This document shows, in pieces, positions 1 to 64,000 of a stretch of 64,000 bases of DNA. The stretch spans positions 62,001 to 126,000 of the forward strand of contig NZ_BCYZ01000004.1 in the NCBI RefSeq assembly GCF_001598455.1, given 5' to 3'. Below the pieces are notes generated by a model. That model made no database searches. It saw nothing but the letters and a program-made list of their open reading frames with translations, and was not told the origin of the DNA. Position 1 is the first letter of the stretch, and each line of letters starts with the position of its first letter. This DNA is from Sphingomonas pruni NBRC 15498. Lineage in GTDB: Bacteria > Pseudomonadota > Alphaproteobacteria > Sphingomonadales > Sphingomonadaceae. The translations under genes and the position numbers were made by a program.

Positions 1-837
1 GTGGCTGTTCTCGTAAATGCCGGTCAGCCGGATGCTGAACCGGTCGGTCGGCTTCCACAACAGGCTGGCGCGGCCGCCCCAATCCTTGAGCGTATTCGAG
101 TTCTTCACGCCGGTGCCGAGATTATCGATATAGCCGTCCTCGTGCCGGTAGAAGCCGACCACGCGCAGGGCCAGCGTGTCGCCAGCCAGCGGCACGTTGA
201 TCATGCCGTTATAGCGCTGCCGGATGCCGCCGCCGTCCGGCGTCAGGCCGATATCGGCAAGCGCCGACGCGTCGAACTTGGTGAGGTCGGGCGCCTTGGT
301 CAGAATCCGCAGCGCGCCCGACAACGAGCCTGACCCGAACAACGTGCCCTGCGGCCCGCGCAGGAATTCGACCCGCTCGATATCGTAGAGATTGGGATCG
401 AGCGTCACCGAATTGCCGATGGTGGTGAGCGGAAGCTCGTCGAGATAGACAGTCGTCGTCGCTTGCAACCCGGCCTGATAGCCATTGGTCGAAATGCCGC
501 GGGTAGTGACGCTGATATTGTTACTGCTGCGCTGGTCGAGCACGACGCCCGGCGTCTCGCGGGCGATGCCTTCGAAGCCGACAATGCCCTTCTCGCTGAG
601 CTGCGCCTGGGTGAAGGCGGTGACGCTCATCGGAACGTCCTGGAGACGCTCGCTGCGCCGGGTCGCGGTGACGACGATGTCGTTGGGGTCGGTCGAGGCA
701 CGATCGTTCTGGCCACCGGCCACGCCAGAGGCGCCGCCCGACGAAGCCGATACATCCGGCGCCGGCGCTATTTGTGCGGCGGCGGGATAAGCGGCGGCGA
801 GCGCGATCAGCGACGACGTGCAGATTAGCTTCTTCAT
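1..837 (-). CDS. TonB-dependent receptor, N-terminal part (runs off the window)
   Basis: Outer-membrane receptor for energised uptake; only the first 279 codons are present because the gene continues past base 1. The ATG at 837 follows a GGAGAGGAC ribosome site. A signal peptide (about residues 1-21, ending AYPAAA) is followed by a TonB box, DIVVTA, at residues 53-58. The plug domain then shows the family pattern RVEFLRGPQGTLFGSGSLSG, and barrel strands begin near the cut. The type matches receptors common in sphingomonads that take up aromatic or plant-derived compounds, but the ligand cannot be read. It lies downstream of another receptor gene on the same strand, across a 402-bp gap that holds a possible operator. 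Confidence 0.93.
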   Translation of the reverse strand, partial: MKKLICTSSLIALAAAYPAAAQIAPAPDVSASSGGASGVAGGQNDRASTDPNDIVVTATRRSERLQDVPMSVTAFTQAQLSEKGIVGFEGIARETPGVVLDQRSSNNISVTTRGISTNGYQAGLQATTTVYLDELPLTTIGNSVTLDPNLYDIERVEFLRGPQGTLFGSGSLSGALRILTKAPDLTKFDASALADIGLTPDGGGIRQRYNGMINVPLAGDTLALRVVGFYRHEDGYIDNLGTGVKNSNTLKDWGGRASLLWKPTDRFSIRLTGIYENSH

Positions 838-1239
838 TGTCCTCTCCCCTCATTCGCCGCCGCGCCTTGGTGACGCCGTTTCGCGAATTGGGAGGACTTG
901 GCATTCTACCTCGATCGATGTCAATACTGACTTACCTGTCAGTCAGTTTGTTAGTGAAGCGCAGACTGCGATAATTGCACGAAGCTCCTAAGCTCGGTGA
1001 CAATCACAACCTGCCGTGGATTCACGCTACGGGTGGATCGAGATATCCCGGCTGACGCTCAGTGTGCGAAGATCGAGCCGCATTGTCCGGCAAGCCGAGC
1101 GGCCCCAGGCGTAGCGGGGAGAACAATCGGCTATTTATGAAGAGGGTGCTATGAATCGCTCGTACGCGCAGTCCATGCTTCGAGGCGATGATCTATCTCA
1201 CCGCCGCTGCCATCAACGCACAGTGAATCCCCGCCGATC
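838..1239. other. Intergenic region upstream of the partial TonB receptor
   Basis: No convincing gene in these 402 bases. The part next to the receptor start (about 900-960) is less GC-rich and holds the inverted repeat listed separately, so it is the probable promoter region of the receptor at 1-837. The part near 1000-1239 shows nothing I can name. Confidence 0.5.
926..943. promoter_or_regulatory. Inverted repeat ACTGAC-N6-GTCAGT, TetR-type operator candidate
   Basis: The arms ACTGAC (926-931) and GTCAGT (938-943) are perfect complements around a 6-base centre. A further CAGT follows directly, making GTCAGTCAGT. TetR-family repressors often bind TGAC/GTCA half-sites of this kind. It sits about 90 bases upstream of the receptor start at 837. 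No tetR gene is visible in the window, so the regulator is unknown. Confidence 0.4.
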
Positions 1240-3966
1240 CTAGAAGCTCTTGCGCAGGTTCAATGCGACGTAACGGCCGATCGGATTATAGGCGCCGCCA
1301 ATGCCATCGGTCGCGGGGAAGAAGGGCGGGCGCTGGTCGAGCAGGTCGTTGATCTCGACCGCCAGCTGCGTTCCCTTGGCCAGCCCGACATTGGGCAGCT
1401 TCACCGAGAAGCGCAGATCGACAGTGGTGTAAGAGCCGGCGCTGTAGGTCGCCGTGCCGGTAGGCGTTGCGTACAGACCGGTGACACCATGGCGATAGTT
1501 GACGAAAGCAATTGCGTTGACCGGACCGACCTCTGCAGCCAGCGTGCCGCGCAAGGTCGCCCTGGGCACGCCGAGATCAAGCTGGTTCGATACCGGGGCG
1601 GTCGGTGACAGCTGGGTCTTGTAGGTGAAGATGTAATTGCCAGCGACGCCGGCATAGATCGAACCGAACTTGGTCGGTTGGCGATAGCCGATGTCGAAAT
1701 CCAGACCCGTCGTGTCGCGGACGCCGAAATTGCCTTGCCGGAAATCGAGCAGATTGCCGATTGTCGGCAGTGCGCCCGGCACGAAGTTCACCGGAACCGC
1801 GATCGCAAGCAGACTCGCAAGCTGTGCTGCGGTCGGATTGCGGAAGACGACTGCAGCGAAGGTCGGGTCGGTAAAGGCAATGCTGCCACCGGGCGTGCCG
1901 ATGACGTTCGTGTAGTGAATGTCGTAATAGGTCGTGCTCGCATGGAAGTTGGACAGGCCGCTCGGACGGAGATCGGCCCCGACCGACCAGGTCCGCGCCT
2001 TTTCCGGCTGCAGGTTGCGATTGCCGCCCAGGAGAAAAACCGTGTCGACCTGTGCAGCGCCACGCGTAGGATCGCGCAACGAGCTGCCGGCAATGGCGGC
2101 CGCGTTGAAATAATAAGCGCCGACGGTCGCGCCGACATCGCGTAGGCCGGGCGCCCTGAACGAGGTGCCGTATGTGCCGCGAAGGGTGAGGCCGGCAACG
2201 GGCTGCCAGTTCAGTCCGACCTTCGGATTGGTGGTCGAGCCGAAGTCGCTATAATGATCGTAGCGCGCCGAGACCGACAGGGCGAGGCTGTGCATCAGCG
2301 GCCGGGCATTGCCGTCGCCGAAGATCGGCACGAACAATTCGCCATAGACCGACTTGACGTTGCGATCGAGGTCCTCCGGGACCTGGTTGCCGCCATAGAT
2401 GCCGCGCTGCTTGAACGATTCGTGCCGATATTCGGCGCCCACCGCAACCTTCAGCTTGCCACCGGGCAAGTCGAGCAGCGAGCCGTCGATCTTGGCCGCA
2501 CCGAGATACGTGCGCTGATTGATCGTCAGGTCGCCGGCATAGTCGGTGATCGCCGCAGCGACCGCGGGCGACGTGCCGTTACCGAACGGATCGAGCGCCG
2601 TTGCCGCCGTAGTCCCCGCGGCCGCCGCATCGAGCGCGGCCGGATTGATCGCCGGCAGATACGAATAGTTGGTCGCCCAATCGTAGGTGCCGTAGACGCT
2701 GAGCTTGAGGTCGGCGGCCAGCTTCGCGTCCAGGCCGGCGGAAGAATTGCCCGCCCTCACCCGGTAGATATTGTTGATATGATCGGCGCCATAGAGATTG
2801 TCGGTGCGGAACTGGACGAACTCGACGGTGGCGCCTGTCCCGGGCGGCGTCCGGAAGAAGGGATTGGCGAAGCCGGGCAGATTGTAGAGGATCACCCCGC
2901 CCGACGCGCCCGCGCCGGCCGGCGGCGCGGCGCGCACGACATCCTTGCGATCCGAATAGAGCAATTCGCCCCACAGGGTGATGCGGCTCTCCAGATCCTG
3001 GTGGCCGCTGACGAATGCGCTATGCAGCCGCGACTGGGGGACCAGATCGCCGACCGCGCCATTGTCACATAAATTCTTCGTGCCGGGTGCCAGAGCGGGC
3101 GTCGCATAGCTGACTGCATAGGCGGTGGTATTGACCAGCACATTGGCCGCGGGACAGACCGTCGTGCGGCTATCGACACCGCCATAGGGCCGAAAATCGA
3201 CCACCCGATAGTCGCGCTGGGCGCCAATGATGTCGCTGTTCTGGGCATATTGATAGGCGGCGAGGATCGAGCCGCTGCCCCAATCGTGCCCGGCGAGAAT
3301 GCTGCCGGAGAAGGTGCTGTAATTGTCGGCCATTCCGTAGCGGACCGAGGTGTCTACGCCCGAATAGCGCTTGCGGGTGATGAAGTTCACCACGCCCGCG
3401 ACTGCGTCCGAGCCGTAAATGGCGGAAGCGCCGTCGGCGACGATTTCCACCCGCTCGATCGCGAGATCGGGAAGGAACGGAAAGTCCGGGCTCGTCTCGT
3501 TCGTCCCGCCCGCGACCAGGCGGTGGCCGTCCATCAGGGGCAGCGTCGCGCTGGAGGGAAGGCTGCGAAGGCCCGGCGCAAAGGCGCCGACGCCACCGCC
3601 TTCGGCGCGGGGCTTGGTGTTGAAGCTGTTGAGCTGCGGCACGCTTGCGAGCAGGTCGGCGGTCGTACTGGCACCGATCGTCCTGATGTCCTCACGCGAG
3701 ACGCTGATCAGGTTGGAACCCGTCGGCGGCACGCCGCGAATGCTAGATCCGGTCACAACGATATCGGGGACCCCGGCGGCCGCTTCCTTCGCGTCCTGGC
3801 TATTGTCCGATTGCGGGGGCGGATTGTCCGCCGGGGAGGCCGGCGCGGTGGATTGGGCAGTTCCGCTGGTCTGTGCGTGGGCGGGAAGCGCCGCGACCAT
3901 CGCGATCGCCAGCAACGAGGTGCCTGACAGCGTGAATCGATTGCCGAACATGCGAGCCTTGAGCAT
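1240..3966 (-). CDS. TonB-dependent receptor
   Basis: A 908-residue outer-membrane receptor. The ATG at 3966 is preferred because GGGGAGGA lies 5-6 bases upstream and a normal signal peptide follows (residues 1-32, ending ALPAHAQ). A longer frame upstream lacks these. The TonB box DIVVTG is at 68-73, followed by a plug domain (about 75-230) with the pattern VERVEIVADGASAIYGSDAV. The large beta-barrel ends in the aromatic-terminated motif NLRKSF expected for outer-membrane insertion. It differs in plug sequence from the receptor at 1-837, so they are not a recent duplication. It is followed upstream on the same strand by a secreted tannase-like esterase, suggesting uptake of an ester substrate or its products. 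Confidence 0.95.
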   Translation of the reverse strand: MLKARMFGNRFTLSGTSLLAIAMVAALPAHAQTSGTAQSTAPASPADNPPPQSDNSQDAKEAAAGVPDIVVTGSSIRGVPPTGSNLISVSREDIRTIGASTTADLLASVPQLNSFNTKPRAEGGGVGAFAPGLRSLPSSATLPLMDGHRLVAGGTNETSPDFPFLPDLAIERVEIVADGASAIYGSDAVAGVVNFITRKRYSGVDTSVRYGMADNYSTFSGSILAGHDWGSGSILAAYQYAQNSDIIGAQRDYRVVDFRPYGGVDSRTTVCPAANVLVNTTAYAVSYATPALAPGTKNLCDNGAVGDLVPQSRLHSAFVSGHQDLESRITLWGELLYSDRKDVVRAAPPAGAGASGGVILYNLPGFANPFFRTPPGTGATVEFVQFRTDNLYGADHINNIYRVRAGNSSAGLDAKLAADLKLSVYGTYDWATNYSYLPAINPAALDAAAAGTTAATALDPFGNGTSPAVAAAITDYAGDLTINQRTYLGAAKIDGSLLDLPGGKLKVAVGAEYRHESFKQRGIYGGNQVPEDLDRNVKSVYGELFVPIFGDGNARPLMHSLALSVSARYDHYSDFGSTTNPKVGLNWQPVAGLTLRGTYGTSFRAPGLRDVGATVGAYYFNAAAIAGSSLRDPTRGAAQVDTVFLLGGNRNLQPEKARTWSVGADLRPSGLSNFHASTTYYDIHYTNVIGTPGGSIAFTDPTFAAVVFRNPTAAQLASLLAIAVPVNFVPGALPTIGNLLDFRQGNFGVRDTTGLDFDIGYRQPTKFGSIYAGVAGNYIFTYKTQLSPTAPVSNQLDLGVPRATLRGTLAAEVGPVNAIAFVNYRHGVTGLYATPTGTATYSAGSYTTVDLRFSVKLPNVGLAKGTQLAVEINDLLDQRPPFFPATDGIGGAYNPIGRYVALNLRKSF

Positions 3967-4144
3967 GTGATCCTCCCCTATGCCCTGCCCCTCGCGCGCG
4001 GGATGACCCTGCGCCGGGGGCTTGGCCGCATGATTGTCGAATTGGGCCCGTGAGGCGATGGCGGGTGTGACGGGCTGATTTAACCGAAATGACCGGTTCG
4101 GCCCCGCCAAGCGGATCAGGACGAGCGTCGACGCGCGTGATCAG

Positions 4145-5824
4145 TTACGACTTGGAGCCCCCCGCCGCCCGGCCAAGCGATTTGGCGGTGCAGACGAAAT
4201 TCTCCGCCGCTTTGGTCGGTCCCGTGCCCGTGTACCGCGCCACCTGCGGATACGGACAGAGCGGTCGCTGCAGTTCGACCTGCCCCGGCTTGCCCGCGAC
4301 GAACTTGGTCGCGACGATCCGTTGGGGCGCACGCCGTTGCTCGGTCCAGGCGATTAGCGCCGCGAACAGGTCGTCACTCGCGTCCTTGACGGGCGGCGGC
4401 GGCAAGGTGCCCAGCGCCGAATTGAATATGTCGGGACCAGGACCGCCGCCGCAATGCATGACGCCCGGCACCATGAACAGCCGCGCATTGCGCTGCAGCG
4501 CCGCCATCCCGCCGAGCGCGCGCGCCTGTCGCTCGTAAAAGGCGACCGACTGCGCCGGCGGCACCAGCGAATCCGCCAGGCCGTGATAGATGATCAGCTT
4601 GCCCCCGAGCGCGGCGAAGGCGCGCAGGTCGCCACGCGTCGCATCGTTGACATCGGGCCCGAGCTTTGCGTCGACGACCGGCATGTCGCGATCGACATCG
4701 AAGCCGCGCCAATCCCAATTGGCGCCGAACACCCATTTGAACAGGCCGCCGAATTGGGGGCCGCCATTGGCCGCGCTCTCGAGGAACGACCAGCCGAACC
4801 GGCCGGGGCCCTCGCTGCCGATCGGCCAACCGAAAAAGGCGGCACGGCCGTCGCGCAAGGTCGGGCCGCTGTAGAAGGCCCGCGCCGTCGCCACCTCCGC
4901 TGGTGTCAGGCATTGATCGCCGGCGGCTCCGTTACAGGCGAGTTCGGCGGGATCGAAACGGCAGCCCAGTGGATCGGTGATGAACGGATCCCCCGGCACG
5001 CCATGACCCTGCCGGTTGCACTCGGCCGTCGCCGCATTGTTCAGAAGCCGGAGCTTGGCGTCGGACAGAAGGCTGCCGAGCGTCCGGTTGGCCGCCTGGA
5101 AGTCCCACGCCACGGCGGCGTGCCCCCAAGTGCGGTTGATCACCGGTGCGCCGACCAGCAGACCGTTGTAATCACGGGGATAATAGAGCGCTTCGATCAG
5201 GCCCTGCTGCCCGCCGGTCGAGCAGCCGGTATAATAAGACCGGGTGACGCCACGGCGATAGAAGGCCGCTGTAATCGCCTTGCCGGTCACGGTCATCACA
5301 TGGGTCGACAGGCGTCCCCAGTCCCTCCACTTGCGCGGATGGCCGATCAGCGCGTCGCCGTAGAGCGACGTCGCCGGCGCAGTCCCCGTGTCGGTCGTCG
5401 CGGTGGCATAGCCACGCCGCAATCCGGCGATCATGCTCCCATAACCGGCCTCGAGCGTTCCCCCGAAACCGCCATTGCCGTTGCCGTGGAAGATGCCCGC
5501 CCAGCCCTTAGCGGGCAGCCACACTTCCACCCCGATGTCGGAATCCGGCGCCGAGCGCACGCGGGCTACCACCCGGCAGAAGGCAGGAAGATCGGCGAGA
5601 CCGGGCGACTTGAAGGTCGCGGCCGGATTATCGACCATCGTCGCGCTGACGATCAACGTATCCGCCAGCCGCAGCCCCGAAAGCGCGGCGCAGCGCGACG
5701 TCGCAGACGCCCGATCCACCGACGGCCGGGCGAAGGCCGGCGAGGCCAATCCGCTTGCGGCGATCGCCAACCCGGTGAACACCAGCCGACACAGCGTGGG
5801 AGAAACACGCCTGGATTGCGTCAT
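4145..5824 (-). CDS. Tannase/feruloyl esterase family secreted hydrolase
   Basis: A 559-residue serine esterase of the tannase/feruloyl-esterase family, which cleaves esters of phenolic acids. The signal peptide is residues 1-33 (ending SPAFA). The nucleophile lies in GCSTGGQQG (C201-S202) and the partner His in MHC (H457-C458). This adjacent Cys pair bridging Ser and His is the family's CS-D-HC signature; the likely Asp is D418 in YHGLADSLVPP. The start at 5824 gives a standard signal peptide. An in-frame ATG at 5899 has a better-spaced AGGAG and would add 25 residues before it, so the start is uncertain. It lies 178 bases upstream of the receptor at 1240-3966, on the same strand. Substrate is inferred only from the family. 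Confidence 0.9.
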   Translation of the reverse strand: MTQSRRVSPTLCRLVFTGLAIAASGLASPAFARPSVDRASATSRCAALSGLRLADTLIVSATMVDNPAATFKSPGLADLPAFCRVVARVRSAPDSDIGVEVWLPAKGWAGIFHGNGNGGFGGTLEAGYGSMIAGLRRGYATATTDTGTAPATSLYGDALIGHPRKWRDWGRLSTHVMTVTGKAITAAFYRRGVTRSYYTGCSTGGQQGLIEALYYPRDYNGLLVGAPVINRTWGHAAVAWDFQAANRTLGSLLSDAKLRLLNNAATAECNRQGHGVPGDPFITDPLGCRFDPAELACNGAAGDQCLTPAEVATARAFYSGPTLRDGRAAFFGWPIGSEGPGRFGWSFLESAANGGPQFGGLFKWVFGANWDWRGFDVDRDMPVVDAKLGPDVNDATRGDLRAFAALGGKLIIYHGLADSLVPPAQSVAFYERQARALGGMAALQRNARLFMVPGVMHCGGGPGPDIFNSALGTLPPPPVKDASDDLFAALIAWTEQRRAPQRIVATKFVAGKPGQVELQRPLCPYPQVARYTGTGPTKAAENFVCTAKSLGRAAGGSKS

Positions 5825-6096
5825 TGGAGCGCCCTTTGCGGCGGGCACCCGATTGTTGAGCGAGAGCGCGTTGGGGACAGCATGGCACTTAGCGATCATA
5901 CCCATCTCTCCTACCGCGTTGTTTTCGCGACGCTATGCGGACGCAGTTTTCGCTCCTGTGAACCGCTGCCGCGAGATTGCCATGACGCGAATGACCGACG
6001 GACTTGTCGTAAGTGACCCGCATGATGATAAGGGACTGACCGGCGCAGCACCGCGGCACCCCAATGGATTCAAGGGTACGTGTCGCCTCTTCCCCA
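5825..6096. other. Intergenic gap before the tannase-like gene
   Basis: These 272 bases separate the tannase-like gene from the serine hydrolase gene, on the same strand. I see no gene. A well-formed AGGAG at about 5907-5914 (minus strand) precedes the alternative ATG at 5899, so the tannase transcript probably starts within this gap. Confidence 0.35.
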
Positions 6097-7149
6097 CTAG
6101 ACTTGCGGCAGCGCGCGCATCAGGCGCAGCCAGAGTTGCTGGTCGAAGTCTTTGTCGGAAGCCGCCGCACCGGTGCGAACGACGATCAGGTCCAGACTCG
6201 GGACGACATAGAGCCGTCGATCGAGGAAACCGAGCGCGGCGACGAGATCGGCAGGAGCGGCCGGGATCAGCGGCCCAGACTTGCGCTTGCCGTCGGCAGC
6301 TATGGTATGATCGCCGCCGTTCAACCACCACAGCCGGCCGTAAGCGGGGTTGCAGCAGGAACGCTCGAACATCGCCTGGAGGCTCTTGGTCGATATGATC
6401 CGTCGGCCGTGCGGTGCGACCCCATTTGCCAGGATCATTTGTCCAAAAATCGCGATGTCGCGAGGCGTCGTGACCAGGCCGGTATTGTTGCCGACCCCCG
6501 CCAGCGCGGCGGGCCGCTGGCGCCACGCGGTCTCTTTCATGCCGAGCGGCTCGGTCAGCCATTCGCGCGTGATCCGATCCAGCGGCGCCTTGGCCGCGGC
6601 CTCCAATATCTTTTTCGTGATCGCGTAGACGGCCGTGTTGTAGAAGAAGCGGGTACCCGCCGGCGCTTCATAGGCAAAGCGTTCGTTGAGACCGGAGCTC
6701 ATCGTCAGGACATCCACGACGCGGATCGCCGCCTCCTTTTCCGCGGTGGCTTTCGTCCAGCCCGTGCCGATATAGGCGCTGACCGGCTTGGCGACGTCGA
6801 TCTCGCCTTTGTCTATCGCGATCCCGATCAGGACGGAGACGAAGCTCTTCTGCTGCGAGGCGACATCTTCGAGCAATTGCCCGTCGGCGGTCGAGCCATA
6901 GACGAATGTGGCGAACCCCGGGGCGTCAGGCGCCGGCCAGTTTTCTTCGACGAGCGTCGTGCCGTGCCGCAGGATGAGGAAGCCGGTGGTATTCTGGCCT
7001 CGCACATAATCCAGCAAGTCCCGCATCTTCGACTCCGCGTCGCGGCTGACAGCAGCGGAGGTCGTGCCCGCCGATGCGCCGACCGGCGTTACCGCTGAGA
7101 CGGTAAAGGACATCGCCGTGGCGGCCGAAAGTAAAATTGCCCTTCGCAT
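6097..7149 (-). CDS. Beta-lactamase-fold serine hydrolase (esterase/amidase type)
   Basis: A 350-residue protein of the class C beta-lactamase/EstB/6-aminohexanoate-dimer hydrolase superfamily. The ATG at 7149 has AAGGAG six bases upstream and starts a signal peptide (about residues 1-25), so a periplasmic enzyme is expected. The catalytic SxxK motif is SQQK at 98-101. The second-motif tyrosine is Y170 in FFYNTAVY, where the classical YxN/YSN reads YNT. In an island of esterases and with no ampR-type regulator, a carboxylesterase or amide hydrolase is more likely than antibiotic resistance. It lies 28 bases from the M28-like gene upstream, in an apparent operon. Confidence 0.88.
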   Translation of the reverse strand: MRRAILLSAATAMSFTVSAVTPVGASAGTTSAAVSRDAESKMRDLLDYVRGQNTTGFLILRHGTTLVEENWPAPDAPGFATFVYGSTADGQLLEDVASQQKSFVSVLIGIAIDKGEIDVAKPVSAYIGTGWTKATAEKEAAIRVVDVLTMSSGLNERFAYEAPAGTRFFYNTAVYAITKKILEAAAKAPLDRITREWLTEPLGMKETAWRQRPAALAGVGNNTGLVTTPRDIAIFGQMILANGVAPHGRRIISTKSLQAMFERSCCNPAYGRLWWLNGGDHTIAADGKRKSGPLIPAAPADLVAALGFLDRRLYVVPSLDLIVVRTGAAASDKDFDQQLWLRLMRALPQV

Positions 7150-7177
7150 GTTCGCTCCTTCGTCGCTCGGCCTCGCG

Positions 7178-8473
7178 TCAAGCACCGCGCGCCATTGCCT
7201 CCAGCATGGCGCGAAAGCCACGCTTCGCAGCTAGTGTCGCGGGGACGTGGAGGCACCGTTCGTCGTCGTCGCTGACGTGATGATAGGTGTGGATGCCGAA
7301 CACGCCGGCCGCCGGCGAGTATCCCGCCTTGATGACTTCATCGAGTTCGCCGGCAGAAAGGATCTGGCTCGACACCGGCGCTTCAAAACCCGGCTGGCCG
7401 GCGAAAATGCCGCGAGAAAGCGGCAGCAGCGCGGGAGTGACAGAGAGATAGCGTTGGCCATCCACGCTCGGCAACGGCGTCAGCCCGCCGATATCGTGCC
7501 AGTCGCAAGCCGCGACATTAGCGCCCAGATGCAGCCAGAAGCGCGTTTTATCGGCAGGTGGCGCGATTTGCTTCATCGCTTCCGCGGCCCCGAGATATTC
7601 ATATTCGTGCCCGGTATTGCAGATGAACGCGAGATCATGATCAGGCAGACCGTCCCGCGCCCAACGCGCGAGATCGAGCCACGCGGCGACACCCGGCCCG
7701 CGCTCCGCGGCGCACACGAACCAGCCCGAGCGGGGCGTCGAGACCACCAGCCAGCGGCCCTTGCCGCGATCGATCCTGCCGACGAAGTTGAATGCCGGCC
7801 GCTGCCCGCCCTCGCCGGTAATGGTCAGTTGCGCAGTGCCGCGGCAGATTGCTGCTGCAAGAAAATCGTCCGCATCGCTCGGCGCCAACAGCGCCACGGG
7901 GCCGGGAAACATAGGCCGGCGGCCATCGGCGTTGAGCGCGATCACCTTGCCCGTGGGCCCGTTGGTGATGACCACCGCGGCCTTGGCGCCCGCCGCGAAA
8001 GCGGAGTCGACCGGTTGCCGCGCGGCCTTGGCCATCATCGACGACCAGCGCGCGGCGGGGAGATCGACAAACGCGATGGCACCGCGCATCGAACCCATGA
8101 AGCGGCCCCGTGAATCCACGCGGACCAAGGGACCGGATACGCCCTGCTCCCCCGTGGGGATCACTATCGGCTGCGGCAGCACCTTGGCGGAGGACGTTCC
8201 GCAGGTGAGATCGGCCCGCGTCGTTTCGAAATATGGCACCGCGAATTTCTGGCGTTCAATCGCGTAGCCGGCGTTGTGCAGTTCGGTCGCCAGCCATTCT
8301 CCGCACGCCATGTCGCCCGGGCCGCCGGCGCGCTTGGACCCGAAGCCGACATAGCGGTGAAGATCCGCCTCGATGCCCGGCTCGGAGGCGGCCGCCGCGC
8401 GCGCGGCCAGGCCGGTCAGCGAAAGCGCGGTAGTGACGCCGAGAAACGTGCGCCTGCTGGTATCGATCGTCAT
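7178..8473 (-). CDS. M28-like protein with degenerate zinc site, Tat signal
   Basis: A 431-residue exported protein. The start at 8473 is chosen for GGGAGAGG just upstream and a Tat-type signal with TSRRTFLG (twin Arg at 7-8). The fold resembles M28 aminopeptidases with a PA-like insert (about residues 110-215), and its best relative in the window is the protein at 18111-19787. Where that protein has HADGWFGGADDNGSG, this one has TPRSGWF followed by AAERGPG, losing the His and Asp zinc ligands. The Glu pair is replaced by TGHEYEYLG. A late His remains in HTYHHVSDDDE. It may be a non-catalytic or repurposed member. It is co-directional with the serine hydrolase downstream (28-base gap). Confidence 0.75.
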   Translation of the reverse strand: MTIDTSRRTFLGVTTALSLTGLAARAAAASEPGIEADLHRYVGFGSKRAGGPGDMACGEWLATELHNAGYAIERQKFAVPYFETTRADLTCGTSSAKVLPQPIVIPTGEQGVSGPLVRVDSRGRFMGSMRGAIAFVDLPAARWSSMMAKAARQPVDSAFAAGAKAAVVITNGPTGKVIALNADGRRPMFPGPVALLAPSDADDFLAAAICRGTAQLTITGEGGQRPAFNFVGRIDRGKGRWLVVSTPRSGWFVCAAERGPGVAAWLDLARWARDGLPDHDLAFICNTGHEYEYLGAAEAMKQIAPPADKTRFWLHLGANVAACDWHDIGGLTPLPSVDGQRYLSVTPALLPLSRGIFAGQPGFEAPVSSQILSAGELDEVIKAGYSPAAGVFGIHTYHHVSDDDERCLHVPATLAAKRGFRAMLEAMARGA

Positions 8474-8663
8474 GGCCTCTCCCAACATTCCGCCCGCCCC
8501 TGATTTGCTATTGTCATATCGCTGAATTTCAATTCTATTTTTGACGCTGCTCTTGAATGACGCGGCGAACTCATCGAGTTGCTCTGGAAAGAAAGGCCGA
8601 AGCCTTCATGTCCGACCTCACCATCGCGCGGTGGAATCAAACGCCCGGGTCGCAACACGGCCA

Positions 8664-9680
8664 TTAGCCGGTTCCGGCGGTCGATTTCCTCAGCTTCCTC
8701 GGGTCCATCGGCGTCGTCGGAAGCCCGATCGCACGTTTTTGCTCGTCGAAGACGGCGCGCGCCTTCAGGGTGGCGCCGTCAATCCAATTCGGCGGATTGA
8801 TCTGCCTTCCGATAAATCCCAGGGCCTGGAGCAGCCGGGGCTCCAGCGAGGGGCCAACATGATCGGCCCCGCGCACCAGCCTGTATTCGTGACCGATAGC
8901 GGCATCGAAGAGGATGCGGTGCAGAAACTCCGCCCCCTCGTCGAGATAGAGCATGTCCTGGTCGCCGACCTCCAAATAGATGCCCAGCCCGAGCAAGCGG
9001 TCCGGGTCGCGCTTTGCGATCGTCGCGGGATTGTTGGCCGCCCAGAAATCGAGGTCGATCGGAGAACCGAAAACGCGCGAGACGATGGCGTCGGACCGCC
9101 AGAACTTCACGTACGGACCGACGTCGCGCCAGGACAGAGCAGGTTCGATCGCCGGCTCGAGCGCCGCGACGGCGGCAAATATGTCAGGATGCTTGAAGGC
9201 AAGCCGCAAGCTGCCGAGGCCGCCCATCGAATATCCGCCGACGAACGTCAGCCGCCGCTCCTGAGACACGGCCAAGCCAGAGCGTAGGTGCGGCAGGAGA
9301 TCGGTAAGGACGAACGTCTCCCATCGCTCCGAGCCGTCCTTGAAGTCCATGTAGAGCGAGCGGCCCGCGCTCGGCATCGCCACGACTAGCTGCGGGACTT
9401 GTCCCGACCGGATCGCTTCGTCGAGCAACGGCCCGAAGCCTAGCAGGTCGCGCGCGCTTTGATTGCCGCCGTGGAGCAGGAGAAGGAGCGGGTAGCGGCG
9501 CGCCGGCGCATCGCCGTAGCCGGGGGGCGTATAGATGCCGACCTCCACGTCACCGGGCACGTTGGCGGAGTGAAGTTTGTCGAAACGAATCCTGCCCACA
9601 GGTTCCGCCGCTGCTCCCGCGCTCTGCGGAATGCCCGCGGCCAGGGCCAGCAGCGCCGCCAGGTCTCGACGATTGAACAT
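8664..9680 (-). CDS. Secreted alpha/beta-hydrolase esterase (esterase D/antigen 85-like)
   Basis: A 338-residue alpha/beta-hydrolase resembling esterase D, feruloyl esterase and antigen-85 proteins. The start at 9680 gives a short signal peptide (residues 1-25) and avoids overlap with the upstream gene. An HGGN oxyanion segment is at 70-73. The nucleophile is S151 in GGYSMGGLG, the acid is probably D242 in GDQDMLY, and the His is H274 in GADHVGP. The 55-base gap to the carboxylesterase upstream fits an operon. It probably hydrolyses small carboxylic or hydroxycinnamic esters in the periplasm; substrate not determinable. Confidence 0.87.
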   Translation of the reverse strand: MFNRRDLAALLALAAGIPQSAGAAAEPVGRIRFDKLHSANVPGDVEVGIYTPPGYGDAPARRYPLLLLLHGGNQSARDLLGFGPLLDEAIRSGQVPQLVVAMPSAGRSLYMDFKDGSERWETFVLTDLLPHLRSGLAVSQERRLTFVGGYSMGGLGSLRLAFKHPDIFAAVAALEPAIEPALSWRDVGPYVKFWRSDAIVSRVFGSPIDLDFWAANNPATIAKRDPDRLLGLGIYLEVGDQDMLYLDEGAEFLHRILFDAAIGHEYRLVRGADHVGPSLEPRLLQALGFIGRQINPPNWIDGATLKARAVFDEQKRAIGLPTTPMDPRKLRKSTAGTG

Positions 9681-9735
9681 GCCAGGATTCTCCGATCTCG
9701 CGATATCCGCGCAGGCGCCGCGGTCGATGGTCGCT

Positions 9736-11397
9736 TCAATCGCCCGCGCAGGCGGCATTAGGCGCGGGAAGGATCGGCGCTATCGATCCCGTCCGCCAGT
9801 CCCACGGGGTGCCGGCCGCCTTGCGGCGGCACATTATCCGCTCCTGGAGCGCATACATGCCTGGCATGAAATCGCGCCCGGCCTGGGGACCGGTGGCGAA
9901 CTCCATAAAGGCATGGCCGTCACCGAAGCGGTTCCAGGACGGACCGTTCGCCGCAACCGGCCGCCCGCTCCTCGCGAAGCTCGTCCAATAATCGAGCATC
10001 GCCGCCGACAAGTTGCGCTCTGCGGCGGTGTCGGGAATTTTCGGCCAGTTCACCGGCGTGTCGGTCAAGGCCCCGAACACGAACGGGACCTCTCCGGCGT
10101 GGAACGCCGTGAGGTCGGCTGCCCGCGCGGCCGGATAATCGTGGCTAAAGAAGTAGAGATAGCCTGGCTGCCCGATCATGGACTGCTTGCGGACGAGTCG
10201 TTCGGCCGTCCATCCGAAGATGGTATCGCGCGCGGCGTCGAGCCGGGTCTGGTCAAAATCGCGAGGCGGATAGAGTTTCAGATAAGCATCCGCGAGATCG
10301 CCGTAGCGCGCCCGGATCGCAGTTTCATAGGCCTCGGCACTGACCGGCAATGGCGGCAGGAGGAATCGCAGCCCCTTCACCTCGCCACTGTTGAACCCGG
10401 CGATGAGCGGTACCGGCGCCTGTTCGCCGTGATCGAACGTATCGACGAGCTGGCGCTTCAGGATCTTGCCGTCGACCGTACCATAGGGAACGTAACCGGC
10501 CTTTGCCGATGCATCGACGAGCGTCTGCGCGTTCATTGCGCGCAAGCCGGCGAGCGTCGGGGCGCCGAGCTTGGCCGCCAGCGCCGAACCGATCGCCTCG
10601 GCGGAAGGATCGCCGTACGGGCTCCCCCGCAGTTCAGGGCTCGTGAACAGGTAGCCACTCTCGACGATCGCCTTGTCGAACAGGCCGCGCGCAGCCGGAG
10701 AGGCGAGCAGATATTCGACGCTGAGTGCGCCGGCAGATTCACCGAAGATCGTCACATTGCGCGCATCGCCGCCGAACGCGCCGATGTTGCGGCGCACCCA
10801 TTGCAGTGCGGCGACCTGGTCGAGCAATCCGTAATTGCCGGACACTCCGTCCGGGGATTCCTTGCTAAGCTCGGGGTGGGCGAGATAGCCGAGCACGCCG
10901 AGCCGATAATTGATCGACACGAGGATGATGCCGCGCTTGGCGAATTCCCTGCCATCGTAGGATTTCGACTGCGAGCTTCCCCAGATCAAAGTGCCGCCAT
11001 GAATCCATACCATGACCGGCGCGTTGCGGGCATGCGCCGGCGCGGTCACGTCGAGGACCAGGCAATCCTCCGACGTCGCCGGCGGATCGCGACGATACGG
11101 TCCCTCCGCCATCGGCGGCTGGATGCAGGCCGGACCCGCTTTCTGCGCAAGGCGGACATGGCGCCAGGCCGGCATCGGCGCCGGCGGCCTCCAACGCCGC
11201 GCACCTGTCGGCGGCAGCGCATAGGGGATGGCGCGGAACGTATCGACGCCGTCTTCGCGCACGCCCTCGACCGGGCCGGTCGGCGCAGCCACGATCGGTC
11301 CGCCGGCGGGCGCCTGGCGGGCCAGAGCGGGGGCCGATCCGAACGCGAGCATCGCCGCGCCAAGAACGCCAAGGACCGAGCGAAGCAATGTCGTCAT
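9736..11397 (-). CDS. Type-B carboxylesterase, secreted
   Basis: A 553-residue member of the type-B carboxylesterase/cholinesterase family. GGAGGG precedes the ATG at 11397, and residues 1-26 form a signal peptide (ending ALARQA). The family signature FGESAGA places the nucleophile at S221, the Glu at E339 in GFNSGEVKG, and the His at H433 in FHAGEVPFVFG. The oxyanion HGG is at 133-135. All catalytic residues are present and the length is normal. It is 46 bases from the 3-hydroxyacyl-CoA dehydrogenase gene, so periplasmic hydrolysis and cytoplasmic oxidation of the released acid may be co-expressed. Confidence 0.93.
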   Translation of the reverse strand: MTTLLRSVLGVLGAAMLAFGSAPALARQAPAGGPIVAAPTGPVEGVREDGVDTFRAIPYALPPTGARRWRPPAPMPAWRHVRLAQKAGPACIQPPMAEGPYRRDPPATSEDCLVLDVTAPAHARNAPVMVWIHGGTLIWGSSQSKSYDGREFAKRGIILVSINYRLGVLGYLAHPELSKESPDGVSGNYGLLDQVAALQWVRRNIGAFGGDARNVTIFGESAGALSVEYLLASPAARGLFDKAIVESGYLFTSPELRGSPYGDPSAEAIGSALAAKLGAPTLAGLRAMNAQTLVDASAKAGYVPYGTVDGKILKRQLVDTFDHGEQAPVPLIAGFNSGEVKGLRFLLPPLPVSAEAYETAIRARYGDLADAYLKLYPPRDFDQTRLDAARDTIFGWTAERLVRKQSMIGQPGYLYFFSHDYPAARAADLTAFHAGEVPFVFGALTDTPVNWPKIPDTAAERNLSAAMLDYWTSFARSGRPVAANGPSWNRFGDGHAFMEFATGPQAGRDFMPGMYALQERIMCRRKAAGTPWDWRTGSIAPILPAPNAACAGD

Positions 11398-11443
11398 GGG
11401 ATCCCTCCGATTGATCCTATCGATTGTGGCACGGCGCGCCATG

Positions 11444-12292
11444 TCAGCCTTCGCGCCTGATCCAGCCGGGGCGGGAGCGCCCGCCACCCAGGCCGGCGGC
11501 AACGCGCTGCTTCAGGAGCGCGGGAGGCCGGAAGCGTTCGCCATAGGCATCGTGCATGATCTCCTGCGCCTGCAGGCAGAGATCCGAAGTCACCACGTCC
11601 ATCAGCGCGAACGGACCGATCGGATGGCCGAGCCCGAGCCGGCACGCCGTGTCGAGATCCTCCGGAGTAGCGACGCCTTCCTCCACCAGCCGAACCGCCT
11701 CGATGATCATCGCATGGAGCATGCGATTGACCGCGAAGCCTGCCACGTCCTTGATGACGATCGGCGTCTTGCCGATGCCGCGTAGAACCTCCGCGATCCA
11801 GCCGGTCCTTGTGGGGTCGGTCTCGAACCCGGCGACGACCTCGACCAACGCCATGCGGGAGACGGGCGAGAAATAATGCGTGCCGAGGAAGCCGGCCCGG
11901 CGCTCGGCCGGCAGCGCCGCGGCCAGAGTGGAGATCGGCAAAGTCGACGTGTTGGACGCGATAACGCAGTCGGGCCGGCACACCGCGTCGAGCGACCGCA
12001 GGACCGCGCTCTTGACCTCAAGCGATTCGAACACAGCCTCGGTGACGAGGTCGCATTCGGCGAAGGCCGCGAGGCCGGTCGTCGTCACGATGCGCGCCAA
12101 GCCGTCGCGGCGCTGATCGGGCAAATAGGCTCCGCGCGCGACGCCCTTGTCCAACAATGCTTCGAGCCGGACGATCGCACGATCGAGCGCCGCATCCTCC
12201 CGATCGCTCAGGACCACGTCCATCCCGCCGAGCGCGAAGACCAGCGCGATCTCCGCGCCCATCAATCCGGCGCCAACAACCCCGACCTTCAT
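11444..12292 (-). CDS. 3-hydroxyacyl-CoA dehydrogenase (3-hydroxybutyryl-CoA type)
   Basis: A 282-residue NAD(P)-dependent enzyme that oxidises 3-hydroxyacyl-CoA or reduces the 3-keto form. The Rossmann motif GAGLMG is at the N-terminus (7-12), the SNTS motif near 113-116, and the catalytic His is H139 in GTHYFSP. The C-terminal dimerisation domain contains DVAGFAVNRM. AAGGAG lies six bases before ATG 12292. The usual length for single-domain HBD/PaaH proteins is about 280-310. It is 25 bases downstream of the acetoacetyl-CoA synthetase gene; the pair would interconvert acetoacetate, acetoacetyl-CoA and 3-hydroxybutyryl-CoA or close analogues. Confidence 0.92.
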   Translation of the reverse strand: MKVGVVGAGLMGAEIALVFALGGMDVVLSDREDAALDRAIVRLEALLDKGVARGAYLPDQRRDGLARIVTTTGLAAFAECDLVTEAVFESLEVKSAVLRSLDAVCRPDCVIASNTSTLPISTLAAALPAERRAGFLGTHYFSPVSRMALVEVVAGFETDPTRTGWIAEVLRGIGKTPIVIKDVAGFAVNRMLHAMIIEAVRLVEEGVATPEDLDTACRLGLGHPIGPFALMDVVTSDLCLQAQEIMHDAYGERFRPPALLKQRVAAGLGGGRSRPGWIRREG

Positions 12293-12317
12293 GCGCAACT
12301 CCTTGCAGGCATATCCA

Positions 12318-14351
12318 TCATGCAATCTCCCGCGATCGGTCCATCCACGCCTTGGCACGCGCCAGATACCAGGGGATGACATCGGGATTCGCAATCGCGT
12401 CGGGATTGATCACTTTGTCCACCGGCCAACCCTGGAACAGGCGTTTGACCGGCAATTCCTGTTTCTTGCCCGACAGGGTGCGGGGGATCGCCGGCGCCAA
12501 GATATACGCGTCGGGAACGAAGCGCGGCGACAAGGAAACCCGGATCGCCGCGGTCATGGCCGCTTCCAGATCAGTGTCCAGCAGATGCCCGTCGCGCGGT
12601 ACCACGAACATCAGGAGCGTGCTGCCGCCGGCGCCATCCTCGAGATCGATTACCAGGCTGTCCGCGACGCCCGGCACTTCCTCGACCGCCGCATAGATGT
12701 CGGCGGTCCCCATGCGCAGCCCGTGCCGGTTGATCGTCGCATCGCTCCGGCCGCTGATGACGCAACTGCCGTCGGGTTCGATCTGCAGCCAGTCGCCGTG
12801 CCGCCAGATCCCGGCCCATTCGCCGAAATAGGATGCGCGATAGCGGCTGCCGTCCTCGTCGCCCCAGAAATAGAGCGGCATGCTGGGAAAGGGCTTCGTG
12901 CAAACCAGTTCGCCGACGCGTCCGACAACCGGCCGCCCCTCCTCGTCCCAGGCTTCGACCGCCGCGCCCAGGTGCCGGCATTGCAGGCGGCCGGGGGTCG
13001 GCGGCAACTCGCGATTGCCCGCCAGGAACGCGGCGGCGATATCGGTGCCGCCCGAGATGTTGCACCACCAGATATCGGGCCGGCCGATGGTGCCGAACTG
13101 ATCCGACCCCCAAAGTTGCACGTCGGCGGGAAGCGGGGAGCCCGTGCTGCCCAGCGCGCGGATCGCGCGGAGGTCGCCGAGTCCGGCCAGCGCCAGCCCG
13201 GCCTTGCGGCAACTCGCGAAAAAGGCAGCACCGGCGCCAAACCAGGTAACCTTGTGGCGCGCGGCGAACGACCAAAGCGGCGTCCAGTTCGGCCGCCCTT
13301 TCGCGCCGCCCGGCGAGCCGTCGAAGATGCACACCGTCGTCCCGGTGAGGAGCCCGCCCGCCTGGATGTTCCACATCACCCAGCCAGTCGCGCTGTACCA
13401 GTGAAACCGTTCGCCGTGCATCCCCGGCGCGTAGCTCGGGCCGATATCGAGATGCTGGTTGCCGAGGCATCCGGACAGAATGACTCCGCCATGCCCATGG
13501 ACGATCGCCTTGGGCAGGCCGGTCGTTCCGCTCGAATAGAGAATCCACAAGGGATGGTCGAAAGCCAGCCATTCCGGCTCGAAAGCGGCGACCGCCACGT
13601 CATCGCGTGCCTGCGCCGCGACGAGGTCGATCGCCTCGGGGAGCGCAGTCTGGCCATAGCCGCTGCCCATCACGAACAGCGCCGTGACGCTGGGCAAGCC
13701 GCGATGCAGGTCGGCGACCGCCGCCGACCGGTCCATCGGCCGGCCGCCGTAGAACACGCCGTCGACGGCGATCAGCGCCTTGGGCGCGACCTGGCGAAAG
13801 CGATCGAGCACTGCGGGCGTGCCCATGTCGGGCGAGCACATGGTCCAGATCGCGCCGATGCTCGCGCAGGCCAGGAGTGCGACGATCGCGTCGGGGATAT
13901 TGGGAAGATAGGCGGCCACCCGGTCTCCGCGGCCGACCCCCTGGCGGCGCAATTCGAGAGCGAGCGAGGCGGTGCGGCGGCGCAGCGCGCTCCAGCTCAC
14001 CTCAACGCTGTCGCCACGCTCGTTCTCTGCGATGATCGCGGGCTGGCCGGCGGCTTCGGCCGGGACGGCGTGGCGGAATACCTGCCGCGCGTAATTGACC
14101 TGGGCGCCGTCAAACCAGGATGCTCCGGGCATCTCGCCGCTAACCACCGAGGTGAACGGCGTCGGCGATTCGATGGCGTGATAATCCCAGACGCTACGCC
14201 AGAAGCCGTCGAGATCGCTCGTCGACCATGCCCAGAGCGACGCGTAATCGGCAAAGGCCAGACCACGCTCGCGATGCAGCCAGTCGCGATAGAGGCTCAA
14301 TTGAGGAACGATGCCCGATGGGTCGCGATAGTGCATGGCAGGGTTACTCAT
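12318..14351 (-). CDS. Acetoacetyl-CoA synthetase-like acyl-CoA ligase
   Basis: A 677-residue adenylate-forming ligase activating a keto acid with ATP and CoA. The AMP-binding motif SSGTTGLPKAIVHGHGG spans 273-289, and the ISGGTDI and GRSDATINRHGLRMGTADIY segments are characteristic of the acetoacetate-CoA ligase branch. The C-terminal Lys region SGKKQELPVKRL is intact. The start at 14351 has only a weak ribosome site (GACAGG); an ATG at 14336 is the alternative. It is cytoplasmic and forms an operon with the dehydrogenase. In this island it probably activates a beta-keto acid released by the esterases; acetoacetate itself is the family's usual substrate. Confidence 0.9.
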   Translation of the reverse strand: MSNPAMHYRDPSGIVPQLSLYRDWLHRERGLAFADYASLWAWSTSDLDGFWRSVWDYHAIESPTPFTSVVSGEMPGASWFDGAQVNYARQVFRHAVPAEAAGQPAIIAENERGDSVEVSWSALRRRTASLALELRRQGVGRGDRVAAYLPNIPDAIVALLACASIGAIWTMCSPDMGTPAVLDRFRQVAPKALIAVDGVFYGGRPMDRSAAVADLHRGLPSVTALFVMGSGYGQTALPEAIDLVAAQARDDVAVAAFEPEWLAFDHPLWILYSSGTTGLPKAIVHGHGGVILSGCLGNQHLDIGPSYAPGMHGERFHWYSATGWVMWNIQAGGLLTGTTVCIFDGSPGGAKGRPNWTPLWSFAARHKVTWFGAGAAFFASCRKAGLALAGLGDLRAIRALGSTGSPLPADVQLWGSDQFGTIGRPDIWWCNISGGTDIAAAFLAGNRELPPTPGRLQCRHLGAAVEAWDEEGRPVVGRVGELVCTKPFPSMPLYFWGDEDGSRYRASYFGEWAGIWRHGDWLQIEPDGSCVISGRSDATINRHGLRMGTADIYAAVEEVPGVADSLVIDLEDGAGGSTLLMFVVPRDGHLLDTDLEAAMTAAIRVSLSPRFVPDAYILAPAIPRTLSGKKQELPVKRLFQGWPVDKVINPDAIANPDVIPWYLARAKAWMDRSREIA

Positions 14352-14428
14352 GGGCCTGTCTTGTGCGGTTCGACCGGCGGCGCGCCGGGCGGGGCCCGTT
14401 GCGTCCAAGCTGTCGTTCCGGTGTTTGT

Positions 14429-14454
14429 GGGACACGGGTGCGGACCCGTGTCCC
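14429..14454 (-). terminator. Strong hairpin downstream of the third TonB receptor
   Basis: An 11-bp perfect stem, GGGACACGGGT paired with ACCCGTGTCCC, around a 4-base loop. It sits 47 bases after the receptor stop at 14501 on the minus strand and before the ligase gene. The run that follows is A/C-rich rather than T-rich, so it may be a weak or Rho-assisted terminator, or an mRNA end-stabiliser. Confidence 0.5.
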
Positions 14455-14500
14455 TATCGATCGGTCGGTCGGAATGCCGGCGCGCCGGGCCGGCCGTCGG

Positions 14501-16813
14501 TCAGAAGTGATGGTAGAGAGTGACGCCGTACATCCGCGGCTCGCCAATCGAGCCCGCCGTATAGGCGATGGCGCCGGCCCGGGTGGTCGACTGGCTGATA
14601 TAGCGGGTATCGAGCACGTTGCGCGCCCAGGCGGTCAGCGACCATTTCTTGTCCGCCGTGCCCAGGCCTATCGTGGCGTTGAGCAGGCCGTACGAGCGCT
14701 GGGCGTTGAGCGGATTGTTGTAGATGTCGAAGAACACCTTGCTCTGCCACTTATAGTCAGCGCGAGCGATGAACTCGAGATGGCCCGACAACGGCACGGT
14801 ATATTGCGCCGAGCCGTTGAACTGCCATTTCGGCGCCTGAGTCAGCACATGCCCCTGGAGGTTGATCGCGCCCGGCGGCAGCGCCTGCCCGCCCGCGGTC
14901 GCCCCGACGCAGGACGGGTCGGTCGGCACGTTGGGATGGAGCGGGTTGTTGTTGCAGAACTTGCCGTAATTCGCCCACAGCCGTGTCGCGGCACCGCTCA
15001 GCCGCCACCTCGACGTCGGCGCGGCGTCGAATTCGAACTCCACGCCCTTGATCTTGCCGTTGGCCGAATTCTCCACCTTCGGGAAGTTCACGCCGGTCTG
15101 CGCGTTGATGACGAAGACGGTCTGCTGAAGATTGCTATAGTCCGAATAGAAGCCGGTCAGACCGAAGCGAAGCTTCTTGTCGAACAGCGCCAGCTTGGTG
15201 CCGGCCTCATAATTCCAGACATATTCGGGATCGAAGCGGTTCACCGGCTGGGTGATGTCGCCGAGCGTGTTGAACCCGCCCGATTTGAAGCCGCGCGACA
15301 CGCTGGCATAGACCAAGGTGTTAGCGTTCGGCGCGTAATCGAGCGCGAAACGCGGTGTGAACGCTTTCCACGTATCCTTGTCGGCGAGCAGCCTATGGGT
15401 GGTTAGGACAGTCGCATCCATCGCATAGGATTTGGTGTCGATCGTGTAGCGCGCGCCCACCGTGGCGCGCAGGCTGTCGGTCAGCTTGTACCGAAACTGC
15501 GCATAGCCGGCGTAGGAATCGAGCGTCTCCGACGGCAGATAGACGAGGTAATTGGTGATGCCTGCCGTCGTCAGATATAGTGGCTCGCTCGACTCTCCAT
15601 GCATGTAGAACAGGCCGGCGACGAGATCGGCGCGGCTGCCGAGATCGGTCGTCCCGGTGAATTCCTGGGTGAACTGCTTGGCGTAGAGACCAATGAGATT
15701 GAACTTCGAGGTCGGCGCCGGCGTGAGGTCGACATCGTCGTTCATCAGCCGGATGTCATGCTTGATGAACCCCGTGGTCGAGGTGATCGCCGCGTTCGCG
15801 CCGACATCCCAGCGCGCTACCAGGGTCGAGCGGATGTCCTTGACGTCGCGCTGATTGGGCTCGTTGAAATAGAAGGTCAGGTTGCGAATGTCGTTCTGCG
15901 GATAGGCATAGCCCGGCACCTGGCTCGGGGTGGGAATGTTGGGGTCGGCGCGGCCGAGCAAGAGGTTGAACGATGGGCTGCTGCGGTCCCGCGTATAATC
16001 CACCAGCGCACGCACGCTGAAGCTGGACGACGGCTTGAACAGCAGCTGGCCGCGCACTTCGGCGAGATCGGCATTGTCGTTGCGCCCGCCGGTATAGCCG
16101 TTCCTGAGCCAGCCGTCCGCGCGCTCCGCCTGGAAGGATACGCGTGCGAACAGCGTGTCGGACAAGGCTGCATTGACGAAGCCCTTGGCGCCGAGCCTCG
16201 CGTAACTCCCCAGTGTGAGCGCCAGTTCGCCGTCGGTCCGATCGGACGGCGCTTTGCTATAGACGTTGATCGCACCGCCCGTCGCGTTCCGGCCGGCGAT
16301 CGTTCCCTGCGGCCCGCGCAACACTTCGACGCGCTCGATGTCGAGGAACGACGGATTCATCATGAAATGGTTGAGCAGCGGAACGCCGTCGAGCGCGACC
16401 GTCACGCCCGACTGGCTGCCGATGTCCTGCCCCGCCTGTCCGATGCCGCGAACCGCGATGAAGACGTTAGTAGAGCGCGTGCCGAATTGCAGGCTGGGGG
16501 CCAGCTGGACGAGATCGCCGACCTGCTTCACGCCGGCCTTTTCGAGCGTTGCGCCGGTCACCGCAGTGATCGCGATCGGGATGTTCTGCACGCCCTCCGC
16601 GCGCTTTTCGGCGGTGACGACGATGTCGGGGATACTCGACGTGTCCTGCGCTGCGGCGGCATCAGCCGGGGCCGATTGCGGGTCTGCGGTGCCGTTCTGC
16701 GGCTGGGTTTGACCTTCGGCAACAGTCGGCAGCAGGCTGGTGCCGCAGATCATGGCCGCGCCGATCAGGTGCATGCGCGTGCGGTGGATCGCGTTGAAGC
16801 GTTTCATAGACAT
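14501..16813 (-). CDS. TonB-dependent receptor
   Basis: A 770-residue outer-membrane receptor. Several ATGs lie close together; 16813 (MSMKRF) is preferred because AAGGGATGGGG lies upstream. The signal peptide is residues 1-34. The TonB box DIVVTA is at 63-68, the plug shows RVEVLRGPQGTIAGRNATGG, and the barrel ends in LYHHF. It is the same general class as the partial receptor at 1-837 (both have LRGPQGT), commonly linked to aromatic or terpenoid substrates in sphingomonads. It is transcribed towards the ligase, dehydrogenase and esterases, with an AraC regulator gene immediately upstream. Confidence 0.95.
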   Translation of the reverse strand: MSMKRFNAIHRTRMHLIGAAMICGTSLLPTVAEGQTQPQNGTADPQSAPADAAAAQDTSSIPDIVVTAEKRAEGVQNIPIAITAVTGATLEKAGVKQVGDLVQLAPSLQFGTRSTNVFIAVRGIGQAGQDIGSQSGVTVALDGVPLLNHFMMNPSFLDIERVEVLRGPQGTIAGRNATGGAINVYSKAPSDRTDGELALTLGSYARLGAKGFVNAALSDTLFARVSFQAERADGWLRNGYTGGRNDNADLAEVRGQLLFKPSSSFSVRALVDYTRDRSSPSFNLLLGRADPNIPTPSQVPGYAYPQNDIRNLTFYFNEPNQRDVKDIRSTLVARWDVGANAAITSTTGFIKHDIRLMNDDVDLTPAPTSKFNLIGLYAKQFTQEFTGTTDLGSRADLVAGLFYMHGESSEPLYLTTAGITNYLVYLPSETLDSYAGYAQFRYKLTDSLRATVGARYTIDTKSYAMDATVLTTHRLLADKDTWKAFTPRFALDYAPNANTLVYASVSRGFKSGGFNTLGDITQPVNRFDPEYVWNYEAGTKLALFDKKLRFGLTGFYSDYSNLQQTVFVINAQTGVNFPKVENSANGKIKGVEFEFDAAPTSRWRLSGAATRLWANYGKFCNNNPLHPNVPTDPSCVGATAGGQALPPGAINLQGHVLTQAPKWQFNGSAQYTVPLSGHLEFIARADYKWQSKVFFDIYNNPLNAQRSYGLLNATIGLGTADKKWSLTAWARNVLDTRYISQSTTRAGAIAYTAGSIGEPRMYGVTLYHHF

Positions 16814-16956
16814 CCCCATCCCTTGAGTATTTCTTGGTTTCGTCTGAGGCCGTGGAGGGACCCCGGTCGATGTTGCTAACGCCCGTGGGAAGCCGATTTC
16901 CATGACGGGTATGACGCCTTCATTTGGCGCGAATGACGTGTTCACCGGCAAGGGGT

Positions 16957-18045
16957 TCACGACACGCGCCGATCGTTGAGCATGGCCGTGGCTGCGGCCA
17001 CCCTGCCCGCGTCTGCGATGTAGCGGGCACGATAGGCGGAAGGCGCCATGCCCGCCCAACCGATGAAGTGCCGCGAGAAACTGCCCGGCTCGCTGAACCC
17101 CAGCGCAAAGCCGATCTCGGTGATCGGCATGTCGCTGCCCAGAAGGTACGCGCTCGCCAGCTCGCCGCGCAGGCGCGTGCGGATGTCCTGGAAGGACTCG
17201 CCTTCGGTCGCCAGATCGTGGCGAAGACGCCGCGCGCGGGTGCGCAGACGGGCGGCAACCACCTCGACCGGAGCGGACCATAGGCCCGCTTTCTGGAAGT
17301 CGATGAGGACCTGCTGAGTGCGCTCCCGCCAGCTCAGCCCCCGCCCCGGCGTATCGAACCAGTCGGGCTCGCCCGAATAATAATCCTCATATTCGCGGAT
17401 CGAGCTGTGCACTAGGCGGACGGTCAGGTCGTTCCAGTCATAGGACAGGGCGTCGACCGGGGCGTCGAACTTCACCGGGCACCGGAACAGCGCGAAGCGG
17501 TCGAACCCGTTCGCCTGAACCGGCCGGGGACCCCGGATCGAAAGCCCGCGCAGCGCGAGCGGCCGGCCGATCAGCCAGCTGAAGAATTGATAGATCCAGA
17601 CGAAGCGTATCCACACCAGGATGTCACGATCGACGCCCGGGATCGTCGCATATTTGCAGATATGCTGGAGGCCCGAGCCGTGCTCCTCGGTGATGCCCGG
17701 CCCGACGTCGTCGGAGATCGCGTCGGTGAAGCGGATACTGACCCGCAATGCCTCGCCGAAGGTCGCGCAATGCAGGAAGGACAGCAGGCGTTCGGTCTCC
17801 AGCGCCAGCCGGCAACCCTGCGCGAAGAAGCCGAGATAGACGTCGTCTAGCGAGAACTGGATCTGCCGGATGAGCCGCACCAGCGCCCGGCCGTCGATGT
17901 TCGCCAGCGGATTGCCATAGACGTCGGGGTCGATCCGCGCGTTGACGAGCAAGTCCCGCGGATCGCGCCCCTTCAGGACCGCGCCCTGCAGGAGCTTGCC
18001 GACCGCGTCGCCATCCAGTCCTTGTTTGAACAGCATTCCGTGCAT
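16957..18045 (-). CDS. AraC-family transcriptional regulator (PF12625-type sensor domain)
   Basis: A 362-residue regulator. Residues about 15-230 match the 'arabinose-binding domain of AraC-type, N-terminal' architecture, and the last 100 residues are a two-HTH AraC domain with ITEIGFALGFSEPGSFSRHF. This subfamily typically senses a hydrophobic or aromatic effector. The start at 18045 has only a weak GAGAG; ATG 18036 is possible. It lies directly upstream of, and on the same strand as, the receptor at 14501-16813, and is a likely activator of the island. A second regulator of the same architecture is at 21323-22411. Confidence 0.9.
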   Translation of the reverse strand: MHGMLFKQGLDGDAVGKLLQGAVLKGRDPRDLLVNARIDPDVYGNPLANIDGRALVRLIRQIQFSLDDVYLGFFAQGCRLALETERLLSFLHCATFGEALRVSIRFTDAISDDVGPGITEEHGSGLQHICKYATIPGVDRDILVWIRFVWIYQFFSWLIGRPLALRGLSIRGPRPVQANGFDRFALFRCPVKFDAPVDALSYDWNDLTVRLVHSSIREYEDYYSGEPDWFDTPGRGLSWRERTQQVLIDFQKAGLWSAPVEVVAARLRTRARRLRHDLATEGESFQDIRTRLRGELASAYLLGSDMPITEIGFALGFSEPGSFSRHFIGWAGMAPSAYRARYIADAGRVAAATAMLNDRRVS

Positions 18046-18110
18046 GGGTCACTCTCGCTTGGTCGCGCACTGTCGCGGCGCGGCGGTTCGCGGCGGGCCG
18101 GTGCGGCCCG

Positions 18111-19787
18111 CTAGGGGGTGGGAGGACAATTGGCCGCTGGCGGCCAAGCACCTCCCTGGAGCTGCGGTGTCGGGGCATCGGCGACCTGCGCGACGAAGAA
18201 TGCGTAGAAGCGCGCGGCGCGCTCGAGCGCTTCGGGGGTGACCGAATAGAGATCGTCGCCGGAGGTGTGATAGACCGTGCCGGACGCGATCATCTGGGTC
18301 TGCGGAACACTCTTGAGGTCGACGAACCCGTTGAGGTCACCGGGCAAGGCCCGGTCGACCATCCGCTGCGCCTCGAGGCCGAAACAGCGGATGCCCTGGC
18401 GCCACAGGTCGACCAGGACAGGAGCGCGATTGCTGACCCCGATCTGCTTGGGAAGATCGCCGGTTGCAGCGACCATGCGCGACCCGAAATTGTCGTTCTG
18501 CCGCTCGATATAGGAGCGCATCATTGCCGTCTGCGCGACATGCTCGATGTTCAGGATCAGGTCGGCCCTGGCGATATAGTCGCGGTCGTGTGCCGCCCGG
18601 AACGCCCGAACCCCATTGGCACCCCCGCTATGATGGCCGGCGCTCGCCAGGAACACGAGCGTGCGTTCGAGCCTGCCCTGCCGGGCGAAATGCCGGGCGA
18701 GCGCGAGCATCACGGCGACGCCCGAGCCGTTGTCGTCCGCGCCCCCGAACCAGCCATCGGCATGCGCGACGACGATTAGGGTGCGATCGGTCTTGCCGGG
18801 AATGGTCGCGACGACATTGGCGATCTCGCCGTCGAGCGTTTCCGACCGGGCGGTGAGCGTCGCGGTGACCGTCTTTCCCGCCTTGGCCGCCGCGCCCAAG
18901 AGGTTCTGCAGGAAGAATCCGTCCTCGCCGCCGACGGTGAAGCACAGCTGCCGGCCGCAACCATGGCGGTCGCGATCGAAGCTCTTGAAATTGCCAGGTT
19001 GCACCAGGATCTCGATCACGCCGACGGCGCCGGCCGCCATCACCGCGCCGATACGCCTGGCGGGAACCGCGGCGTAGATGCTCGGATCGGGCGTAGTGAA
19101 GATCACCGCGATCCTGCCGCGCAGATCGCGTCCGGCGAGGTCGGCGTCGAGACCCTGCCCGGCATAGACAAGCGGCGCGGTGATCGAGCCGTTGACCGGC
19201 CCCTCGCCCCCAACCATCGCCGAGTGGAGGACGAGGTCGCGGCTGCCATGGCCCATCGCCTCGCTGCCCTCCAGGCGGATTTCGCCCGCGACCGGAAGGC
19301 TGACGCTGCTGGCCTGGAAGGGTTCGCGCCGGGCATCCTTCAGGCCGGCGGCGGCGAACTGGGCGGTCAGCCAGTCGACCGTCTTGCGATAGGCAGGGCG
19401 GCCGGTGACCCGGCCCCATAGATAGTCGCCTGCAGCCTTGCTCTCCCGCGAGAAGCCGACCAGCGTCGCCACGTCGCGGCGGATCGCTACGCCGCCCAAT
19501 ACCGCGTCCATCGGCCCGGGCGCGAAGGACGTCGGCCGCGCGGGCAGATCGGTATGAACGGTGTCGACCGCGCCTTGATCGGGGTCGGTCTCCAGCCCCG
19601 GCGGGCGCAGACCGAACCACGCAGTCGTGCCCGAGCTCGCGGGTGCTACCGCGCCCATGAACGGAAAGGTCTTGGACGGTGCCCGTTGCGCGACCGCGGC
19701 ATGGCAAAGCCCCAGCGCCGCCGGCACCAACAGGACGGGGATGAGCCGGTCAATCCCGGCGCGCGGCACCGACCGGTCCCTTTCCAT
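18111..19787 (-). CDS. M28-family peptidase-like hydrolase with PA domain
   Basis: A 558-residue exported protein with a signal peptide at about residues 1-34, a PA-type insert (about 190-330) and an M28 domain. The first zinc motif is intact: H342 and D344 in AHADGWFGG and D351 in GADDNGSG. The usual catalytic Glu pair is replaced by SAGHHSGG (384-390). The late His is kept in YHTSGDD. Thus metal binding may persist with altered catalysis. Its start lies 3 bases after the MHS transporter stop, with GGGAG inside the transporter's end, so the two genes are translationally linked. The other M28-like gene (7178-8473) shares the GH[HE] substitution. Confidence 0.85.
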   Translation of the reverse strand: MERDRSVPRAGIDRLIPVLLVPAALGLCHAAVAQRAPSKTFPFMGAVAPASSGTTAWFGLRPPGLETDPDQGAVDTVHTDLPARPTSFAPGPMDAVLGGVAIRRDVATLVGFSRESKAAGDYLWGRVTGRPAYRKTVDWLTAQFAAAGLKDARREPFQASSVSLPVAGEIRLEGSEAMGHGSRDLVLHSAMVGGEGPVNGSITAPLVYAGQGLDADLAGRDLRGRIAVIFTTPDPSIYAAVPARRIGAVMAAGAVGVIEILVQPGNFKSFDRDRHGCGRQLCFTVGGEDGFFLQNLLGAAAKAGKTVTATLTARSETLDGEIANVVATIPGKTDRTLIVVAHADGWFGGADDNGSGVAVMLALARHFARQGRLERTLVFLASAGHHSGGANGVRAFRAAHDRDYIARADLILNIEHVAQTAMMRSYIERQNDNFGSRMVAATGDLPKQIGVSNRAPVLVDLWRQGIRCFGLEAQRMVDRALPGDLNGFVDLKSVPQTQMIASGTVYHTSGDDLYSVTPEALERAARFYAFFVAQVADAPTPQLQGGAWPPAANCPPTP

Positions 19788-19790
19788 GGA

Positions 19791-21137
19791 TCAGCTCCCG
19801 ACCCCTACAGCGAGGGTCGGGACGCCGTTTTCCTGCGCGAGTTCCCTCGCGCGCCGGGCATGGAGCAACGTGACGCAGATCAGCGAAATCAGGCACGTCG
19901 CGGCCATGAACACCGCCACCGCGACGCTGTTCCTGAACACGGCGAACAGCGTTGCGGCGATCATCGGCGTGAACCCGCCGCCGAGCAGCACGCCTATCTG
20001 GTAGCCGAGCGACGCGCCGGAATAGCGGACCTTGGTCGCGAAGAGCTCGGCGAACAAGGCTGCCTGCGGTCCGTACATCATCGAGACGACGCACAGGCCG
20101 ACTGTGATGGCGGTGCAGGCGCCGGCGATCGTGCCGGTCTCCAGCAACGGGAAGAAGGCGAACGACCAGAGACCGGTCGCGATACAACCGAGCTGGAACA
20201 GTCCGTAGCGGCCGACCCGATCCGAGATGTGCGCGACGATGATCAGCGCCGGGATCATGAACAGGCTGCCGACCATGATGCAGCCGAGCATCATCTCGCG
20301 CGACAGGCCCAAGGTCGCGGTCCCGTAGGAGATGACCCAGGTGATGATCACGTAGAAACAGGTATTGCTCGCGATGAACGCGCCACCCGCCAGCAGAATC
20401 AACTGCCAGCTCGACGCGATGACCCGCAGGATCGGCGAGCGCTGCAGCTCGGGCTGGTCGTTCTCCAGTCCGGTCGCGGCGAGCGCCTCGAATTCGCGCG
20501 ATTCCTCCATGCGCAAGTGGACGTAGAGGGCCAAGCCGACGACCACGATGCTGAGGAGGAAGGGCAAGCGCCAACCCCAGGCCGCGAAGGCCTGGGGCGA
20601 CATCAGGCCGCCGGAGAGGAAGAAGGCGATATTGGCGAGCACCACGCCCGAGGGCACCCCGATCTGCACAAAGCTGCCGAACAGGCCGCGGCGACCTTCG
20701 GGCGCGTTCTCGATGGCGATCAGCGCCGCCGCCCCCCACTGCCCGCCGACCGCGAACCCCTGGAGGAAACGCAAGAGGATCAGCATCAGCGGCGCGAGCG
20801 CCCCGACCGTTTCATAGGTCGGCAACAGGCCCACCAGCAGCGTCGACAGGCCCATCGTCATCAGCGCGACGACCAGCGTCTTCTTGCGCCCATGGAGATC
20901 GCCGAAATGGCCGAACACGACGCCGCCGAGCGGCCGGGCGATGAACCCGACGGCAAAGGTGCTGAACGCGGCAAGCTGCGCCACGAACGGCGACAGATCG
21001 GGCGAAAAGAAGAGATGCGGGAACACCAGCGCCGCTGCCGTGCCGTAAACGAAGAAGTCGTACCATTCGACGCCGGCGGCGCCGATCGACGTCAATGCCA
21101 GCCGCAGCGTCGATCCGCGATAAGGTGTGCCAGCCAC
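19791..21137 (-). CDS. MHS-type MFS transporter (metabolite:H+ symporter)
   Basis: A 12-TM carrier of the metabolite:H+ symporter family, which imports organic acids. It has the family hallmarks EWYDFFVYG in TM1, PLGGVVFGHFGD then GRKKTL in the loop after TM2, and GFAVGGQWG in TM4-5. I place the start at GTG 21137 (448 residues), giving an N-terminus of normal length. ATG 21212 in the same frame would add 25 hydrophilic residues and has a weak ribosome site. A 13-codon frame with a strong ribosome site (21137-21178) ends in TAG overlapping this GTG. It is coupled to the M28-like gene downstream and divergent from an AraC regulator, whose target it probably is. Confidence 0.88.
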   Translation of the reverse strand: MAGTPYRGSTLRLALTSIGAAGVEWYDFFVYGTAAALVFPHLFFSPDLSPFVAQLAAFSTFAVGFIARPLGGVVFGHFGDLHGRKKTLVVALMTMGLSTLLVGLLPTYETVGALAPLMLILLRFLQGFAVGGQWGAAALIAIENAPEGRRGLFGSFVQIGVPSGVVLANIAFFLSGGLMSPQAFAAWGWRLPFLLSIVVVGLALYVHLRMEESREFEALAATGLENDQPELQRSPILRVIASSWQLILLAGGAFIASNTCFYVIITWVISYGTATLGLSREMMLGCIMVGSLFMIPALIIVAHISDRVGRYGLFQLGCIATGLWSFAFFPLLETGTIAGACTAITVGLCVVSMMYGPQAALFAELFATKVRYSGASLGYQIGVLLGGGFTPMIAATLFAVFRNSVAVAVFMAATCLISLICVTLLHARRARELAQENGVPTLAVGVGS

Positions 21138-21178
21138 TAGTGGCCGCCCGCGCGCGATAGATCCCGCCTGCCCGTCAT
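21137..21178 (-). other. Possible 13-codon leader ORF coupled to the MHS transporter
   Basis: ATG 21178 is preceded by GGAGAGGAG at good spacing, the best ribosome site in this stretch. The frame encodes MTGRRDLSRAGGH and stops with TAG, whose last G is the first base of the transporter's GTG (TAGTG). This is the geometry of translational re-initiation. It could also be the true gene start separated from the body by a one- or two-base indel. Confidence 0.4.
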
Positions 21179-21322
21179 GATCCTGTCTCCTCTCCCGCGC
21201 GCCGGGCGCCATGCCGCCGATCTTGGTGACGGCGTTGGGGACACGATAGAGATTGAACGGGCGACAAGTGAGTGCTCTATCGGACAGATGTGTGTCTTTG
21301 GCGGACAAAAGGGGGTATATTC

Positions 21323-22411
21323 GTGACCCCTGGCGATCAGGACGACCGCGGTGCCGCGGCCGCTGGATCGCCGGCGCGGTCGCGTTCCCACGGCCTGCCG
21401 TTGCTCAACCAGAAGATGTTCGCGCCCTACAAGATCGCCGTGCTGATCGATGCGGTCGCGCCGCGGGGCATCGGATCTGGAACTGTCCTCGCGCGAACCG
21501 GCCTGACGCCGGCCGAGGTTGACGACCCACACACTTTGACCTCGATCGGCCAGTATCTCACGGCCTATGACAATGTAATCGCCGCCGGTGCCGACCTCGG
21601 CCTTGCCTATGCGGTCGGGGCGCGGCTCCATCTCTCGGCCTATGGCATGTATGGTTATGCCCTGATGTGCTCGCCGACGATGCGGGAGTTCTTCGACTTC
21701 GCCGTCCGCTATCATCTATTGGCAACCCCGACGATCACCCTGGGCTGGCGGCAGGAAGGCGCGCTCGCGATCTGGGATTTTCGGGAAGTCTACGCCGAGA
21801 TCATGAGCGCCGACCTCAGGAACTTCGTGCTCCGCCAACAGATGATGCAGACCTCCACGCACATGCGCGACGTGGCCGGAACGGCGGTCACGCCCATCAG
21901 GGCGCTGTTCGGGCTGCCGGATTCAGGAACTACGGCTGCCGACGAAGACGTACTGGGCTGCCCCTGTCTGTTCGGCCAGGCGGCGCACGAGCTGCATTAT
22001 CCGGCGAGCATCCTGGAGCGCGCGCCCGAACTCGCCAATCGCCTGACCCGCGCGATGCTCGAGGAGACCTGCGATCGCCTGATCGGTCAGGCCAAGACGA
22101 GTTCCGGCATCGCCGGCGAAGTTTATCAACTGCTGATGCTGGCGCCCAACCGCTATTCGTCGATGCAGGCGGTCGCGGTAAGGCTCGGCATGACAGAGCG
22201 GACGCTGCGGCGACGGTTGGACGACGAGGACAGCAGCTATGCGGACATCGTGGACGACGTCCGCCGGAAGCTAACGCTCGAATATCTGCACACCACCCGG
22301 TTGAGCGCCGACGACATCGCGCTGAAGGTCGGATTTAGCGACAGCTCCAACCTGCGGCGTGCTATCAAGCGATGGACCGGGCAGACGATCGGCGACCTGC
22401 GCAAGGCCTGA
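21323..22411 (+). CDS. AraC-family transcriptional regulator (PF12625-type sensor domain)
   Basis: A 362-residue regulator with an N-terminal AraC-type sensor domain (about 35-220) and a C-terminal AraC HTH domain containing MQAVAVRLGMTERTLRRRL and VGFSDSSNLRRAIKRWTG. The start GTG 21323 is chosen over an upstream ATG at 21272 because AGGGGG lies seven bases before it. It is divergent from the MHS transporter with a 185-base shared promoter region, the usual layout for a local activator. It shares its architecture and length with the regulator at 16957-18045, so the island may respond to two related effectors. Confidence 0.88.
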   Translation: MTPGDQDDRGAAAAGSPARSRSHGLPLLNQKMFAPYKIAVLIDAVAPRGIGSGTVLARTGLTPAEVDDPHTLTSIGQYLTAYDNVIAAGADLGLAYAVGARLHLSAYGMYGYALMCSPTMREFFDFAVRYHLLATPTITLGWRQEGALAIWDFREVYAEIMSADLRNFVLRQQMMQTSTHMRDVAGTAVTPIRALFGLPDSGTTAADEDVLGCPCLFGQAAHELHYPASILERAPELANRLTRAMLEETCDRLIGQAKTSSGIAGEVYQLLMLAPNRYSSMQAVAVRLGMTERTLRRRLDDEDSSYADIVDDVRRKLTLEYLHTTRLSADDIALKVGFSDSSNLRRAIKRWTGQTIGDLRKA

Positions 22412-22573
22412 ATGCATCGTGCGGCAGCCGAAACGGCCGCTATTGGGGCGCAATGCTCTTGCGGCGAGCTCGTACCTGCATTCTATTTCCTCGCTGGACT
22501 GGCGTGCCGGCCGTTCGGGCGATCGCCGCGAAAGTACCGCCCGTCACCCAGACCGCTGCGCGCCTCCGCAGGA

Positions 22574-23704
22574 TCACTTGCCACGCAGGTAGATCCGGTG
22601 CGCATTCTTGTAGTAGATTTTGTCGATTACCGAGCGCGGTAGCCCCAATCCTTTCACGTCGGCTTTGATCTCTTCAATGCGCTGCGATTGTGGAGTTGCC
22701 AGATAGCGCCAGTCCGAGCGCCAGGCGTGATCGACCTCGGTCGCCAGATGGTCGATATCCACCGGCGGATTCTCGACCGGCTTGGCCGGATCGGGGGGAT
22801 TGTCGGCGACGTCGGTGCCGTACATCAGCCGGTCCTGATACTTGATGAAAAAGGCGCGGACCTTCCCGTAATCCTGGTTCGACTGATATTGGATTTGCGT
22901 CATGCGCGCGGCGAGATCGACGTTCGCGTTGGGAAAGCGATCGAGGAACGTCGCCAGCCGGTCGACGCTCCATTCCAAGCTGGCCATATGGGCGCCGACG
23001 AACGACAGTTTGGGATGAAAGGCGACGAAGCGGTCGCGCGCCGCCATCAGCATTTCGTAGCTCGGCTCCTCAGGGTGCAAATACATGTAATATTGCGGGT
23101 GATCGCGGAAATAGCCGCGATCATTGTCGGTCGTCATCTGGTCGAGCGGCAGCCAGCAATTGAGCGGCTCACCCTGATGCGCGATCAGCGGAATGCCGAT
23201 CTTCTCGATATGCGCCATGATGGCGTCGAAGCGTGGATCGTCGAGGAAGACGCGCTTGCCGTCCTGATCCTTCACGACCATGCCGATATTCTTCCACACC
23301 TTGACCGCGACCGCGCCCTTGGCGACCGCGGCGTCGATCGTGGCGATCGCTCGCTCGCTCCAACCCGGCTCGCCGAACCCGTCCATCGAGAAGGCAGTGG
23401 CAAAGTGGAAGATCTTCGGGTCCTGCGCTTTATGCTCCTCGGCAGCCTTCGCCTGCAATTTCAGCGGAGGAAAATCGGGATAGTCGACGTTGATCGACAA
23501 GAGCTCGAAACCGTCCTTGCGGGCGATGTCGATGAAGGCGGTCCGCGCGACATTGTCATGCACATGCGCATCGAATTTGGGGACACGGGCAAAATCGGCC
23601 TCGCTATAGGTCCCCTGACCGCTAGCCTGCGCCTGCACCGGCTGGGCGGAGGCCGCCGCGAGAGACAGGATCGACGCCATCATCAAGCCACCGTGCAACC
23701 GCAT
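22574..23704 (-). CDS. Secreted amidohydrolase-family protein (Amidohydro_2-like)
   Basis: A 376-residue metal-dependent hydrolase of the amidohydrolase superfamily (PF04909 type). The start at 23704 has GGGAG upstream and gives a signal peptide (residues 1-26, ending QPVQAQ). Metal-site candidates are H47 and H49 in FDAHVHD, a central His in LIAHQGEP, a His in FVGAHMASLEW, and the Asp in MYGTDVADN. Most relatives are cytosolic decarboxylases or lactonases; a periplasmic location is less common. It is divergent from the DeoR regulator gene, and TTTCATT boxes lie between them, so it is probably in the same regulon as the sugar locus. Reaction unknown. Confidence 0.82.
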   Translation of the reverse strand: MRLHGGLMMASILSLAAASAQPVQAQASGQGTYSEADFARVPKFDAHVHDNVARTAFIDIARKDGFELLSINVDYPDFPPLKLQAKAAEEHKAQDPKIFHFATAFSMDGFGEPGWSERAIATIDAAVAKGAVAVKVWKNIGMVVKDQDGKRVFLDDPRFDAIMAHIEKIGIPLIAHQGEPLNCWLPLDQMTTDNDRGYFRDHPQYYMYLHPEEPSYEMLMAARDRFVAFHPKLSFVGAHMASLEWSVDRLATFLDRFPNANVDLAARMTQIQYQSNQDYGKVRAFFIKYQDRLMYGTDVADNPPDPAKPVENPPVDIDHLATEVDHAWRSDWRYLATPQSQRIEEIKADVKGLGLPRSVIDKIYYKNAHRIYLRGK

Positions 23705-23966
23705 AACATCTCCCTGGATTTCATATGAAATGAAAGATATCAACCAAGGAAAGCCTAGCATTGACGAGATATTAGGCGCAAACCGTTTTATGTATGTTTC
23801 ATTATATATTGCCGCCGCGCGAAAGATCGTGCCCCTCGCCGACACGACGCGAACGTGAGTGCTTCAGCTTGAACAGCCCTGCGAGATGCCGCGCATTGCC
23901 CCATCACCGCAAGAAAACGCATGGAGACATCCACGCTTTGCCGCTAGAAATCGCGCAGGAGGCATG
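23705..23966. promoter_or_regulatory. Divergent promoter region with TTTCATT boxes
   Basis: This AT-richer interval separates the amidohydrolase and DeoR regulator genes. TTTCATATGAAA at 23719-23730 is a perfect palindrome. The minus strand across 23722-23735 reads CTTTCATTTCATAT, matching the TTTCRTTTYRY core known for E. coli AgaR sites. GTATGTTTCATT at 23792-23803 recurs exactly at 27772-27783. These suggest autoregulation of the DeoR-family gene and control of the amidohydrolase. Confidence 0.55.
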
Positions 23967-24737
23967 ATGCGGGATACAAGTCGGCGACGTCAGGAAATCA
24001 TCGGGATGCTGCAGGACCAAGGCAGCGTCCAGGTGCATTCCCTGTCCGAGCAGTTCCAGGTTTCCACCCAGACGATCCGTAAGGACCTGGCGTTCCTCGA
24101 GGCGCGCGGCGTGTCGGTTCGCTGCTATGGCGGCGCCGTCGCGGCGGGCGTGATCGGCGTGGCGGACGAAGATCCGGTCGACACCAAGCGCGTCCTGCAC
24201 ATAGCCGAAAAGGAGAGGATCGGCCGCCTCGCCGCCTCGATGGTGAAACCGGGCGAGGCGATCATTCTCGATTCGGGAACGACCACAGCGCAGATCGCGC
24301 GCTTCCTGCCCGACGATGCCGACATCGTCGTCCTGACCAACGACGCGGATATCCTGAGCCAGCTGGTTCACAAGAAGAATATCGAAATTGTCCTGCTCGG
24401 CGGGCGGTTGCGCCGCAAGAACATGGCCTTTTACGGCGGACAGACCGAGGCCGCGCTCGATAGCCTGCAGGTCGACCGCCTGTTCCTCGGCGTCGACGGC
24501 ATCGATCTGCAGCGTGGCATCACCACGCATTTCGAGGCCGAGGCCGCGCTCAATCGCAAGATGGCGCACGTCGCGCGCGAAGTCGTCGCGGTGACCGACA
24601 GCAGCAAGTTCGGCCGCACCTGCCTCCACCGGATCATGGGTATCGAGGAAGTGAACGTGCTGATCACCGATGACGGCGCGCCCGAGGAAAGCCTGGAGCA
24701 GGCAAGCAAGCTCGGCTGCGATATCCGTATCGCCTGA
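23967..24737 (+). CDS. DeoR/GlpR-family transcriptional regulator, AgaR-like candidate
   Basis: A 256-residue repressor with an N-terminal winged HTH (RRRQEIIGML, then VSTQTIRKDLAFLE and the family RGVSVRCYGGAV) and a C-terminal sugar-phosphate sensing domain with ILDSGTTTAQIA. ATG 23967 is selected because AGGAGG sits four bases upstream and the resulting N-terminus is the family standard; ATG 23964 would be too close. DeoR proteins of this type bind phosphorylated sugars. Its neighbours are homologues of aga catabolic genes, and AgaR-like TTTCATT boxes lie near its own start and the structural genes, so it is the likely local repressor. Assignment to AgaR rather than another DeoR regulator is inferred. 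Confidence 0.9.
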   Translation: MRDTSRRRQEIIGMLQDQGSVQVHSLSEQFQVSTQTIRKDLAFLEARGVSVRCYGGAVAAGVIGVADEDPVDTKRVLHIAEKERIGRLAASMVKPGEAIILDSGTTTAQIARFLPDDADIVVLTNDADILSQLVHKKNIEIVLLGGRLRRKNMAFYGGQTEAALDSLQVDRLFLGVDGIDLQRGITTHFEAEAALNRKMAHVAREVVAVTDSSKFGRTCLHRIMGIEEVNVLITDDGAPEESLEQASKLGCDIRIA

Positions 24738-24776
24738 TAGCCGGCCTAGCACGGCCGCGCATGTCTCCGCGCCAAG

Positions 24777-24799
24777 GGGCCGGACCGATCCGCCGGCCC
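24777..24799. terminator. GC hairpin between convergent genes
   Basis: GGGCCGG (24777-24783) pairs with CCGGCCC (24793-24799) across a 9-base loop, in the 76-base gap between the regulator and receptor stops. It could end transcription from both sides. There is no T-run, so the call is weak. Confidence 0.35.
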
Positions 24800-24813
24800 G
24801 GCCCGGAGATCGA

Positions 24814-27741
24814 TCAGAACCCGAAGCGAACCCCTGCCGTGAACGTGCGGCCATAGGATGTGTAGCCCGCGCCGACGCTGCTCCCGGTCCCGACCGCGCC
24901 AGACGCCCATACGATGTTGCGATCGCCGTTGAGATAGGTGCGGACGATCGAGTTGGTCAGATTGCGTCCCTCGACATACAATTTGATCCGCTTGGTGACG
25001 TTGAACGAAGCGGTCGCGGTCACCCAGTCATAGGCGCTGGCGATCGCGGGCATGCCATCGACTTCGGTGAAGTTCGCATAAACGAACGAGCTCGAATGGT
25101 CCCATGACACGCTGAGCGATACGGGCCCCTTTTCGTAGAACGGATTGATCGACCAGGTCGTCGGCGAGACGCCCGCCTCCTGCCCGGCGTTTTGGCCGTT
25201 GATCGTCGTCTGGCTCCAGGTGTGCGTGAATTGCGCGCGGATGCCGAAGCCGTTCTTCAGCATGTGCTGCCAGCTGAACTCGACACCATAAATCTTCGCA
25301 TTGTCGCCGTTGATCGGCTGAACCACGCTGTACAGCAGCGGCGCGCAGGGCTTGCCGTTGAAACAGCCGACCGCACCGATATCGACATTGTTGACCTCGA
25401 CCGAGGTAATGTCGTTGCGCAGTTTTTTGCCGAACAACGCGACCGAAACCATGTCGTTCTTATGGTAATACCATTCCAGCGACGCGTCGGCCTGCCACGA
25501 TTTGATCGGCTTCAGGTTCACGTTGCCGCTATAGCTGACGACATAATCCTGGTTGCTGCTGTTGTCGGTCTGGGTCGGCGCGAACTGATTGAGATTCGGC
25601 CGCGCGATCGTCTCGGCGACCGCCAGACGCAGGTGGAGATTGTCGGTGAAGCCATAATTGAAGTTCATCGACGGCAGCGGCAGCGTGTAGCTGCCATGCG
25701 CCGAGATCGGGGTCGCGTCCGAATATACGACTACCGCAGAGGCGGTCGGATTCGCAGTATCGGCGACGGTGACCGATATGATCTTGTTGATCGCGGTCGA
25801 GGCGGTCGTCTGCGTATTGACCAGGCGCAGGCCGATATTGCCGTTCCAGCGGCGTCCGCCGAACGAGGCCTCGACATAGCCGGACAAGGTGCGCTCGCTG
25901 ACGACGTAGGAGTTCACCGCGTTGAATTGCGGCAAGCTGTCGGCAAAATGATAGACGCCCTCTCCCGACGTGTAATTCGGCGTTCCGTCGAGCGACTTAA
26001 GACCGGCGAGCAGGTTCTGCGCGTTGATCGCCAGCATCGTGGTCGGAAAGCTGCCGCCCGCGCCAGAGAAGAAATTGGGGAAGTTGAAGGTCGAGATGAC
26101 GTTCTGGCCCATCGTCGCGAAAGTGATCGGTCCTGGCTGGCCGGGCATCGTATTGTAGAGCGAGCTGTATTGGCTGGAACCGTTGGTCCAGTCGTTGCTG
26201 ATGTCGCGCCGCGATTTGGACCGTTTGAGATAAGCGGCGCCAAAGCTGATGCTCTTCAGAATGCTGTTGTCGAACGTATAGGTGCCGTCCAGCTTGGCGC
26301 CGGTCACCGTATCCTTGATCGAGAAACCGGACAGCCCGTCATAGTGGGTGCTCCACAGATTCTGATTGTCGAGCTTGCCCGAGGCGAGCGCGGTCGCATA
26401 GTCCGATCCGTCCGGCAGCGTGACGCTGATGTTGGGCATCGCGTTCGGGTTGGCCGAGAAGGTCAGCGTGTTCTGATTGTAGGGGGTCGGTGAGACGAGC
26501 CCCGCGGTCAGGAAAGTGTCAGTCCCGCCTTCCGGCCGGTTCGCCTGCGAGCGATAGGCGTCGGCGCGGAACGACAGTCTCGACGAGGCATCCCACTGGA
26601 CATTGGCGCCGACCAGATAGGTGTCGACGACGCGGTGGATCGTCTGGTTGACGAGTTCGGGCGTGAAATTGTTGGTCGTGAACTTGGTGATGAAACCGTT
26701 CTGAACCGTCACGTTCGACCATTCGGGCAGGCCATTCTGGTCGTAGGTGAAGCCCGGGAAATAGGATTGGTTGTACGCGACCTGCGGGTCGTTGAGCTTG
26801 GTGTACATGCCGTCGAGCGTGACGTGCAGATTGTCCGCCGGGCGCCATTCCACCGTGCCGGTCAGCGCGAATCTCTTCTTGCGGTCGACTACCGAACCGA
26901 ACTGGATGCAGCACAAGCCGACCACCGGTTGCGCATTGGCAGGCGGCGGCGAATCGACCGTCGGCCCGACCGGCCAGACGCCCGGGCTGCTCGCATCCCA
27001 GGATGAGTAATTCAGCGCGTCGGTGCGGAACTTCTGGTCCGACCACACCACGCCGAGCAACGCGCCGAAGGTGCCCGAACTGTTGGTGTCGCTGATGAAG
27101 CCGGAGACCTTGTAGCCGCCGTAGCGCGACATCTGGTTGAAATTGCCTTCGGCGCGCGCGGCGATGTGGAAGCCGGTGTGATCGAACGGCCGTGCCGACC
27201 GCAGGTTGACGGTGCCGCCGATGCTGCCCTCGGTGGCGCTAGCCTGCGGCGACTTGAGGACGTCGGCGCCCGAAATCACGTCCGAGGGGAGGATGTCGAA
27301 CGCGAAGTCGCGGCCGTCATCGTCGGTCGCCAGGATACGGTCGTTGAGCGTCGTGATATTATATTGCGAGCCGAGGCCGCGGACGCTGACATACTGGCCC
27401 TCGCCACCCGTCGTGCGGTTGATCGTTATGCCGGTGATATGCTGCAGCGAGTCCGCCACGTCGCTGTCGGGGAAACGGCCCAGTTCGGTCGCGTTGACCG
27501 AATCGAGCACGACGGTGGCGCTGCGCTTGATCTCGACCGACTTGTCGAGGCTGCCGCGGATGCCGGTGACGACGATATCGTTTGCCGCCTTATCGGCCGC
27601 GGCGGTGTCGGACAGAGTGTCCGACGACTGAGCCTGCGGCGCCGGTTCGGGCTGGGTTTGAGCCATCGCCGCCACGGGGAGCGACGCCAGCGCCACGACG
27701 AAGATGCTGGCACCGGTACGCAGAAGAAGACGTGAGGCCAT
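24814..27741 (-). CDS. TonB-dependent receptor, oligosaccharide type (TIGR01782-like)
   Basis: A 975-residue outer-membrane receptor. The ATG at 27741 follows GAGGGGAAAATC, and the signal peptide is residues 1-27. The TonB region DIVVTGIRGSLDKSVEIKR, then FPDSDVADSLQ, and SVRGLGSQYNITTLNDR in the plug are typical of the Caulobacter/Xanthomonas-like receptors for plant and animal oligosaccharides. The barrel ends in FTAGVRFGF. It faces away from the GH36-like glycosidase operon with a 346-base shared control region. It probably imports the galactoside or amino-sugar glycan degraded by that operon; its box GTATGTTTCATT 30-42 bases upstream supports joint control. Confidence 0.95.
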   Translation of the reverse strand: MASRLLLRTGASIFVVALASLPVAAMAQTQPEPAPQAQSSDTLSDTAAADKAANDIVVTGIRGSLDKSVEIKRSATVVLDSVNATELGRFPDSDVADSLQHITGITINRTTGGEGQYVSVRGLGSQYNITTLNDRILATDDDGRDFAFDILPSDVISGADVLKSPQASATEGSIGGTVNLRSARPFDHTGFHIAARAEGNFNQMSRYGGYKVSGFISDTNSSGTFGALLGVVWSDQKFRTDALNYSSWDASSPGVWPVGPTVDSPPPANAQPVVGLCCIQFGSVVDRKKRFALTGTVEWRPADNLHVTLDGMYTKLNDPQVAYNQSYFPGFTYDQNGLPEWSNVTVQNGFITKFTTNNFTPELVNQTIHRVVDTYLVGANVQWDASSRLSFRADAYRSQANRPEGGTDTFLTAGLVSPTPYNQNTLTFSANPNAMPNISVTLPDGSDYATALASGKLDNQNLWSTHYDGLSGFSIKDTVTGAKLDGTYTFDNSILKSISFGAAYLKRSKSRRDISNDWTNGSSQYSSLYNTMPGQPGPITFATMGQNVISTFNFPNFFSGAGGSFPTTMLAINAQNLLAGLKSLDGTPNYTSGEGVYHFADSLPQFNAVNSYVVSERTLSGYVEASFGGRRWNGNIGLRLVNTQTTASTAINKIISVTVADTANPTASAVVVYSDATPISAHGSYTLPLPSMNFNYGFTDNLHLRLAVAETIARPNLNQFAPTQTDNSSNQDYVVSYSGNVNLKPIKSWQADASLEWYYHKNDMVSVALFGKKLRNDITSVEVNNVDIGAVGCFNGKPCAPLLYSVVQPINGDNAKIYGVEFSWQHMLKNGFGIRAQFTHTWSQTTINGQNAGQEAGVSPTTWSINPFYEKGPVSLSVSWDHSSSFVYANFTEVDGMPAIASAYDWVTATASFNVTKRIKLYVEGRNLTNSIVRTYLNGDRNIVWASGAVGTGSSVGAGYTSYGRTFTAGVRFGF

Positions 27742-27771
27742 GATTTTCCCCTCAATCAGCCGTAAATTTCA

Positions 27772-27783
27772 GTATGTTTCATT
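27772..27783 (+). promoter_or_regulatory. TTTCATT box (AgaR-like site)
   Basis: GTATGTTTCATT is identical to 23792-23803 in front of the DeoR regulator gene, about 4 kb away. It lies 31 bases upstream of the receptor start at 27741, within a likely promoter or leader. Exact 12-base identity in two control regions of the same locus is the evidence. Confidence 0.5.
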
Positions 27784-27912
27784 CTGTGGTTGGTTTTTGC
27801 GCAACGCAACCCTTTTTTGTCATATTATGGCAACGCCACTCTGAAAGAGCGCGCGATCGCGACTTCTTTGCAACAGCGGTCTCTGAATTATTATTCATAT
27901 ATAACAGATACT

Positions 27913-27929
27913 TATATGATAATCATATA
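27913..27929. promoter_or_regulatory. 17-base perfect palindrome, operator candidate
   Basis: TATATGAT-A-ATCATATA is perfectly symmetrical around 27921. It sits in the AT-rich centre of the divergent control region, about 160-170 bases from either gene. The sequence differs from the TTTCATT boxes, so a second regulator may act here. Confidence 0.4.
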
Positions 27930-27978
27930 GGCCCGAGACGCAGTTAAGGCCGCGCAGCAGCGGAAATTAAAACGAAAC

Positions 27979-28003
27979 AAAACGAGTGACCCGGGCTCGT
28001 TTT
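27979..28003. promoter_or_regulatory. Inverted repeat with TTTCGTT half-sites in the GH36 leader
   Basis: AAAACGAG (27979-27986) pairs with CTCGTTTT (27996-28003) around TGACCCGGG. The outer flanks extend the symmetry imperfectly: the left side read on the minus strand gives TTTCGTTTTAATTTC, and the right side reads TTTTCGTTTGCTTC. Both resemble the TTTCRTTT core of AgaR sites. It lies 85-109 bases upstream of the glycosidase start. Confidence 0.45.
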
Positions 28004-28087
28004 CGTTTGCTTCTCGGCGAATCCCTGTGCAAGCTCACTCACCAACATGCCCATCGCAAACCGGGCATCGCAAGCGGCGAGGGACCA

Positions 28088-30181
28088 ATGGCAGGCGCCA
28101 CACTGACACGCAGATCCACGCTGACCGGCCTGCTGTGCGGCACGACGGCAGTCATGGCGGGGTTGATCCCATCGGTCCCCGCGCTGGCCTTCACCGGCGC
28201 GGCGGCAACCGCCTCCGACGGCATCCTGACGATCGAGTTCGACGGCGCGCTTCGATCGCGGCTGTCGCGTGAAGGACGGCCGCTGACCGCGTTCGACAGC
28301 GGGGAAGGTGTGCGCCTGGCCGACGGGTCGGTGCTCGACCGATTCGTGCTGCTCGGCAATAGCGGAGCTGCGCCCATCGACGTGCGCGGCGGCGGCAAGC
28401 GCCACACCCTGCGCGGTGTAGCCGACGGGCGGCTCGAAAAGCGCATCGACCTGGTATTCCACCCCTCGCTGCCCGGAGCGGCACTGATGACGGTGCAATA
28501 TCGCAACCTCGGCAAGACGCCTTTGGTGATCGCGGCCTGGTGGTCGGCGGCGCATCAGCTGCTCGCGCACCCCGAGGGCGCCTGGACCTTTTCGGGCGCC
28601 TCGCATCCCGATCGCCGCGACTGGGTGCAACGCGTCCGCCACGATTTCCAGCAGCGCAATTACATGGGCATGAACGGCTCCGATTACGGCGGCGGGACGC
28701 CGGTCGCGGCGGTATGGCGCCCGGACGGCGGGCTGGCGGTTGGCCATGTCGAGACTGTCCCCAGGCTGATCGCGCTGCCGGTCGCATCGCAGCCGGGCGG
28801 CACGCGGATCGCGATCGAGGGCGACCAGCCGATCCTGCTCGCGCCGGGCCAGGCCGTAACCCTGCCCGAGACTTTCATCATGGCGCATCGCGGCGACCAT
28901 TTCGCGCCGCTCGATGCCTATCGCCGGATCATGGCCGAGCGCGGGCTCGCCGCCCCTGCGATCCCCGAATCGAGCTATGCGCCGATCTGGTGCGCCTGGG
29001 GTTACGAACGCAACGTCACGCCCGACCAGGTCTATGGCACGCTCGACAAAGCGAAGTCGGTCGGGTGCGAATGGGCAGTGCTCGACGATGGCTGGCAAAA
29101 GGCGATTGGCGACTGGGTCGCCGACACCAGCCGGTTCCCCGGCGGCGATGCCGACATGAAGGCGATGGCCGACCGCATCAAGACCTATGGCATGCGGCCC
29201 AAATTGTGGATCTCGCCCTTGTCGGCGACCCCGGCCAGCGACCTGATGCGCGACCATCGCGACATGCTGCTGCTCGATGCCAGCGGCGCTGCGCAGAATG
29301 TGAGCTGGTGGAACAGCTATACCTTGTGCCCCGCCTATCCGCCGACGGTCGACTATTTCAAAACCGTCATGCGCCGGATCGTCGGCGAGTGGGGGTTCGA
29401 AGGCCTCAAGATCGACGGCCAGGACCTCAACGGCGTCGCGCCTTGCTACAACCCCGCGCACAACCACAAGCGGCCCGAGGAATCGGTCGAGAAGCTCCAG
29501 GATTTCTGGAAGGCGATCTACGACACGGTGATCGGGATCAATCCGAACGCCAATGTCGAAATCTGCCCGTGCGGCGATTCGTTCGCCTTCTTCAACATTC
29601 CCGCGATGAACAACACGCCGGCGTCCGACCCCGAATCGTCATGGCAGGTACGCCTGAAGGGCAAGACCTTCAAGGCGATCATGGGCCCGTCCGCACCCTA
29701 TAGCGGCGACCATGTCGAGTTGAGCGACGGCGGCGACGATTTCGCATCGACTTATGGCATCGGCGCCATCCCCTCGACCAAGTTCACCTGGCCCAAGGAC
29801 ACCGACAAGCCGATCGACAAACTGCCGCCGGGCGGCTTCGTGCTGACCCCTGACAAGGAACGGCTGTGGCGCAAGTGGATCGCGCTCTATCGGCAGAATA
29901 TGCTGTCGAAGGGGCATTTTCTCGGCGAGCTCTACGACATCGGCTTCGACAAGCCCGAAGCCCATGTCGTCGCCGCCGACGGCAAGCTGCATTATGCTTT
30001 CTATGCCAAGACCTGGACCGGACCGATCGAATTGCGCGGACTCGGCAAGGGCTCCTACCGGCTGACCGACAGCTTCACCGGCGCGCCGCTCGGCACCGCC
30101 AGCGCCGCCAGCAACACAATCAACGCCAGTTTCGAGCGCTTCCTCGTCATCGAGGCAACGCCCGCAGGAGATGCCGCATGA
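28088..30181 (+). CDS. GH36-like alpha-galactosidase / alpha-N-acetylgalactosaminidase, Tat-exported
   Basis: A 697-residue clan GH-D glycoside hydrolase. ATG 28088 has GAGGG upstream and starts a Tat-like signal (TRRSTLTGLL, twin Arg at 8-9). An N-terminal beta-sandwich (about 45-290) precedes the barrel, which has VLDDGWQ (331-337) and GLKIDGQD (439-446), where D443 is the likely nucleophile. D514 in NNTPASDPE is a candidate acid/base. Clan members cleave terminal alpha-galactosyl or alpha-GalNAc residues; the downstream aga-like genes favour a GalNAc- or galactose-containing glycan. It overlaps the permease gene by four bases (ATGA). Periplasmic action is inferred from the signal. Confidence 0.87.
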   Translation: MAGATLTRRSTLTGLLCGTTAVMAGLIPSVPALAFTGAAATASDGILTIEFDGALRSRLSREGRPLTAFDSGEGVRLADGSVLDRFVLLGNSGAAPIDVRGGGKRHTLRGVADGRLEKRIDLVFHPSLPGAALMTVQYRNLGKTPLVIAAWWSAAHQLLAHPEGAWTFSGASHPDRRDWVQRVRHDFQQRNYMGMNGSDYGGGTPVAAVWRPDGGLAVGHVETVPRLIALPVASQPGGTRIAIEGDQPILLAPGQAVTLPETFIMAHRGDHFAPLDAYRRIMAERGLAAPAIPESSYAPIWCAWGYERNVTPDQVYGTLDKAKSVGCEWAVLDDGWQKAIGDWVADTSRFPGGDADMKAMADRIKTYGMRPKLWISPLSATPASDLMRDHRDMLLLDASGAAQNVSWWNSYTLCPAYPPTVDYFKTVMRRIVGEWGFEGLKIDGQDLNGVAPCYNPAHNHKRPEESVEKLQDFWKAIYDTVIGINPNANVEICPCGDSFAFFNIPAMNNTPASDPESSWQVRLKGKTFKAIMGPSAPYSGDHVELSDGGDDFASTYGIGAIPSTKFTWPKDTDKPIDKLPPGGFVLTPDKERLWRKWIALYRQNMLSKGHFLGELYDIGFDKPEAHVVAADGKLHYAFYAKTWTGPIELRGLGKGSYRLTDSFTGAPLGTASAASNTINASFERFLVIEATPAGDAA

Positions 30182-31119
30182 CCGCCACCCCCGCCCCCGC
30201 GCCAGCCGGCCGCGCCTGGCTGTTCCATGCGCTGGTTACCGTCGTCCTGTGGGGCATCTGGGGCGCCTTTTCGGATCAATCGTCCAAGCACGGCTTTCCC
30301 GACACATTGGTCTATTGCGTCTGGGCACTGACGATGATCCCGCCGGCGTTCATCGCGCTGCGCATGAGTGGCGGCAAGCTCGAGACGAGTCCGCGGGCGA
30401 TCACTTATGGCATGGCGGTCGGCCTGCTCGGCGCCGGCGGACAGATGGTGCTGTTCTACGCAGTGACGCGCGGCCCCGCCTATCTGATCTTCCCGATCAT
30501 CTCGCTCTCGCCGCTGGTCACGATCGTGATGTCCTACGCCTTGCTGCGCGAGCGCACCGGCAAACTTGGATTGCTCGGCATCGCGCTGGCGCTGATCGCG
30601 CTGCCGATCTTCAACTACGCCCCGGCCGACGGCAGCACGACCACCGGGTCGACCTGGTTCGTCCTCGCCCTGATCGTCATGCTGTGCTGGGGCGTGCAGG
30701 CCTATTTCATGAAGTCGGCCAACAACCACATGTCGGCTGAGGGCATCTTCTTCTACATGATGATCGCCGGGCTGTTGCTGGTGCCGGTGGCCTGGTTCCT
30801 GACCGACCGCTCGCATCCGGTGAACTGGGGCTGGGACGGCCCGGCGCTCGCTGCCGGGATCCAGGTGCTGAACGCGATCGGCGCGCTCACCCTCGTCTTC
30901 GCCTTTCGCTACGGCAAGGCGATCATCGTCGCGCCGCTGTCCAACGCCGGCGCGCCGCTCGCCACCGCGATCATCTCGCTGATCGCGCTCGGCGTGATGC
31001 CCGATACGCTAAAGATCGTCGGCCTCGCGCTTGCGCTCGCCGCCTCGGTGCTGCTCGCGGTCGAGCCCGATACCGCCGGCGAAACGACCGACGCGGCCGC
31101 CGAGCCGGCAGCGATTTAA
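30178..31119 (+). CDS. EamA/DMT-family permease
   Basis: A 313-residue inner-membrane protein with about ten TM helices in two EamA repeats, the first starting LFHALVTVVLWGIWGAF and the second near FVLALIVMLCWGVQAYF. Length and pattern fit drug/metabolite-type carriers. The start overlaps the glycosidase stop (ATGA), and AGGAG lies upstream. Lying between a periplasmic glycosidase and sugar catabolic enzymes, it is the best candidate for moving the released sugar into the cytoplasm. No PTS genes are present, consistent with import of unphosphorylated sugar and use of the kinase downstream. The sugar specificity is inferred. Confidence 0.85.
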   Translation: MTATPAPAPAGRAWLFHALVTVVLWGIWGAFSDQSSKHGFPDTLVYCVWALTMIPPAFIALRMSGGKLETSPRAITYGMAVGLLGAGGQMVLFYAVTRGPAYLIFPIISLSPLVTIVMSYALLRERTGKLGLLGIALALIALPIFNYAPADGSTTTGSTWFVLALIVMLCWGVQAYFMKSANNHMSAEGIFFYMMIAGLLLVPVAWFLTDRSHPVNWGWDGPALAAGIQVLNAIGALTLVFAFRYGKAIIVAPLSNAGAPLATAIISLIALGVMPDTLKIVGLALALAASVLLAVEPDTAGETTDAAAEPAAI

Positions 31120-31158
31120 TTTCATTATACATCATTTCCTTGTGTTTCATTTTCTTTC
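31120..31158 (+). promoter_or_regulatory. Two TTTCATT boxes before the agaZ-like gene
   Basis: TTTCATTATA at 31120-31129 matches 23797-23806 near the regulator gene. GTGTTTCATTTTCTTTC follows at 31142-31158 and fits the TTTCRTTT core with a trailing T-rich half. They fall in the 72-base gap between permease and agaZ-like genes, the only sizeable gap in this unit before the kinase stop, so an internal repressor-controlled promoter is likely. Confidence 0.55.
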
Positions 31159-31191
31159 AGTGTACGCGGATTGTCCATTCGAGGAGCAATC

Positions 31192-32475
31192 ATGAAGGCA
31201 ATTCGCGCCCTCGTCGCTGAGCACAAAGCGGGCAAACGCGTGGGCATCACCTCGGTATGCTCGGCCCATCCGCTGGTGATCGAAGCGACGCTGCGCCACG
31301 CGCTGGCGCACGACGCGCCGATCGCGCTGATCGAGGCGACATCCAATCAGGTGAACCAGGACGGCGGCTATACCGGCATGACGCCGGTCGATTATCGCGC
31401 GTTCGTCTCGGCCATCGCCGACCGGGTCGGCTATCCGCGGGCGCGGCTGGCGCTGGGCGGCGATCATCTCGGCCCCAACGCCTGGACCCGGCTCCCCGCC
31501 GAAGAAGCGATGGCCAAGGCCGAGATCATGGTGCGCGACTATGTCGCCGCCGGGTTCGGCAAGATCCATCTCGACTGCTCGATGAGCTGCGCCGACGATC
31601 CGGTGCCGCTGCCCGAACGCACCATCGCCGAGCGCGCCGCACGGCTGTGCGCGACGGCCGAGGCTGCCTATTCGGGCGATCCCGACGATGCGCCGAGCTA
31701 CATCATCGGTACCGAGGTTCCCGTGCCCGGCGGCGCTGCCGAAGATCTCGAGGAACTCGCCGTCACCACGCCCGACGCGGCGCTGGCGACGATCGCGATG
31801 CACCGCGACCTGTTCGCCGAGCTCGGCTTGTCGAGCGCCTGGGACCGCGTCATCGCGACCGTCGTCCAGCCCGGCGTCGAGTTCGATCACGACAAGGTCG
31901 TCGACTACGTCCCGGCAAAGGCGACCGCGCTGAGCGAGGCGATCGAGCCGGTCGAACACATCGTGTTCGAAGCGCATTCGACCGATTACCAGACCCCGTC
32001 CGCGCTCGCCGCTCTGGTACGCGATCACTTTGCCATCTTGAAGGTCGGCCCCGGCGTGACCTTTGCCTTGCGCGAGGCTTTGTGGGCGCTCGACGCGATC
32101 GAACGCGAGATGGTGGCGCCCGAGCGACGCGCCAATCTGCGCGACGTCGCGATCGAACGGATGCATGCCGAGCCAGGCAATTGGTCCAAATATTATCACG
32201 CCAGCGGTGCGGCGCTCGATTTCCAGCTTAACTACAGCTTCAGCGACCGCATCCGCTATTACTGGCCCGACAGTGCGATCACCGCCGCGCAGGACAAATT
32301 GTTTGCCAATCTGCGCGAGACCGTGCCGCCGCTGCCGCTGGTCAGCCAATACCTCCCCATCGCCTTTGCCGCGCACCGCGCCGGCCGCACCACGCTCGAC
32401 CCCGTCGACCTGGTCGCCGCCCATATCGACGCGACGCTCGACGCCTATCATGGAGCCTGCAATCCCAATGTCTGA
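31192..32475 (+). CDS. agaZ: AgaZ/GatZ/KbaZ-family protein (tagatose-bisphosphate aldolase subunit family)
   Basis: A 427-residue protein of the GatZ/KbaZ family, known as the non-catalytic subunit that stabilises the class II tagatose-1,6-bisphosphate aldolase. GAGGAG lies five bases before ATG 31192. Typical segments are GITSVCSAHPLVIEATLRHA, ATSNQVNQDGGYTGM, LGGDHLGPNAW, KIHLDCSM and KVGPGVTFALREALWAL. Length is normal (E. coli about 420-430). No KbaY/AgaY catalytic partner is in the window, so its role here is open: it may act with a partner encoded elsewhere or have its own activity. It overlaps the agaS-like gene by eight bases. Confidence 0.9.
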   Translation: MKAIRALVAEHKAGKRVGITSVCSAHPLVIEATLRHALAHDAPIALIEATSNQVNQDGGYTGMTPVDYRAFVSAIADRVGYPRARLALGGDHLGPNAWTRLPAEEAMAKAEIMVRDYVAAGFGKIHLDCSMSCADDPVPLPERTIAERAARLCATAEAAYSGDPDDAPSYIIGTEVPVPGGAAEDLEELAVTTPDAALATIAMHRDLFAELGLSSAWDRVIATVVQPGVEFDHDKVVDYVPAKATALSEAIEPVEHIVFEAHSTDYQTPSALAALVRDHFAILKVGPGVTFALREALWALDAIEREMVAPERRANLRDVAIERMHAEPGNWSKYYHASGAALDFQLNYSFSDRIRYYWPDSAITAAQDKLFANLRETVPPLPLVSQYLPIAFAAHRAGRTTLDPVDLVAAHIDATLDAYHGACNPNV

Positions 32476-33610
32476 CCTCAACGCTGCCCCGAAAGCGGCG
32501 GCCGACGGCGCCGAGCCCTGGACGCGCCGCGAAATCTTCCAGCAGGCGACCACGTTGCGAGCGACCCAGGCGTTGCTCGTTGACGAGCAGGGCGCGATCG
32601 ACGCGTTCATCGCGCCCCTGCTCGCGAAACCCGACCTACGCATCGTGCTGGCCGGGGCCGGCACCTCGGCGTTCATCGGCGAATGCCTGGCGGCGACGCT
32701 GGCGCAGGCGACCCGGCGCCGGGTCGATGCGGTGCCCACCACCGACATGGTCAGCACGCCCGACCTCTATCTCGAAGCGCGGACGCCGACCCTGTTGGTG
32801 TCGTTCGGCCGCTCGGGCAACAGCCCGGAAAGTATCGCCGCGATCGATCTCGCCGATGCGCGCGTTGCCGACGTCCACCACCTGATCATCACCTGCAACG
32901 CCGACGGCGCATTGGCCAAACGGCGGGGCGACGACGGCTATGTCGTGGTATTGCCGGAAGCGACCCACGATCGTGGTTTCGCCATGACCTCCAGCTTCTC
33001 GGCGATGACCTATACCGCGCTGGCGATCTTCTCGGGCATCGCCGCGCTCGGCGACCGCAACGAGCGGATAGCGCAGGCTGTCGAGGCGGTCCTGGCCGAC
33101 ACCGAAACCGCGATGGCGGCGCTCGCCACGCGCGGGTTCGAGCGCGTCGTCTATCTCGGTAGCGGTCCGTTCCAGGGACTGGCGCGCGAAGCGGCGCTGA
33201 AACTGCTCGAGCTCACCGACGGCGGACTGGTGACGATGCATGACTCGACGCTCGGCTTCCGTCACGGCCCGAAGACGATCGTCAACGACCGCACCCTGGT
33301 GGTGGCGTTCCTTTCAAACGATCCCCTGACCCGCGCCTATGACCTCGACCTGATCGCCGAACTGCGCGCGGACAAGGTCGCGGGCGCCGTGCTGGCGGTG
33401 TCCGCCCAGGACATCGCGGGTGAGACGTTGAGAGTGCACGGGCTCGAAACGGCAGCCGACAGCGACCTGCTGTTCCCCTATATCGTGCCCGCGCAGCTGT
33501 TCGCGCTCCACGCCTCGCTCGGTCGCGGCCTGACCCCCGACACGCCGAACAAGGCCGGGACGGTCAGTCGCGTCGTCAAGGGCGTGCGCATCCACAGCGT
33601 GGGCGCATGA
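32468..33610 (+). CDS. agaS: AgaS-like SIS-domain sugar isomerase/deaminase
   Basis: A 380-residue protein with two SIS domains, the size of E. coli AgaS. Motifs are LAGAGTSAFIGE, VSFGRSGNSPES (sugar-phosphate binding), GFAMTSSFSAMTY and MHDSTLGFRHGPK. Characterised AgaS proteins deaminate and isomerise galactosamine-6-phosphate to tagatose-6-phosphate. It is cytoplasmic. It overlaps agaZ upstream by eight bases and the kinase downstream by four (ATGA), so the three proteins should be made together. Its presence, with the adjoining kinase, is the main reason to read the locus as amino-sugar rather than plain galactose catabolism. Confidence 0.9.
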   Translation: MSDLNAAPKAAADGAEPWTRREIFQQATTLRATQALLVDEQGAIDAFIAPLLAKPDLRIVLAGAGTSAFIGECLAATLAQATRRRVDAVPTTDMVSTPDLYLEARTPTLLVSFGRSGNSPESIAAIDLADARVADVHHLIITCNADGALAKRRGDDGYVVVLPEATHDRGFAMTSSFSAMTYTALAIFSGIAALGDRNERIAQAVEAVLADTETAMAALATRGFERVVYLGSGPFQGLAREAALKLLELTDGGLVTMHDSTLGFRHGPKTIVNDRTLVVAFLSNDPLTRAYDLDLIAELRADKVAGAVLAVSAQDIAGETLRVHGLETAADSDLLFPYIVPAQLFALHASLGRGLTPDTPNKAGTVSRVVKGVRIHSVGA

Positions 33611-34551
33611 CCACGACCCGCTATTTCCTCGGCGTCGACGGCGGCGGCACCAAGACCGAGTTCGTCTGCATCGACGGCGCCGGCAACGTTGTGGCGCGGC
33701 AGATCGAGGGGACGACCTATCATCTCCAGGTCGGGCTCGACGGCGCGGTGCGGGCGCTCGAGTCCGGGATCGCCGGCATCTGCGCGCAGATCGGCATCGA
33801 GCCCGCCGGGCTGGCCTTCACCTTCTTCGGCCTGCCCGCCTATGGCGAGGACAAGGCGATCGACCCGCTGCTCGACCAGCATTGCCGCCGTCTGCTCGGC
33901 CATGACCGCTATCGCTGCGGCAACGACATGGTCTGCGGCTGGGCGGGATCGCTCGCCTGCGCCGACGGCATCAACCTCGTCGCTGGCACCGGGTCGATCG
34001 GCTATGGCGAACGGCAAGGCCGCGTGGCGCGGTGCGGCGGCTGGGGCGAAGTGTTCGGCGACGAAGGCTCGGCCTATTGGATCGCGATCCAGGGGCTCAA
34101 CGCCTTCACCCGAATGAGCGACGGCCGCTTGCCCAAGGGGCCGCTTCATGACGCGTTCCGACGGCGGCTCGGCCTCGAGAACGATCTCGACATCTGTGCC
34201 AGGATAATGGGCGAGCAAGGCCTGGAGCGAGACGAGATTGCCGGCCTGGCACCAATTGTCGCCGAAGCTGCGGCGGCGGGCGATCCCGCCGCGATCCGGA
34301 TCCAAGACCTTGCCGCCGAGGAACTCGCGGCCATCGCCGAAGCACTGCGCGCGGAACTTGGGTTCGGCCCGGACGAAGACGTACCCTTGTCCTGGTCGGG
34401 AGGCGTGCTCGCCAACGATGCGTCGATCCGGGCCCGGCTGGAGGCACGGCTGCGGCAAGTCGGTCCGTACCGGTTCGTCGCGCCGCTGCACTCGCCCGCT
34501 TACGGCGCGGCGCTCTATGCCGCGCACCAGGTCGGTGTGGCTCCGGCCTGA
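33607..34551 (+). CDS. BadF/BadG/BcrA/BcrD-family sugar kinase (amino-sugar kinase candidate)
   Basis: A 314-residue ASKHA-fold kinase related to N-acetylglucosamine kinases. The N-terminal phosphate-1 loop DGGGTKT is at 11-17, NLVAGTGSIGYG is the second phosphate motif, and GGWGEVFGDEGSAYW is highly typical of GlcNAc kinase-type members. Kinases of this kind in proteobacterial GalNAc pathways phosphorylate GalNAc at O6 when uptake is not by PTS. It fits the non-PTS permease in this operon. The start ATG 33607 overlaps the agaS stop. Activity on GalNAc versus GlcNAc or another sugar is not decided by sequence alone. Confidence 0.88.
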   Translation: MTTTRYFLGVDGGGTKTEFVCIDGAGNVVARQIEGTTYHLQVGLDGAVRALESGIAGICAQIGIEPAGLAFTFFGLPAYGEDKAIDPLLDQHCRRLLGHDRYRCGNDMVCGWAGSLACADGINLVAGTGSIGYGERQGRVARCGGWGEVFGDEGSAYWIAIQGLNAFTRMSDGRLPKGPLHDAFRRRLGLENDLDICARIMGEQGLERDEIAGLAPIVAEAAAAGDPAAIRIQDLAAEELAAIAEALRAELGFGPDEDVPLSWSGGVLANDASIRARLEARLRQVGPYRFVAPLHSPAYGAALYAAHQVGVAPA

Positions 34552-34578
34552 GTAGCCATCGGGCAAGAGGGATCGATC

Positions 34579-34716
34579 ATGCGCTTCTGGCCCGAGATCA
34601 TGAAGCCTGACGGCTGGCTCTATTTTGCCGACACCTATGCCGACGCGTTGAGCAGCGGAATCGAATCGTGCGTCCGCTCAGCGGCGCGCGTCGCACAGGA
34701 GATTGCCGATGCCTGA
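34579..34716 (+). CDS. Small ORF, 45 residues, coupled to the following gene
   Basis: ATG 34579 has AGAGGG at good spacing and opens a 45-codon frame (N-terminus MRFWPEIMKPDGWLYFADTY, C-terminus VAQEIADA). It begins 28 bases after the kinase stop and ends with TGA eight bases inside the next gene (ATGCCTGA), the same overlap length as agaZ/agaS. The ribosome site, coupling and amino-acid composition (aromatic-rich N-terminal half, amphipathic C-terminal half) argue it is translated. It has no signal peptide or clear TM helix. I do not recognise the family. It could be a small accessory protein or a leader controlling translation of the hydrolase that follows. Confidence 0.6.
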   Translation: MRFWPEIMKPDGWLYFADTYADALSSGIESCVRSAARVAQEIADA

Positions 34717-36277
34717 CCTCAAGCGCCGCGATTTCTTCAAGGCCGGCGCCGTCGGATTGGCTGCGGCAGGCCTCGCACCACGTGCCCTTGGCGCGGACTA
34801 TCTGGAGCATCTGTGGGAAGGTTACGATTGGGGCGGCGGACCGGCGGTTTCCGACCGCCTCAACCAGGGGCCGTTCACCAATTACGGCGCCGACGCCAAT
34901 GCTCCGGGCGGCGAGGTCGGCATGGCGACGTCGCCTTCGCGCGATATCGTACCCAATTACGGCATGGGCCTGACCGCCTATGTCTCGGGCGACACCGGCC
35001 CTCCCCGCCTGCCCGGCCAGTCGCTCGAACGGTCGATCGAGGACATCGTCAAACTGCCCTTCACGCAGAAGATCTATATCCGCCCGAACTGGCGCGAGGT
35101 GCAGACGCGCTCCGGCAGGCTCGACCTGCCCGATTGGTGGCGGATCACCTTCGACCTCGCCCGGCAATATGGCAAACGCGTCGGTTTCCGCATCATGCTG
35201 GAAAACCCCGATTTCGCCGCGCCCGGCATGCCCGACTTCCTGATGGAAAAGGTGCCCTACGTACCGCTCAAGGGCAGCTGGAAGGGCGATACCGCTCAGG
35301 TCCGCTATCGCAAGAAGCACGCGATGCCCCGCTACGATCACCCGGCTTATCAGGCCGCGTTCGGCGAGCTCAACGCCCTGCTCGCCGACCGATACAATGG
35401 CAGCGCCGATATCGAATATATGGACACGATGATGTACGGCTTCTGGGGTGAGGGACACACCTGGCCGTTCGAAGGCAATTACTTCCCGAGCAACCTGGTC
35501 GCCGAACAGACTTGGCTCAAGATGCTCGAGGCGCAGCTTACCTGTTGGACCAGGACCCCGCTCGTCACCAACACGCAGCCCGATTTCAACAACGTCGGCA
35601 ATGCCGCGATGCTCGACCGCACGGTGCGCAGCGGCAATTGGATCCGCAGCGACACGATCTTCATCGAGACCACGCAGATCGAGGCGCTGAGCAACCGTCC
35701 CGCCTGGGCAGCGGCAATCAGCGAAGTGCCGATGACCACCGGAGATGCGGATCAGCTCGGCATCGTCGACGGCGTCACCTATAACGAGCAGGTCGCCGCA
35801 CACGTGCTCGCGGTGGGTGCGAACTATTGGTCGATCTGGAACTGGCACAACGAATCCGCCGCGCATGTGCTCAGCTATTACGACAAATATCCGGAAGTGA
35901 TCGACCACGCCGCGCGGCGGATCGGCTATCGCGTTTATCCGGCTTTCATCTGGCCCTTCGAGCGCGACGGCAGTCGCGGCATGATTGTCGGGCTGGCCAA
36001 TGACGGCGTCGCGGGCGTTCCGGGCGTACTGCGATTGACGCTCAAAGACGAACGTGGGGCCACGCTCGCCAGCGGTTGTCTGGACCCCGGCTTTCCAAAA
36101 CCTGCCGGCATTAGACAGGCAATGCTAAGCTGGACCGGCGACAAAGACTGGACCGGATTGCAATTGTTCGCTGAACTGGAGGTCAAGGGCGTACGCCATC
36201 CTGTGCGCTGGGCGTGTCGGCAGGCGCTCAACCCAAACGGGTCGCTCACCCTGCGGCAAAATCTCCGGAGTTCCTGA
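34709..36277 (+). CDS. Tat-exported DUF4832-like TIM-barrel protein, putative glycan-active enzyme
   Basis: A 522-residue protein. ATG 34709 has AGGAG seven bases upstream. The N-terminus is a Tat signal (KRRDFFKAGAVGLAAAG, twin Arg at 6-7), cleaved near APRALGA. The body resembles DUF4832-containing proteins with a barrel-like region carrying YIRPNWREVQTR, YMDTMMYGFWGEGHTW and FIETTQIEAL, rich in acidic and aromatic residues as in glycosidases, then a C-terminal beta-sandwich (about 415-515). No reaction is established for this family to my knowledge. As the last gene of the amino-sugar operon with a second Tat signal, it may trim the same glycan as the GH36-like enzyme. It is an attractive candidate for new chemistry. 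Confidence 0.75.
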   Translation: MPDLKRRDFFKAGAVGLAAAGLAPRALGADYLEHLWEGYDWGGGPAVSDRLNQGPFTNYGADANAPGGEVGMATSPSRDIVPNYGMGLTAYVSGDTGPPRLPGQSLERSIEDIVKLPFTQKIYIRPNWREVQTRSGRLDLPDWWRITFDLARQYGKRVGFRIMLENPDFAAPGMPDFLMEKVPYVPLKGSWKGDTAQVRYRKKHAMPRYDHPAYQAAFGELNALLADRYNGSADIEYMDTMMYGFWGEGHTWPFEGNYFPSNLVAEQTWLKMLEAQLTCWTRTPLVTNTQPDFNNVGNAAMLDRTVRSGNWIRSDTIFIETTQIEALSNRPAWAAAISEVPMTTGDADQLGIVDGVTYNEQVAAHVLAVGANYWSIWNWHNESAAHVLSYYDKYPEVIDHAARRIGYRVYPAFIWPFERDGSRGMIVGLANDGVAGVPGVLRLTLKDERGATLASGCLDPGFPKPAGIRQAMLSWTGDKDWTGLQLFAELEVKGVRHPVRWACRQALNPNGSLTLRQNLRSS

Positions 36278-36614
36278 TCGGTTCTGGAAGGGGACGTCTC
36301 GGCTCCCGCAACACTTCGATCGACCCGACCTGCGCAGATGAATGAACGTCCGCCTTCGCAGGTTCGGTACGATCGGCGAGGTCCGAGGTTAAGGCGCTTA
36401 GTCGTCTCTCGTTTTCACCGACGAGAGGTGAGTGTTGAGCAGATCATCCCGCGGATGGCCATCTGAAGAGACAGGAGCAGGGGGTACCGTTCCGCGGGCC
36501 GTCAACGCGAACGGTGCCCACCGGCCGCCGCAGAACCACAGCACCAATAAGACACTTTTTCAGTAGCTTAAGCGTGATCTGACATAGTTCTAACAAGTGC
36601 CGGAGGGGCCAAAG
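36278..36614. other. Intergenic region after the glycan operon
   Basis: These 337 bases lie between convergent genes (the DUF4832-like gene and guaA). A 7-bp stem, CTCTCGT (36406-36412) with ACGAGAG (36421-36427), is the only clear structure and could be a weak terminator without a T-run. I see no gene, tRNA or mobile element. Confidence 0.4.
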
Positions 36615-38171
36615 TCACTCCCACTCGATCGTCCCAGGCGGCTTGGAAGTGTAGTCATAGGTGACGCGGTTGATTCCGCGGACTTCGTTGATGATGCGGG
36701 TCGCGACCCGCGACAGGAACTCGCCCGAGAAATGATAGGCGTCCGCCGTCATGCCATCCACCGATGTCACCGCGCGCAACGCCAGCACATTGTCATAGGT
36801 ACGCCCGTCGCCCATCACGCCGACCGAACGCACCGGGAGCAGCACTGCGAACGCTTGCCAGATCGCGTCGTAGAGCCCGGCATTGCGGATTTCCTCGAGA
36901 TAGATCGCGTCGGCCTTGCGCAGGATATCGCAGCGTTCCTTGGTCACCTCCCCCGGGATACGGATGGCGAGACCGGGTCCGGGGAACGGATGGCGGCCGA
37001 CGAAGATGTCGGGCAGCCCGAGCTCGCGGCCCAGCGCGCGAACCTCGTCCTTGAACAATTCGCGCAGCGGCTCGACCAGCTTCATGTTCATCCGCTCGGG
37101 CAGGCCGCCGACATTGTGATGGCTCTTGATCGTCACCGACGGGCCGCCGGTGAACGACACGCTCTCGATCACGTCGGGATACAGCGTACCCTGCGCGAGG
37201 AAGTCGGCGCCGCCGATCTTTTTCGCTTCGTCCTCAAAGACATCGATGAACGTCTTGCCGATGAACTTGCGCTTCGCCTCGGGGTCGGTGACGCCGGCCA
37301 GTCCGCTCATGAACAGGGTCTCGGCGTTCACGTGGACGAGCGGGATGTTGTAATGGCCACGGAACAGGCTGACGACCTGATCGGCCTCGCCCGAGCGCAT
37401 CAGGCCATGGTCGACGAATACGCAGGTCAGTTGGGGCCCGATCGCCTCGTGGATCAGCACCGCCGCCACCGCGCTGTCGACGCCGCCCGACAGGCCGCAG
37501 ATGACGCGCTTGTCACCGACCTGCGCGCGGATCTCGGCGATCTTGGCGGCGCGGAATTCGGCCATCGTCCAGTCGCCGGTCAGACCGCAGACATGACGGG
37601 CGAAATTGGCGATCAGTTTCGCGCCGTCGGGGGTGTGGACGACCTCCGGGTGGAATTGCATCGCATAATAACGGCGGGTGTCGTCGGCGATCACCGCGAA
37701 CGGCGCGCCGGCGCTGGCCGCGACCGGACGGAAGCCGGGGGCGAGCGCGGTGACCTTGTCGCCATGGCTCATCCACACCTGGTGCGTCTCGCCTTCGGTC
37801 CACAGGCCGTCGAACAACTCGCAACCGTCGTCGATGTCGATAAAGGCGCGACCGAATTCGCCGCTGTCGCCCAGCTCCACGGTGCCGCCCAGCTGATGCA
37901 TCAGCACCTGTTGGCCGTAGCAGATCCCCATGATCGGAAGGCCGCTGTCTAGGATCGACTGAGGGACACGCGGACTCCCCTCATCAAGCACGCTCGCCGG
38001 GCTACCCGAGAGGATGATCCCGCGAGGCTTCATCCTTGTGAAGGCGTCCGCGGCGGACTGGAAAGGGGCGATTTCCGAATAGACCCCCGCCTCTCGCACG
38101 CGGCGCGCGATGAGCTGCGTCACCTGGCTGCCGAAATCAACGATGAGGATCGAGTCGCTGTGCTGGTTCAT
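36615..38171 (-). CDS. guaA: GMP synthase (glutamine-hydrolysing)
   Basis: A 518-residue cytoplasmic enzyme converting XMP to GMP with ATP and glutamine. An N-terminal class I glutamine amidotransferase domain has its nucleophile at C84 in GICYGQQ and the His/Glu pair in MQFHPEV. The ATP-pyrophosphatase domain carries the P-loop SGGVDSAV, and the C-terminal dimerisation domain ends in [13 protein letters not shown], the invariant terminus of GuaA. The length is standard. The start at 38171 has a weak ribosome site but gives the conserved N-terminus; upstream codons in frame look non-coding. A housekeeping gene marking the end of the accessory region. Confidence 0.98.
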
Positions 38172-38336
38172 GGCACCCGATAGCGAGTGATCCCCTGGAA
38201 TGCCAGTTCGCCCGCGCGAATTGGCCGTTTTCCGCCCATGCGACGAGCCGCGAATTTTTTGTTTCACAAAACATACGCAAATATGTCATGATTCTGTAAC
38301 ATCGCGATCAAGCGGTGACTTTGGAAGGATGCAGAT

Positions 38337-38684
38337 ATGATCAAGACGGTGCTTTTCTCGTTGCTTGTCGCGTCGCCGCTGGCGGCAGTTCCGGCAGCGG
38401 CGGCCTCCGATGACGGCACGACCACGGCACGGATCACGGCGCGCGACGCCGACGTCCGGTCGGCCGAAGCGCTTACCCGCGTGGCGCCCAAGGATGGCGG
38501 CGCCTATATCGAGCTCGCCCAAGCCTATGTTCGCGCCGACCGCCCTGCGGACGCCGCTGCGGCCTATCGCCATGCGCTGACGCTCGACAACGAGATGATG
38601 GAAACCAAGACCGGCGATGCGATCTGGTCGCGCAATGTCGCGCGCGCCGCGCTGGTACGTTTCCCCCAGATGTCCTCGCGCTGA
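38337..38684 (+). CDS. Small secreted TPR-like protein
   Basis: A 115-residue exported protein. GGAAGGA precedes ATG 38337 and the signal peptide spans residues 1-23 (ending AVPAAAA). The mature part has one and a half TPR-like helices (GGAYIELAQAYVRADRPADAA, then YRHALTLD), seen in small periplasmic proteins of sphingomonads. No catalytic motif is visible and the function is unknown. It stands alone, divergent from guaA and followed by a strong hairpin at 38700-38722, so it is probably a single-gene transcript. Confidence 0.75.
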   Translation: MIKTVLFSLLVASPLAAVPAAAASDDGTTTARITARDADVRSAEALTRVAPKDGGAYIELAQAYVRADRPADAAAAYRHALTLDNEMMETKTGDAIWSRNVARAALVRFPQMSSR

Positions 38685-38699
38685 TTCCAGCGGGGCGCG

Positions 38700-38722
38700 C
38701 CCGGCCTCCACTGGAGGCCGGG
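38700..38722 (+). terminator. Hairpin after the small TPR-like gene
   Basis: A 10-bp perfect stem, CCCGGCCTCC with GGAGGCCGGG, around a 3-base loop, 15 bases past the stop codon. TTTT appears 9 bases later. It is a likely terminator of the gene at 38337-38684. Confidence 0.6.
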
Positions 38723-38753
38723 TAGCGGTATTTTCGCGATATTGCCCGCTGCT

Positions 38754-38865
38754 CCCCTCCCGCAGGCGGGAGGGGTCGGGGAGGGCCTGTTATTTTTAGA
38801 TCGGTATGAGTGGCTGCCGCTTTTTCGACATGCCCTCCCCTAACCCCTCCCGCAAGCGGGAGGGG
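38754..38865. repeat. Pair of CCCCTCCCGC hairpins (REP/REPIN-like)
   Basis: Two near-identical hairpins, CCCCTCCCGC-AG-GCGGGAGGGG (38754-38775) and CCCCTCCCGC-AA-GCGGGAGGGG (38844-38865). Between them GGGTCGGGGAGGGC faces GCCCTCCCCTAACCC, so the two units form a larger inverted pair. This is the arrangement of a REP doublet; no associated transposase is present here. Confidence 0.7.
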
Positions 38866-38885
38866 AAAGATTCGAGGGCAGTCGC

Positions 38886-40700
38886 TCAGGTGAAGGTCAG
38901 GCCCTCGAACTTGCCCGACCGCGTCCAGTCGTCGAGATACCGGAAGTAAGCGAAAGCGCCGAGCGGATACCCTACCGCCAGGGCCGCTGCCGGTCCGGGA
39001 TCCTTGCCTTCATTGTTGTAATAACCGGGCGTGCAGTCGGGCGCGTTGCGTAACGACGCTCCCGGCCCGGTGAGCAGCAGATCGACCCAGGCGTCCTGCG
39101 CCTCCTGCGTCACTTCGACCTCCTTGGCGCCGATCTCTTCCGCGTGGCGAACGACCGCGGCGATCGCCCGCGCGGCCTCGGTCAGATTGTGCGGGACGTT
39201 GGAGATCAGGTTCGCGCCCTGGGTCGGCGTGACCACGAACATGTTGGGATAATCATGAACGTGGATGCCGTGCTTCGAGCGCATCCCCTGCGCCCAGCTG
39301 TCGGTCAGTTTCACGCCATCGCGGCCGATCACGTCGAAGCCGAGCAAGCTCTGCAAATTGGTGCCGACGTGGAAGCCGGAGGCGTAGATGATGCAATCTA
39401 CCTCGTAATGCTTACCGGCGACGACAAAGCCGGTCTCGTCGATCCGCTCGACCCCCTGCCCGTCGGTATCGATCAGGTGTGTGCCCGGGGTGTTGAACGC
39501 CTGGAGATAGGCGTCGTGGAAGCAGGGTCGCTTGCAGAGCTGACGGTACCAGGCCTTGAGCTTCGCGGCCGTTTCCTTGTCCTCGACGATCGCATCGACG
39601 CGGTCGCGGATCTCCTCCATCTTTTCGAAGTCGGAATCCTCCCATACCGACAGGATGTCGGCGAGGCTGCGCTTGTCGGGCGGCAGGGTCGCCACGCGGG
39701 CCTTGATCCGGCGTGACAAATCGGTCCAGCCGTCCTGGACCCAATCCTCCTCGATCATATTGCCCGGCGTCTGGTTGGCAGTGAAGTTCTCCAGCCAGCG
39801 GCGTTGCCAGCCCGGCGTGGCGATGCTTGCGAACCAGTCGGGGTCGATCGGGACATTGTTACGTACGTCGACCGAGGACGGCGTGCGCTGAACGACGTAA
39901 AGTTCCTTGCACGCCCGGGCGAGATGCGGGACCGCCTGGACCGAGGTCGCGCCGGTGCCGATAATCGCAACGCGCTTGTCAGCCAAACCGGTCATCAGCG
40001 CGCCCCTGGCGTCGCCGCCGGTATAGTCATAGTCCCACCGGCTGGTGTGGAACGACTTGCCCTTGAAGCTGGTGAGGCCGGGAATGCCGGGCAGTTTGGC
40101 GACGTGGAGCGGGCCGGTGCCGATGCCGACATATTTGGCGGTGAAGCGGTCGTCGCGGTCGGTGGTGATCACCCAGAGCGACTGCTCACCGTCCCAGGCG
40201 ATCTCGCGGATCTGGGTGTGGAACAGCGCCTTGTCGTAGAGGTGATATTGGCGGCCGATCCGCTGGCATTGCTCGAGGATTTCGGGGCCATGCGCGTACT
40301 TTTCGGTCGGCATGTGCCCGGTTTCCTCGAGCAGCGGGATGTAGATCATCGAGGCCGTGTCGCATTGCGCGCCGGGATAGCGGTTCCAATACCAGGTGCC
40401 GCCGAAGTCGCCGCCCTTTTCGATGATCCGGAAGTCGCTGATCCCCGCTTCGGCCAGCCGCGCGCCGGTCACGAGACCGGCAAAGCCACCGCCGACAAAG
40501 GCGAAGGTCACGTGATCGGTGACCGGATCGCGTTCGATGAAGGGCGTGTGCGGATCGGCGGCATAATGCGCCAGATTGCCCTCGAGATTGAGATATTGGG
40601 CGTTGCCGTCCTCGCGCAGCCGCTTGTCGCGCTCGGCGAGATATTTGGCGAGCAGCGCCTTTTTGTCGATCGGCTTCTTGAGCGGGGTCTGGTCGTTCAT
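38886..40700 (-). CDS. Flavin-containing Baeyer-Villiger-type monooxygenase
   Basis: A 604-residue FAD/NADPH monooxygenase that inserts oxygen next to ketones or oxidises related substrates. The FAD motif is GGGFAG (70-75), followed by GGTWYWNRYPGAQCD. The Baeyer-Villiger fingerprint FKGKSFHTSRW is at 212-222, and the NADPH motif GTGATS follows at about 240. Length and N-terminal extension match the 600-residue cyclohexanone/phenylacetone monooxygenase-like group. ATG 40700 is preferred to 40706 because AGGG is then correctly spaced. The ester products of such enzymes could feed esterases, but it is not linked to the ester island by position. Substrate unknown. Confidence 0.93.
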   Translation of the reverse strand: MNDQTPLKKPIDKKALLAKYLAERDKRLREDGNAQYLNLEGNLAHYAADPHTPFIERDPVTDHVTFAFVGGGFAGLVTGARLAEAGISDFRIIEKGGDFGGTWYWNRYPGAQCDTASMIYIPLLEETGHMPTEKYAHGPEILEQCQRIGRQYHLYDKALFHTQIREIAWDGEQSLWVITTDRDDRFTAKYVGIGTGPLHVAKLPGIPGLTSFKGKSFHTSRWDYDYTGGDARGALMTGLADKRVAIIGTGATSVQAVPHLARACKELYVVQRTPSSVDVRNNVPIDPDWFASIATPGWQRRWLENFTANQTPGNMIEEDWVQDGWTDLSRRIKARVATLPPDKRSLADILSVWEDSDFEKMEEIRDRVDAIVEDKETAAKLKAWYRQLCKRPCFHDAYLQAFNTPGTHLIDTDGQGVERIDETGFVVAGKHYEVDCIIYASGFHVGTNLQSLLGFDVIGRDGVKLTDSWAQGMRSKHGIHVHDYPNMFVVTPTQGANLISNVPHNLTEAARAIAAVVRHAEEIGAKEVEVTQEAQDAWVDLLLTGPGASLRNAPDCTPGYYNNEGKDPGPAAALAVGYPLGAFAYFRYLDDWTRSGKFEGLTFT

Positions 40701-40717
40701 GACCATACCCTATCTTT

Positions 40718-40756
40718 GAAAAACGGTCCGGCGCAAGATACAATACGCCGGACCGT
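40718..40756 (-). terminator. Rho-independent terminator of the prolyl oligopeptidase gene
   Basis: An 11-bp perfect stem (40723-40733 with 40746-40756) and a 12-base loop are followed on the minus strand by GTTTTTC. It starts 10 bases after the peptidase stop. Confidence 0.85.
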
Positions 40757-40765
40757 GATCTTGGT

Positions 40766-42916
40766 TTAGTCGACCGGCTTCACATCGAGGCCAGTCCATC
40801 TGGCGATGAACGCCCAGTCCGTCGCGGTCTCGTCGATGATCTTGTCGGTCGGCTTGCCCGATCCGTGCCCGGCGCGGGTTTCGATCCTGACCAGGCGCGG
40901 CTTCGGACCCAGATCCATCGACTGAAGCATCGCGGTATATTTGAACGTGTGCCCGGGAACGACGCGATCGTCGGTATCGGCTGTCGCCGCGAGTATCGCC
41001 GGATAGGGCTTGCCCACGCGAATGTTGTGATAGGGCGAATAGGCGTAGAGCGTCTTGAAATCGGCTTCCTTCGACGGATAGCCGTAATCGTCGACCCAAT
41101 AGCGCCCGGCGGTGAAGCGGTCGAAGCGCAGCATGTCCATCACCCCGACCTGCGGCAAAGCGGCCGCGAACAGATCCGGCCGCTGGTTGACCACGGCGCC
41201 GATCAACAGGCCGCCGTTCGATCCACCCTGTATCGCGAGCTGATTCTTCCCCGTATAGCCCTTGGCCTTGAGATATTCGCCCGCGGCGATGAAATCGTCG
41301 AATACGTTCTGCTTGTTGGCGAGCCGCCCGGCGTCGTGCCAGGCTTTGCCATATTCGCCGCCGCCGCGAATATTGGCGACGGCGAGCACCCCACCCTGCT
41401 CGAGCCAGGCGACGCGCGCCGCCGAGAAGGCCGGCGTCATCGAGATGTTGAACCCGCCATAGGCATAGAGAAGAGTCGGCGCCGGCCCGGTGACGCCCTT
41501 CTTGCGCACGATGAACATCGGCACCGTCGTCTTGTCCTTGGACGGATAGAAGACCTGGCTGACTTCATAGCCCGCCGGGTCGAACGCCACCTTGGGCTGG
41601 GCCCAGACGCTCGCCTTGCCGGTCGCGACGTCATAGCGATAGATCGTCGTCGGCGTGGTGTAGCTCGTGAAGGTGAAGAAGGTCTCGGGATTGTCGGCCT
41701 CGCCGCCAAACCCGCCCGCGGCGCCGATCCCCGGCAGCGTCACCTTGCCGTCCGGCTTGCCTTCGAGCGTGAAGCGACGAACCTCGCTCTTCACGTCGAC
41801 CATATATTCGCCGATCAGCTTGCCGCCGATGAGACTGGCGGTGTCGAGTACGGCCTTGTCCTGCGGGACGATCTCGACCTCCGGCGGCACGGCCGAGCGC
41901 GCATAGAGGTTGGTCATCACCACCTTGTTGCGCGGCGCATCCTTGTTGGTCAGCCAGTAGAAATTGCCGCCCTGATTGCCGATCAGACCCCACATATTGG
42001 CCATGCCGGTGAACAATTTCCGCGGCGTCGGATTGGGCGCGGTCAGATCGATGACCGTCACGTCGTTGCGATTGTCGGTGCCCTCGGTCGTGTAGATGAC
42101 CAACCACTTGCCGTCGTCGGTGACGCTCGCGCCATGGCCCCATTTCGGATGATCGGGAGTCGCATAGACCAGCGCGTCGGCCGATTGCGGCGTGCCGAGC
42201 TTGTGGAAATAGACCGCCTGATTCTCGTTGGTCGACTGGAACTTCTTGCCCTCGGGCGGCGCAGGAAAGCGCGAATAATAGAAACCCGAGCCATCCTTCG
42301 CCCAGGACAGGCCGGAGAATTTGACCCATTCGACATCGTCGTCGAGCACCTTGCCGGTGTCGACGTCGAGCACCTTGACCGTGCGCCAATCGGTGCCGCC
42401 GTCCTGGATCGCATAGACCAGCTTCTTGCCGTCCTCGCTCGGCGCCCATTCGCCGAGCGCGGTGGCGCCATCCTTCGACCAGCCATTGGGGTCGATCAGC
42501 ACCCTGCCCTGCCCGTCGACGCCGTCGCGGACGAACAGCACCGCCTGGTTCTGCAGGCCGGAATTGTGGAGGTAGAAATAGCGCCCGCCCTTGCGCTCGG
42601 GCTGCCCGAACCGCTCATAGTCGATAAGTTTCTTGAGTCTGTCCTTGAAAACGTCGCGACCGGGGAGCGTCGCCAGATAGGCATCGGTGACCTTGTTCTC
42701 AGCCTCGACCCAGGCAGCGACCTTGGGATCGGTGCGGACGTCGTCTTCCAGCCAGCGATAGGGGTCGGCGACCTTGACGCCGAATTGTTCGTCGATGGTG
42801 TCGCCGCGATCGGTCGCGGGATAAGTGATCGAAGACATGGTGGTTTTCTGGGTACTCGTCTGGGCAAGAGCAGGTGCGGCAAGCGCGATCAGGATGAGCG
42901 GCACGATATGGCGCAT
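40766..42916 (-). CDS. Prolyl oligopeptidase (S9A family), exported
   Basis: A 716-residue serine peptidase cleaving after proline in short peptides. ATG 42916 has GGAG upstream and a signal peptide of about 18 residues (ending PALAQ), so it acts in the periplasm. The N-terminal seven-bladed propeller begins with YRWLEDD. The C-terminal alpha/beta-hydrolase domain has the nucleophile in QGGSNGGLL, the Asp in TDDRVVPGHT and the His in RAGHGSGK. Full length and all catalytic residues are intact. It stands as a single gene with its own terminator. Confidence 0.96.
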   Translation of the reverse strand: MRHIVPLILIALAAPALAQTSTQKTTMSSITYPATDRGDTIDEQFGVKVADPYRWLEDDVRTDPKVAAWVEAENKVTDAYLATLPGRDVFKDRLKKLIDYERFGQPERKGGRYFYLHNSGLQNQAVLFVRDGVDGQGRVLIDPNGWSKDGATALGEWAPSEDGKKLVYAIQDGGTDWRTVKVLDVDTGKVLDDDVEWVKFSGLSWAKDGSGFYYSRFPAPPEGKKFQSTNENQAVYFHKLGTPQSADALVYATPDHPKWGHGASVTDDGKWLVIYTTEGTDNRNDVTVIDLTAPNPTPRKLFTGMANMWGLIGNQGGNFYWLTNKDAPRNKVVMTNLYARSAVPPEVEIVPQDKAVLDTASLIGGKLIGEYMVDVKSEVRRFTLEGKPDGKVTLPGIGAAGGFGGEADNPETFFTFTSYTTPTTIYRYDVATGKASVWAQPKVAFDPAGYEVSQVFYPSKDKTTVPMFIVRKKGVTGPAPTLLYAYGGFNISMTPAFSAARVAWLEQGGVLAVANIRGGGEYGKAWHDAGRLANKQNVFDDFIAAGEYLKAKGYTGKNQLAIQGGSNGGLLIGAVVNQRPDLFAAALPQVGVMDMLRFDRFTAGRYWVDDYGYPSKEADFKTLYAYSPYHNIRVGKPYPAILAATADTDDRVVPGHTFKYTAMLQSMDLGPKPRLVRIETRAGHGSGKPTDKIIDETATDWAFIARWTGLDVKPVD

Positions 42917-43050
42917 TCAGGGCTCCGCAAGCTAGCATGGGTCATCTTGTCTATCAGGCGGCGCACCGCTTTCAATGGCTGGAAATGGCGCCGTTTCGGA
43001 CCCATAACGGCCGCGACGCGTTGTGCCGCCCGTAACAAGGAGAAAAAGAA

Positions 43051-43584
43051 ATGTTCCGCTCCCTCCCGCTCGCTGCGATCGTGCTCTCGGCCGTCGCGCT
43101 GCCCACACTGCCCGCGTCGGCGCAGACCGTGTCGGAGCAGCGCCGCTGGGAAGCCGCGCAGCGCCGCTATGACAATGAAACGGCAATCTACGACCGGGCC
43201 CGCGCAGATTACGAAGCCGCGCAGCGACGCGACCGCCGCTACGGCTACAACAACGGCGGCTATAACGACCGCTACAACGGCCCCAATGACGGTCAATATG
43301 CGACCGACTATGACGCCTCGCGTTATTATCGCGACGACCCGCGATATCAGGAGCGCACGCTCAGCTCCAATGACCAGGTCTATCGTGGGTCGGACGGCCG
43401 CTATTATTGCAAGCGCTCCGACGGCACGACCGGCCTGATCATCGGCGGCGCCGCCGGCGGCATCGTCGGCAACGTCATCGATGGCGGCCGCAACCGGGTT
43501 GCCGGCACGCTGATCGGCGGTGCGCTCGGCGCGATCCTGGGCAAGAAGGTCGACCAGTCGAACAGCGAGTATAGGTGCCGCTGA
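43051..43584 (+). CDS. Exported glycine-zipper protein
   Basis: A 177-residue envelope protein. AAGGAG precedes ATG 43051 and the signal peptide is about 1-24 (ending ASAQ). A charged coiled segment (EQRRWEAAQRRYDNE) and a Tyr/Asn/Gly-rich linker lead to a glycine-zipper 2TM hairpin, TGLIIGGAAGGIVGNVIDGG then LIGGALGAILG, as in outer-membrane-associated Rcp/SlyB-like proteins. It has Cys residues at the start of the zipper and near the C-terminus (CKRSDG, YRCR) that could pair. A role in envelope integrity is plausible but unproven. It is divergent from the prolyl oligopeptidase and followed by two hairpins. Confidence 0.85.
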   Translation: MFRSLPLAAIVLSAVALPTLPASAQTVSEQRRWEAAQRRYDNETAIYDRARADYEAAQRRDRRYGYNNGGYNDRYNGPNDGQYATDYDASRYYRDDPRYQERTLSSNDQVYRGSDGRYYCKRSDGTTGLIIGGAAGGIVGNVIDGGRNRVAGTLIGGALGAILGKKVDQSNSEYRCR

Positions 43585-43591
43585 CGCCCCA

Positions 43592-43617
43592 CGTGGGTTA
43601 GCAACAGCTAACCCACG
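43592..43617 (+). terminator. Perfect 11-bp hairpin after the glycine-zipper gene
   Basis: CGTGGGTTAGC pairs with GCTAACCCACG around AACA, eight bases past the stop codon. There is no T-run, but the stem is long and perfect. A second terminator follows at 43658-43696. Confidence 0.6.
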
Positions 43618-43657
43618 AGATGGCGCGGAATTCAGCTCCGCGCCCCGCCGCGAAAAG

Positions 43658-43696
43658 AGGGCCGCGCTCCCCACTCGGGACCGCGGCCCTTTCTTC
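43658..43696 (+). terminator. Rho-independent terminator, plus strand
   Basis: AGGGCCGCG (43658-43666) pairs with CGCGGCCCT (43682-43690), followed by TTCTTC. It probably backs up the hairpin at 43592-43617 and insulates the convergent ribosomal operon. Confidence 0.7.
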
Positions 43697-43720
43697 ATCC
43701 TCGCCCGCAGTCGCTCCAAA

Positions 43721-43750
43721 GAAAAAAAGGCCCCGCTTTCGCGAGGCCTT
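43721..43750 (-). terminator. Terminator of the rpsM-rpsK-rpoA-rplQ unit
   Basis: On the minus strand AAGGCCTCGC-GAAA-GCGGGGCC forms a full stem with one G-U pair and a GAAA tetraloop, followed by seven T. It lies 26 bases after the rplQ stop. Confidence 0.9.
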
Positions 43751-43775
43751 CTTCGTATCGGTTGAACGCTGCGGC

Positions 43776-44198
43776 TCAGGCGGCGACGTCGAAATCCTCG
43801 TCGGTCATGACCGGGCCCGAATCCTGGCCCTTGGCCGACACGTCACGATCGACAAATTCGATGATCGCCATCGGCGAGGCGTCCGAAGCGCGAACACCAG
43901 CCTTGATGACGCGGGTATAGCCGCCGGCGCGCGAGGCGTAGCGCGGGCCGATCACGTCGAACAGCTTCACCAACTGCGCGTCGTCGAGCAGGCGCGCGTG
44001 CGCCAGACGACGGTTCGACAGGCCGCCCTTCTTGGCCAGCGTCACCAGCTTCTCGACGTACGGGCGAAGTTCCTTCGCCTTGGCCGTGGTGGTGGTGATC
44101 TGCTCGTGCTTGATGAGCGCGGCCGCCATGTTGCGGAACAAAGCGAGGCGATGCGCGGAAGTACGCTGAAGCTTACGACCGCCAACCTTATGACGCAT
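43776..44198 (-). CDS. rplQ: 50S ribosomal protein L17
   Basis: A 140-residue large-subunit protein. The N-terminus [20 protein letters not shown] and the internal [18 protein letters not shown] are diagnostic. L17 lies near the exit tunnel of the 50S subunit. The C-terminal acidic tail ([12 protein letters not shown]) makes it slightly longer than the E. coli form, as in other alphaproteobacteria. It is the last gene of the alpha operon, separated from rpoA by a 218-base spacer with repeat hairpins, and is followed by a strong terminator. Confidence 0.98.
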
Positions 44199-44283
44199 GG
44201 TATTTCCTTCTCGTTCGTCAGGGGGCCGTTTGAGGTACCCCGGGCCAGGTGGGGACGGATGAGCCCACCGATTTACCCGTCAC

Positions 44284-44376
44284 CCCGGCGAACGCCGGGA
44301 TCTCTTTGTTGCCGGCCCGACGCGGGAGTAAATCCCGCGTCGTCGGACGGAGCTTTCAGCCCCGCCGGCCGGGCTG
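44284..44376. repeat. Hairpin repeats in the rpoA-rplQ spacer
   Basis: Three hairpins follow one another: CCCGGCG-AA-CGCCGGG (44284-44299, in a GTCACCCCGGCG context), a 10-bp stem CGACGCGGGA with TCCCGCGTCG (44318-44342), and CAGCCC with GGGCTG (44357-44376). The first has the form of the GTCATCCC/GTCACCC dispersed repeats also seen at 47561 and 50730. They would lie within the operon transcript. Confidence 0.6.
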
Positions 44377-44416
44377 GTTTTCTCTCCGGCGCAGCTGTCG
44401 CTGTGCCGGTGGAAAA

Positions 44417-45478
44417 TCAGCCCATAATCTCCTGCTCGAGCTTCTTGGCCATCTCTTCGATGTTCTCGGGCGGCCAGCCGGGGATTTCCATCCCGAGACG
44501 GAGACCCATGCTCGACAGCACTTCCTTGATCTCGTTGAGCGACTTGCGGCCGAAATTCGGGGTGCGCAGCATCTCGGCTTCGGTCTTGCCGACCAGATCG
44601 CCGATATAGATGATGTTGTCGTTCTTGAGACAGTTGGCCGAACGCACCGACAGTTCGAGCTCGTCGACCTTCTTGAGCAGGTAACGGTTGATCTGCTGGG
44701 TGTCGCCCGAAACGCCGGTGTCCGACGGCGCCGCGGCAACGCCGATCGGCGCCGAGCGGGTGATCGCCGAATCGTCGAAGTGAACGAACAGCGCCAGCTG
44801 GTCCTGCAGGATGCGCGCGGCGTAAGCGAGCGCGTCCTCCGGGGTCACCGTGCCGTCGGTCTCGACCGTCAGCGTCAGCTTGTCGTAATCGAGTTCCTGC
44901 CCGACGCGGGTGTTCTCGACCTTGTACGACACCTGGCGCACCGGCGAGTAGAGCGCGTCGACCGGGATCAGGCCGATCGGCGCATCGGCCGGACGGTTGG
45001 CGACAGCGGCGACATAACCCTTACCGACATCGGCGGTCAGCTCCATGTTGAGCGTCGCGCCCTCGTCGAGGTGACAGATCACCAAGTCGGGGTTCATCAC
45101 TTCGATGTCACCCGACACGGCGATATCGCCGGCCTTGACCTCGGCCGGGCCGGTGGCCGCGAGCTGGAGGCGACGCGGGCCTTCGCCCTGCATCTTCAGC
45201 GCGATCTGCTTCACGTTGAGCACGATGTCGGTCACGTCCTCACGGACCCCCGCCAGCGAGCTGAACTCGTGCAGCACGTTCTCGATCTTGATCGAGGTGA
45301 CCGCCGCACCCTGAAGGCTCGACAGCAACACGCGACGCAGCGCGTTGCCAAGGGTGAGACCAAAGCCGCGCTCGAGCGGCTCGGCAACGAAGGTCGCCTT
45401 GCTCTTCCCATCGCCGCCCTTCTTCTCGAGCGCGTTGGGCTTCTTCAATTCCTGCCAGTTCTTTGCATTGACAGACAC
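44417..45478 (-). CDS. rpoA: RNA polymerase alpha subunit
   Basis: A 353-residue subunit nucleating RNA polymerase assembly. The N-terminal domain has [30 protein letters not shown], here quoted as its ends [11 protein letters not shown] and LLSSLQGAA, and the C-terminal domain has [16 protein letters not shown] and [19 protein letters not shown], which contact activators and UP elements. The 15-residue extension at the end ([20 protein letters not shown]) is usual for alphaproteobacteria. It follows rpsK after 98 bases in the alpha operon. No unusual features were seen in the coding region. Confidence 0.98.
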
Positions 45479-45576
45479 GGGGGCTTCCCTCTGTTGGGCC
45501 GGGGGCTTGGGCTAAACCCTGCGGCCGTGGGCGAATGCCGGCGCAGCGCGATCAACCGCGCGCCGGCCAGACGAAT

Positions 45577-45966
45577 TCAGACGCGGCGACGCTTCGACGG
45601 ACGCACGCCGTTGTGCGGGATCGATGTCACATCGCGGATCGAAGTGATCTGGAAGCCGACCGCCTGCAGCGCACGAAGCGCCGACTCACGACCCGAACCC
45701 GGACCCTTGACCTCTACTTCGAGCGTGCGGACGCCGTGCTCGGCGGCCTTGCGGCCCGCATCCTCGGCGGCAACCTGCGCCGCGTACGGGGTCGACTTGC
45801 GCGATCCCTTGAACCCCATCATCCCGGCGGACGACCAGCTGATCGCATTGCCCTGGGCATCGGTGATGGTGATCATGGTATTGTTGAAGCTGGCGTTCAC
45901 ATGGGCGACGCCGGCGGTGATGTTCTTGCGTTCGCGCCGACGAAGGCGCTGCGGTTCACGTGCCAT
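45577..45966 (-). CDS. rpsK: 30S ribosomal protein S11
   Basis: A 129-residue small-subunit platform protein. The segments [21 protein letters not shown] and [20 protein letters not shown] are diagnostic (first shown in part: [13 protein letters not shown]), and the basic C-terminus [14 protein letters not shown] is invariant. It contacts 16S rRNA near the mRNA exit channel. It lies 56 bases after rpsM and upstream of rpoA, the normal alpha-operon order. Length is standard. Confidence 0.98.
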
Positions 45967-46022
45967 TTTTCTATCCTAACCTTCGAAGCTGGGAAGCAGC
46001 GGTGCGCAACAAGCGCGCCTGC

Positions 46023-46391
46023 TTACTTCTTCTTGCCGGCGATCGGCTTGGCCTTGCCCTTGCGAGTGCGCGCATTGGTATGCGTGCGCTGGCCGCGGAC
46101 CGGCAGACCCTTGCGATGGCGCAGGCCGCGATAGCAGGCCAGATCCATCAGGCGCTTGATGTTCATCGCGGTCTCGCGACGAAGATCGCCTTCGACCGTG
46201 TAGCCGGCGTCGATCGCTTCGCGGATCTGCAGCACTTCCTGGTCGGTCAGGTCCTGAACGCGGCGCTCAGGCGCGATGTTCAGCTTCGTGGTGATTTCCT
46301 TGGCTTTGGCAGGGCCGATGCCGTGGATATACTGGAGCGCGATCACTACGCGCTTGTTGGTCGGGATGTTGACACCCGCAATACGTGCCAT
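46023..46391 (-). CDS. rpsM: 30S ribosomal protein S13
   Basis: A 122-residue head protein of the small subunit, contacting the P-site tRNA and L5. The start [15 protein letters not shown] at 46391 has AGGAG ten bases upstream, and a longer upstream frame is not conserved. The middle segment [17 protein letters not shown] and the basic tail [13 protein letters not shown] are typical. rpmJ (L36), which precedes rpsM in many bacteria, is absent, as is usual in alphaproteobacteria. A candidate promoter lies 134-162 bases upstream of the start codon. Confidence 0.98.
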
Positions 46392-46524
46392 GAAATTTAT
46401 TCTCCTAGCTCCACGGAGTGCGGCATGGCTGCCACGCACCCCATCTCATCGCGATGCCCGAAACGCACGACAGCGGCGGACGCAGGCAAGCGCCGCCGGT
46501 CAGCCGGTGTATCGGAAGGGCGCT

Positions 46525-46553
46525 CACTTAGGGTTGAGTCGTCGCAGTGTCAA
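46525..46553 (-). promoter_or_regulatory. Candidate sigma-70 promoter for rpsM-rpsK-rpoA-rplQ
   Basis: On the minus strand TTGACA (46553-46548) is followed after 17 bases by TAAGTG (46530-46525). The -35 element is perfect and the -10 is weak. It sits in the 190-base gap before rpsM, where a separate promoter would be needed because two unrelated genes lie between adk and rpsM. Confidence 0.45.
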
Positions 46554-46581
46554 GCGCAGCCCGCGCATCGAGCCAGGCGGT

Positions 46582-46857
46582 TCAGCGGGAATCGACGGCG
46601 GCGTATTGCATATCGTCGGGCTGGCCGCGTCCATAGCTGAGATCGCCGGTATCGGGTAGTGCGTCGTTCGGCTGTACGAAGGACGTATCGACAATCTCCG
46701 CGTCGCGACCCGATCGATCAAACGCAATGGATTGGTTGGTATAGAACGGGTTCATCGCGGCGACGGTGTCATTGGCCGCGACCATGCCGCCGGCGATTGC
46801 CGCCAAGACACCAAGACCAAGGCCTAGTGCCCAACGGTTGCCGCCATCGATGCGCAT
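46582..46857 (-). CDS. Small membrane-anchored hypothetical protein
   Basis: A 91-residue protein with a strong ribosome site (AAGGAGGATAG before ATG 46857). Residues 9-28 (WALGLGLGVLAAIAGGMVAA) form one TM segment or uncleaved signal, and the rest is hydrophilic and acidic, ending GQPDDMQYAAVDSR. No motif suggests a function. It lies between the SRPBCC gene and rpsM on the same strand, an unusual place for a non-ribosomal gene, and its product would face the periplasm. Confidence 0.7.
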   Translation of the reverse strand: MRIDGGNRWALGLGLGVLAAIAGGMVAANDTVAAMNPFYTNQSIAFDRSGRDAEIVDTSFVQPNDALPDTGDLSYGRGQPDDMQYAAVDSR

Positions 46858-46927
46858 CGGCTATCCTCCTTCAACGCCCGCCACACCGAACGCCGGACCC
46901 GCAATTGGCGTTCCCGCCCCGCGCCGT

Positions 46928-47050
46928 TCATTTGTCGGAAGGAGGAGTGACCGGCGCGGGCGGTGGGCCTTCGGCGGCCGCCTTCAATCCGTCGAGTTGC
47001 GCGCTCAAAACGCTATCGACTGCCGGGGCCAGCTTGTCGAAGCCGGTCGG
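46928..47050 (-). other. Continuation of the SRPBCC reading frame past an in-frame TAG
   Basis: Directly after the TAG at 47051-47053 the same frame stays open for 40 codons, beginning PTGFDKLAPAVDSVLSAQLD and ending in TGA at 46928-46930. The amphipathic helix continues the C-terminal helix expected of the SRPBCC fold. It looks like the lost end of the upstream gene. Confidence 0.6.
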
Positions 47051-47494
47051 CTAGTAGCCGCCGGCAACATAGGTCATCTTGACCTTGGTCGCCTTGTCGC
47101 CCTCCGGCGACAGCTCGAAGGTCAGTGTCGCGACGATCGCCTCGCCCTGGAGCGGGCCGAAGGCGCCTTCCATCCGTAGTAGCTTGCCCTTGTCGACGAA
47201 GATCAAGCGAGCATGCTGGACGCTGCCCCTGCCAGGCAGTTTCTCGCAGAAACAGCCCGTCGCCTGACTGTCGATATAGAGATTGGCGGAATCGCCCGAC
47301 CAGGTGTGCTCTTTCGACCACCAGCGTTGGGGCGCGCGTAGTGTCTCCCATACCGTGTCAGGCGAAGCGTCGATCGTGACGGTCTTTTCGACGACGAAGC
47401 CTGCGGCTTCGGCCTTCACGACGTCGGCGATGGCGGGTGGCGCTGTACCGGCCAGCAGGACGGCGGTGGTAGCGGCGATGAAGATGCGGAGCAT
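47051..47494 (-). CDS. Exported SRPBCC-domain (polyketide cyclase/START-like) protein, probably truncated
   Basis: A 147-residue protein with a signal peptide at 1-23 and a SRPBCC ligand-binding domain: VEKTVTIDASPDTVWETL, then PQRWWSKEHTWSG and LRMEGAFGPLQGEA. The frame ends at TAG after VKMTYVAGGY, where the long C-terminal helix of the fold should begin; that helix is encoded in frame for 40 codons beyond the stop (46928-47050). It is therefore a recent nonsense mutation, a sequencing error, or a protein needing readthrough. It has no obvious link to translation despite lying in the ribosomal cluster. Confidence 0.75.
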   Translation of the reverse strand: MLRIFIAATTAVLLAGTAPPAIADVVKAEAAGFVVEKTVTIDASPDTVWETLRAPQRWWSKEHTWSGDSANLYIDSQATGCFCEKLPGRGSVQHARLIFVDKGKLLRMEGAFGPLQGEAIVATLTFELSPEGDKATKVKMTYVAGGY

Positions 47495-47560
47495 GTCGGA
47501 TCCCCCTCAGGATTTAGGGAGACTATCGTGCCATACGCTATCCGTCACTCCGGCCACTCC

Positions 47561-47645
47561 GGTCATCCCAGCGCAAGCTGGGATCTCAAGCGGCGGCGCG
47601 ATCGCTTAGTAACCACGAGACCCCAGCTTTCGCTGGGTGACGGGA
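47561..47645. repeat. Inverted pair of GTCATCCCAGC hairpins (REPIN-like)
   Basis: Unit A is ATCCCAGC-GCAA-GCTGGGAT (47565-47584), followed by CTC. Unit B (CCCAGC-TTTC-GCTGGG, 47622-47637) is preceded by GAGAC and followed by TGACGGGA, making it an inverted relative of unit A. The pair lies between adk and the SRPBCC gene. Confidence 0.65.
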
Positions 47646-47709
47646 GGGTGTTTCGCTGGGATGGCGACTATTTGCCAGAAGAAGAAGGTCGAGCTCAGGC
47701 TCTATCGCC

Positions 47710-48360
47710 TTAGTTGCCGTCGAGAGCTGCTGCCACCGCTGCGCTGACCTGGTCGATATCCGCCATGCCGTCGACCCGCGTCAGGATGCCGCGCGCTTCG
47801 TAGATCGGGATGATCGGCGCCGTCTTGCCGCGATATTCGGCCATCCGGGTGCGGACGGTTTCCTCGTTATCGTCGGGGCGGCGCTTGAATTCGGTCGATC
47901 CGCAGACGTCGCAGACACCGGCAACCTTGGGCTGCTTGAATTTGTCGTGATAGCCCTCGCCGCATTTGGCGCAGGTGTAGCGGCCGGTGATGCGCTCGAC
48001 GAGCGCATCCTCATCGACCGTCAGTTCGATCACACGGTCGAGCTTGCGGCCGCGATCGGCGAGCAACTGGTCGAGGGCTTCGGCCTGCGCGGCAGTGCGC
48101 GGATAGCCGTCGAAAATCGCGCCCTCGCCTGCCGTCATCTGGTCGAGCCGCTCGCCGATGATTCCCGACACCACGTCATCGGGAACCAATTCGCCGGCTT
48201 CCATGATCGCCTTGGCCTTGAGTCCAGTCGGCGTCCCCGCCTTCACCGCGGCGCGCAGCATGTCGCCGGTCGACAGCTGGGCCATGCCGCGATCAGCGAC
48301 AAGCTTCGCCGCCTGGGTGCCCTTGCCGGCGCCCGGTGGGCCGAGGAGGATGATGTTCAC
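47710..48360 (-). CDS. adk: Adenylate kinase
   Basis: A 216-residue enzyme interconverting ATP + AMP and two ADP. The P-loop GPPGAGKGT is at 7-15, STGDMLR binds AMP, and DGYPRT is conserved. The LID carries four Cys (130, 133, 150, 153) in a zinc-finger arrangement, the long zinc-type LID. The start is GTG 48360, giving the invariant N-terminus MNIILLGPPG. The nearest ribosome-site match, AGAAGGA, is 11 bases upstream and lies inside the terminal repeat of the element at 48365-48631. It follows secY, the common order in the spc operon. Confidence 0.97.
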   Translation of the reverse strand: MNIILLGPPGAGKGTQAAKLVADRGMAQLSTGDMLRAAVKAGTPTGLKAKAIMEAGELVPDDVVSGIIGERLDQMTAGEGAIFDGYPRTAAQAEALDQLLADRGRKLDRVIELTVDEDALVERITGRYTCAKCGEGYHDKFKQPKVAGVCDVCGSTEFKRRPDDNEETVRTRMAEYRGKTAPIIPIYEARGILTRVDGMADIDQVSAAVAAALDGN

Positions 48361-48364
48361 GTGT

Positions 48365-48631
48365 GGGTGCGTCCTTCTATGCCGGAGTGACCTGGACGGA
48401 GCGGATTTTGACGCTCAGCTAGAAGCAAGGAGAGAGCGATGCCAGGGCATCGTGATCGACGCGCGACGCCGCTGTGCGCCAAAAGCCGCCCGCCCCGAAG
48501 CGGTCGCTCGCAGAGAGCCGCTGGTCTGCGTCGCTTGCTTGCGCGTAGCGCAGCTACGCGCCTGCGCTGCGCTCCTTGCCAGCGGTTCTCTGCGAGCGAT
48601 CCAGGCCGCTCCGGCATAGAAGGACGCACCC
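48365..48631. repeat. 267-bp element with perfect 23-bp terminal inverted repeats (MITE/REPIN-like)
   Basis: The arms at 48365-48387 and 48609-48631 are exact reverse complements over 23 bases. Inside them CCTGGA (48391-48396) pairs with TCCAGG (48600-48605), 48504-48524 pairs with 48579-48599 over 21 bases with one G-U, and GCGCGTAGC pairs with GCTACGCGC at the tip (48541-48561). A separate hairpin lies at 48437-48452. It contains no plausible gene. It fills almost all of the secY-adk gap and would be transcribed as a large branched RNA structure. Confidence 0.75.
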
Positions 48632-48659
48632 TTTTGTCTCCCTGTTGACGTGCGCCTCT

Positions 48660-50024
48660 CTAGCGGAGACGGCCGCCCTTCAACTTCGCCTTCTTGATGA
48701 GGTCACCATATTGGTGCGCCAGCAAATGCGACTGGATCTGGGTCACCGTGTCCATCGTCACGTTGACGACGATCAGCAGGCTGGTGCCGCCGAGGTAGAA
48801 CGGGATCTTGAGCGCGGAGACGAGATATTCCGGCACCAGACAGATCACCGCCAGATAGGCCGCGCCGATCACGGTGATGCGGGTCAGCACATAATCGAAA
48901 TAGGCTTCGGTGTTCTTGCCCGGACGGATGCCGGGGATGAACCCGCCATAGCGCTTGAGATTGTCCGCGGTCTCTTCGGGATTGAACACCACGGCGGTGT
49001 AGAAGAACGAGAAGAAGATGATCCCCAGGCCGTACAGCGTCATGTACAGGACCGAACCGTGCTGGAGATACTGGTTGAGGCCGATAACGACATCGCCCCA
49101 CCAGGTATCGCCTTTGACCTTGTTGCCCGCGAGCTGGGTGATGGTCAGCGGCATCAGCAGCAGCGACGAGGCGAAGATCGGAGGGATCACGCCAGCGGTG
49201 TTGAGCTTCAGCGGCAAGTGGCTGCGGTCCGACTGGACGCCGCGCTGGGTTTGTCGCTTTGGATATTGGATCAGGATACGCCGCTGCGCGCGCTCCATGA
49301 AGCAGATGAACAGGATGATCGCGACCACCGCGACGATGATCCCGATCACCTGAAAACTGTCCATGCTGCCGGTGCGGCTGCCATTGACCAGGTTGTAGAT
49401 GTTCGTCGGCATGTTGGCGACGATGCCGGCCATGATGATCAGCGAGACGCCGTTGCCGATACCGCGGCTGGTGATCTGCTCGCCCAGCCACATCAGGAAC
49501 ATCGTGCCGCCGACCAGGCTGATCACCGCGCCGACGCGGAACAGCATGCCGGGTTCGACCACCGCCTGGACGCCGGCATTGGCGCCATAGGCCTCAAGCC
49601 CGACCGCTATGAACCAGCCCTGCACCGCAGTCAGCGCGACGGTGCCGTAGCGGGTATATTGGTTGAGCCGCTTGCGCCCGCTCTCCCCCTCCTTCTTGAT
49701 CGCCGCCAGCGTCGGCGACAGCGAGGTCGCGAGCTGCACCACGATCGAGGCGGTGATATAGGGCATGACGCCGAGCGCGGTCAGCGACATGCGCTTGAGC
49801 GACCCGCCCGAGAAATTGTTGAAGAAGTCGAGCACGCCGCCATTGGTCTGGTTCGACAGCACGCCGAGCGCGGTCGGATCGACGCCGGGCAGCGGGACGT
49901 AGCTGAGCAGGCGGAAAACGATCAGCGCGCCGATCGTAAACCACAGCCGCTTCTTGAGGTCGGTCGCCTGGGCGAACTTGGAAAGGTTGAGCCCTGAGGC
50001 CAGACTGTCGGCTGCGGATGCCAT
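48660..50024 (-). CDS. secY: Preprotein translocase subunit SecY
   Basis: A 454-residue inner-membrane channel protein with ten TM segments. Typical segments are KKRLWFTIGALIVFR at TM1, the plug-proximal LSNQTNGGVLDFFNNFSGGS (shown whole, 20 residues), TALGVMPYITASI and, late, GGFIPGIRPGKNTEAY, the SecA/ribosome-binding loop. It forms the Sec pore with SecE and SecG. The ribosome site before ATG 50024 is weak (GGGACGATCAAATAA). It follows rplO across 122 bases without a clear terminator, as in the standard spc operon. Confidence 0.98.
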   Translation of the reverse strand: MASAADSLASGLNLSKFAQATDLKKRLWFTIGALIVFRLLSYVPLPGVDPTALGVLSNQTNGGVLDFFNNFSGGSLKRMSLTALGVMPYITASIVVQLATSLSPTLAAIKKEGESGRKRLNQYTRYGTVALTAVQGWFIAVGLEAYGANAGVQAVVEPGMLFRVGAVISLVGGTMFLMWLGEQITSRGIGNGVSLIIMAGIVANMPTNIYNLVNGSRTGSMDSFQVIGIIVAVVAIILFICFMERAQRRILIQYPKRQTQRGVQSDRSHLPLKLNTAGVIPPIFASSLLLMPLTITQLAGNKVKGDTWWGDVVIGLNQYLQHGSVLYMTLYGLGIIFFSFFYTAVVFNPEETADNLKRYGGFIPGIRPGKNTEAYFDYVLTRITVIGAAYLAVICLVPEYLVSALKIPFYLGGTSLLIVVNVTMDTVTQIQSHLLAHQYGDLIKKAKLKGGRLR

Positions 50025-50146
50025 TTATTTGATCGTCCCGAAATAAAAACGGCGGAGATGCGTGTCCCGCGCCCCCGCCGCTCATATAGGCGCCCATTCG
50101 GCCTTGTCACCTGTCGCCCGTCGCACAAGCGACGGACCGGTGTGGA

Positions 50147-50701
50147 TTACTTCTTCGCGGCGGCCTGCTTGGCTTCCTTGTCGGCCTTGCGCTCGCGATA
50201 CTTGACGCCCTTCTTGGCGGCAGCCTTGTCGGCGGCGGAGACGATTTCGATCACCTCGACCTTGCCACCCGCCTTCTCGACCGCCTCGATCGCGCCCTTC
50301 GACGCGCCGGCGACCAGGAAGCTGAGCTTGGCGGTCAGTTCACCCTTGCCGAGCAGACGGACGCCGTCCTTGCCACCACGCGCCAGGCCAGCAGCCTGCA
50401 GCGCGGTGTGATCGATCGTGCCCTTGCCGTCGAGCTTGCCGGCATCGACCGCCTTCTGGATCGCGCCGAGATTCACCTCGGCGTGGTCCTTGGCGAAGAT
50501 GTTGTTGAAGCCGCGCTTCGGCAGACGCATGTGGAGCGGCATCTGGCCGCCCTCGAAGCCCGCGATCGAGACGCCTTCACGGCTCTTCTGGCCCTTCTGG
50601 CCACGACCGGCGGTCTTGCCCTTGCCCGAGCCGATGCCACGGCCGACGCGGATCTTGCGATGGCGCGCGCCCTGGTTGTCGCGCAGTTCGTTCAGTTTCA
50701 T
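50147..50701 (-). CDS. rplO: 50S ribosomal protein L15
   Basis: A 184-residue large-subunit protein. The N-terminus [20 protein letters not shown] and the glycine-rich [20 protein letters not shown] place the start at 50701; sequence upstream is repeat DNA, not coding. The protein is longer than E. coli L15 (144) because of a basic C-terminal tail rich in Lys and Ala ([20 protein letters not shown]). Such tails are common in sphingomonads. It lies between rpmD and secY in the spc operon, 177 bases after rpmD. Confidence 0.97.
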
Positions 50702-50729
50702 ATCGTGCACTCGCTTTCGCTTTTGCCTG

Positions 50730-50869
50730 CCCCCGCGAAAGCGGGGGTCGTGCAACTGGGGGACGCGGTTCCCCAACTTCGTCACCCCCACAAATGCAGG
50801 GGCCCAATTCACTGCCGTCGAACCCAGATCCTCGGTGAGGAGATGGGTCCCCGCTTTCGCGGGGATGAC
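50730..50869. repeat. CCCCGC hairpin repeats between rpmD and rplO
   Basis: CCCCCGC-GAAA-GCGGGGG (50730-50747) and TCCCCGC-TTTC-GCGGGGA (50848-50865, followed by TGACG) are inverted relatives. A degraded copy near 50783-50805 starts GTCACCCCCAC. They belong to the same GTCATCCCCGC-type dispersed family as the pairs at 44284 and 47561, and lie within the operon transcript. Confidence 0.65.
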
Positions 50870-50878
50870 GGCAGTATT

Positions 50879-51079
50879 TTATTCGGCCACGCTCACCATG
50901 TGAGCGACCTTCTTGATCATGCCGCGAACCTCGGGCGTGTCCTTGAGCTCGACGGTCCGGTGCATCTTGTTGAGGCCCAGGCCGATCAGCGTGGAACGCT
51001 GGTCCTTGGTGCGGCGGATCGGCGAACCGGTCTGGGTGATCTTCACCGTGCCAGTCGCGGCTTCCTTCTTGGCTGCCAT
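50879..51079 (-). CDS. rpmD: 50S ribosomal protein L30
   Basis: A 66-residue protein of the large subunit. [20 protein letters not shown] and [20 protein letters not shown] are the family signature; a short Lys/Ala lead ([10 protein letters not shown]) precedes them. GGAG lies before the ATG at 51079, five bases after the rpsE stop, so it is translationally linked to rpsE. The length is normal for L30. Confidence 0.97.
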
Positions 51080-51084
51080 GTCGA

Positions 51085-51834
51085 TTACTCCGCGATCGCC
51101 AGGGCTTCAGCCTCGGCAACGCCCTTGTCGGCGCCGCCACGGCCGAGCAGGTCGGCGATCTTCTTGCCGCGCCGCTGCGCAACCGACTTCGGCGAAGTCT
51201 GGTCGCCCAACGCCTCGAAGGTGGCGCGGATCATGTTGTAGGGGTTCGACGTGCCGACCGACTTGGTCACCACGTCGGCGACGCCGAGCGATTCGAACAC
51301 GGCGCGCATCGGACCACCGGCGATGATGCCGGTACCCTGCGGCGCCGAGCGCAGCGTGACCTTGCCCGCACCGAAATGGCCATTGCCATCATGGTGCAGC
51401 GTGCGGCCTTCGCGCAGCGGAACGCGGATCATGTGCTTCTTGGCAGCGGCGGTCGCCTTGGAGATCGCCTCCGGCACTTCGCGCGCCTTGCCATGACCGA
51501 AGCCGACCCGACCCTTGCCGTCGCCCACGACGACCAGCGCCGCGAAGCCGAAGCGCTTGCCGCCCTTCACCGTCTTCGAGACGCGGTTGATGTGGACGAG
51601 CTTTTCGATCAGCTCTTCGCCGCCATCGTCATTGCCCTGGCCACGACGATCGTCGCGACGTCCGCCGCGGCCGCCATCACGGCCGCCACGATTGCCGCCA
51701 CCGCCGCCCGGGCCGCCACGGCCACGGCCGCCACGACCGCCACCACGGCCACCCTGCGGCGCCTCATGGGTCGTCGCTTCGGCCGCAGGAGCATCGACGG
51801 GAGCGTCGACCGTCGGGTTGGTTTCGTCAGCCAT
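51085..51834 (-). CDS. rpsE: 30S ribosomal protein S5 with RGG-rich N-terminal extension
   Basis: S5 contributes to the mRNA entry tunnel, helicase activity and decoding accuracy. The conserved part starts near residue 75 ([20 protein letters not shown]) and includes [20 protein letters not shown]. At 249 residues it is about 80 longer than E. coli S5. Residues 1-26 are acidic/Ala-rich, and 28-66 form a Gly/Arg tract ([14 protein letters not shown] and [15 protein letters not shown]). Such RGG tracts bind RNA and are disordered. The open frame, the ATG at 51834 two bases from rplR, and codon use show the extension is genuine. Confidence 0.96.
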
Positions 51835-51836
51835 TC

Positions 51837-52193
51837 TCAGAACTCCAGTCCGGCTTCACGAGCCGCATCGGCCAGCGCCTTGACGCGGCCATGAAACAGG
51901 AAGCCGCCACGATCGAACACGACCTGCTTGACCCCGGCCTTCACCGCGGCTTCCGCCACGCGCTTGCCGACTGCGGTCGCAGCGTCGATGTTCGCGCCCG
52001 ACTTGTCGCGCACGTCCTTTTCCAGGCTCGACGCGGCGGCAACGGTCTTGCCGTTCTCGTCGTCGATAACCTGGGCATAGATGTGCTTGCCCGAACGATG
52101 CACCGAGAGGCGCGGACGACCGCCGCCACGCGCACGGAGCGCGGTACGATTGCGCCGGCGGCGCTTCTCGAAAAGCGAAAGACCCTTGGTCAT
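51837..52193 (-). CDS. rplR: 50S ribosomal protein L18
   Basis: A 118-residue 5S rRNA-binding protein. [20 protein letters not shown] and the C-terminal [19 protein letters not shown] are diagnostic. It helps attach 5S rRNA to the 50S central protuberance with L5. The gene starts at 52193, overlapping the stop of rplF by one base, and ends two bases before rpsE. Length is standard. Confidence 0.98.
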
Positions 52194-52726
52194 TACTTCT
52201 TCTTCCCTTCCTTACGGAAGATGTACTCGCCGTCGTACTTGATGCCCTTGCCCTTGTACGGCTCGGGCTTACGCCAGCGGCGGATCTCGGCGGCCAGCTG
52301 GCCGACCTTCTGCTTGTCGGCGCCCGAAATCTCGACCGTCGTATTGTCCGGGGTAGCGACCGTCAGGCCCTCCGGCACGTCGATATCGACATCGTGGCTG
52401 TAGCCGAGCTGCAGCTTCAGCTTCCTGCCCTGCGCGTTGGCGCGGTAGCCGACGCCGGTGATCAGCAGCTTCTTGGTGAAGCCGTCGGTCACGCCGGTCA
52501 CCAGGTTCTGAACCAGCGTACGCTGCATGCCCCAGAACGCGCGAGCGCGCTTGGTCTCGTTGGCCGGCTTGACGCCGATCGAGTCGGCCTGGACGTCATA
52601 GACGACCTCGTCGGCCATCGGCATGGTAAGGGTGCCCTTCGGGCCCTTCATGCTGAGCGTGCCGTCGGCGACCGTTGCGGTGACACCGCTCGGAATCGCG
52701 ACCGCTTTTTTGCCAATGCGGCTCAT
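52193..52726 (-). CDS. rplF: 50S ribosomal protein L6
   Basis: A 177-residue protein near the factor-binding site of the 50S subunit. The start [19 protein letters not shown] and the C-terminal [20 protein letters not shown] (20 residues) are invariant features. Two repeated beta-rich domains are present at normal length. It overlaps rpsH upstream and rplR downstream by a few bases, consistent with coupled translation in the spc operon. Confidence 0.98.
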
Positions 52727-53121
52727 CAGAACACCTCCGCCAGCACTTCGCCGCCGACATTCTGCTCGCGTGCTTCGGCATCCGAGAGCACGCCGCGCGG
52801 CGTCGAGACGATGGTGATGCCCAGGCCGTTCATCACACGCGGCAGTTCCTGCGAACCGCTGTACACGCGGCGGCCCGGCTTCGAGACGCGCGCGACATGC
52901 TTGATGGCCGGCTGGCCCTCGAAATATTTGAGCTCGATACGGATGCCCTTGGCGGGCCCCATCTCTTCCTCGGAATAACCGCGGATATAGCCCTCACGCT
53001 GGAGAACATCGAGCACGCGGACGCGCAACTTCGACGCCGGCGAAAGGACCGAGTCCTTGCGCGCGCGCTGGCCGTTGCGGATGCGGGTGAGCATATCACC
53101 CAGGGGATCGGTCACTGCCAT
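52726..53121 (-). CDS. rpsH: 30S ribosomal protein S8
   Basis: A 131-residue 16S rRNA-binding protein, in many bacteria the translational repressor of the spc operon. [18 protein letters not shown] and the C-terminal [20 protein letters not shown] are diagnostic. It overlaps rplF by one base and follows rpsN by ten bases. I did not identify an S8-binding mRNA structure with confidence. Confidence 0.98.
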
Positions 53122-53131
53122 CTTCGTGTCC

Positions 53132-53437
53132 TTACCAGCTCGACTTCGTGACGCCGGGGATCAGGCCCTTATTGGCCAGCTCGCGCAGCTGCACACGGCA
53201 GAGTCGGAATTTGCGGTAATAAGCGCGGGGACGGCCCGTCACTTCGCAACGGTTGCGGATGCGGGTCGGATTCCCGTTGCGGGGAATCTCGGCCATCTTC
53301 AGCCGCGCGATCAGACGCTCGGTCTCGTCGGCCGACTTGTCGTTGGCCTGCGCCTTCAGCTTCGCATAGCGGTTGGCATATTTCGCCACCAGCTTCTTGC
53401 GACGCTCATTCTTGTTCACGGAACTCAGTTTCGCCAT
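53132..53437 (-). CDS. rpsN: 30S ribosomal protein S14 (zinc-free type)
   Basis: A 101-residue head protein of the small subunit. [20 protein letters not shown] and [20 protein letters not shown] are typical. It is the long, zinc-independent form, lacking the CxxC...CxxC of short S14. It lies between rplE (19 bases) and rpsH (10 bases) in standard order. Confidence 0.98.
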
Positions 53438-53456
53438 GACTTAAGTTCTCTTTCCC

Positions 53457-54041
53457 TTATGCCGCCTGCTTCGCTTCGCCGTCCGCCTCGATGGGGAACG
53501 GGAAGCCGAAGAGGCGAAGAAGCTCGCGAGCCTCGTCGTCGGTCTTCGCGGTGGTGGTGACGATGACGTCCATGCCGCGCACCTTGTCGATGCGGTCATA
53601 GTTGATCTCCGGGAACACGAGCTGTTCCTTGAGACCCATCGCGTAATTGCCGCGACCGTCGAACGACTTCGGATTGAGGCCGCGGAAGTCGCGAACGCGC
53701 GGAAGCGCGATCGTGATGAAGCGGTCGAGGAATTCGTACATGCGCTCACGGCGAAGGGTGACCTTCACGCCGATCGGCATGCCTTCACGCAGCTTGAACT
53801 GCGCGATCGACTTCTTCGCCTTGGTGATCACCGGCTTCTGGCCCGCGATCAGCTCCATCTCGGAAGCGGCCTGCTCGACCTTCTTCTTGTCCTGGGTCGC
53901 CTCGCCGACGCCCATGTTGAGCACGATCTTCTCGAGCCGCGGCACTTCAAGGGCGTTCTTGTAACCGAACTTATCGGTCATCGCCTTGATGATGCGGTCC
54001 TCGTAGATGCCCTGCATGCGGGGCTTGTACTTGTCAGCCAT
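53457..54041 (-). CDS. rplE: 50S ribosomal protein L5
   Basis: A 194-residue protein binding 5S rRNA and contacting P-site tRNA and S13. The start [19 protein letters not shown] at 54041 is eight bases inside rplX, and the upstream frame is not conserved. [18 protein letters not shown] and [20 protein letters not shown] are diagnostic. A C-terminal tail ([12 protein letters not shown]) makes it slightly longer than E. coli L5. Confidence 0.98.
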
Positions 54042-54351
54042 CGATCTTCTTCCCGGTCTTGACCGCGACGCGGACCTTCTTGCCGTCCTTGCCCGTTTCG
54101 AAACGGACGCGGGTCGGCTTGCCGTCCACAACATGGGCAACCTTCGACACGTGCATCGGCGCTTCCGAGCGATCGAGACCACCCTGGGGGTTGGTCTGGC
54201 TCGGCTTCACGTGACGGACGTGCACATTGACACCCGACACGACGACCTTGCCGTCCTTCGGCATCGCCTTGATGACCTCACCGGTGCGCCCCTTGTCCTT
54301 ACCGGACAGGACGATCACCTGGTCACCCTTCTTGATCTTCGCAGCAGCCAT
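54034..54351 (-). CDS. rplX: 50S ribosomal protein L24
   Basis: A 105-residue assembly-initiating protein of the 50S subunit, near the tunnel exit. The KOW motif region [20 protein letters not shown] and [18 protein letters not shown] are typical. The start at 54351 overlaps the rplN stop by one base (TAATG), and the end overlaps rplE by eight. Normal length. Confidence 0.98.
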
Positions 54352-54719
54352 TACAGCACCTCCGGAGCCAGGCTGATCACCTTCATGTGACCGCGGGCAC
54401 GCAGTTCGCGCACGACCGGGCCGAAGATGCGGGTGCCGATCGGCTCCTCGTTCTTGTTGACCAGGACGGCCGCGTTCGAATCGAAGCGGATCACCGAACC
54501 GTCGGGACGGCGGATGTCCTTGGCGGTACGCACGATCACTGCGCGGTGAACGTCGCCCTTCTTCACTCGGCCGCGAGGCTGCGCTTCCTTGACGCTGACG
54601 ACGATGATGTCGCCAACGCCGGCCGTGCGACGCTTCGAGCCGCCCAGCACCTTGATGCACTGCACCCGCTTCGCGCCGCTGTTGTCAGCGACGTCGAGAT
54701 TGGATTGCATCTGGATCAT
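54351..54719 (-). CDS. rplN: 50S ribosomal protein L14
   Basis: A 122-residue protein at the subunit interface. [20 protein letters not shown] and [20 protein letters not shown] are invariant. It starts 67 bases after the rpsQ stop, marking the S10/spc boundary, and overlaps rplX by one base. Length matches the E. coli protein almost exactly. Confidence 0.99.
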
Positions 54720-54786
54720 CGATCCGGTTCCTTCTCGTTTGGCCTACCGGGACTGGCCCGGCGGTTCCGATGAAAACTGCTGACGC

Positions 54787-55059
54787 TTACGCGTCGACGT
54801 CGACCCGCTCCGGCGTCGCATGGGTGTCAACCCGCTCGATCACCTTCCAGGTCTTCAGCTTGGAGATCGGCGCGGTCTCTTCGATCCGCACGGTTTCACC
54901 CTGCTTGTATTCGTTGCCCTCGTCATGGGCGTGATACTTCTTCGAGCGGCGGATGATCTTGCCGTAGAGCGCATGCTTGACCTTGCGCTCCACGTTCACG
55001 ACCACCGTCTTGTCGCCCTTGTCCGAGACGATCTGCCCGGTCAGCACGCGCTTCGGCAT
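54787..55059 (-). CDS. rpsQ: 30S ribosomal protein S17
   Basis: A 90-residue OB-fold protein of the 30S body. [20 protein letters not shown] and the segment [20 protein letters not shown] are diagnostic. It is 10 bases after rpmC, the last gene of the S10 operon block, and has the short C-terminal tail ([12 protein letters not shown]) seen in alphaproteobacteria. Confidence 0.98.
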
Positions 55060-55069
55060 GTCCGTTTCC

Positions 55070-55273
55070 TTACTTTGCCGCAGCGCGCGAACGCGCGGTC
55101 TGCAGGGTCTTGATGCGAGCGATGTCGCGGCGAACTTCGCGCACGCGGCTCGGCTTCTCGAGCTGGCTGGTCGCCGCCTGGAAGCGAAGGTTGAACGCCT
55201 CGCGCTTCAGATTGCCCAGTTCCTGGTCGAGCGTCTGCTCGTCCATGCCGCTATAGTCGATCTTGTTCGCCAT
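55070..55273 (-). CDS. rpmC: 50S ribosomal protein L29
   Basis: A 67-residue helical hairpin protein at the tunnel exit, part of the docking site for SRP and trigger factor. [20 protein letters not shown] and [14 protein letters not shown] are typical. It begins one base after the rplP stop region, so the two genes are tightly coupled. Normal length. Confidence 0.98.
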
Positions 55274-55274
55274 C

Positions 55275-55709
55275 TTACTCGCCTCCGAGGTGCGAGGTGT
55301 CGCCGAGGCGCGCCACGACCTTCGTCTTGATCGGCAGCTTCATCGCTGCGCGCTCGAACGCTTCGGCGGCCAGCGGGCCGGGAACGCCGTCGAGCTCGAA
55401 CAGGATGCGGCCGGGCTTGACCCGGGCCGCCCAGAATTCCGGCGAGCCCTTGCCCGAGCCCATGCGGACTTCGGCCGGCTTCGACGAGACCGGCACGTCC
55501 GGGAAGACGCGGATCCACAAGCGTCCCTGACGCTTGATGTGACGCGTGATCGCGCGGCGAGCCGCCTCGATCTGGCGCGCGGTGATCCGCTCCGGCTCCA
55601 TCGCCTTCAGCCCATAGGAGCCGAAGTTGAGCGTCGCGCCGCCCTTGGCGTCACCGTGGATACGGCCCTTGAACGCCTTGCGGAACTTGGTGCGTTTTGG
55701 TTGCAGCAT
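55275..55709 (-). CDS. rplP: 50S ribosomal protein L16
   Basis: A 144-residue protein organising the A-site region of 23S r[23 protein letters not shown] and the basic [20 protein letters not shown] are diagnostic. It lies 12 bases after rpsC and directly before rpmC in the S10 operon. A short acidic C-terminal end (GDTSHLGGE) is within family variation. Confidence 0.98.
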
Positions 55710-55721
55710 GTCCTGTTGTCC

Positions 55722-56429
55722 TTAGCGGCGGTCTTCGCGCGCCGGGCGCACGCCGGAGGTCTGAGCCTCCATCATCAACCGCTCCTGCGCCATCGGGTCA
55801 TGGCCGAGAATCTCGCCCTTGAAGACCCACACCTTCACGCCGCAGACACCGTAAGCGGTGTGCGCCTGCGCTTCGGCATAATCGAGGTGGGCGCGCAGCG
55901 TGTGCAGCGGCACCCGGCCCTCACGATAGCTCTCGGTGCGCGCGATCTCGGCGCCGCCGAGACGGCCGCCGCACTGCACGCGGATGCCGTCGGCACCCAG
56001 GCGCATCGCCGACTGCACCGCGCGCTTCATGGCGCGACGGAACGCGATACGGCGCTCGAGCTGGTCGGCAATGCCCTGCGCGACGAGCTTGGCATCGATC
56101 TCGGGCTTGCGGATCTCGACGATGTTCAGCGACACGTCCGAGCCCGTCATCGAGCCGAGCTTGCGCCGCAGCTTTTCGATGTCGGTACCCTTCTTGCCGA
56201 TGATCACGCCGGGGCGCGCGGCATAGATCGACACGCGGCACAGCTTGGCCGGGCGCTCGATCACGACCTTCGAGATCGCGGCCTGGGGCAGCGTGTCGAG
56301 GATGTACTTGCGGATCTTCAGGTCCTCGAGGAGGAGCTTGCCGTAATCCTGACCTTCCGCGAACCAGCGGCTGTCCCAGGTACGGTTGATCTGCAGGCGC
56401 AGGCCGATCGGATTGCTCTTGTGACCCAT
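55722..56429 (-). CDS. rpsC: 30S ribosomal protein S3
   Basis: A 235-residue protein with a KH domain ([20 protein letters not shown]) and a C-terminal domain ([20 protein letters not shown]), forming part of the mRNA entry channel with S4 and S5. [20 protein letters not shown] is the conserved start. It overlaps rplV by one base. Length is normal for the bacterial protein. Confidence 0.98.
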
Positions 56430-56806
56430 TATGCTTCTTCCTGCTCGCGGACGACGATGCGAAGGCGCGAAAACGGCTTCAGGATGCGGGTGGACTTGCC
56501 ACGGCCGCGGGTCGCGAAGCGCTTCATGGTGATCGACTTGCCGACCGACGCCTCAGCGACGACGAGAGCGTCGACATCGAGGTTGTGGTTGTTTTCCGCG
56601 TTGGCGATCGCCGAGGCGAGCACCTTGCGCGCATCGACCGCCATCGCCTTCTTGGAGAAGGCGAGGATGTTGAGCGCGTCGCCGGCCTTACGACCGCGGA
56701 TCAGGCCCGCGACCAGGTTCAGCTTCTGCGCCGAGCCACGGATCTGGGTAGCAACGGCCAGCGCTTCCTTGTCGCCGACCTTGCGGGGAGACTGAGGCTT
56801 CGACAT
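56429..56806 (-). CDS. rplV: 50S ribosomal protein L22
   Basis: A 125-residue protein lining the nascent-peptide tunnel. [20 protein letters not shown] and the loop region [20 protein letters not shown] mark the family; this loop carries macrolide-resistance positions in other species, with no obvious duplication here. One base separates it from rpsS, and it overlaps rpsC by one base. Confidence 0.98.
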
Positions 56807-56807
56807 C

Positions 56808-57086
56808 TTAACGCTTGCCCTTCTTGTCGGCCGCGTGACCCGGGAAATACCGGGTCGGCGCGAACTCGCCGAGCTTCATGCCGACCATGTCCTCATTCAC
56901 CGACACCGGCACGAACTTGCGGCCGTTGTAGACGTTGAAGGTCAGGCCGACGAACTGCGGCAGGATGGTCGAGCGACGCGACCAGGTCTTGATCGGGCCG
57001 GAGCGACCAGTCGATTCCTGAGCGACTTCCGCCTTCTTCAGGAGGCTGAGGTCGACGAACGGACCTTTCCAAACGGAACGAGCCAT
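56808..57086 (-). CDS. rpsS: 30S ribosomal protein S19
   Basis: A 92-residue head protein of the small subunit, partner of S13. [20 protein letters not shown] and the C-terminal [18 protein letters not shown] are invariant. It starts six bases after rplB and lies one base before rplV, in standard S10-operon order. No unusual feature. Confidence 0.98.
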
Positions 57087-57092
57087 GAGCGG

Positions 57093-57944
57093 TTAGCCCT
57101 TCTTCTTCGCGTGACGCGACCGGATGATGAACTTGTCGGTCTGCTTGTTGTGACGGGTGCGGGCACCCTTGGTCGGCTTGCCCCACGGGGTGACCGGATG
57201 ACGGCCGCCCGAGGTCCGGCCTTCACCACCGCCATGCGGGTGGTCGACCGGGTTCTTGGCGACGCCGCGGGTCAGCGGGCGGATGCCCTTCCAGCGATTG
57301 CGGCCAGCCTTGCCGAGGTTGGTGTTCTGATTGTCCGGGTTGGACACCGCACCGACCGTCGCCATGCAGTCCGCCGGGATGTAGCGCTGCTCGCCCGAGT
57401 TGAGGCGAACGATCACCATGCCGCGGTCGCGACCGACGACCTGGACATAGGTCCCTGCCGACCGCGCGATCTGGCCACCCTTGCCTGGCTTCATCTCCAC
57501 GTTGTGGACGATGGTGCCGACCGGCATCTGGCCCAGCTCCATGGCATTGCCCGGCTTCACGTCGGTCTTCTTGCCGGCGACGACCTTGTCGCCCACGGCC
57601 AGACGCTGCGGCGCGATGATATAGGCAACGCGATCCTTGCCGTCCTCACCCGCACCATAGTTCACCAGAGCGATGAAGGCGGTACGGTTGGGATCGTATT
57701 CGATCCGCTCGACGGTGCCGTCGACGTCCCACAGGCGGCGCTTGAAATCGATGATACGATAACGCTGCTTATGACCGCCGGCGATGCCGCGCGATGTGAC
57801 ATGGCCCTTGTTGTTGCGACCGCCGGTCTTGCGCTTGCCTTCGGTCAGCGCCTTGACGGGCTTGCCCTTGTACAGCGCCGAACGGTCGACGAGGATCAAG
57901 CCACGGCGGGCCGGGCTCGTCGGGTTGTAATGCTTGAGTGCCAT
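57093..57944 (-). CDS. rplB: 50S ribosomal protein L2
   Basis: A 283-residue core protein of the 50S subunit needed for subunit joining and peptidyl transfer. [20 protein letters not shown] begins the protein. The catalytic-centre His lies in [16 protein letters not shown] basic tail, [19 protein letters not shown], closes it. It overlaps rplW by one base and precedes rpsS by six. Confidence 0.98.
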
Positions 57945-58267
57945 TACGCCTTGACCCCTTCGGTCACGTCGATCGACTGACCTTCCTTGAGGGTGACAAT
58001 CGCCTTCTTCATGTCAGAGCGCGTATAGGGAGCGCCCTTCCACTTCTTGGTCTTGCCCTTCTGGACGATCGTGTTGACGTTCGACACGCTGACATTGAAC
58101 AGCGCCTCGACGGCAGCCTTGATCTCCGGCTTGGTCGCGTCGCGCGCAACCTTGAACACCACCGCGTTCTGCTCGCTGACGAGCGTCGACTTCTCGGTGA
58201 TGTGCGGGGCGACGATCACGTCATAGTGACGGATGTCGACCGCGCTTTTGGTCGGCTTCTTAGCCAT
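57944..58267 (-). CDS. rplW: 50S ribosomal protein L23
   Basis: A 107-residue protein at the tunnel exit, the binding site for trigger factor and [23 protein letters not shown] and the loop [20 protein letters not shown] are diagnostic. It overlaps rplD by eight bases and rplB by one, so all three are translationally coupled. Confidence 0.98.
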
Positions 58268-58889
58268 TGAAACGCGCCTCCAGCTTCTCGACCGCAGCGC
58301 GCGTCAGCACCAGCGTGTCATGCTTCAGGATGTCGTAGACGTTCGCGCCGGCAGCCGGGAGAACGTTGATCTCGCGAAGATTGCCGGCGGCGAGCGCGAA
58401 GGTGTTCTCGACGGCGTCGCCATCGATCACCAGAGCGGTCTTGCCGAAGCCGAGCTTGGCGATGTCGCCCTTCAGCGTCTTCGTCTTGCCGCCATCCACC
58501 GCGATCGAGTCCATGACGATCAGCGACCCGGCCTTGGCGTGGGTCGACAGGGCCATCTTGAGACCGAGCGCACGGATCTTCTTGTTCAGCGACGGATTGA
58601 AGTCGCGAACGCGGGCGCCGTGAGCCTTACCACCGCCGATGAAGACGGGAGCGCGGCGATCGCCGTGACGAGCGGTACCGCCGCCCTTCTGCCGACCGTA
58701 CTTCTTGCCGGTGCGGGCGACGTCGGCGCGCTCACGCGTGCCGCGCGCCGTCGGACGACGCTTTTCGAGCTGCCAGGTAACGACGCGGTGCAGGATGTCG
58801 GCGCGCGGATCGAGGCCGAAGACCTCGTCGTTGAGCTCGATGTCCGCGGCCTTCGCCTTGGCGTCGAAGGATTGAACCTTGACCTTCAC
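58260..58889 (-). CDS. rplD: 50S ribosomal protein L4
   Basis: A 209-residue protein with an extended tunnel loop ([20 protein letters not shown]). In E. coli L4 also represses its own S10 operon by acting on the leader [21 protein letters not shown] and the C-terminal [16 protein letters not shown] are family features. It starts two bases after rplC and overlaps rplW by eight. Whether an L4-controlled leader exists here is not clear from the sequence. Confidence 0.98.
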
Positions 58890-58891
58890 GT

Positions 58892-59647
58892 TCAGCCCTC
58901 CTGGCCGTCGGTCGCCTCAGGGGCGTCCACCGTCTCGGCGGGCGTCTCTGCGGGAGCGTTGTTGCTGTTGGCAGCCTGCTTCAGCCCGGCCGGATACGGC
59001 GCGTCGGCGTGGCGGGCGACCTTGACGGCATCCTTGACGAACAGCCAGCCGCCCTTCGAGCCGGGCACGGAGCCCTTCACGAAGATCAGACCGCGCTCGA
59101 CGTCGGTGCCGACGATTTCGAGATTCTGCTGGGTGCGATACTTGTCACCCATGTGGCCGGCCATCTTCTTGTTCTTGAAGACCTTGCCCGGATCCTGACG
59201 CTGGCCGGTCGAACCGAGCGAGCGGTGCGAGACCGAGACGCCGTGCGTCGCGCGCAGACCACCGAAGCCCCAGCGCTTCATACCGCCCTGGAAACCCTTA
59301 CCCTGGGTCTTGCCCTGGATGTCGACGATCTGACCGGCGACGAAATGGTCGGCCGAGATTTCGGCGCCAACGTCGAGCAGGCCATCTTCGTCGACACGGA
59401 ATTCCGCGACGATCGCCTTGGGCTCGACTTCCGCCTTGCCGAAGTGACCGCGTTGCGGCTTGGCGACGTTCTTCGCCTTGGCCGTACCGGCCCCGAGCTG
59501 AACGGCGGTGTAGCCGTCCTTATCCATTTCGCGACGGGAGATAACCTGCAGCCCTTCGAGCGACAGGACAGTGACCGGCACGTGGCGGCCATCGTCCTGG
59601 AACAGGCGGGTCATCCCCAACTTCTTCGCGATCACGCCAGTGCGCAT
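58892..59647 (-). CDS. rplC: 50S ribosomal protein L3
   Basis: A 251-residue protein that folds 23S rRNA near the peptidyl-transferase centre. The start [20 protein letters not shown] at 59647 is conserved; sequence further upstream is the rpsJ-rplC spacer. [20 protein letters not shown] contains the methylated-Gln motif of the central loop. The last 30 residues ([20 protein letters not shown] and on) form an acidic Ala/Pro-rich tail absent from E. coli L3 but common in relatives. Confidence 0.98.
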
Positions 59648-59955
59648 GATCCGTTCACTCCATAACAGAGGCACCCAAGGGACCATCCCAAGGGTGCTTG
59701 TGGAAACCATCCATGCCTGAGCATCGATGACCTCCTCGGCCCGGAAATGCGAAGCGTGCCCCCGTCCCGGGCCGGTTGCCTTCTAGCAGAAGGCGTGACG
59801 GGAGACGCTGTCCCAGCTGCCGAAGCGGCTGGCGGTATCTCATATCTCTCAGATTTTCCCTCGCTGAGCGGGGGTCCGTCTGGGCTTCCAGCCGAAGCGG
59901 AAGCACAAGTTATTGTCGCGGGACGATTCGTCAGACCGCGACGGGATGCGGGCCC
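59648..59955 (-). other. 308-bp structured spacer between rpsJ and rplC
   Basis: Unusually long for this junction. Stem-loops include GCCTTCT-AGC-AGAAGGC (59778-59794) enclosed by CCCGTC (59761-59766) with GACGGG (59797-59802), GCACCC (59671-59676) with GGGTGC (59692-59697) just upstream of rplC, and an imperfect hairpin at 59815-59834. I see no gene. It may be an internal leader, attenuator or promoter for the rplC-onward unit. Confidence 0.45.
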
Positions 59956-60264
59956 TTAAGCCAGCTTGATCTCTACGTCAACGCCCGCGGCGAGATCGAG
60001 CTTCATCAAAGCATCGACGGTCTGCGGGGTCGGCTGAACGATGTCCAGCATGCGCTTGTAGGTGCGAACCTCGAACTGCTCGCGCGACTTCTTGTCGATG
60101 TGCGGGCCGCGGTTCACGGTGAACTTCTCGATGCGCGTCGGCAACGGGATCGGACCACGGATGAGGGCGCCAGTGCGGCGGGCGGTGTCGGCGATGTCGC
60201 CGGTCGCCTGATCGAGCACGCGATGATCGAACGCCTTGAGGCGAATACGGATATTGCTGTCCAT
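59956..60264 (-). CDS. rpsJ: 30S ribosomal protein S10 (NusE)
   Basis: A 102-residue protein of the 30S head, also the NusE transcription-antitermination partner of Nus[21 protein letters not shown] and [20 protein letters not shown] are invariant. ATG 60264 has AGGA in GGTAGGAACC just upstream. It is the first gene of the S10 operon, separated from tuf by a strong terminator and from rplC by an unusual 308-base spacer. Confidence 0.98.
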
Positions 60265-60365
60265 GGTTCCTACCGATGCCAAAGAGCGGGGCAGCTCCCC
60301 AAAACGGGGGCAGCCTCTTGCTGTTCAAACTAAACTGGAGGCGCGCGGATACAGGCGCTTCCTAC

Positions 60366-60410
60366 AAAAAGCAACCGCCCCGGCGCCCTTTTTTTGGGCG
60401 CCGGGGCGGT
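60366..60410 (-). terminator. Strong rho-independent terminator after tuf
   Basis: A 15-bp perfect GC-rich stem (60374-60388 with 60396-60410) around a 7-base loop is followed on the minus strand by GCTTTTT. It begins 16 bases after the tuf stop and would separate the str operon from rpsJ. Confidence 0.92.
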
Positions 60411-60425
60411 CGTTTGGGGATCAGC

Positions 60426-61622
60426 TTACTTGCTGATGCCCGAGACGATGCCCGAACCGACGGTGCGGCCACCCTCACGGATGGTGAAGCGCTGGCCGAC
60501 GTCCATGGCGATCGGCGCGATCAGCTTCACGCCGAGAGCGACGTTGTCGCCCGGCATGACCATCTCGGTGCCGGCCGGCAGCTCGACGGTGCCGGTGACG
60601 TCCGTGGTGCGGAAGTAGAACTGCGGACGATAGTTCGCGAAGAACGGTGTGTGACGGCCGCCTTCGTCCTTCGACAGGACGTACACTTCCGACGCGAAGT
60701 CGGTGTGCGGCGTGATCGAGCCCGGCTTGGCCAGAACCTGGCCACGCTCGACCTCTTCACGGCCGACGCCGCGGATCAGCGCACCGATGTTGTCGCCGGC
60801 CTGGCCCTGGTCGAGCAGCTTGCGGAACATTTCGACGCCGGTGACGGTGGTCTTGCGGACTTCCGGGTGGATGCCGACGATCTCGACTTCCTCACCAACC
60901 TTGACCACGCCGGTCTCGACGCGGCCGGTCACGACGGTGCCGCGGCCCGAGATCGAGAACACGTCTTCGATCGGCATCATGAACGGCTTATCGAGCGGAC
61001 GCTCCGGCTGCGGCAGGTACTCGTCGACCGCCTTCATCAGCTCGAGCACGGCTTCGGTGCCGAGCTTGGCGTCCGAACCGCTGAGCGCGGCGGTGGCCGA
61101 ACCCTTGATGATCGGAATGTCGTCACCCGGGAAGTCGTAAGCCGACAGCAGCTCGCGAACCTCGAGCTCGACGAGCTCCAGGATCTCTTCGTCATCGACC
61201 AGGTCGACCTTGTTCATGAACACGACCATCGCCGGCACGCCGACCTGGCGCGCGAGCAGGATGTGCTCACGGGTCTGCGGCATCGGGCCGTCGGTCGCCG
61301 ACACGACCAGGATCGCGCCGTCCATCTGGGCGGCGCCGGTGATCATGTTCTTCACATAGTCGGCGTGGCCCGGGCAATCGACGTGCGCATAGTGGCGGTT
61401 GGCGGTCTCATACTCGACGTGCGCGGTCGAGATGGTGATGCCGCGCTCGCGCTCTTCCGGAGCCTTGTCGATGTTGGCGAAGTCGACCGCAGCGTTGCCC
61501 GCGACGTTTTCTGCCAGCACCTTGGTGATCGCCGCGGTCAGCGACGTCTTGCCATGGTCGACGTGACCGATGGTGCCGATGTTCATGTGCGGCTTGTTCC
61601 GCTCAAACTTTGCCTTCGCCAT
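60426..61622 (-). CDS. tuf: Elongation factor Tu
   Basis: A 398-residue GTPase delivering aminoacyl-tRNA to the ribosome. [20 protein letters not shown] begins it. G1 is GHVDHGKT, the DCPGHADY motif is G3 and NKVDLVDD is G4. The switch I region has ERERGITIS. Domains II and III are complete, ending [15 protein letters not shown]. It follows fusA in the str operon after 84 bases and is terminated strongly before rpsJ. Only one tuf copy is in the window. Confidence 0.99.
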
Positions 61623-61706
61623 TTTTCCCTACCTTCTGGAAAATCGTTTTCGTGAAATCCACCACGGGACTCGCGCGAAGGCGGCCCCATAGCGGGAGTT
61701 TTTAGG

Positions 61707-63800
<2,094 letters not shown>

Positions 63801-63824
63801 GGTCGTAGCTTCCTTGGAATGTGG

Positions 63825-63915
63825 GGAGCCGGCCGATCCGGCTGCCCGCTATGTAGGTAATTAAATTACCAATACCAGACCGCCGGCTCCACCGCAGCGG
63901 AGCCGGCCGATCCGG
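63825..63915. repeat. Repeats and palindrome in the rpsG-fusA gap
   Basis: A 17-base direct repeat, GGAGCCGGCCGATCCGG, occurs at 63825-63841 and 63899-63915. Between them GGTAATT-A-AATTACC (63856-63870) is a perfect 15-base palindrome, and GCCGGCTCC (63882-63890) pairs with GGAGCCGGC (63899-63907). The gap is 120 bases; these may form a processing site or partial attenuator. Confidence 0.5.
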
Positions 63916-63920
63916 TTTTA

Positions 63921-64000
63921 TTACCAGCGATAATGGCTGAAAGCGCGGTTCGCTTCGGCCATACGATGGGTGTCTTCGCGCTTCTTGACCGCGTTGCCGC
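63921..64000 (-). CDS. rpsG: 30S ribosomal protein S7, C-terminal end (runs off the window)
   Basis: Only the last 25 codons and the TAA stop are inside the window. The residues GNAVKKREDTHRMAEANRAF and SHYRW match the C-terminal helix of S7, the head protein that binds 16S rRNA and, in E. coli, represses the str operon. Position just upstream of fusA on the same strand is the normal str order. The beginning of the gene lies beyond base 64000. Confidence 0.95.
   Translation of the reverse strand, partial: GNAVKKREDTHRMAEANRAFSHYRW

Follow-up and report, generated by a model that had tools for sequence, protein, structure and literature searches.

An aga-type locus of Sphingomonas pruni predicted to scavenge glycans of alpha-linked galactosamine

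A set of aga-type genes lies within a 64-kb stretch of the Sphingomonas pruni NBRC 15498 genome (the window) and appears to constitute a version of the known Aga pathway without several of its usual enzymes, plus an exported enzyme of an undescribed family. We lean slightly towards reading it as an AgaR-controlled scavenging locus for glycans of alpha-linked galactosamine, probably in its free-amine form (GalN). In this scheme, where we infer every substrate, the specificity of the kinase, the epimerase role of AgaZ and the parts played by the amidohydrolase and OrfX, the TonB receptor would import oligosaccharides, and GalN would be freed from them in the periplasm by exported hydrolases, namely the GH36-like galactosaminidase, OrfX and, in one relative, GH27 and GH2 enzymes. 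GalN would then enter the cell through the EamA carrier, the BadF-family kinase would convert it into GalN-6-P, AgaS would form tagatose-6-P (Tag6P) by deamination and isomerisation, and AgaZ would yield fructose-6-P (F6P) by C4 epimerisation. Fructose-6-P would join central metabolism without a tagatose-bisphosphate step. A narrower proposal, held tentatively, is that of a pathway dedicated to de-acetylated alpha-galactosamine polymers (for example fungal galactosaminogalactan or bacterial Pel), made up of GH36 and OrfX, EamA, the kinase, AgaS and the 4-epimerase and dispensing with PfkA, a deacetylase and the tagatose-bisphosphate step.

Gene order, regulation and transport

All eight genes named in an earlier note on this DNA (regulator, receptor, GH36-like enzyme, permease, AgaZ, AgaS, BadF kinase and a second Tat enzyme, here OrfX) were found (Table 1), and the aga-type amino-sugar locus that it proposed finds support, together with its TonB-fed import, exported hydrolases, non-PTS permease, kinase and AgaS. 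The note started the locus at 22574, which is the end of an amidohydrolase gene that it left out. It had also counted four overlapping junctions; only three overlap (30178-30181, 4 bp; 32468-32475, 8 bp; 33607-33610, 4 bp), those between EamA and AgaZ and between the kinase and OrfX being gaps of 72 and 157 bp. Start codons of the locus genes were picked by eye; for agaR, an in-frame ATG is also present at 23964. The gene set is more than a chance assembly because it recurs in other genomes.

Table 1. Features of the locus, in window coordinates.
Feature	Position	Strand	Basis or location
Amidohydro_2 protein gene	22574..23704	-	PF04909 E 1e-14
Operator-like box TTTCRTTWT	23797..23805	+	between agaR and amidohydrolase gene
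agaR, DeoR-family repressor	23967..24737	+	NCBIfam AgaR equivalog; Pfam DeoRC and HTH_DeoR
TonB-dependent receptor, TonB-Xanth-Caul subfamily	24814..27741	-	TIGR01782
Operator-like box	27969..27977	-	between receptor and GH36 genes; TTTCGTTT also at 28001
GH36-like enzyme, predicted exported alpha-galactosaminidase	28088..30181	+	Pfam Melibiase E 7e-16
EamA/DMT-family permease, predicted inner-membrane amino-sugar carrier	30178..31119	+	PF00892
Two operator-like boxes (31120, 31145)	31120..31153	+	upstream of agaZ
agaZ (GatZ/KbaZ family), predicted tagatose-6-phosphate 4-epimerase	31192..32475	+	TIGR02810
agaS, predicted SIS-domain galactosamine-6-phosphate deaminase/isomerase	32468..33610	+	TIGR02815, PDB 3c3j
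BadF-family kinase, predicted amino-sugar kinase	33607..34551	+	PF01869
Amine-oxidase remnant, final 48 codons	34570..34713	+	tblastn
OrfX, predicted Tat-type TIM-barrel hydrolase	34709..36277	+	structure model, 26 relatives

The regulator scores 304.8 bits against the AgaR equivalog, above its cut-off of 260. The motif TTTCRTTWT, picked after the intergenic regions concerned had been viewed, matches four times in the 64 kb against 0.44 expected, each time in an intergenic region of this locus. The E. coli AgaR consensus is of the TTTCRTTT type; literature searches for it listed no paper with that string. No shared operator is visible across relatives in the region between agaR and the amidohydrolase gene, where alignment A4 is too divergent.

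The TonB receptor reaches 544.7 bits with TIGR01782 (cut-off 310), and the permease matches PF00892 in two stretches (E 1.5e-26); its direction of transport is one that we infer. Domain-family searches of the locus genes found no PTS gene among them.

Exported enzymes and the probable substrate

The GH36-like protein helps to narrow down the substrate. Its best PDB sequence match is FpGalNase (9awt, E 1e-70, 241.7 bits), and entries other than FpGalNase begin at E 4e-15 and 58.2 bits; among the matches listed, FpGalNase is by a wide margin nearer to it than any other solved alpha-galactosidase. FpGalNase of F. plautii acts on de-acetylated GalN beside a separate deacetylase, FpGalNAcDeAc, and nine active-site residues have been reported for it (PMC11762096). 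Seven of the nine (W317, D346, D347, W387, K461, C513 and D532) are identical in the HMMER alignment with the GH36-like protein. An eighth, D463, pairs with D443 only in a manual alignment of the K-x-D motif, the gap placement of HMMER setting it opposite Q445 instead; in the manual alignment Y464 is replaced by glycine. The eight counterparts are invariant in all 17 rows of the GH36 alignment, made up of the window sequence and those 16 of the 26 OrfX loci that have a GH36 match. With FpGalNase as its closest solved relative, the enzyme points to alpha-linked galactosamine as the probable substrate. Counting against GalN, the structure 8x1b carries the label of an alpha-galactosidase in its deposition, although the printed alignment shows it to be almost the same protein as FpGalNase. 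A twin-arginine N-terminus was seen by eye in the translation of the GH36-like protein; a Pfam search of its over-long ORF gave no Tat domain at E 0.001.

The earlier note had left the choice between a GalNAc/galactosamine and a galactoside substrate. Galactosamine gains from the kinship with FpGalNase, and the galactoside becomes the weaker option: a galactose or alpha-galactoside locus seems highly improbable, for even though many alpha-galactosidases belong to GH36 and GH27 and the L041 cluster of a relative holds a LacZ-type GH2, it would have to accommodate three proteins with no known part in galactose use: an AgaR above cut-off, a BadF kinase and an SIS protein of AgaS type.

The main rival to GalN is a GalNAc route, which we regard as rather unlikely. 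Here the glycan would be acetylated, the kinase would produce GalNAc-6-P and a NagA encoded elsewhere would remove the acetate before AgaS. Since a NagA above cut-off is encoded in the genome (G000:C25), GalNAc could be used, and NagA can replace AgaA in agaA mutants of E. coli (PMC3668189, in excerpt). Its gene shares a stretch with a TonB receptor and a GH20 gene, and this neighbourhood resembles a GlcNAc locus in its own right. By tblastn with the strain's own NagA (E 0.01), and leaving aside the amidohydrolase of another family, no NagA/AgaA-type gene was found in the window or in 34 other stretches (the 26 OrfX loci, the seven L040-L046 and a Burkholderia stretch). Its absence from the locus and the Burkholderia stretch favours GalN over GalNAc, as does the action of FpGalNase, the nearest solved relative of the GH36 protein, on a de-acetylated sugar.

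The amidohydrolase suggests a two-step periplasmic variant, in which this enzyme would de-acetylate GalNAc-glycans before GH36 frees GalN, as in the F. plautii pair. It would fill the agaA gap, and its N-terminus resembles a signal peptide by eye. Its gene recurs in all six clusters from other sphingomonad genomes (L040, L041, L043-L046) and beside GH36 and OrfX in the Calditrichaceae locus L018; no match was found in the Burkholderia stretch or in the Acidobacterial loci L013, L014 and L022, which have both GH36 and OrfX. The sequence gave no matches in PDB or NCBIfam. The AF2 model (pLDDT 73.5) aligns with Amidohydro_2 structures at Z up to 20.5 (rmsd 2.9 over 242 residues), its nearest folds being mostly decarboxylases, lactonases and hydratases; since these span several reactions, no function follows from them, and we know of no deacetylase in that company. 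Residues H45, H47, K133, H174, H237 and D296, invariant in 14 alignment rows, are putative metal ligands. On balance the two-step variant appears improbable; the plain GalN route nevertheless leaves this recurrent enzyme unexplained.

The earlier note had also missed that OrfX falls into no known family: Pfam and NCBIfam yielded for it only the Tat-signal model, which the window protein reaches at 18.6 bits, below the cut-off of 22.7, and which 20 of 25 members match at E<=1. One of these members attains GH42 at E 0.05 and another GH127 at E 0.1; none matches PF16116 (DUF4832). Profile comparison does give a remote match with a DUF4832 protein (hhalign 97.4%), the two sharing GFWGE, and searches of PDB with the single sequence or the profile returned nothing credible. 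The AF2 model (pLDDT 76.4, with weak loops) resembles GH14, GH42, GH35 and GH5-type barrels at Z 17.3-19.7 among the 50 VIA-align rows listed; GH14 beta-amylases, a family outside GH-A, occupy the top of the list. A GH-A-like barrel would bear conserved carboxylates at strands 4 and 7; E248 and E339, invariant in the 25 rows of alignment A1 (the window and 24 of 26 OrfX loci, L002 and L026 left out), are proposed as the catalytic pair. Modelled as a TIM-barrel hydrolase with a remote likeness to DUF4832, and without a Pfam or NCBIfam family, OrfX may represent a new family of glycosidases.

Upstream of OrfX, the remnant shares 75% identity with residues 438-485 of the L003 flavin amine oxidase. 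About 2 kb are missing at this point, blastn matches to L001 and L003 flanking the gap on both sides, and no other close copy was found in the genome. Judging from these alignments, the remnant is the scar of a deleted pair, an amine oxidase gene and a cytochrome c-domain gene upstream of it, that relatives keep.

From amino sugar to fructose-6-phosphate

The BadF-family kinase (PF01869 E 1e-50) has the MurNAc/GlcNAc kinase 8zo3 as nearest solved relative (E 1e-23). Four of its five solved relatives are named GlcNAc-type kinases, a point for the GalNAc route, and the fifth a hexokinase. With the NagK_SO3507 NCBIfam equivalog it scores 85 bits, far short of the cut-off of 370, and this counts against the GalN reading. 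AgaS is the proposed GalN-6-P deaminase/isomerase of E. coli (PMC3668189, in excerpt). Its counterpart here matches TIGR02815 over the full length yet stays under the cut-off (451.8 against 529.2 bits), likewise a point against the GalN reading; its best PDB match is the AgaS-like 3c3j (E 1e-93).

AgaZ exceeds the TIGR02810 cut-off for AgaZ/KbaZ (619.9 against 568.8 bits). In E. coli, GatZ and KbaZ convert F6P into Tag6P and have been shown to act as Tag6P/F6P 4-epimerases (PMC11907403, in excerpt). By motif, the C23, E48, D91, H92, E175, H262 and K284 of AgaZ correspond to the C20, E44, D87, H88, E171, H257 and K279 of GatZ. Single-family searches of the genome gave no match to PF00365 (PfkA-type kinase; 9 of 14 control genomes positive) or PF01116 (class II aldolase, KbaY/GatY; 11 of 14). 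Since neither enzyme was found, AgaZ is most likely a Tag6P 4-epimerase here.

Alternatively, a PfkB-type kinase would phosphorylate Tag6P and a class I aldolase split the product, leaving AgaZ as an accessory subunit only. A tagatose-bisphosphate route of this kind is conceivable because the genome encodes a hexose kinase above the TIGR03168 cut-off and a match to PF00274, above cut-off and partial (171 of 349 positions). The kinase lies on another contig, and its lacC score of 83.1 bits is a long way from the cut-off of 409.55. AgaZ, for its part, retains the residues of an epimerase, and no KbaY/GatY partner that it could assist was found in the genome; we find the route quite unlikely.

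Known systems and related loci

Leyn et al. are said, in papers that cite them, to have described the Shewanella non-PTS GalNAc pathway in 2012. That pathway comprises OmpAga, AgaP, AgaK, AgaA-II and AgaS (PMC2996990, in excerpt), and in both systems a TonB receptor, a non-PTS permease, a kinase and AgaS replace the PTS (PMC2996990, PMC12118421, both in excerpt). The present locus differs by its lack of agaA and by its FpGalNase-like GH36, amidohydrolase and OrfX; its carrier is of the EamA family, whereas the excerpts assign Shewanella AgaP-II to the GGP family. With the aga/gam regulon of E. coli it has in common AgaR, AgaS and a KbaZ-type protein, but it includes neither KbaY, AgaA nor a PTS gene and adds exported hydrolases and a TonB receptor. 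The likeness to the FpGalNAcDeAc/FpGalNase pair lies in a GH36 alpha-galactosaminidase homologue that retains all but one of the nine residues reported (PMC11762096); here Y464 is not conserved, and the enzyme is linked with an Aga pathway inside the cell of a Gram-negative bacterium. AgaZ shares family and reported residues with the GatZ/KbaZ 4-epimerases, for which Agrobacterium and Sinorhizobium examples are cited (PMC11907403, in excerpt), and differs by its linkage with AgaS and a kinase and by the absence of any PfkA-type match from the genome.

Galactosaminogalactan and Pel are biofilm polysaccharides that contain GalN, and the enzymes covered by PMC12054363 (in excerpt) are endo-galactosaminidases, those of GH114, GH135, GH166 and GH191. 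The locus possibly shares their substrate class, GalN-rich fungal galactosaminogalactan (GAG) or bacterial Pel; unlike these enzymes, OrfX belongs to no Pfam family, and the genome has no match to GH114 (PF03537). Among the top literature matches listed, drawn from open-licence papers, we recognised no published sphingomonad galactosamine locus. If the GalN reading is true, a bacterial route consuming freed GalN would complement the endo-galactosaminidases (PMC12054363, in excerpt), the GatZ/KbaZ 4-epimerase would gain a physiological setting and an EamA-family carrier a sugar role; environmental bacteria would offer FpGalNase homologues for enzyme work, along with what may be a new family of glycoside hydrolases.

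Of 296 genomes sampled from the order, 7 carry this GH36, and they are exactly the seven genomes of the same family that have AgaZ (PF08013); none of the seven has PF00365 and one has PF01116. One relative's cluster adds GH27 and GH2 enzymes, and Burkholderia arboris holds a smaller core of GH36, EamA, AgaZ, AgaS, BadF and AgaR. Four sampled genomes (G039, G281, G294, G285) are taken to be those of L003, L007, L005 and L012 and do not count as extra evidence.

The 26 relatives of OrfX come from Sphingomonadales, Acidobacteria, KSB1/Calditrichaceae and gammaproteobacterial bins. Ten of the 26 loci have no GH36 match and 15 no AgaZ, a point against the GalN reading, with contig ends accounting for some cases. 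Among the ten, L002, L007, L019, L020 and L023 are placed close to the end of a contig or locus, and the genome of L007 carries GH36 on another contig (L043); around L015, L016, L017, L024 and L026 at least one flank runs on for several kb, which argues against an obligatory pairing of OrfX with GH36. On two Polymorphobacter plasmids OrfX spans residues 199-522 only. In Subdoligranulum, a remote OrfX relative lies among ROK kinases, a SIS protein and a ketose-bisphosphate aldolase.

Gene content and the predicted exported glycosidase

An earlier note had read positions 22574-36277 as an aga-type amino-sugar/galactoside locus. It recognised the right kind of locus, and sequence comparison favours alpha-galactosaminides as the narrower choice of substrate, handled by a predicted pathway that does without the customary deacetylase, PfkA-type kinase and KbaY; the note's four overlapping junctions came to three on counting (4, 8 and 4 bp). 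The locus comprises nine genes between apparently unrelated neighbours, an AraC-type regulator and an MFS carrier on the left and GMP synthase on the right. The source genome (4.48 Mb in 168 contigs, the window lying on contig 4) has a reported completeness of 100%.

Features of the locus and of related loci, with coordinates on each stretch
Feature	Stretch	Coordinates	Strand
Amidohydrolase, exported-looking	window		-
AgaR	window		+
TonB receptor	window		-
GH36-like enzyme (plus-strand run)	window	28088..30181	+
EamA permease (plus-strand run)	window		+
AgaZ (plus-strand run)	window		+
AgaS (plus-strand run)	window		+
BadF kinase (plus-strand run)	window		+
OrfX, exported (plus-strand run)	window	34709..36277	+
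Amine oxidase remnant	window	34570-34713	
Full oxidase and cytochrome c-domain genes	L001, L003	around 7800-10000	
Region of the Subdoligranulum variabile OrfX relative and its neighbours	L057	8773-21322	
Burkholderia arboris plasmid pla_2 genes	L058	6300-14010	
Acidobacterial OrfX locus	L024	5052-9672	
Split OrfX frame in a bin	L026	10116-11262	
Region with a partial OrfX-like match	L056	11626-14975	

The best solved-structure match of the GH36-like enzyme is 9awt, 'A type blood alpha-D-galactosamine galactosaminidase' (241.7 bits, E 1e-70), followed by 9ayu and by 8x1b, which was deposited as 'alpha-galactosidase' yet is nearly identical in the printed alignment. The first different enzyme among the PDB matches, an alpha-galactosidase, scores 58 bits. 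We take 9awt to be FpGalNase, the alpha-galactosaminidase of F. plautii, because the name fits and the residue numbers, once shifted by 26 throughout, match those of the paper. That paper names W317, D346, D347, W387, K461, D463, Y464, C513 and D532 (PMC11762096). In the HMMER alignment seven of these pair with the same amino acid (W304, D333, D334, W374, K441, C495 and D514), and a gap after the lysine sets D463 against Q445. Hand alignment of the K-x-D motif matches D463 to D443 and Y464 to G444; D443 also meets the K-x-D aspartate in the alignment with alpha-galactosidase 6lcj. The seven residues and D443 are invariant in 17/17 homologues. Since FpGalNase acts after a separate deacetylase (PMC11762096), the GH36-like enzyme points to free-amine GalN as its substrate, although relatives within a family can differ in exact specificity.

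The operator-like pattern TTTCRTTWT, chosen after inspection of the regions, has four matches in the 64-kb window, where 0.44 are expected; a count this high came up in 0 of 100 shuffles. All four are intergenic within the locus: one in the agaR/amidohydrolase gap, one in the receptor/GH36 gap and two before agaZ. In alignments, several relatives share the boxes before agaZ, and 6/6 aligned receptor/GH36 regions have related TTTC boxes; the agaR-region alignment has no box in common.

The predicted intracellular route

The textbook route depends on a kinase for Tag6P and on KbaY, which has KbaZ as its subunit. Neither PF00365 nor PF01116 finds a match in the genome. AgaS is the proposed GalN-6-P deaminase/isomerase of E. 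coli (PMC3668189). Deleting and expressing the genes showed that E. coli GatZ and KbaZ turn F6P into Tag6P, their residue roles being modelled (PMC11907403). The AgaZ of the window carries 7/7 of the residues listed for GatZ/KbaZ. Given these residues, that conversion and the absence of both Pfam families, AgaZ is taken as a predicted Tag6P 4-epimerase feeding F6P. A bisphosphate route may operate instead, through a PfkB-type hexose kinase, for which the genome has a TIGR03168 match above cut-off, and a class I aldolase, for which it has a partial match.

Co-occurrence across the order was followed in one draw of 296 genomes by single-family searches. PF08013 (AgaZ) occurs in 15/296, PF00365 (PfkA type) in 36/296, PF01116 in 57/296 and OrfX in 5/296, with PF08013 in 5/5 OrfX genomes. 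Seven PF08013 genomes belong to the family of the window, and exactly these carry the GH36 of the locus (7/296); none of the other eight, from two other families, has it. PF00365 is found in 0/7 GH36 genomes and PF01116 in 1/7 (G294). Because one locus was inherited in common, this counts as consistency and not as seven trials.

The kinase of the locus is of the BadF family, its nearest solved relative being a MurNAc/GlcNAc kinase. A search with the NagA of this genome, which recovered its own gene as a control, turned up no NagA-type gene in the window, in the 26 OrfX loci, in the seven stretches L040-L046 or in L057 and L058. The genome's nagA is on contig 25, and the stretch around it also holds receptor and GH20 genes. 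As NagA stands in for AgaA in E. coli (PMC3668189), the contig-25 NagA could serve GalNAc-6-P.

OrfX, a predicted exported enzyme without a described family

Pfam and NCBIfam hold no family for OrfX beyond its Tat signal, and no PDB relative was found by sequence; judged on these searches, one enzyme of the predicted pathway is of an undescribed family. Its closest named records are Sphingomonas mali, S. asaccharolytica and a Sphingomonas bin (90-91% identity). The AF2 model (25-row alignment; pLDDT 76.4, pTM 0.81) shows a beta/alpha barrel and, at the C-terminus, a beta domain. The 50 VIA-align matches listed (Z 17.3-19.7, rmsd 3.4-4.1 across 266-297 residues) include beta-amylases, GH42/GH35 beta-galactosidases, GH5-type enzymes and others, and since they span several families OrfX is assignable to the barrel class and no finer; Foldseek superpositions on the whole chain are poor (TM ~0.36). 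By strand order in the model, invariant E248 (in YGFWGE) follows strand 4 and invariant E339 lies on strand 7, making them candidate acid/base and nucleophile.

Profile comparison gives a remote link to a DUF4832 protein (97.4%, GFWGE motif in common) and a firm one (99.9%) to a protein from the Firmicute Subdoligranulum variabile that is 27% identical. Within 10 kb of the latter lie two ROK kinases, a SIS protein, a class II ketose-bisphosphate aldolase and another DUF4832 protein, a setting that speaks for a tie between the wider OrfX family and amino sugars or ketose phosphates.

On a plasmid of a lichen-derived Polymorphobacter (L056), an OrfX-like match limited to residues 199-522, just 3' of annotated reverse transcriptase and metallopeptidase-domain genes, is probably a broken copy. 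The frame is split in two in L026. In L024, OrfX adjoins a weak AgaS-like SIS protein, a PfkB kinase and a DeoR-type regulator.

Conservation and local loss

An OrfX-seeded scan yielded 26 loci, which were re-scanned with the window proteins. At >100 bits, homologues were counted for GH36 in 16, AgaZ in 11, receptor and EamA in 10 each, AgaS in 9, amidohydrolase in 8 (including L024, at just 33% identity), kinase in 7 and AgaR in 6 of the 26, many of which end before the cluster does. The type strain Sphingomonas mali NBRC 15500 has the genes for receptor, GH36, EamA, AgaZ, AgaS, kinase and OrfX. On larger stretches, the eight-gene core (all but OrfX) is present in 6/6 other genomes (G039, G125, G281, G294, G285 and G053), four of them taken as the genomes behind L003, L007, L005 and L012. 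G125 and G053 have it without OrfX, the G125 stretch also holding GH27-type (PF16499) and LacZ-type GH2 genes; in G281, cluster and OrfX are on two contigs, with the break inside the amine oxidase gene.

Among betaproteobacteria, a plasmid of Burkholderia arboris carries GH36, EamA, AgaZ, AgaS, BadF and an AgaR-like gene (39-57% identity), with no match to receptor, amidohydrolase or OrfX in 26 kb. Acidobacteria and Calditrichaceae/KSB1 bins have the OrfX-GH36 pair (L013, L014, L018, L021, L022), with no aga genes in the stretches scanned. Receptors in L006, L010, L011, L012 and L025 are of two types, one window-like (62-98% identity) and one 34-39% identical, which suggests that different glycans are imported.

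A flavin amine oxidase gene (PF01593) adjoins OrfX in 9/26 loci, upstream in seven and downstream in two (L014, L022), and is preceded by a cytochrome c-domain gene in six of the nine. The window keeps the last 48 oxidase codons alone; compared with L001 and L003, where both genes stand complete between kinase and OrfX, ~2 kb are missing. With a remnant here and complete genes in relatives, the pair is an accessory since lost from this strain; it may act on some amine-bearing portion of the glycan.
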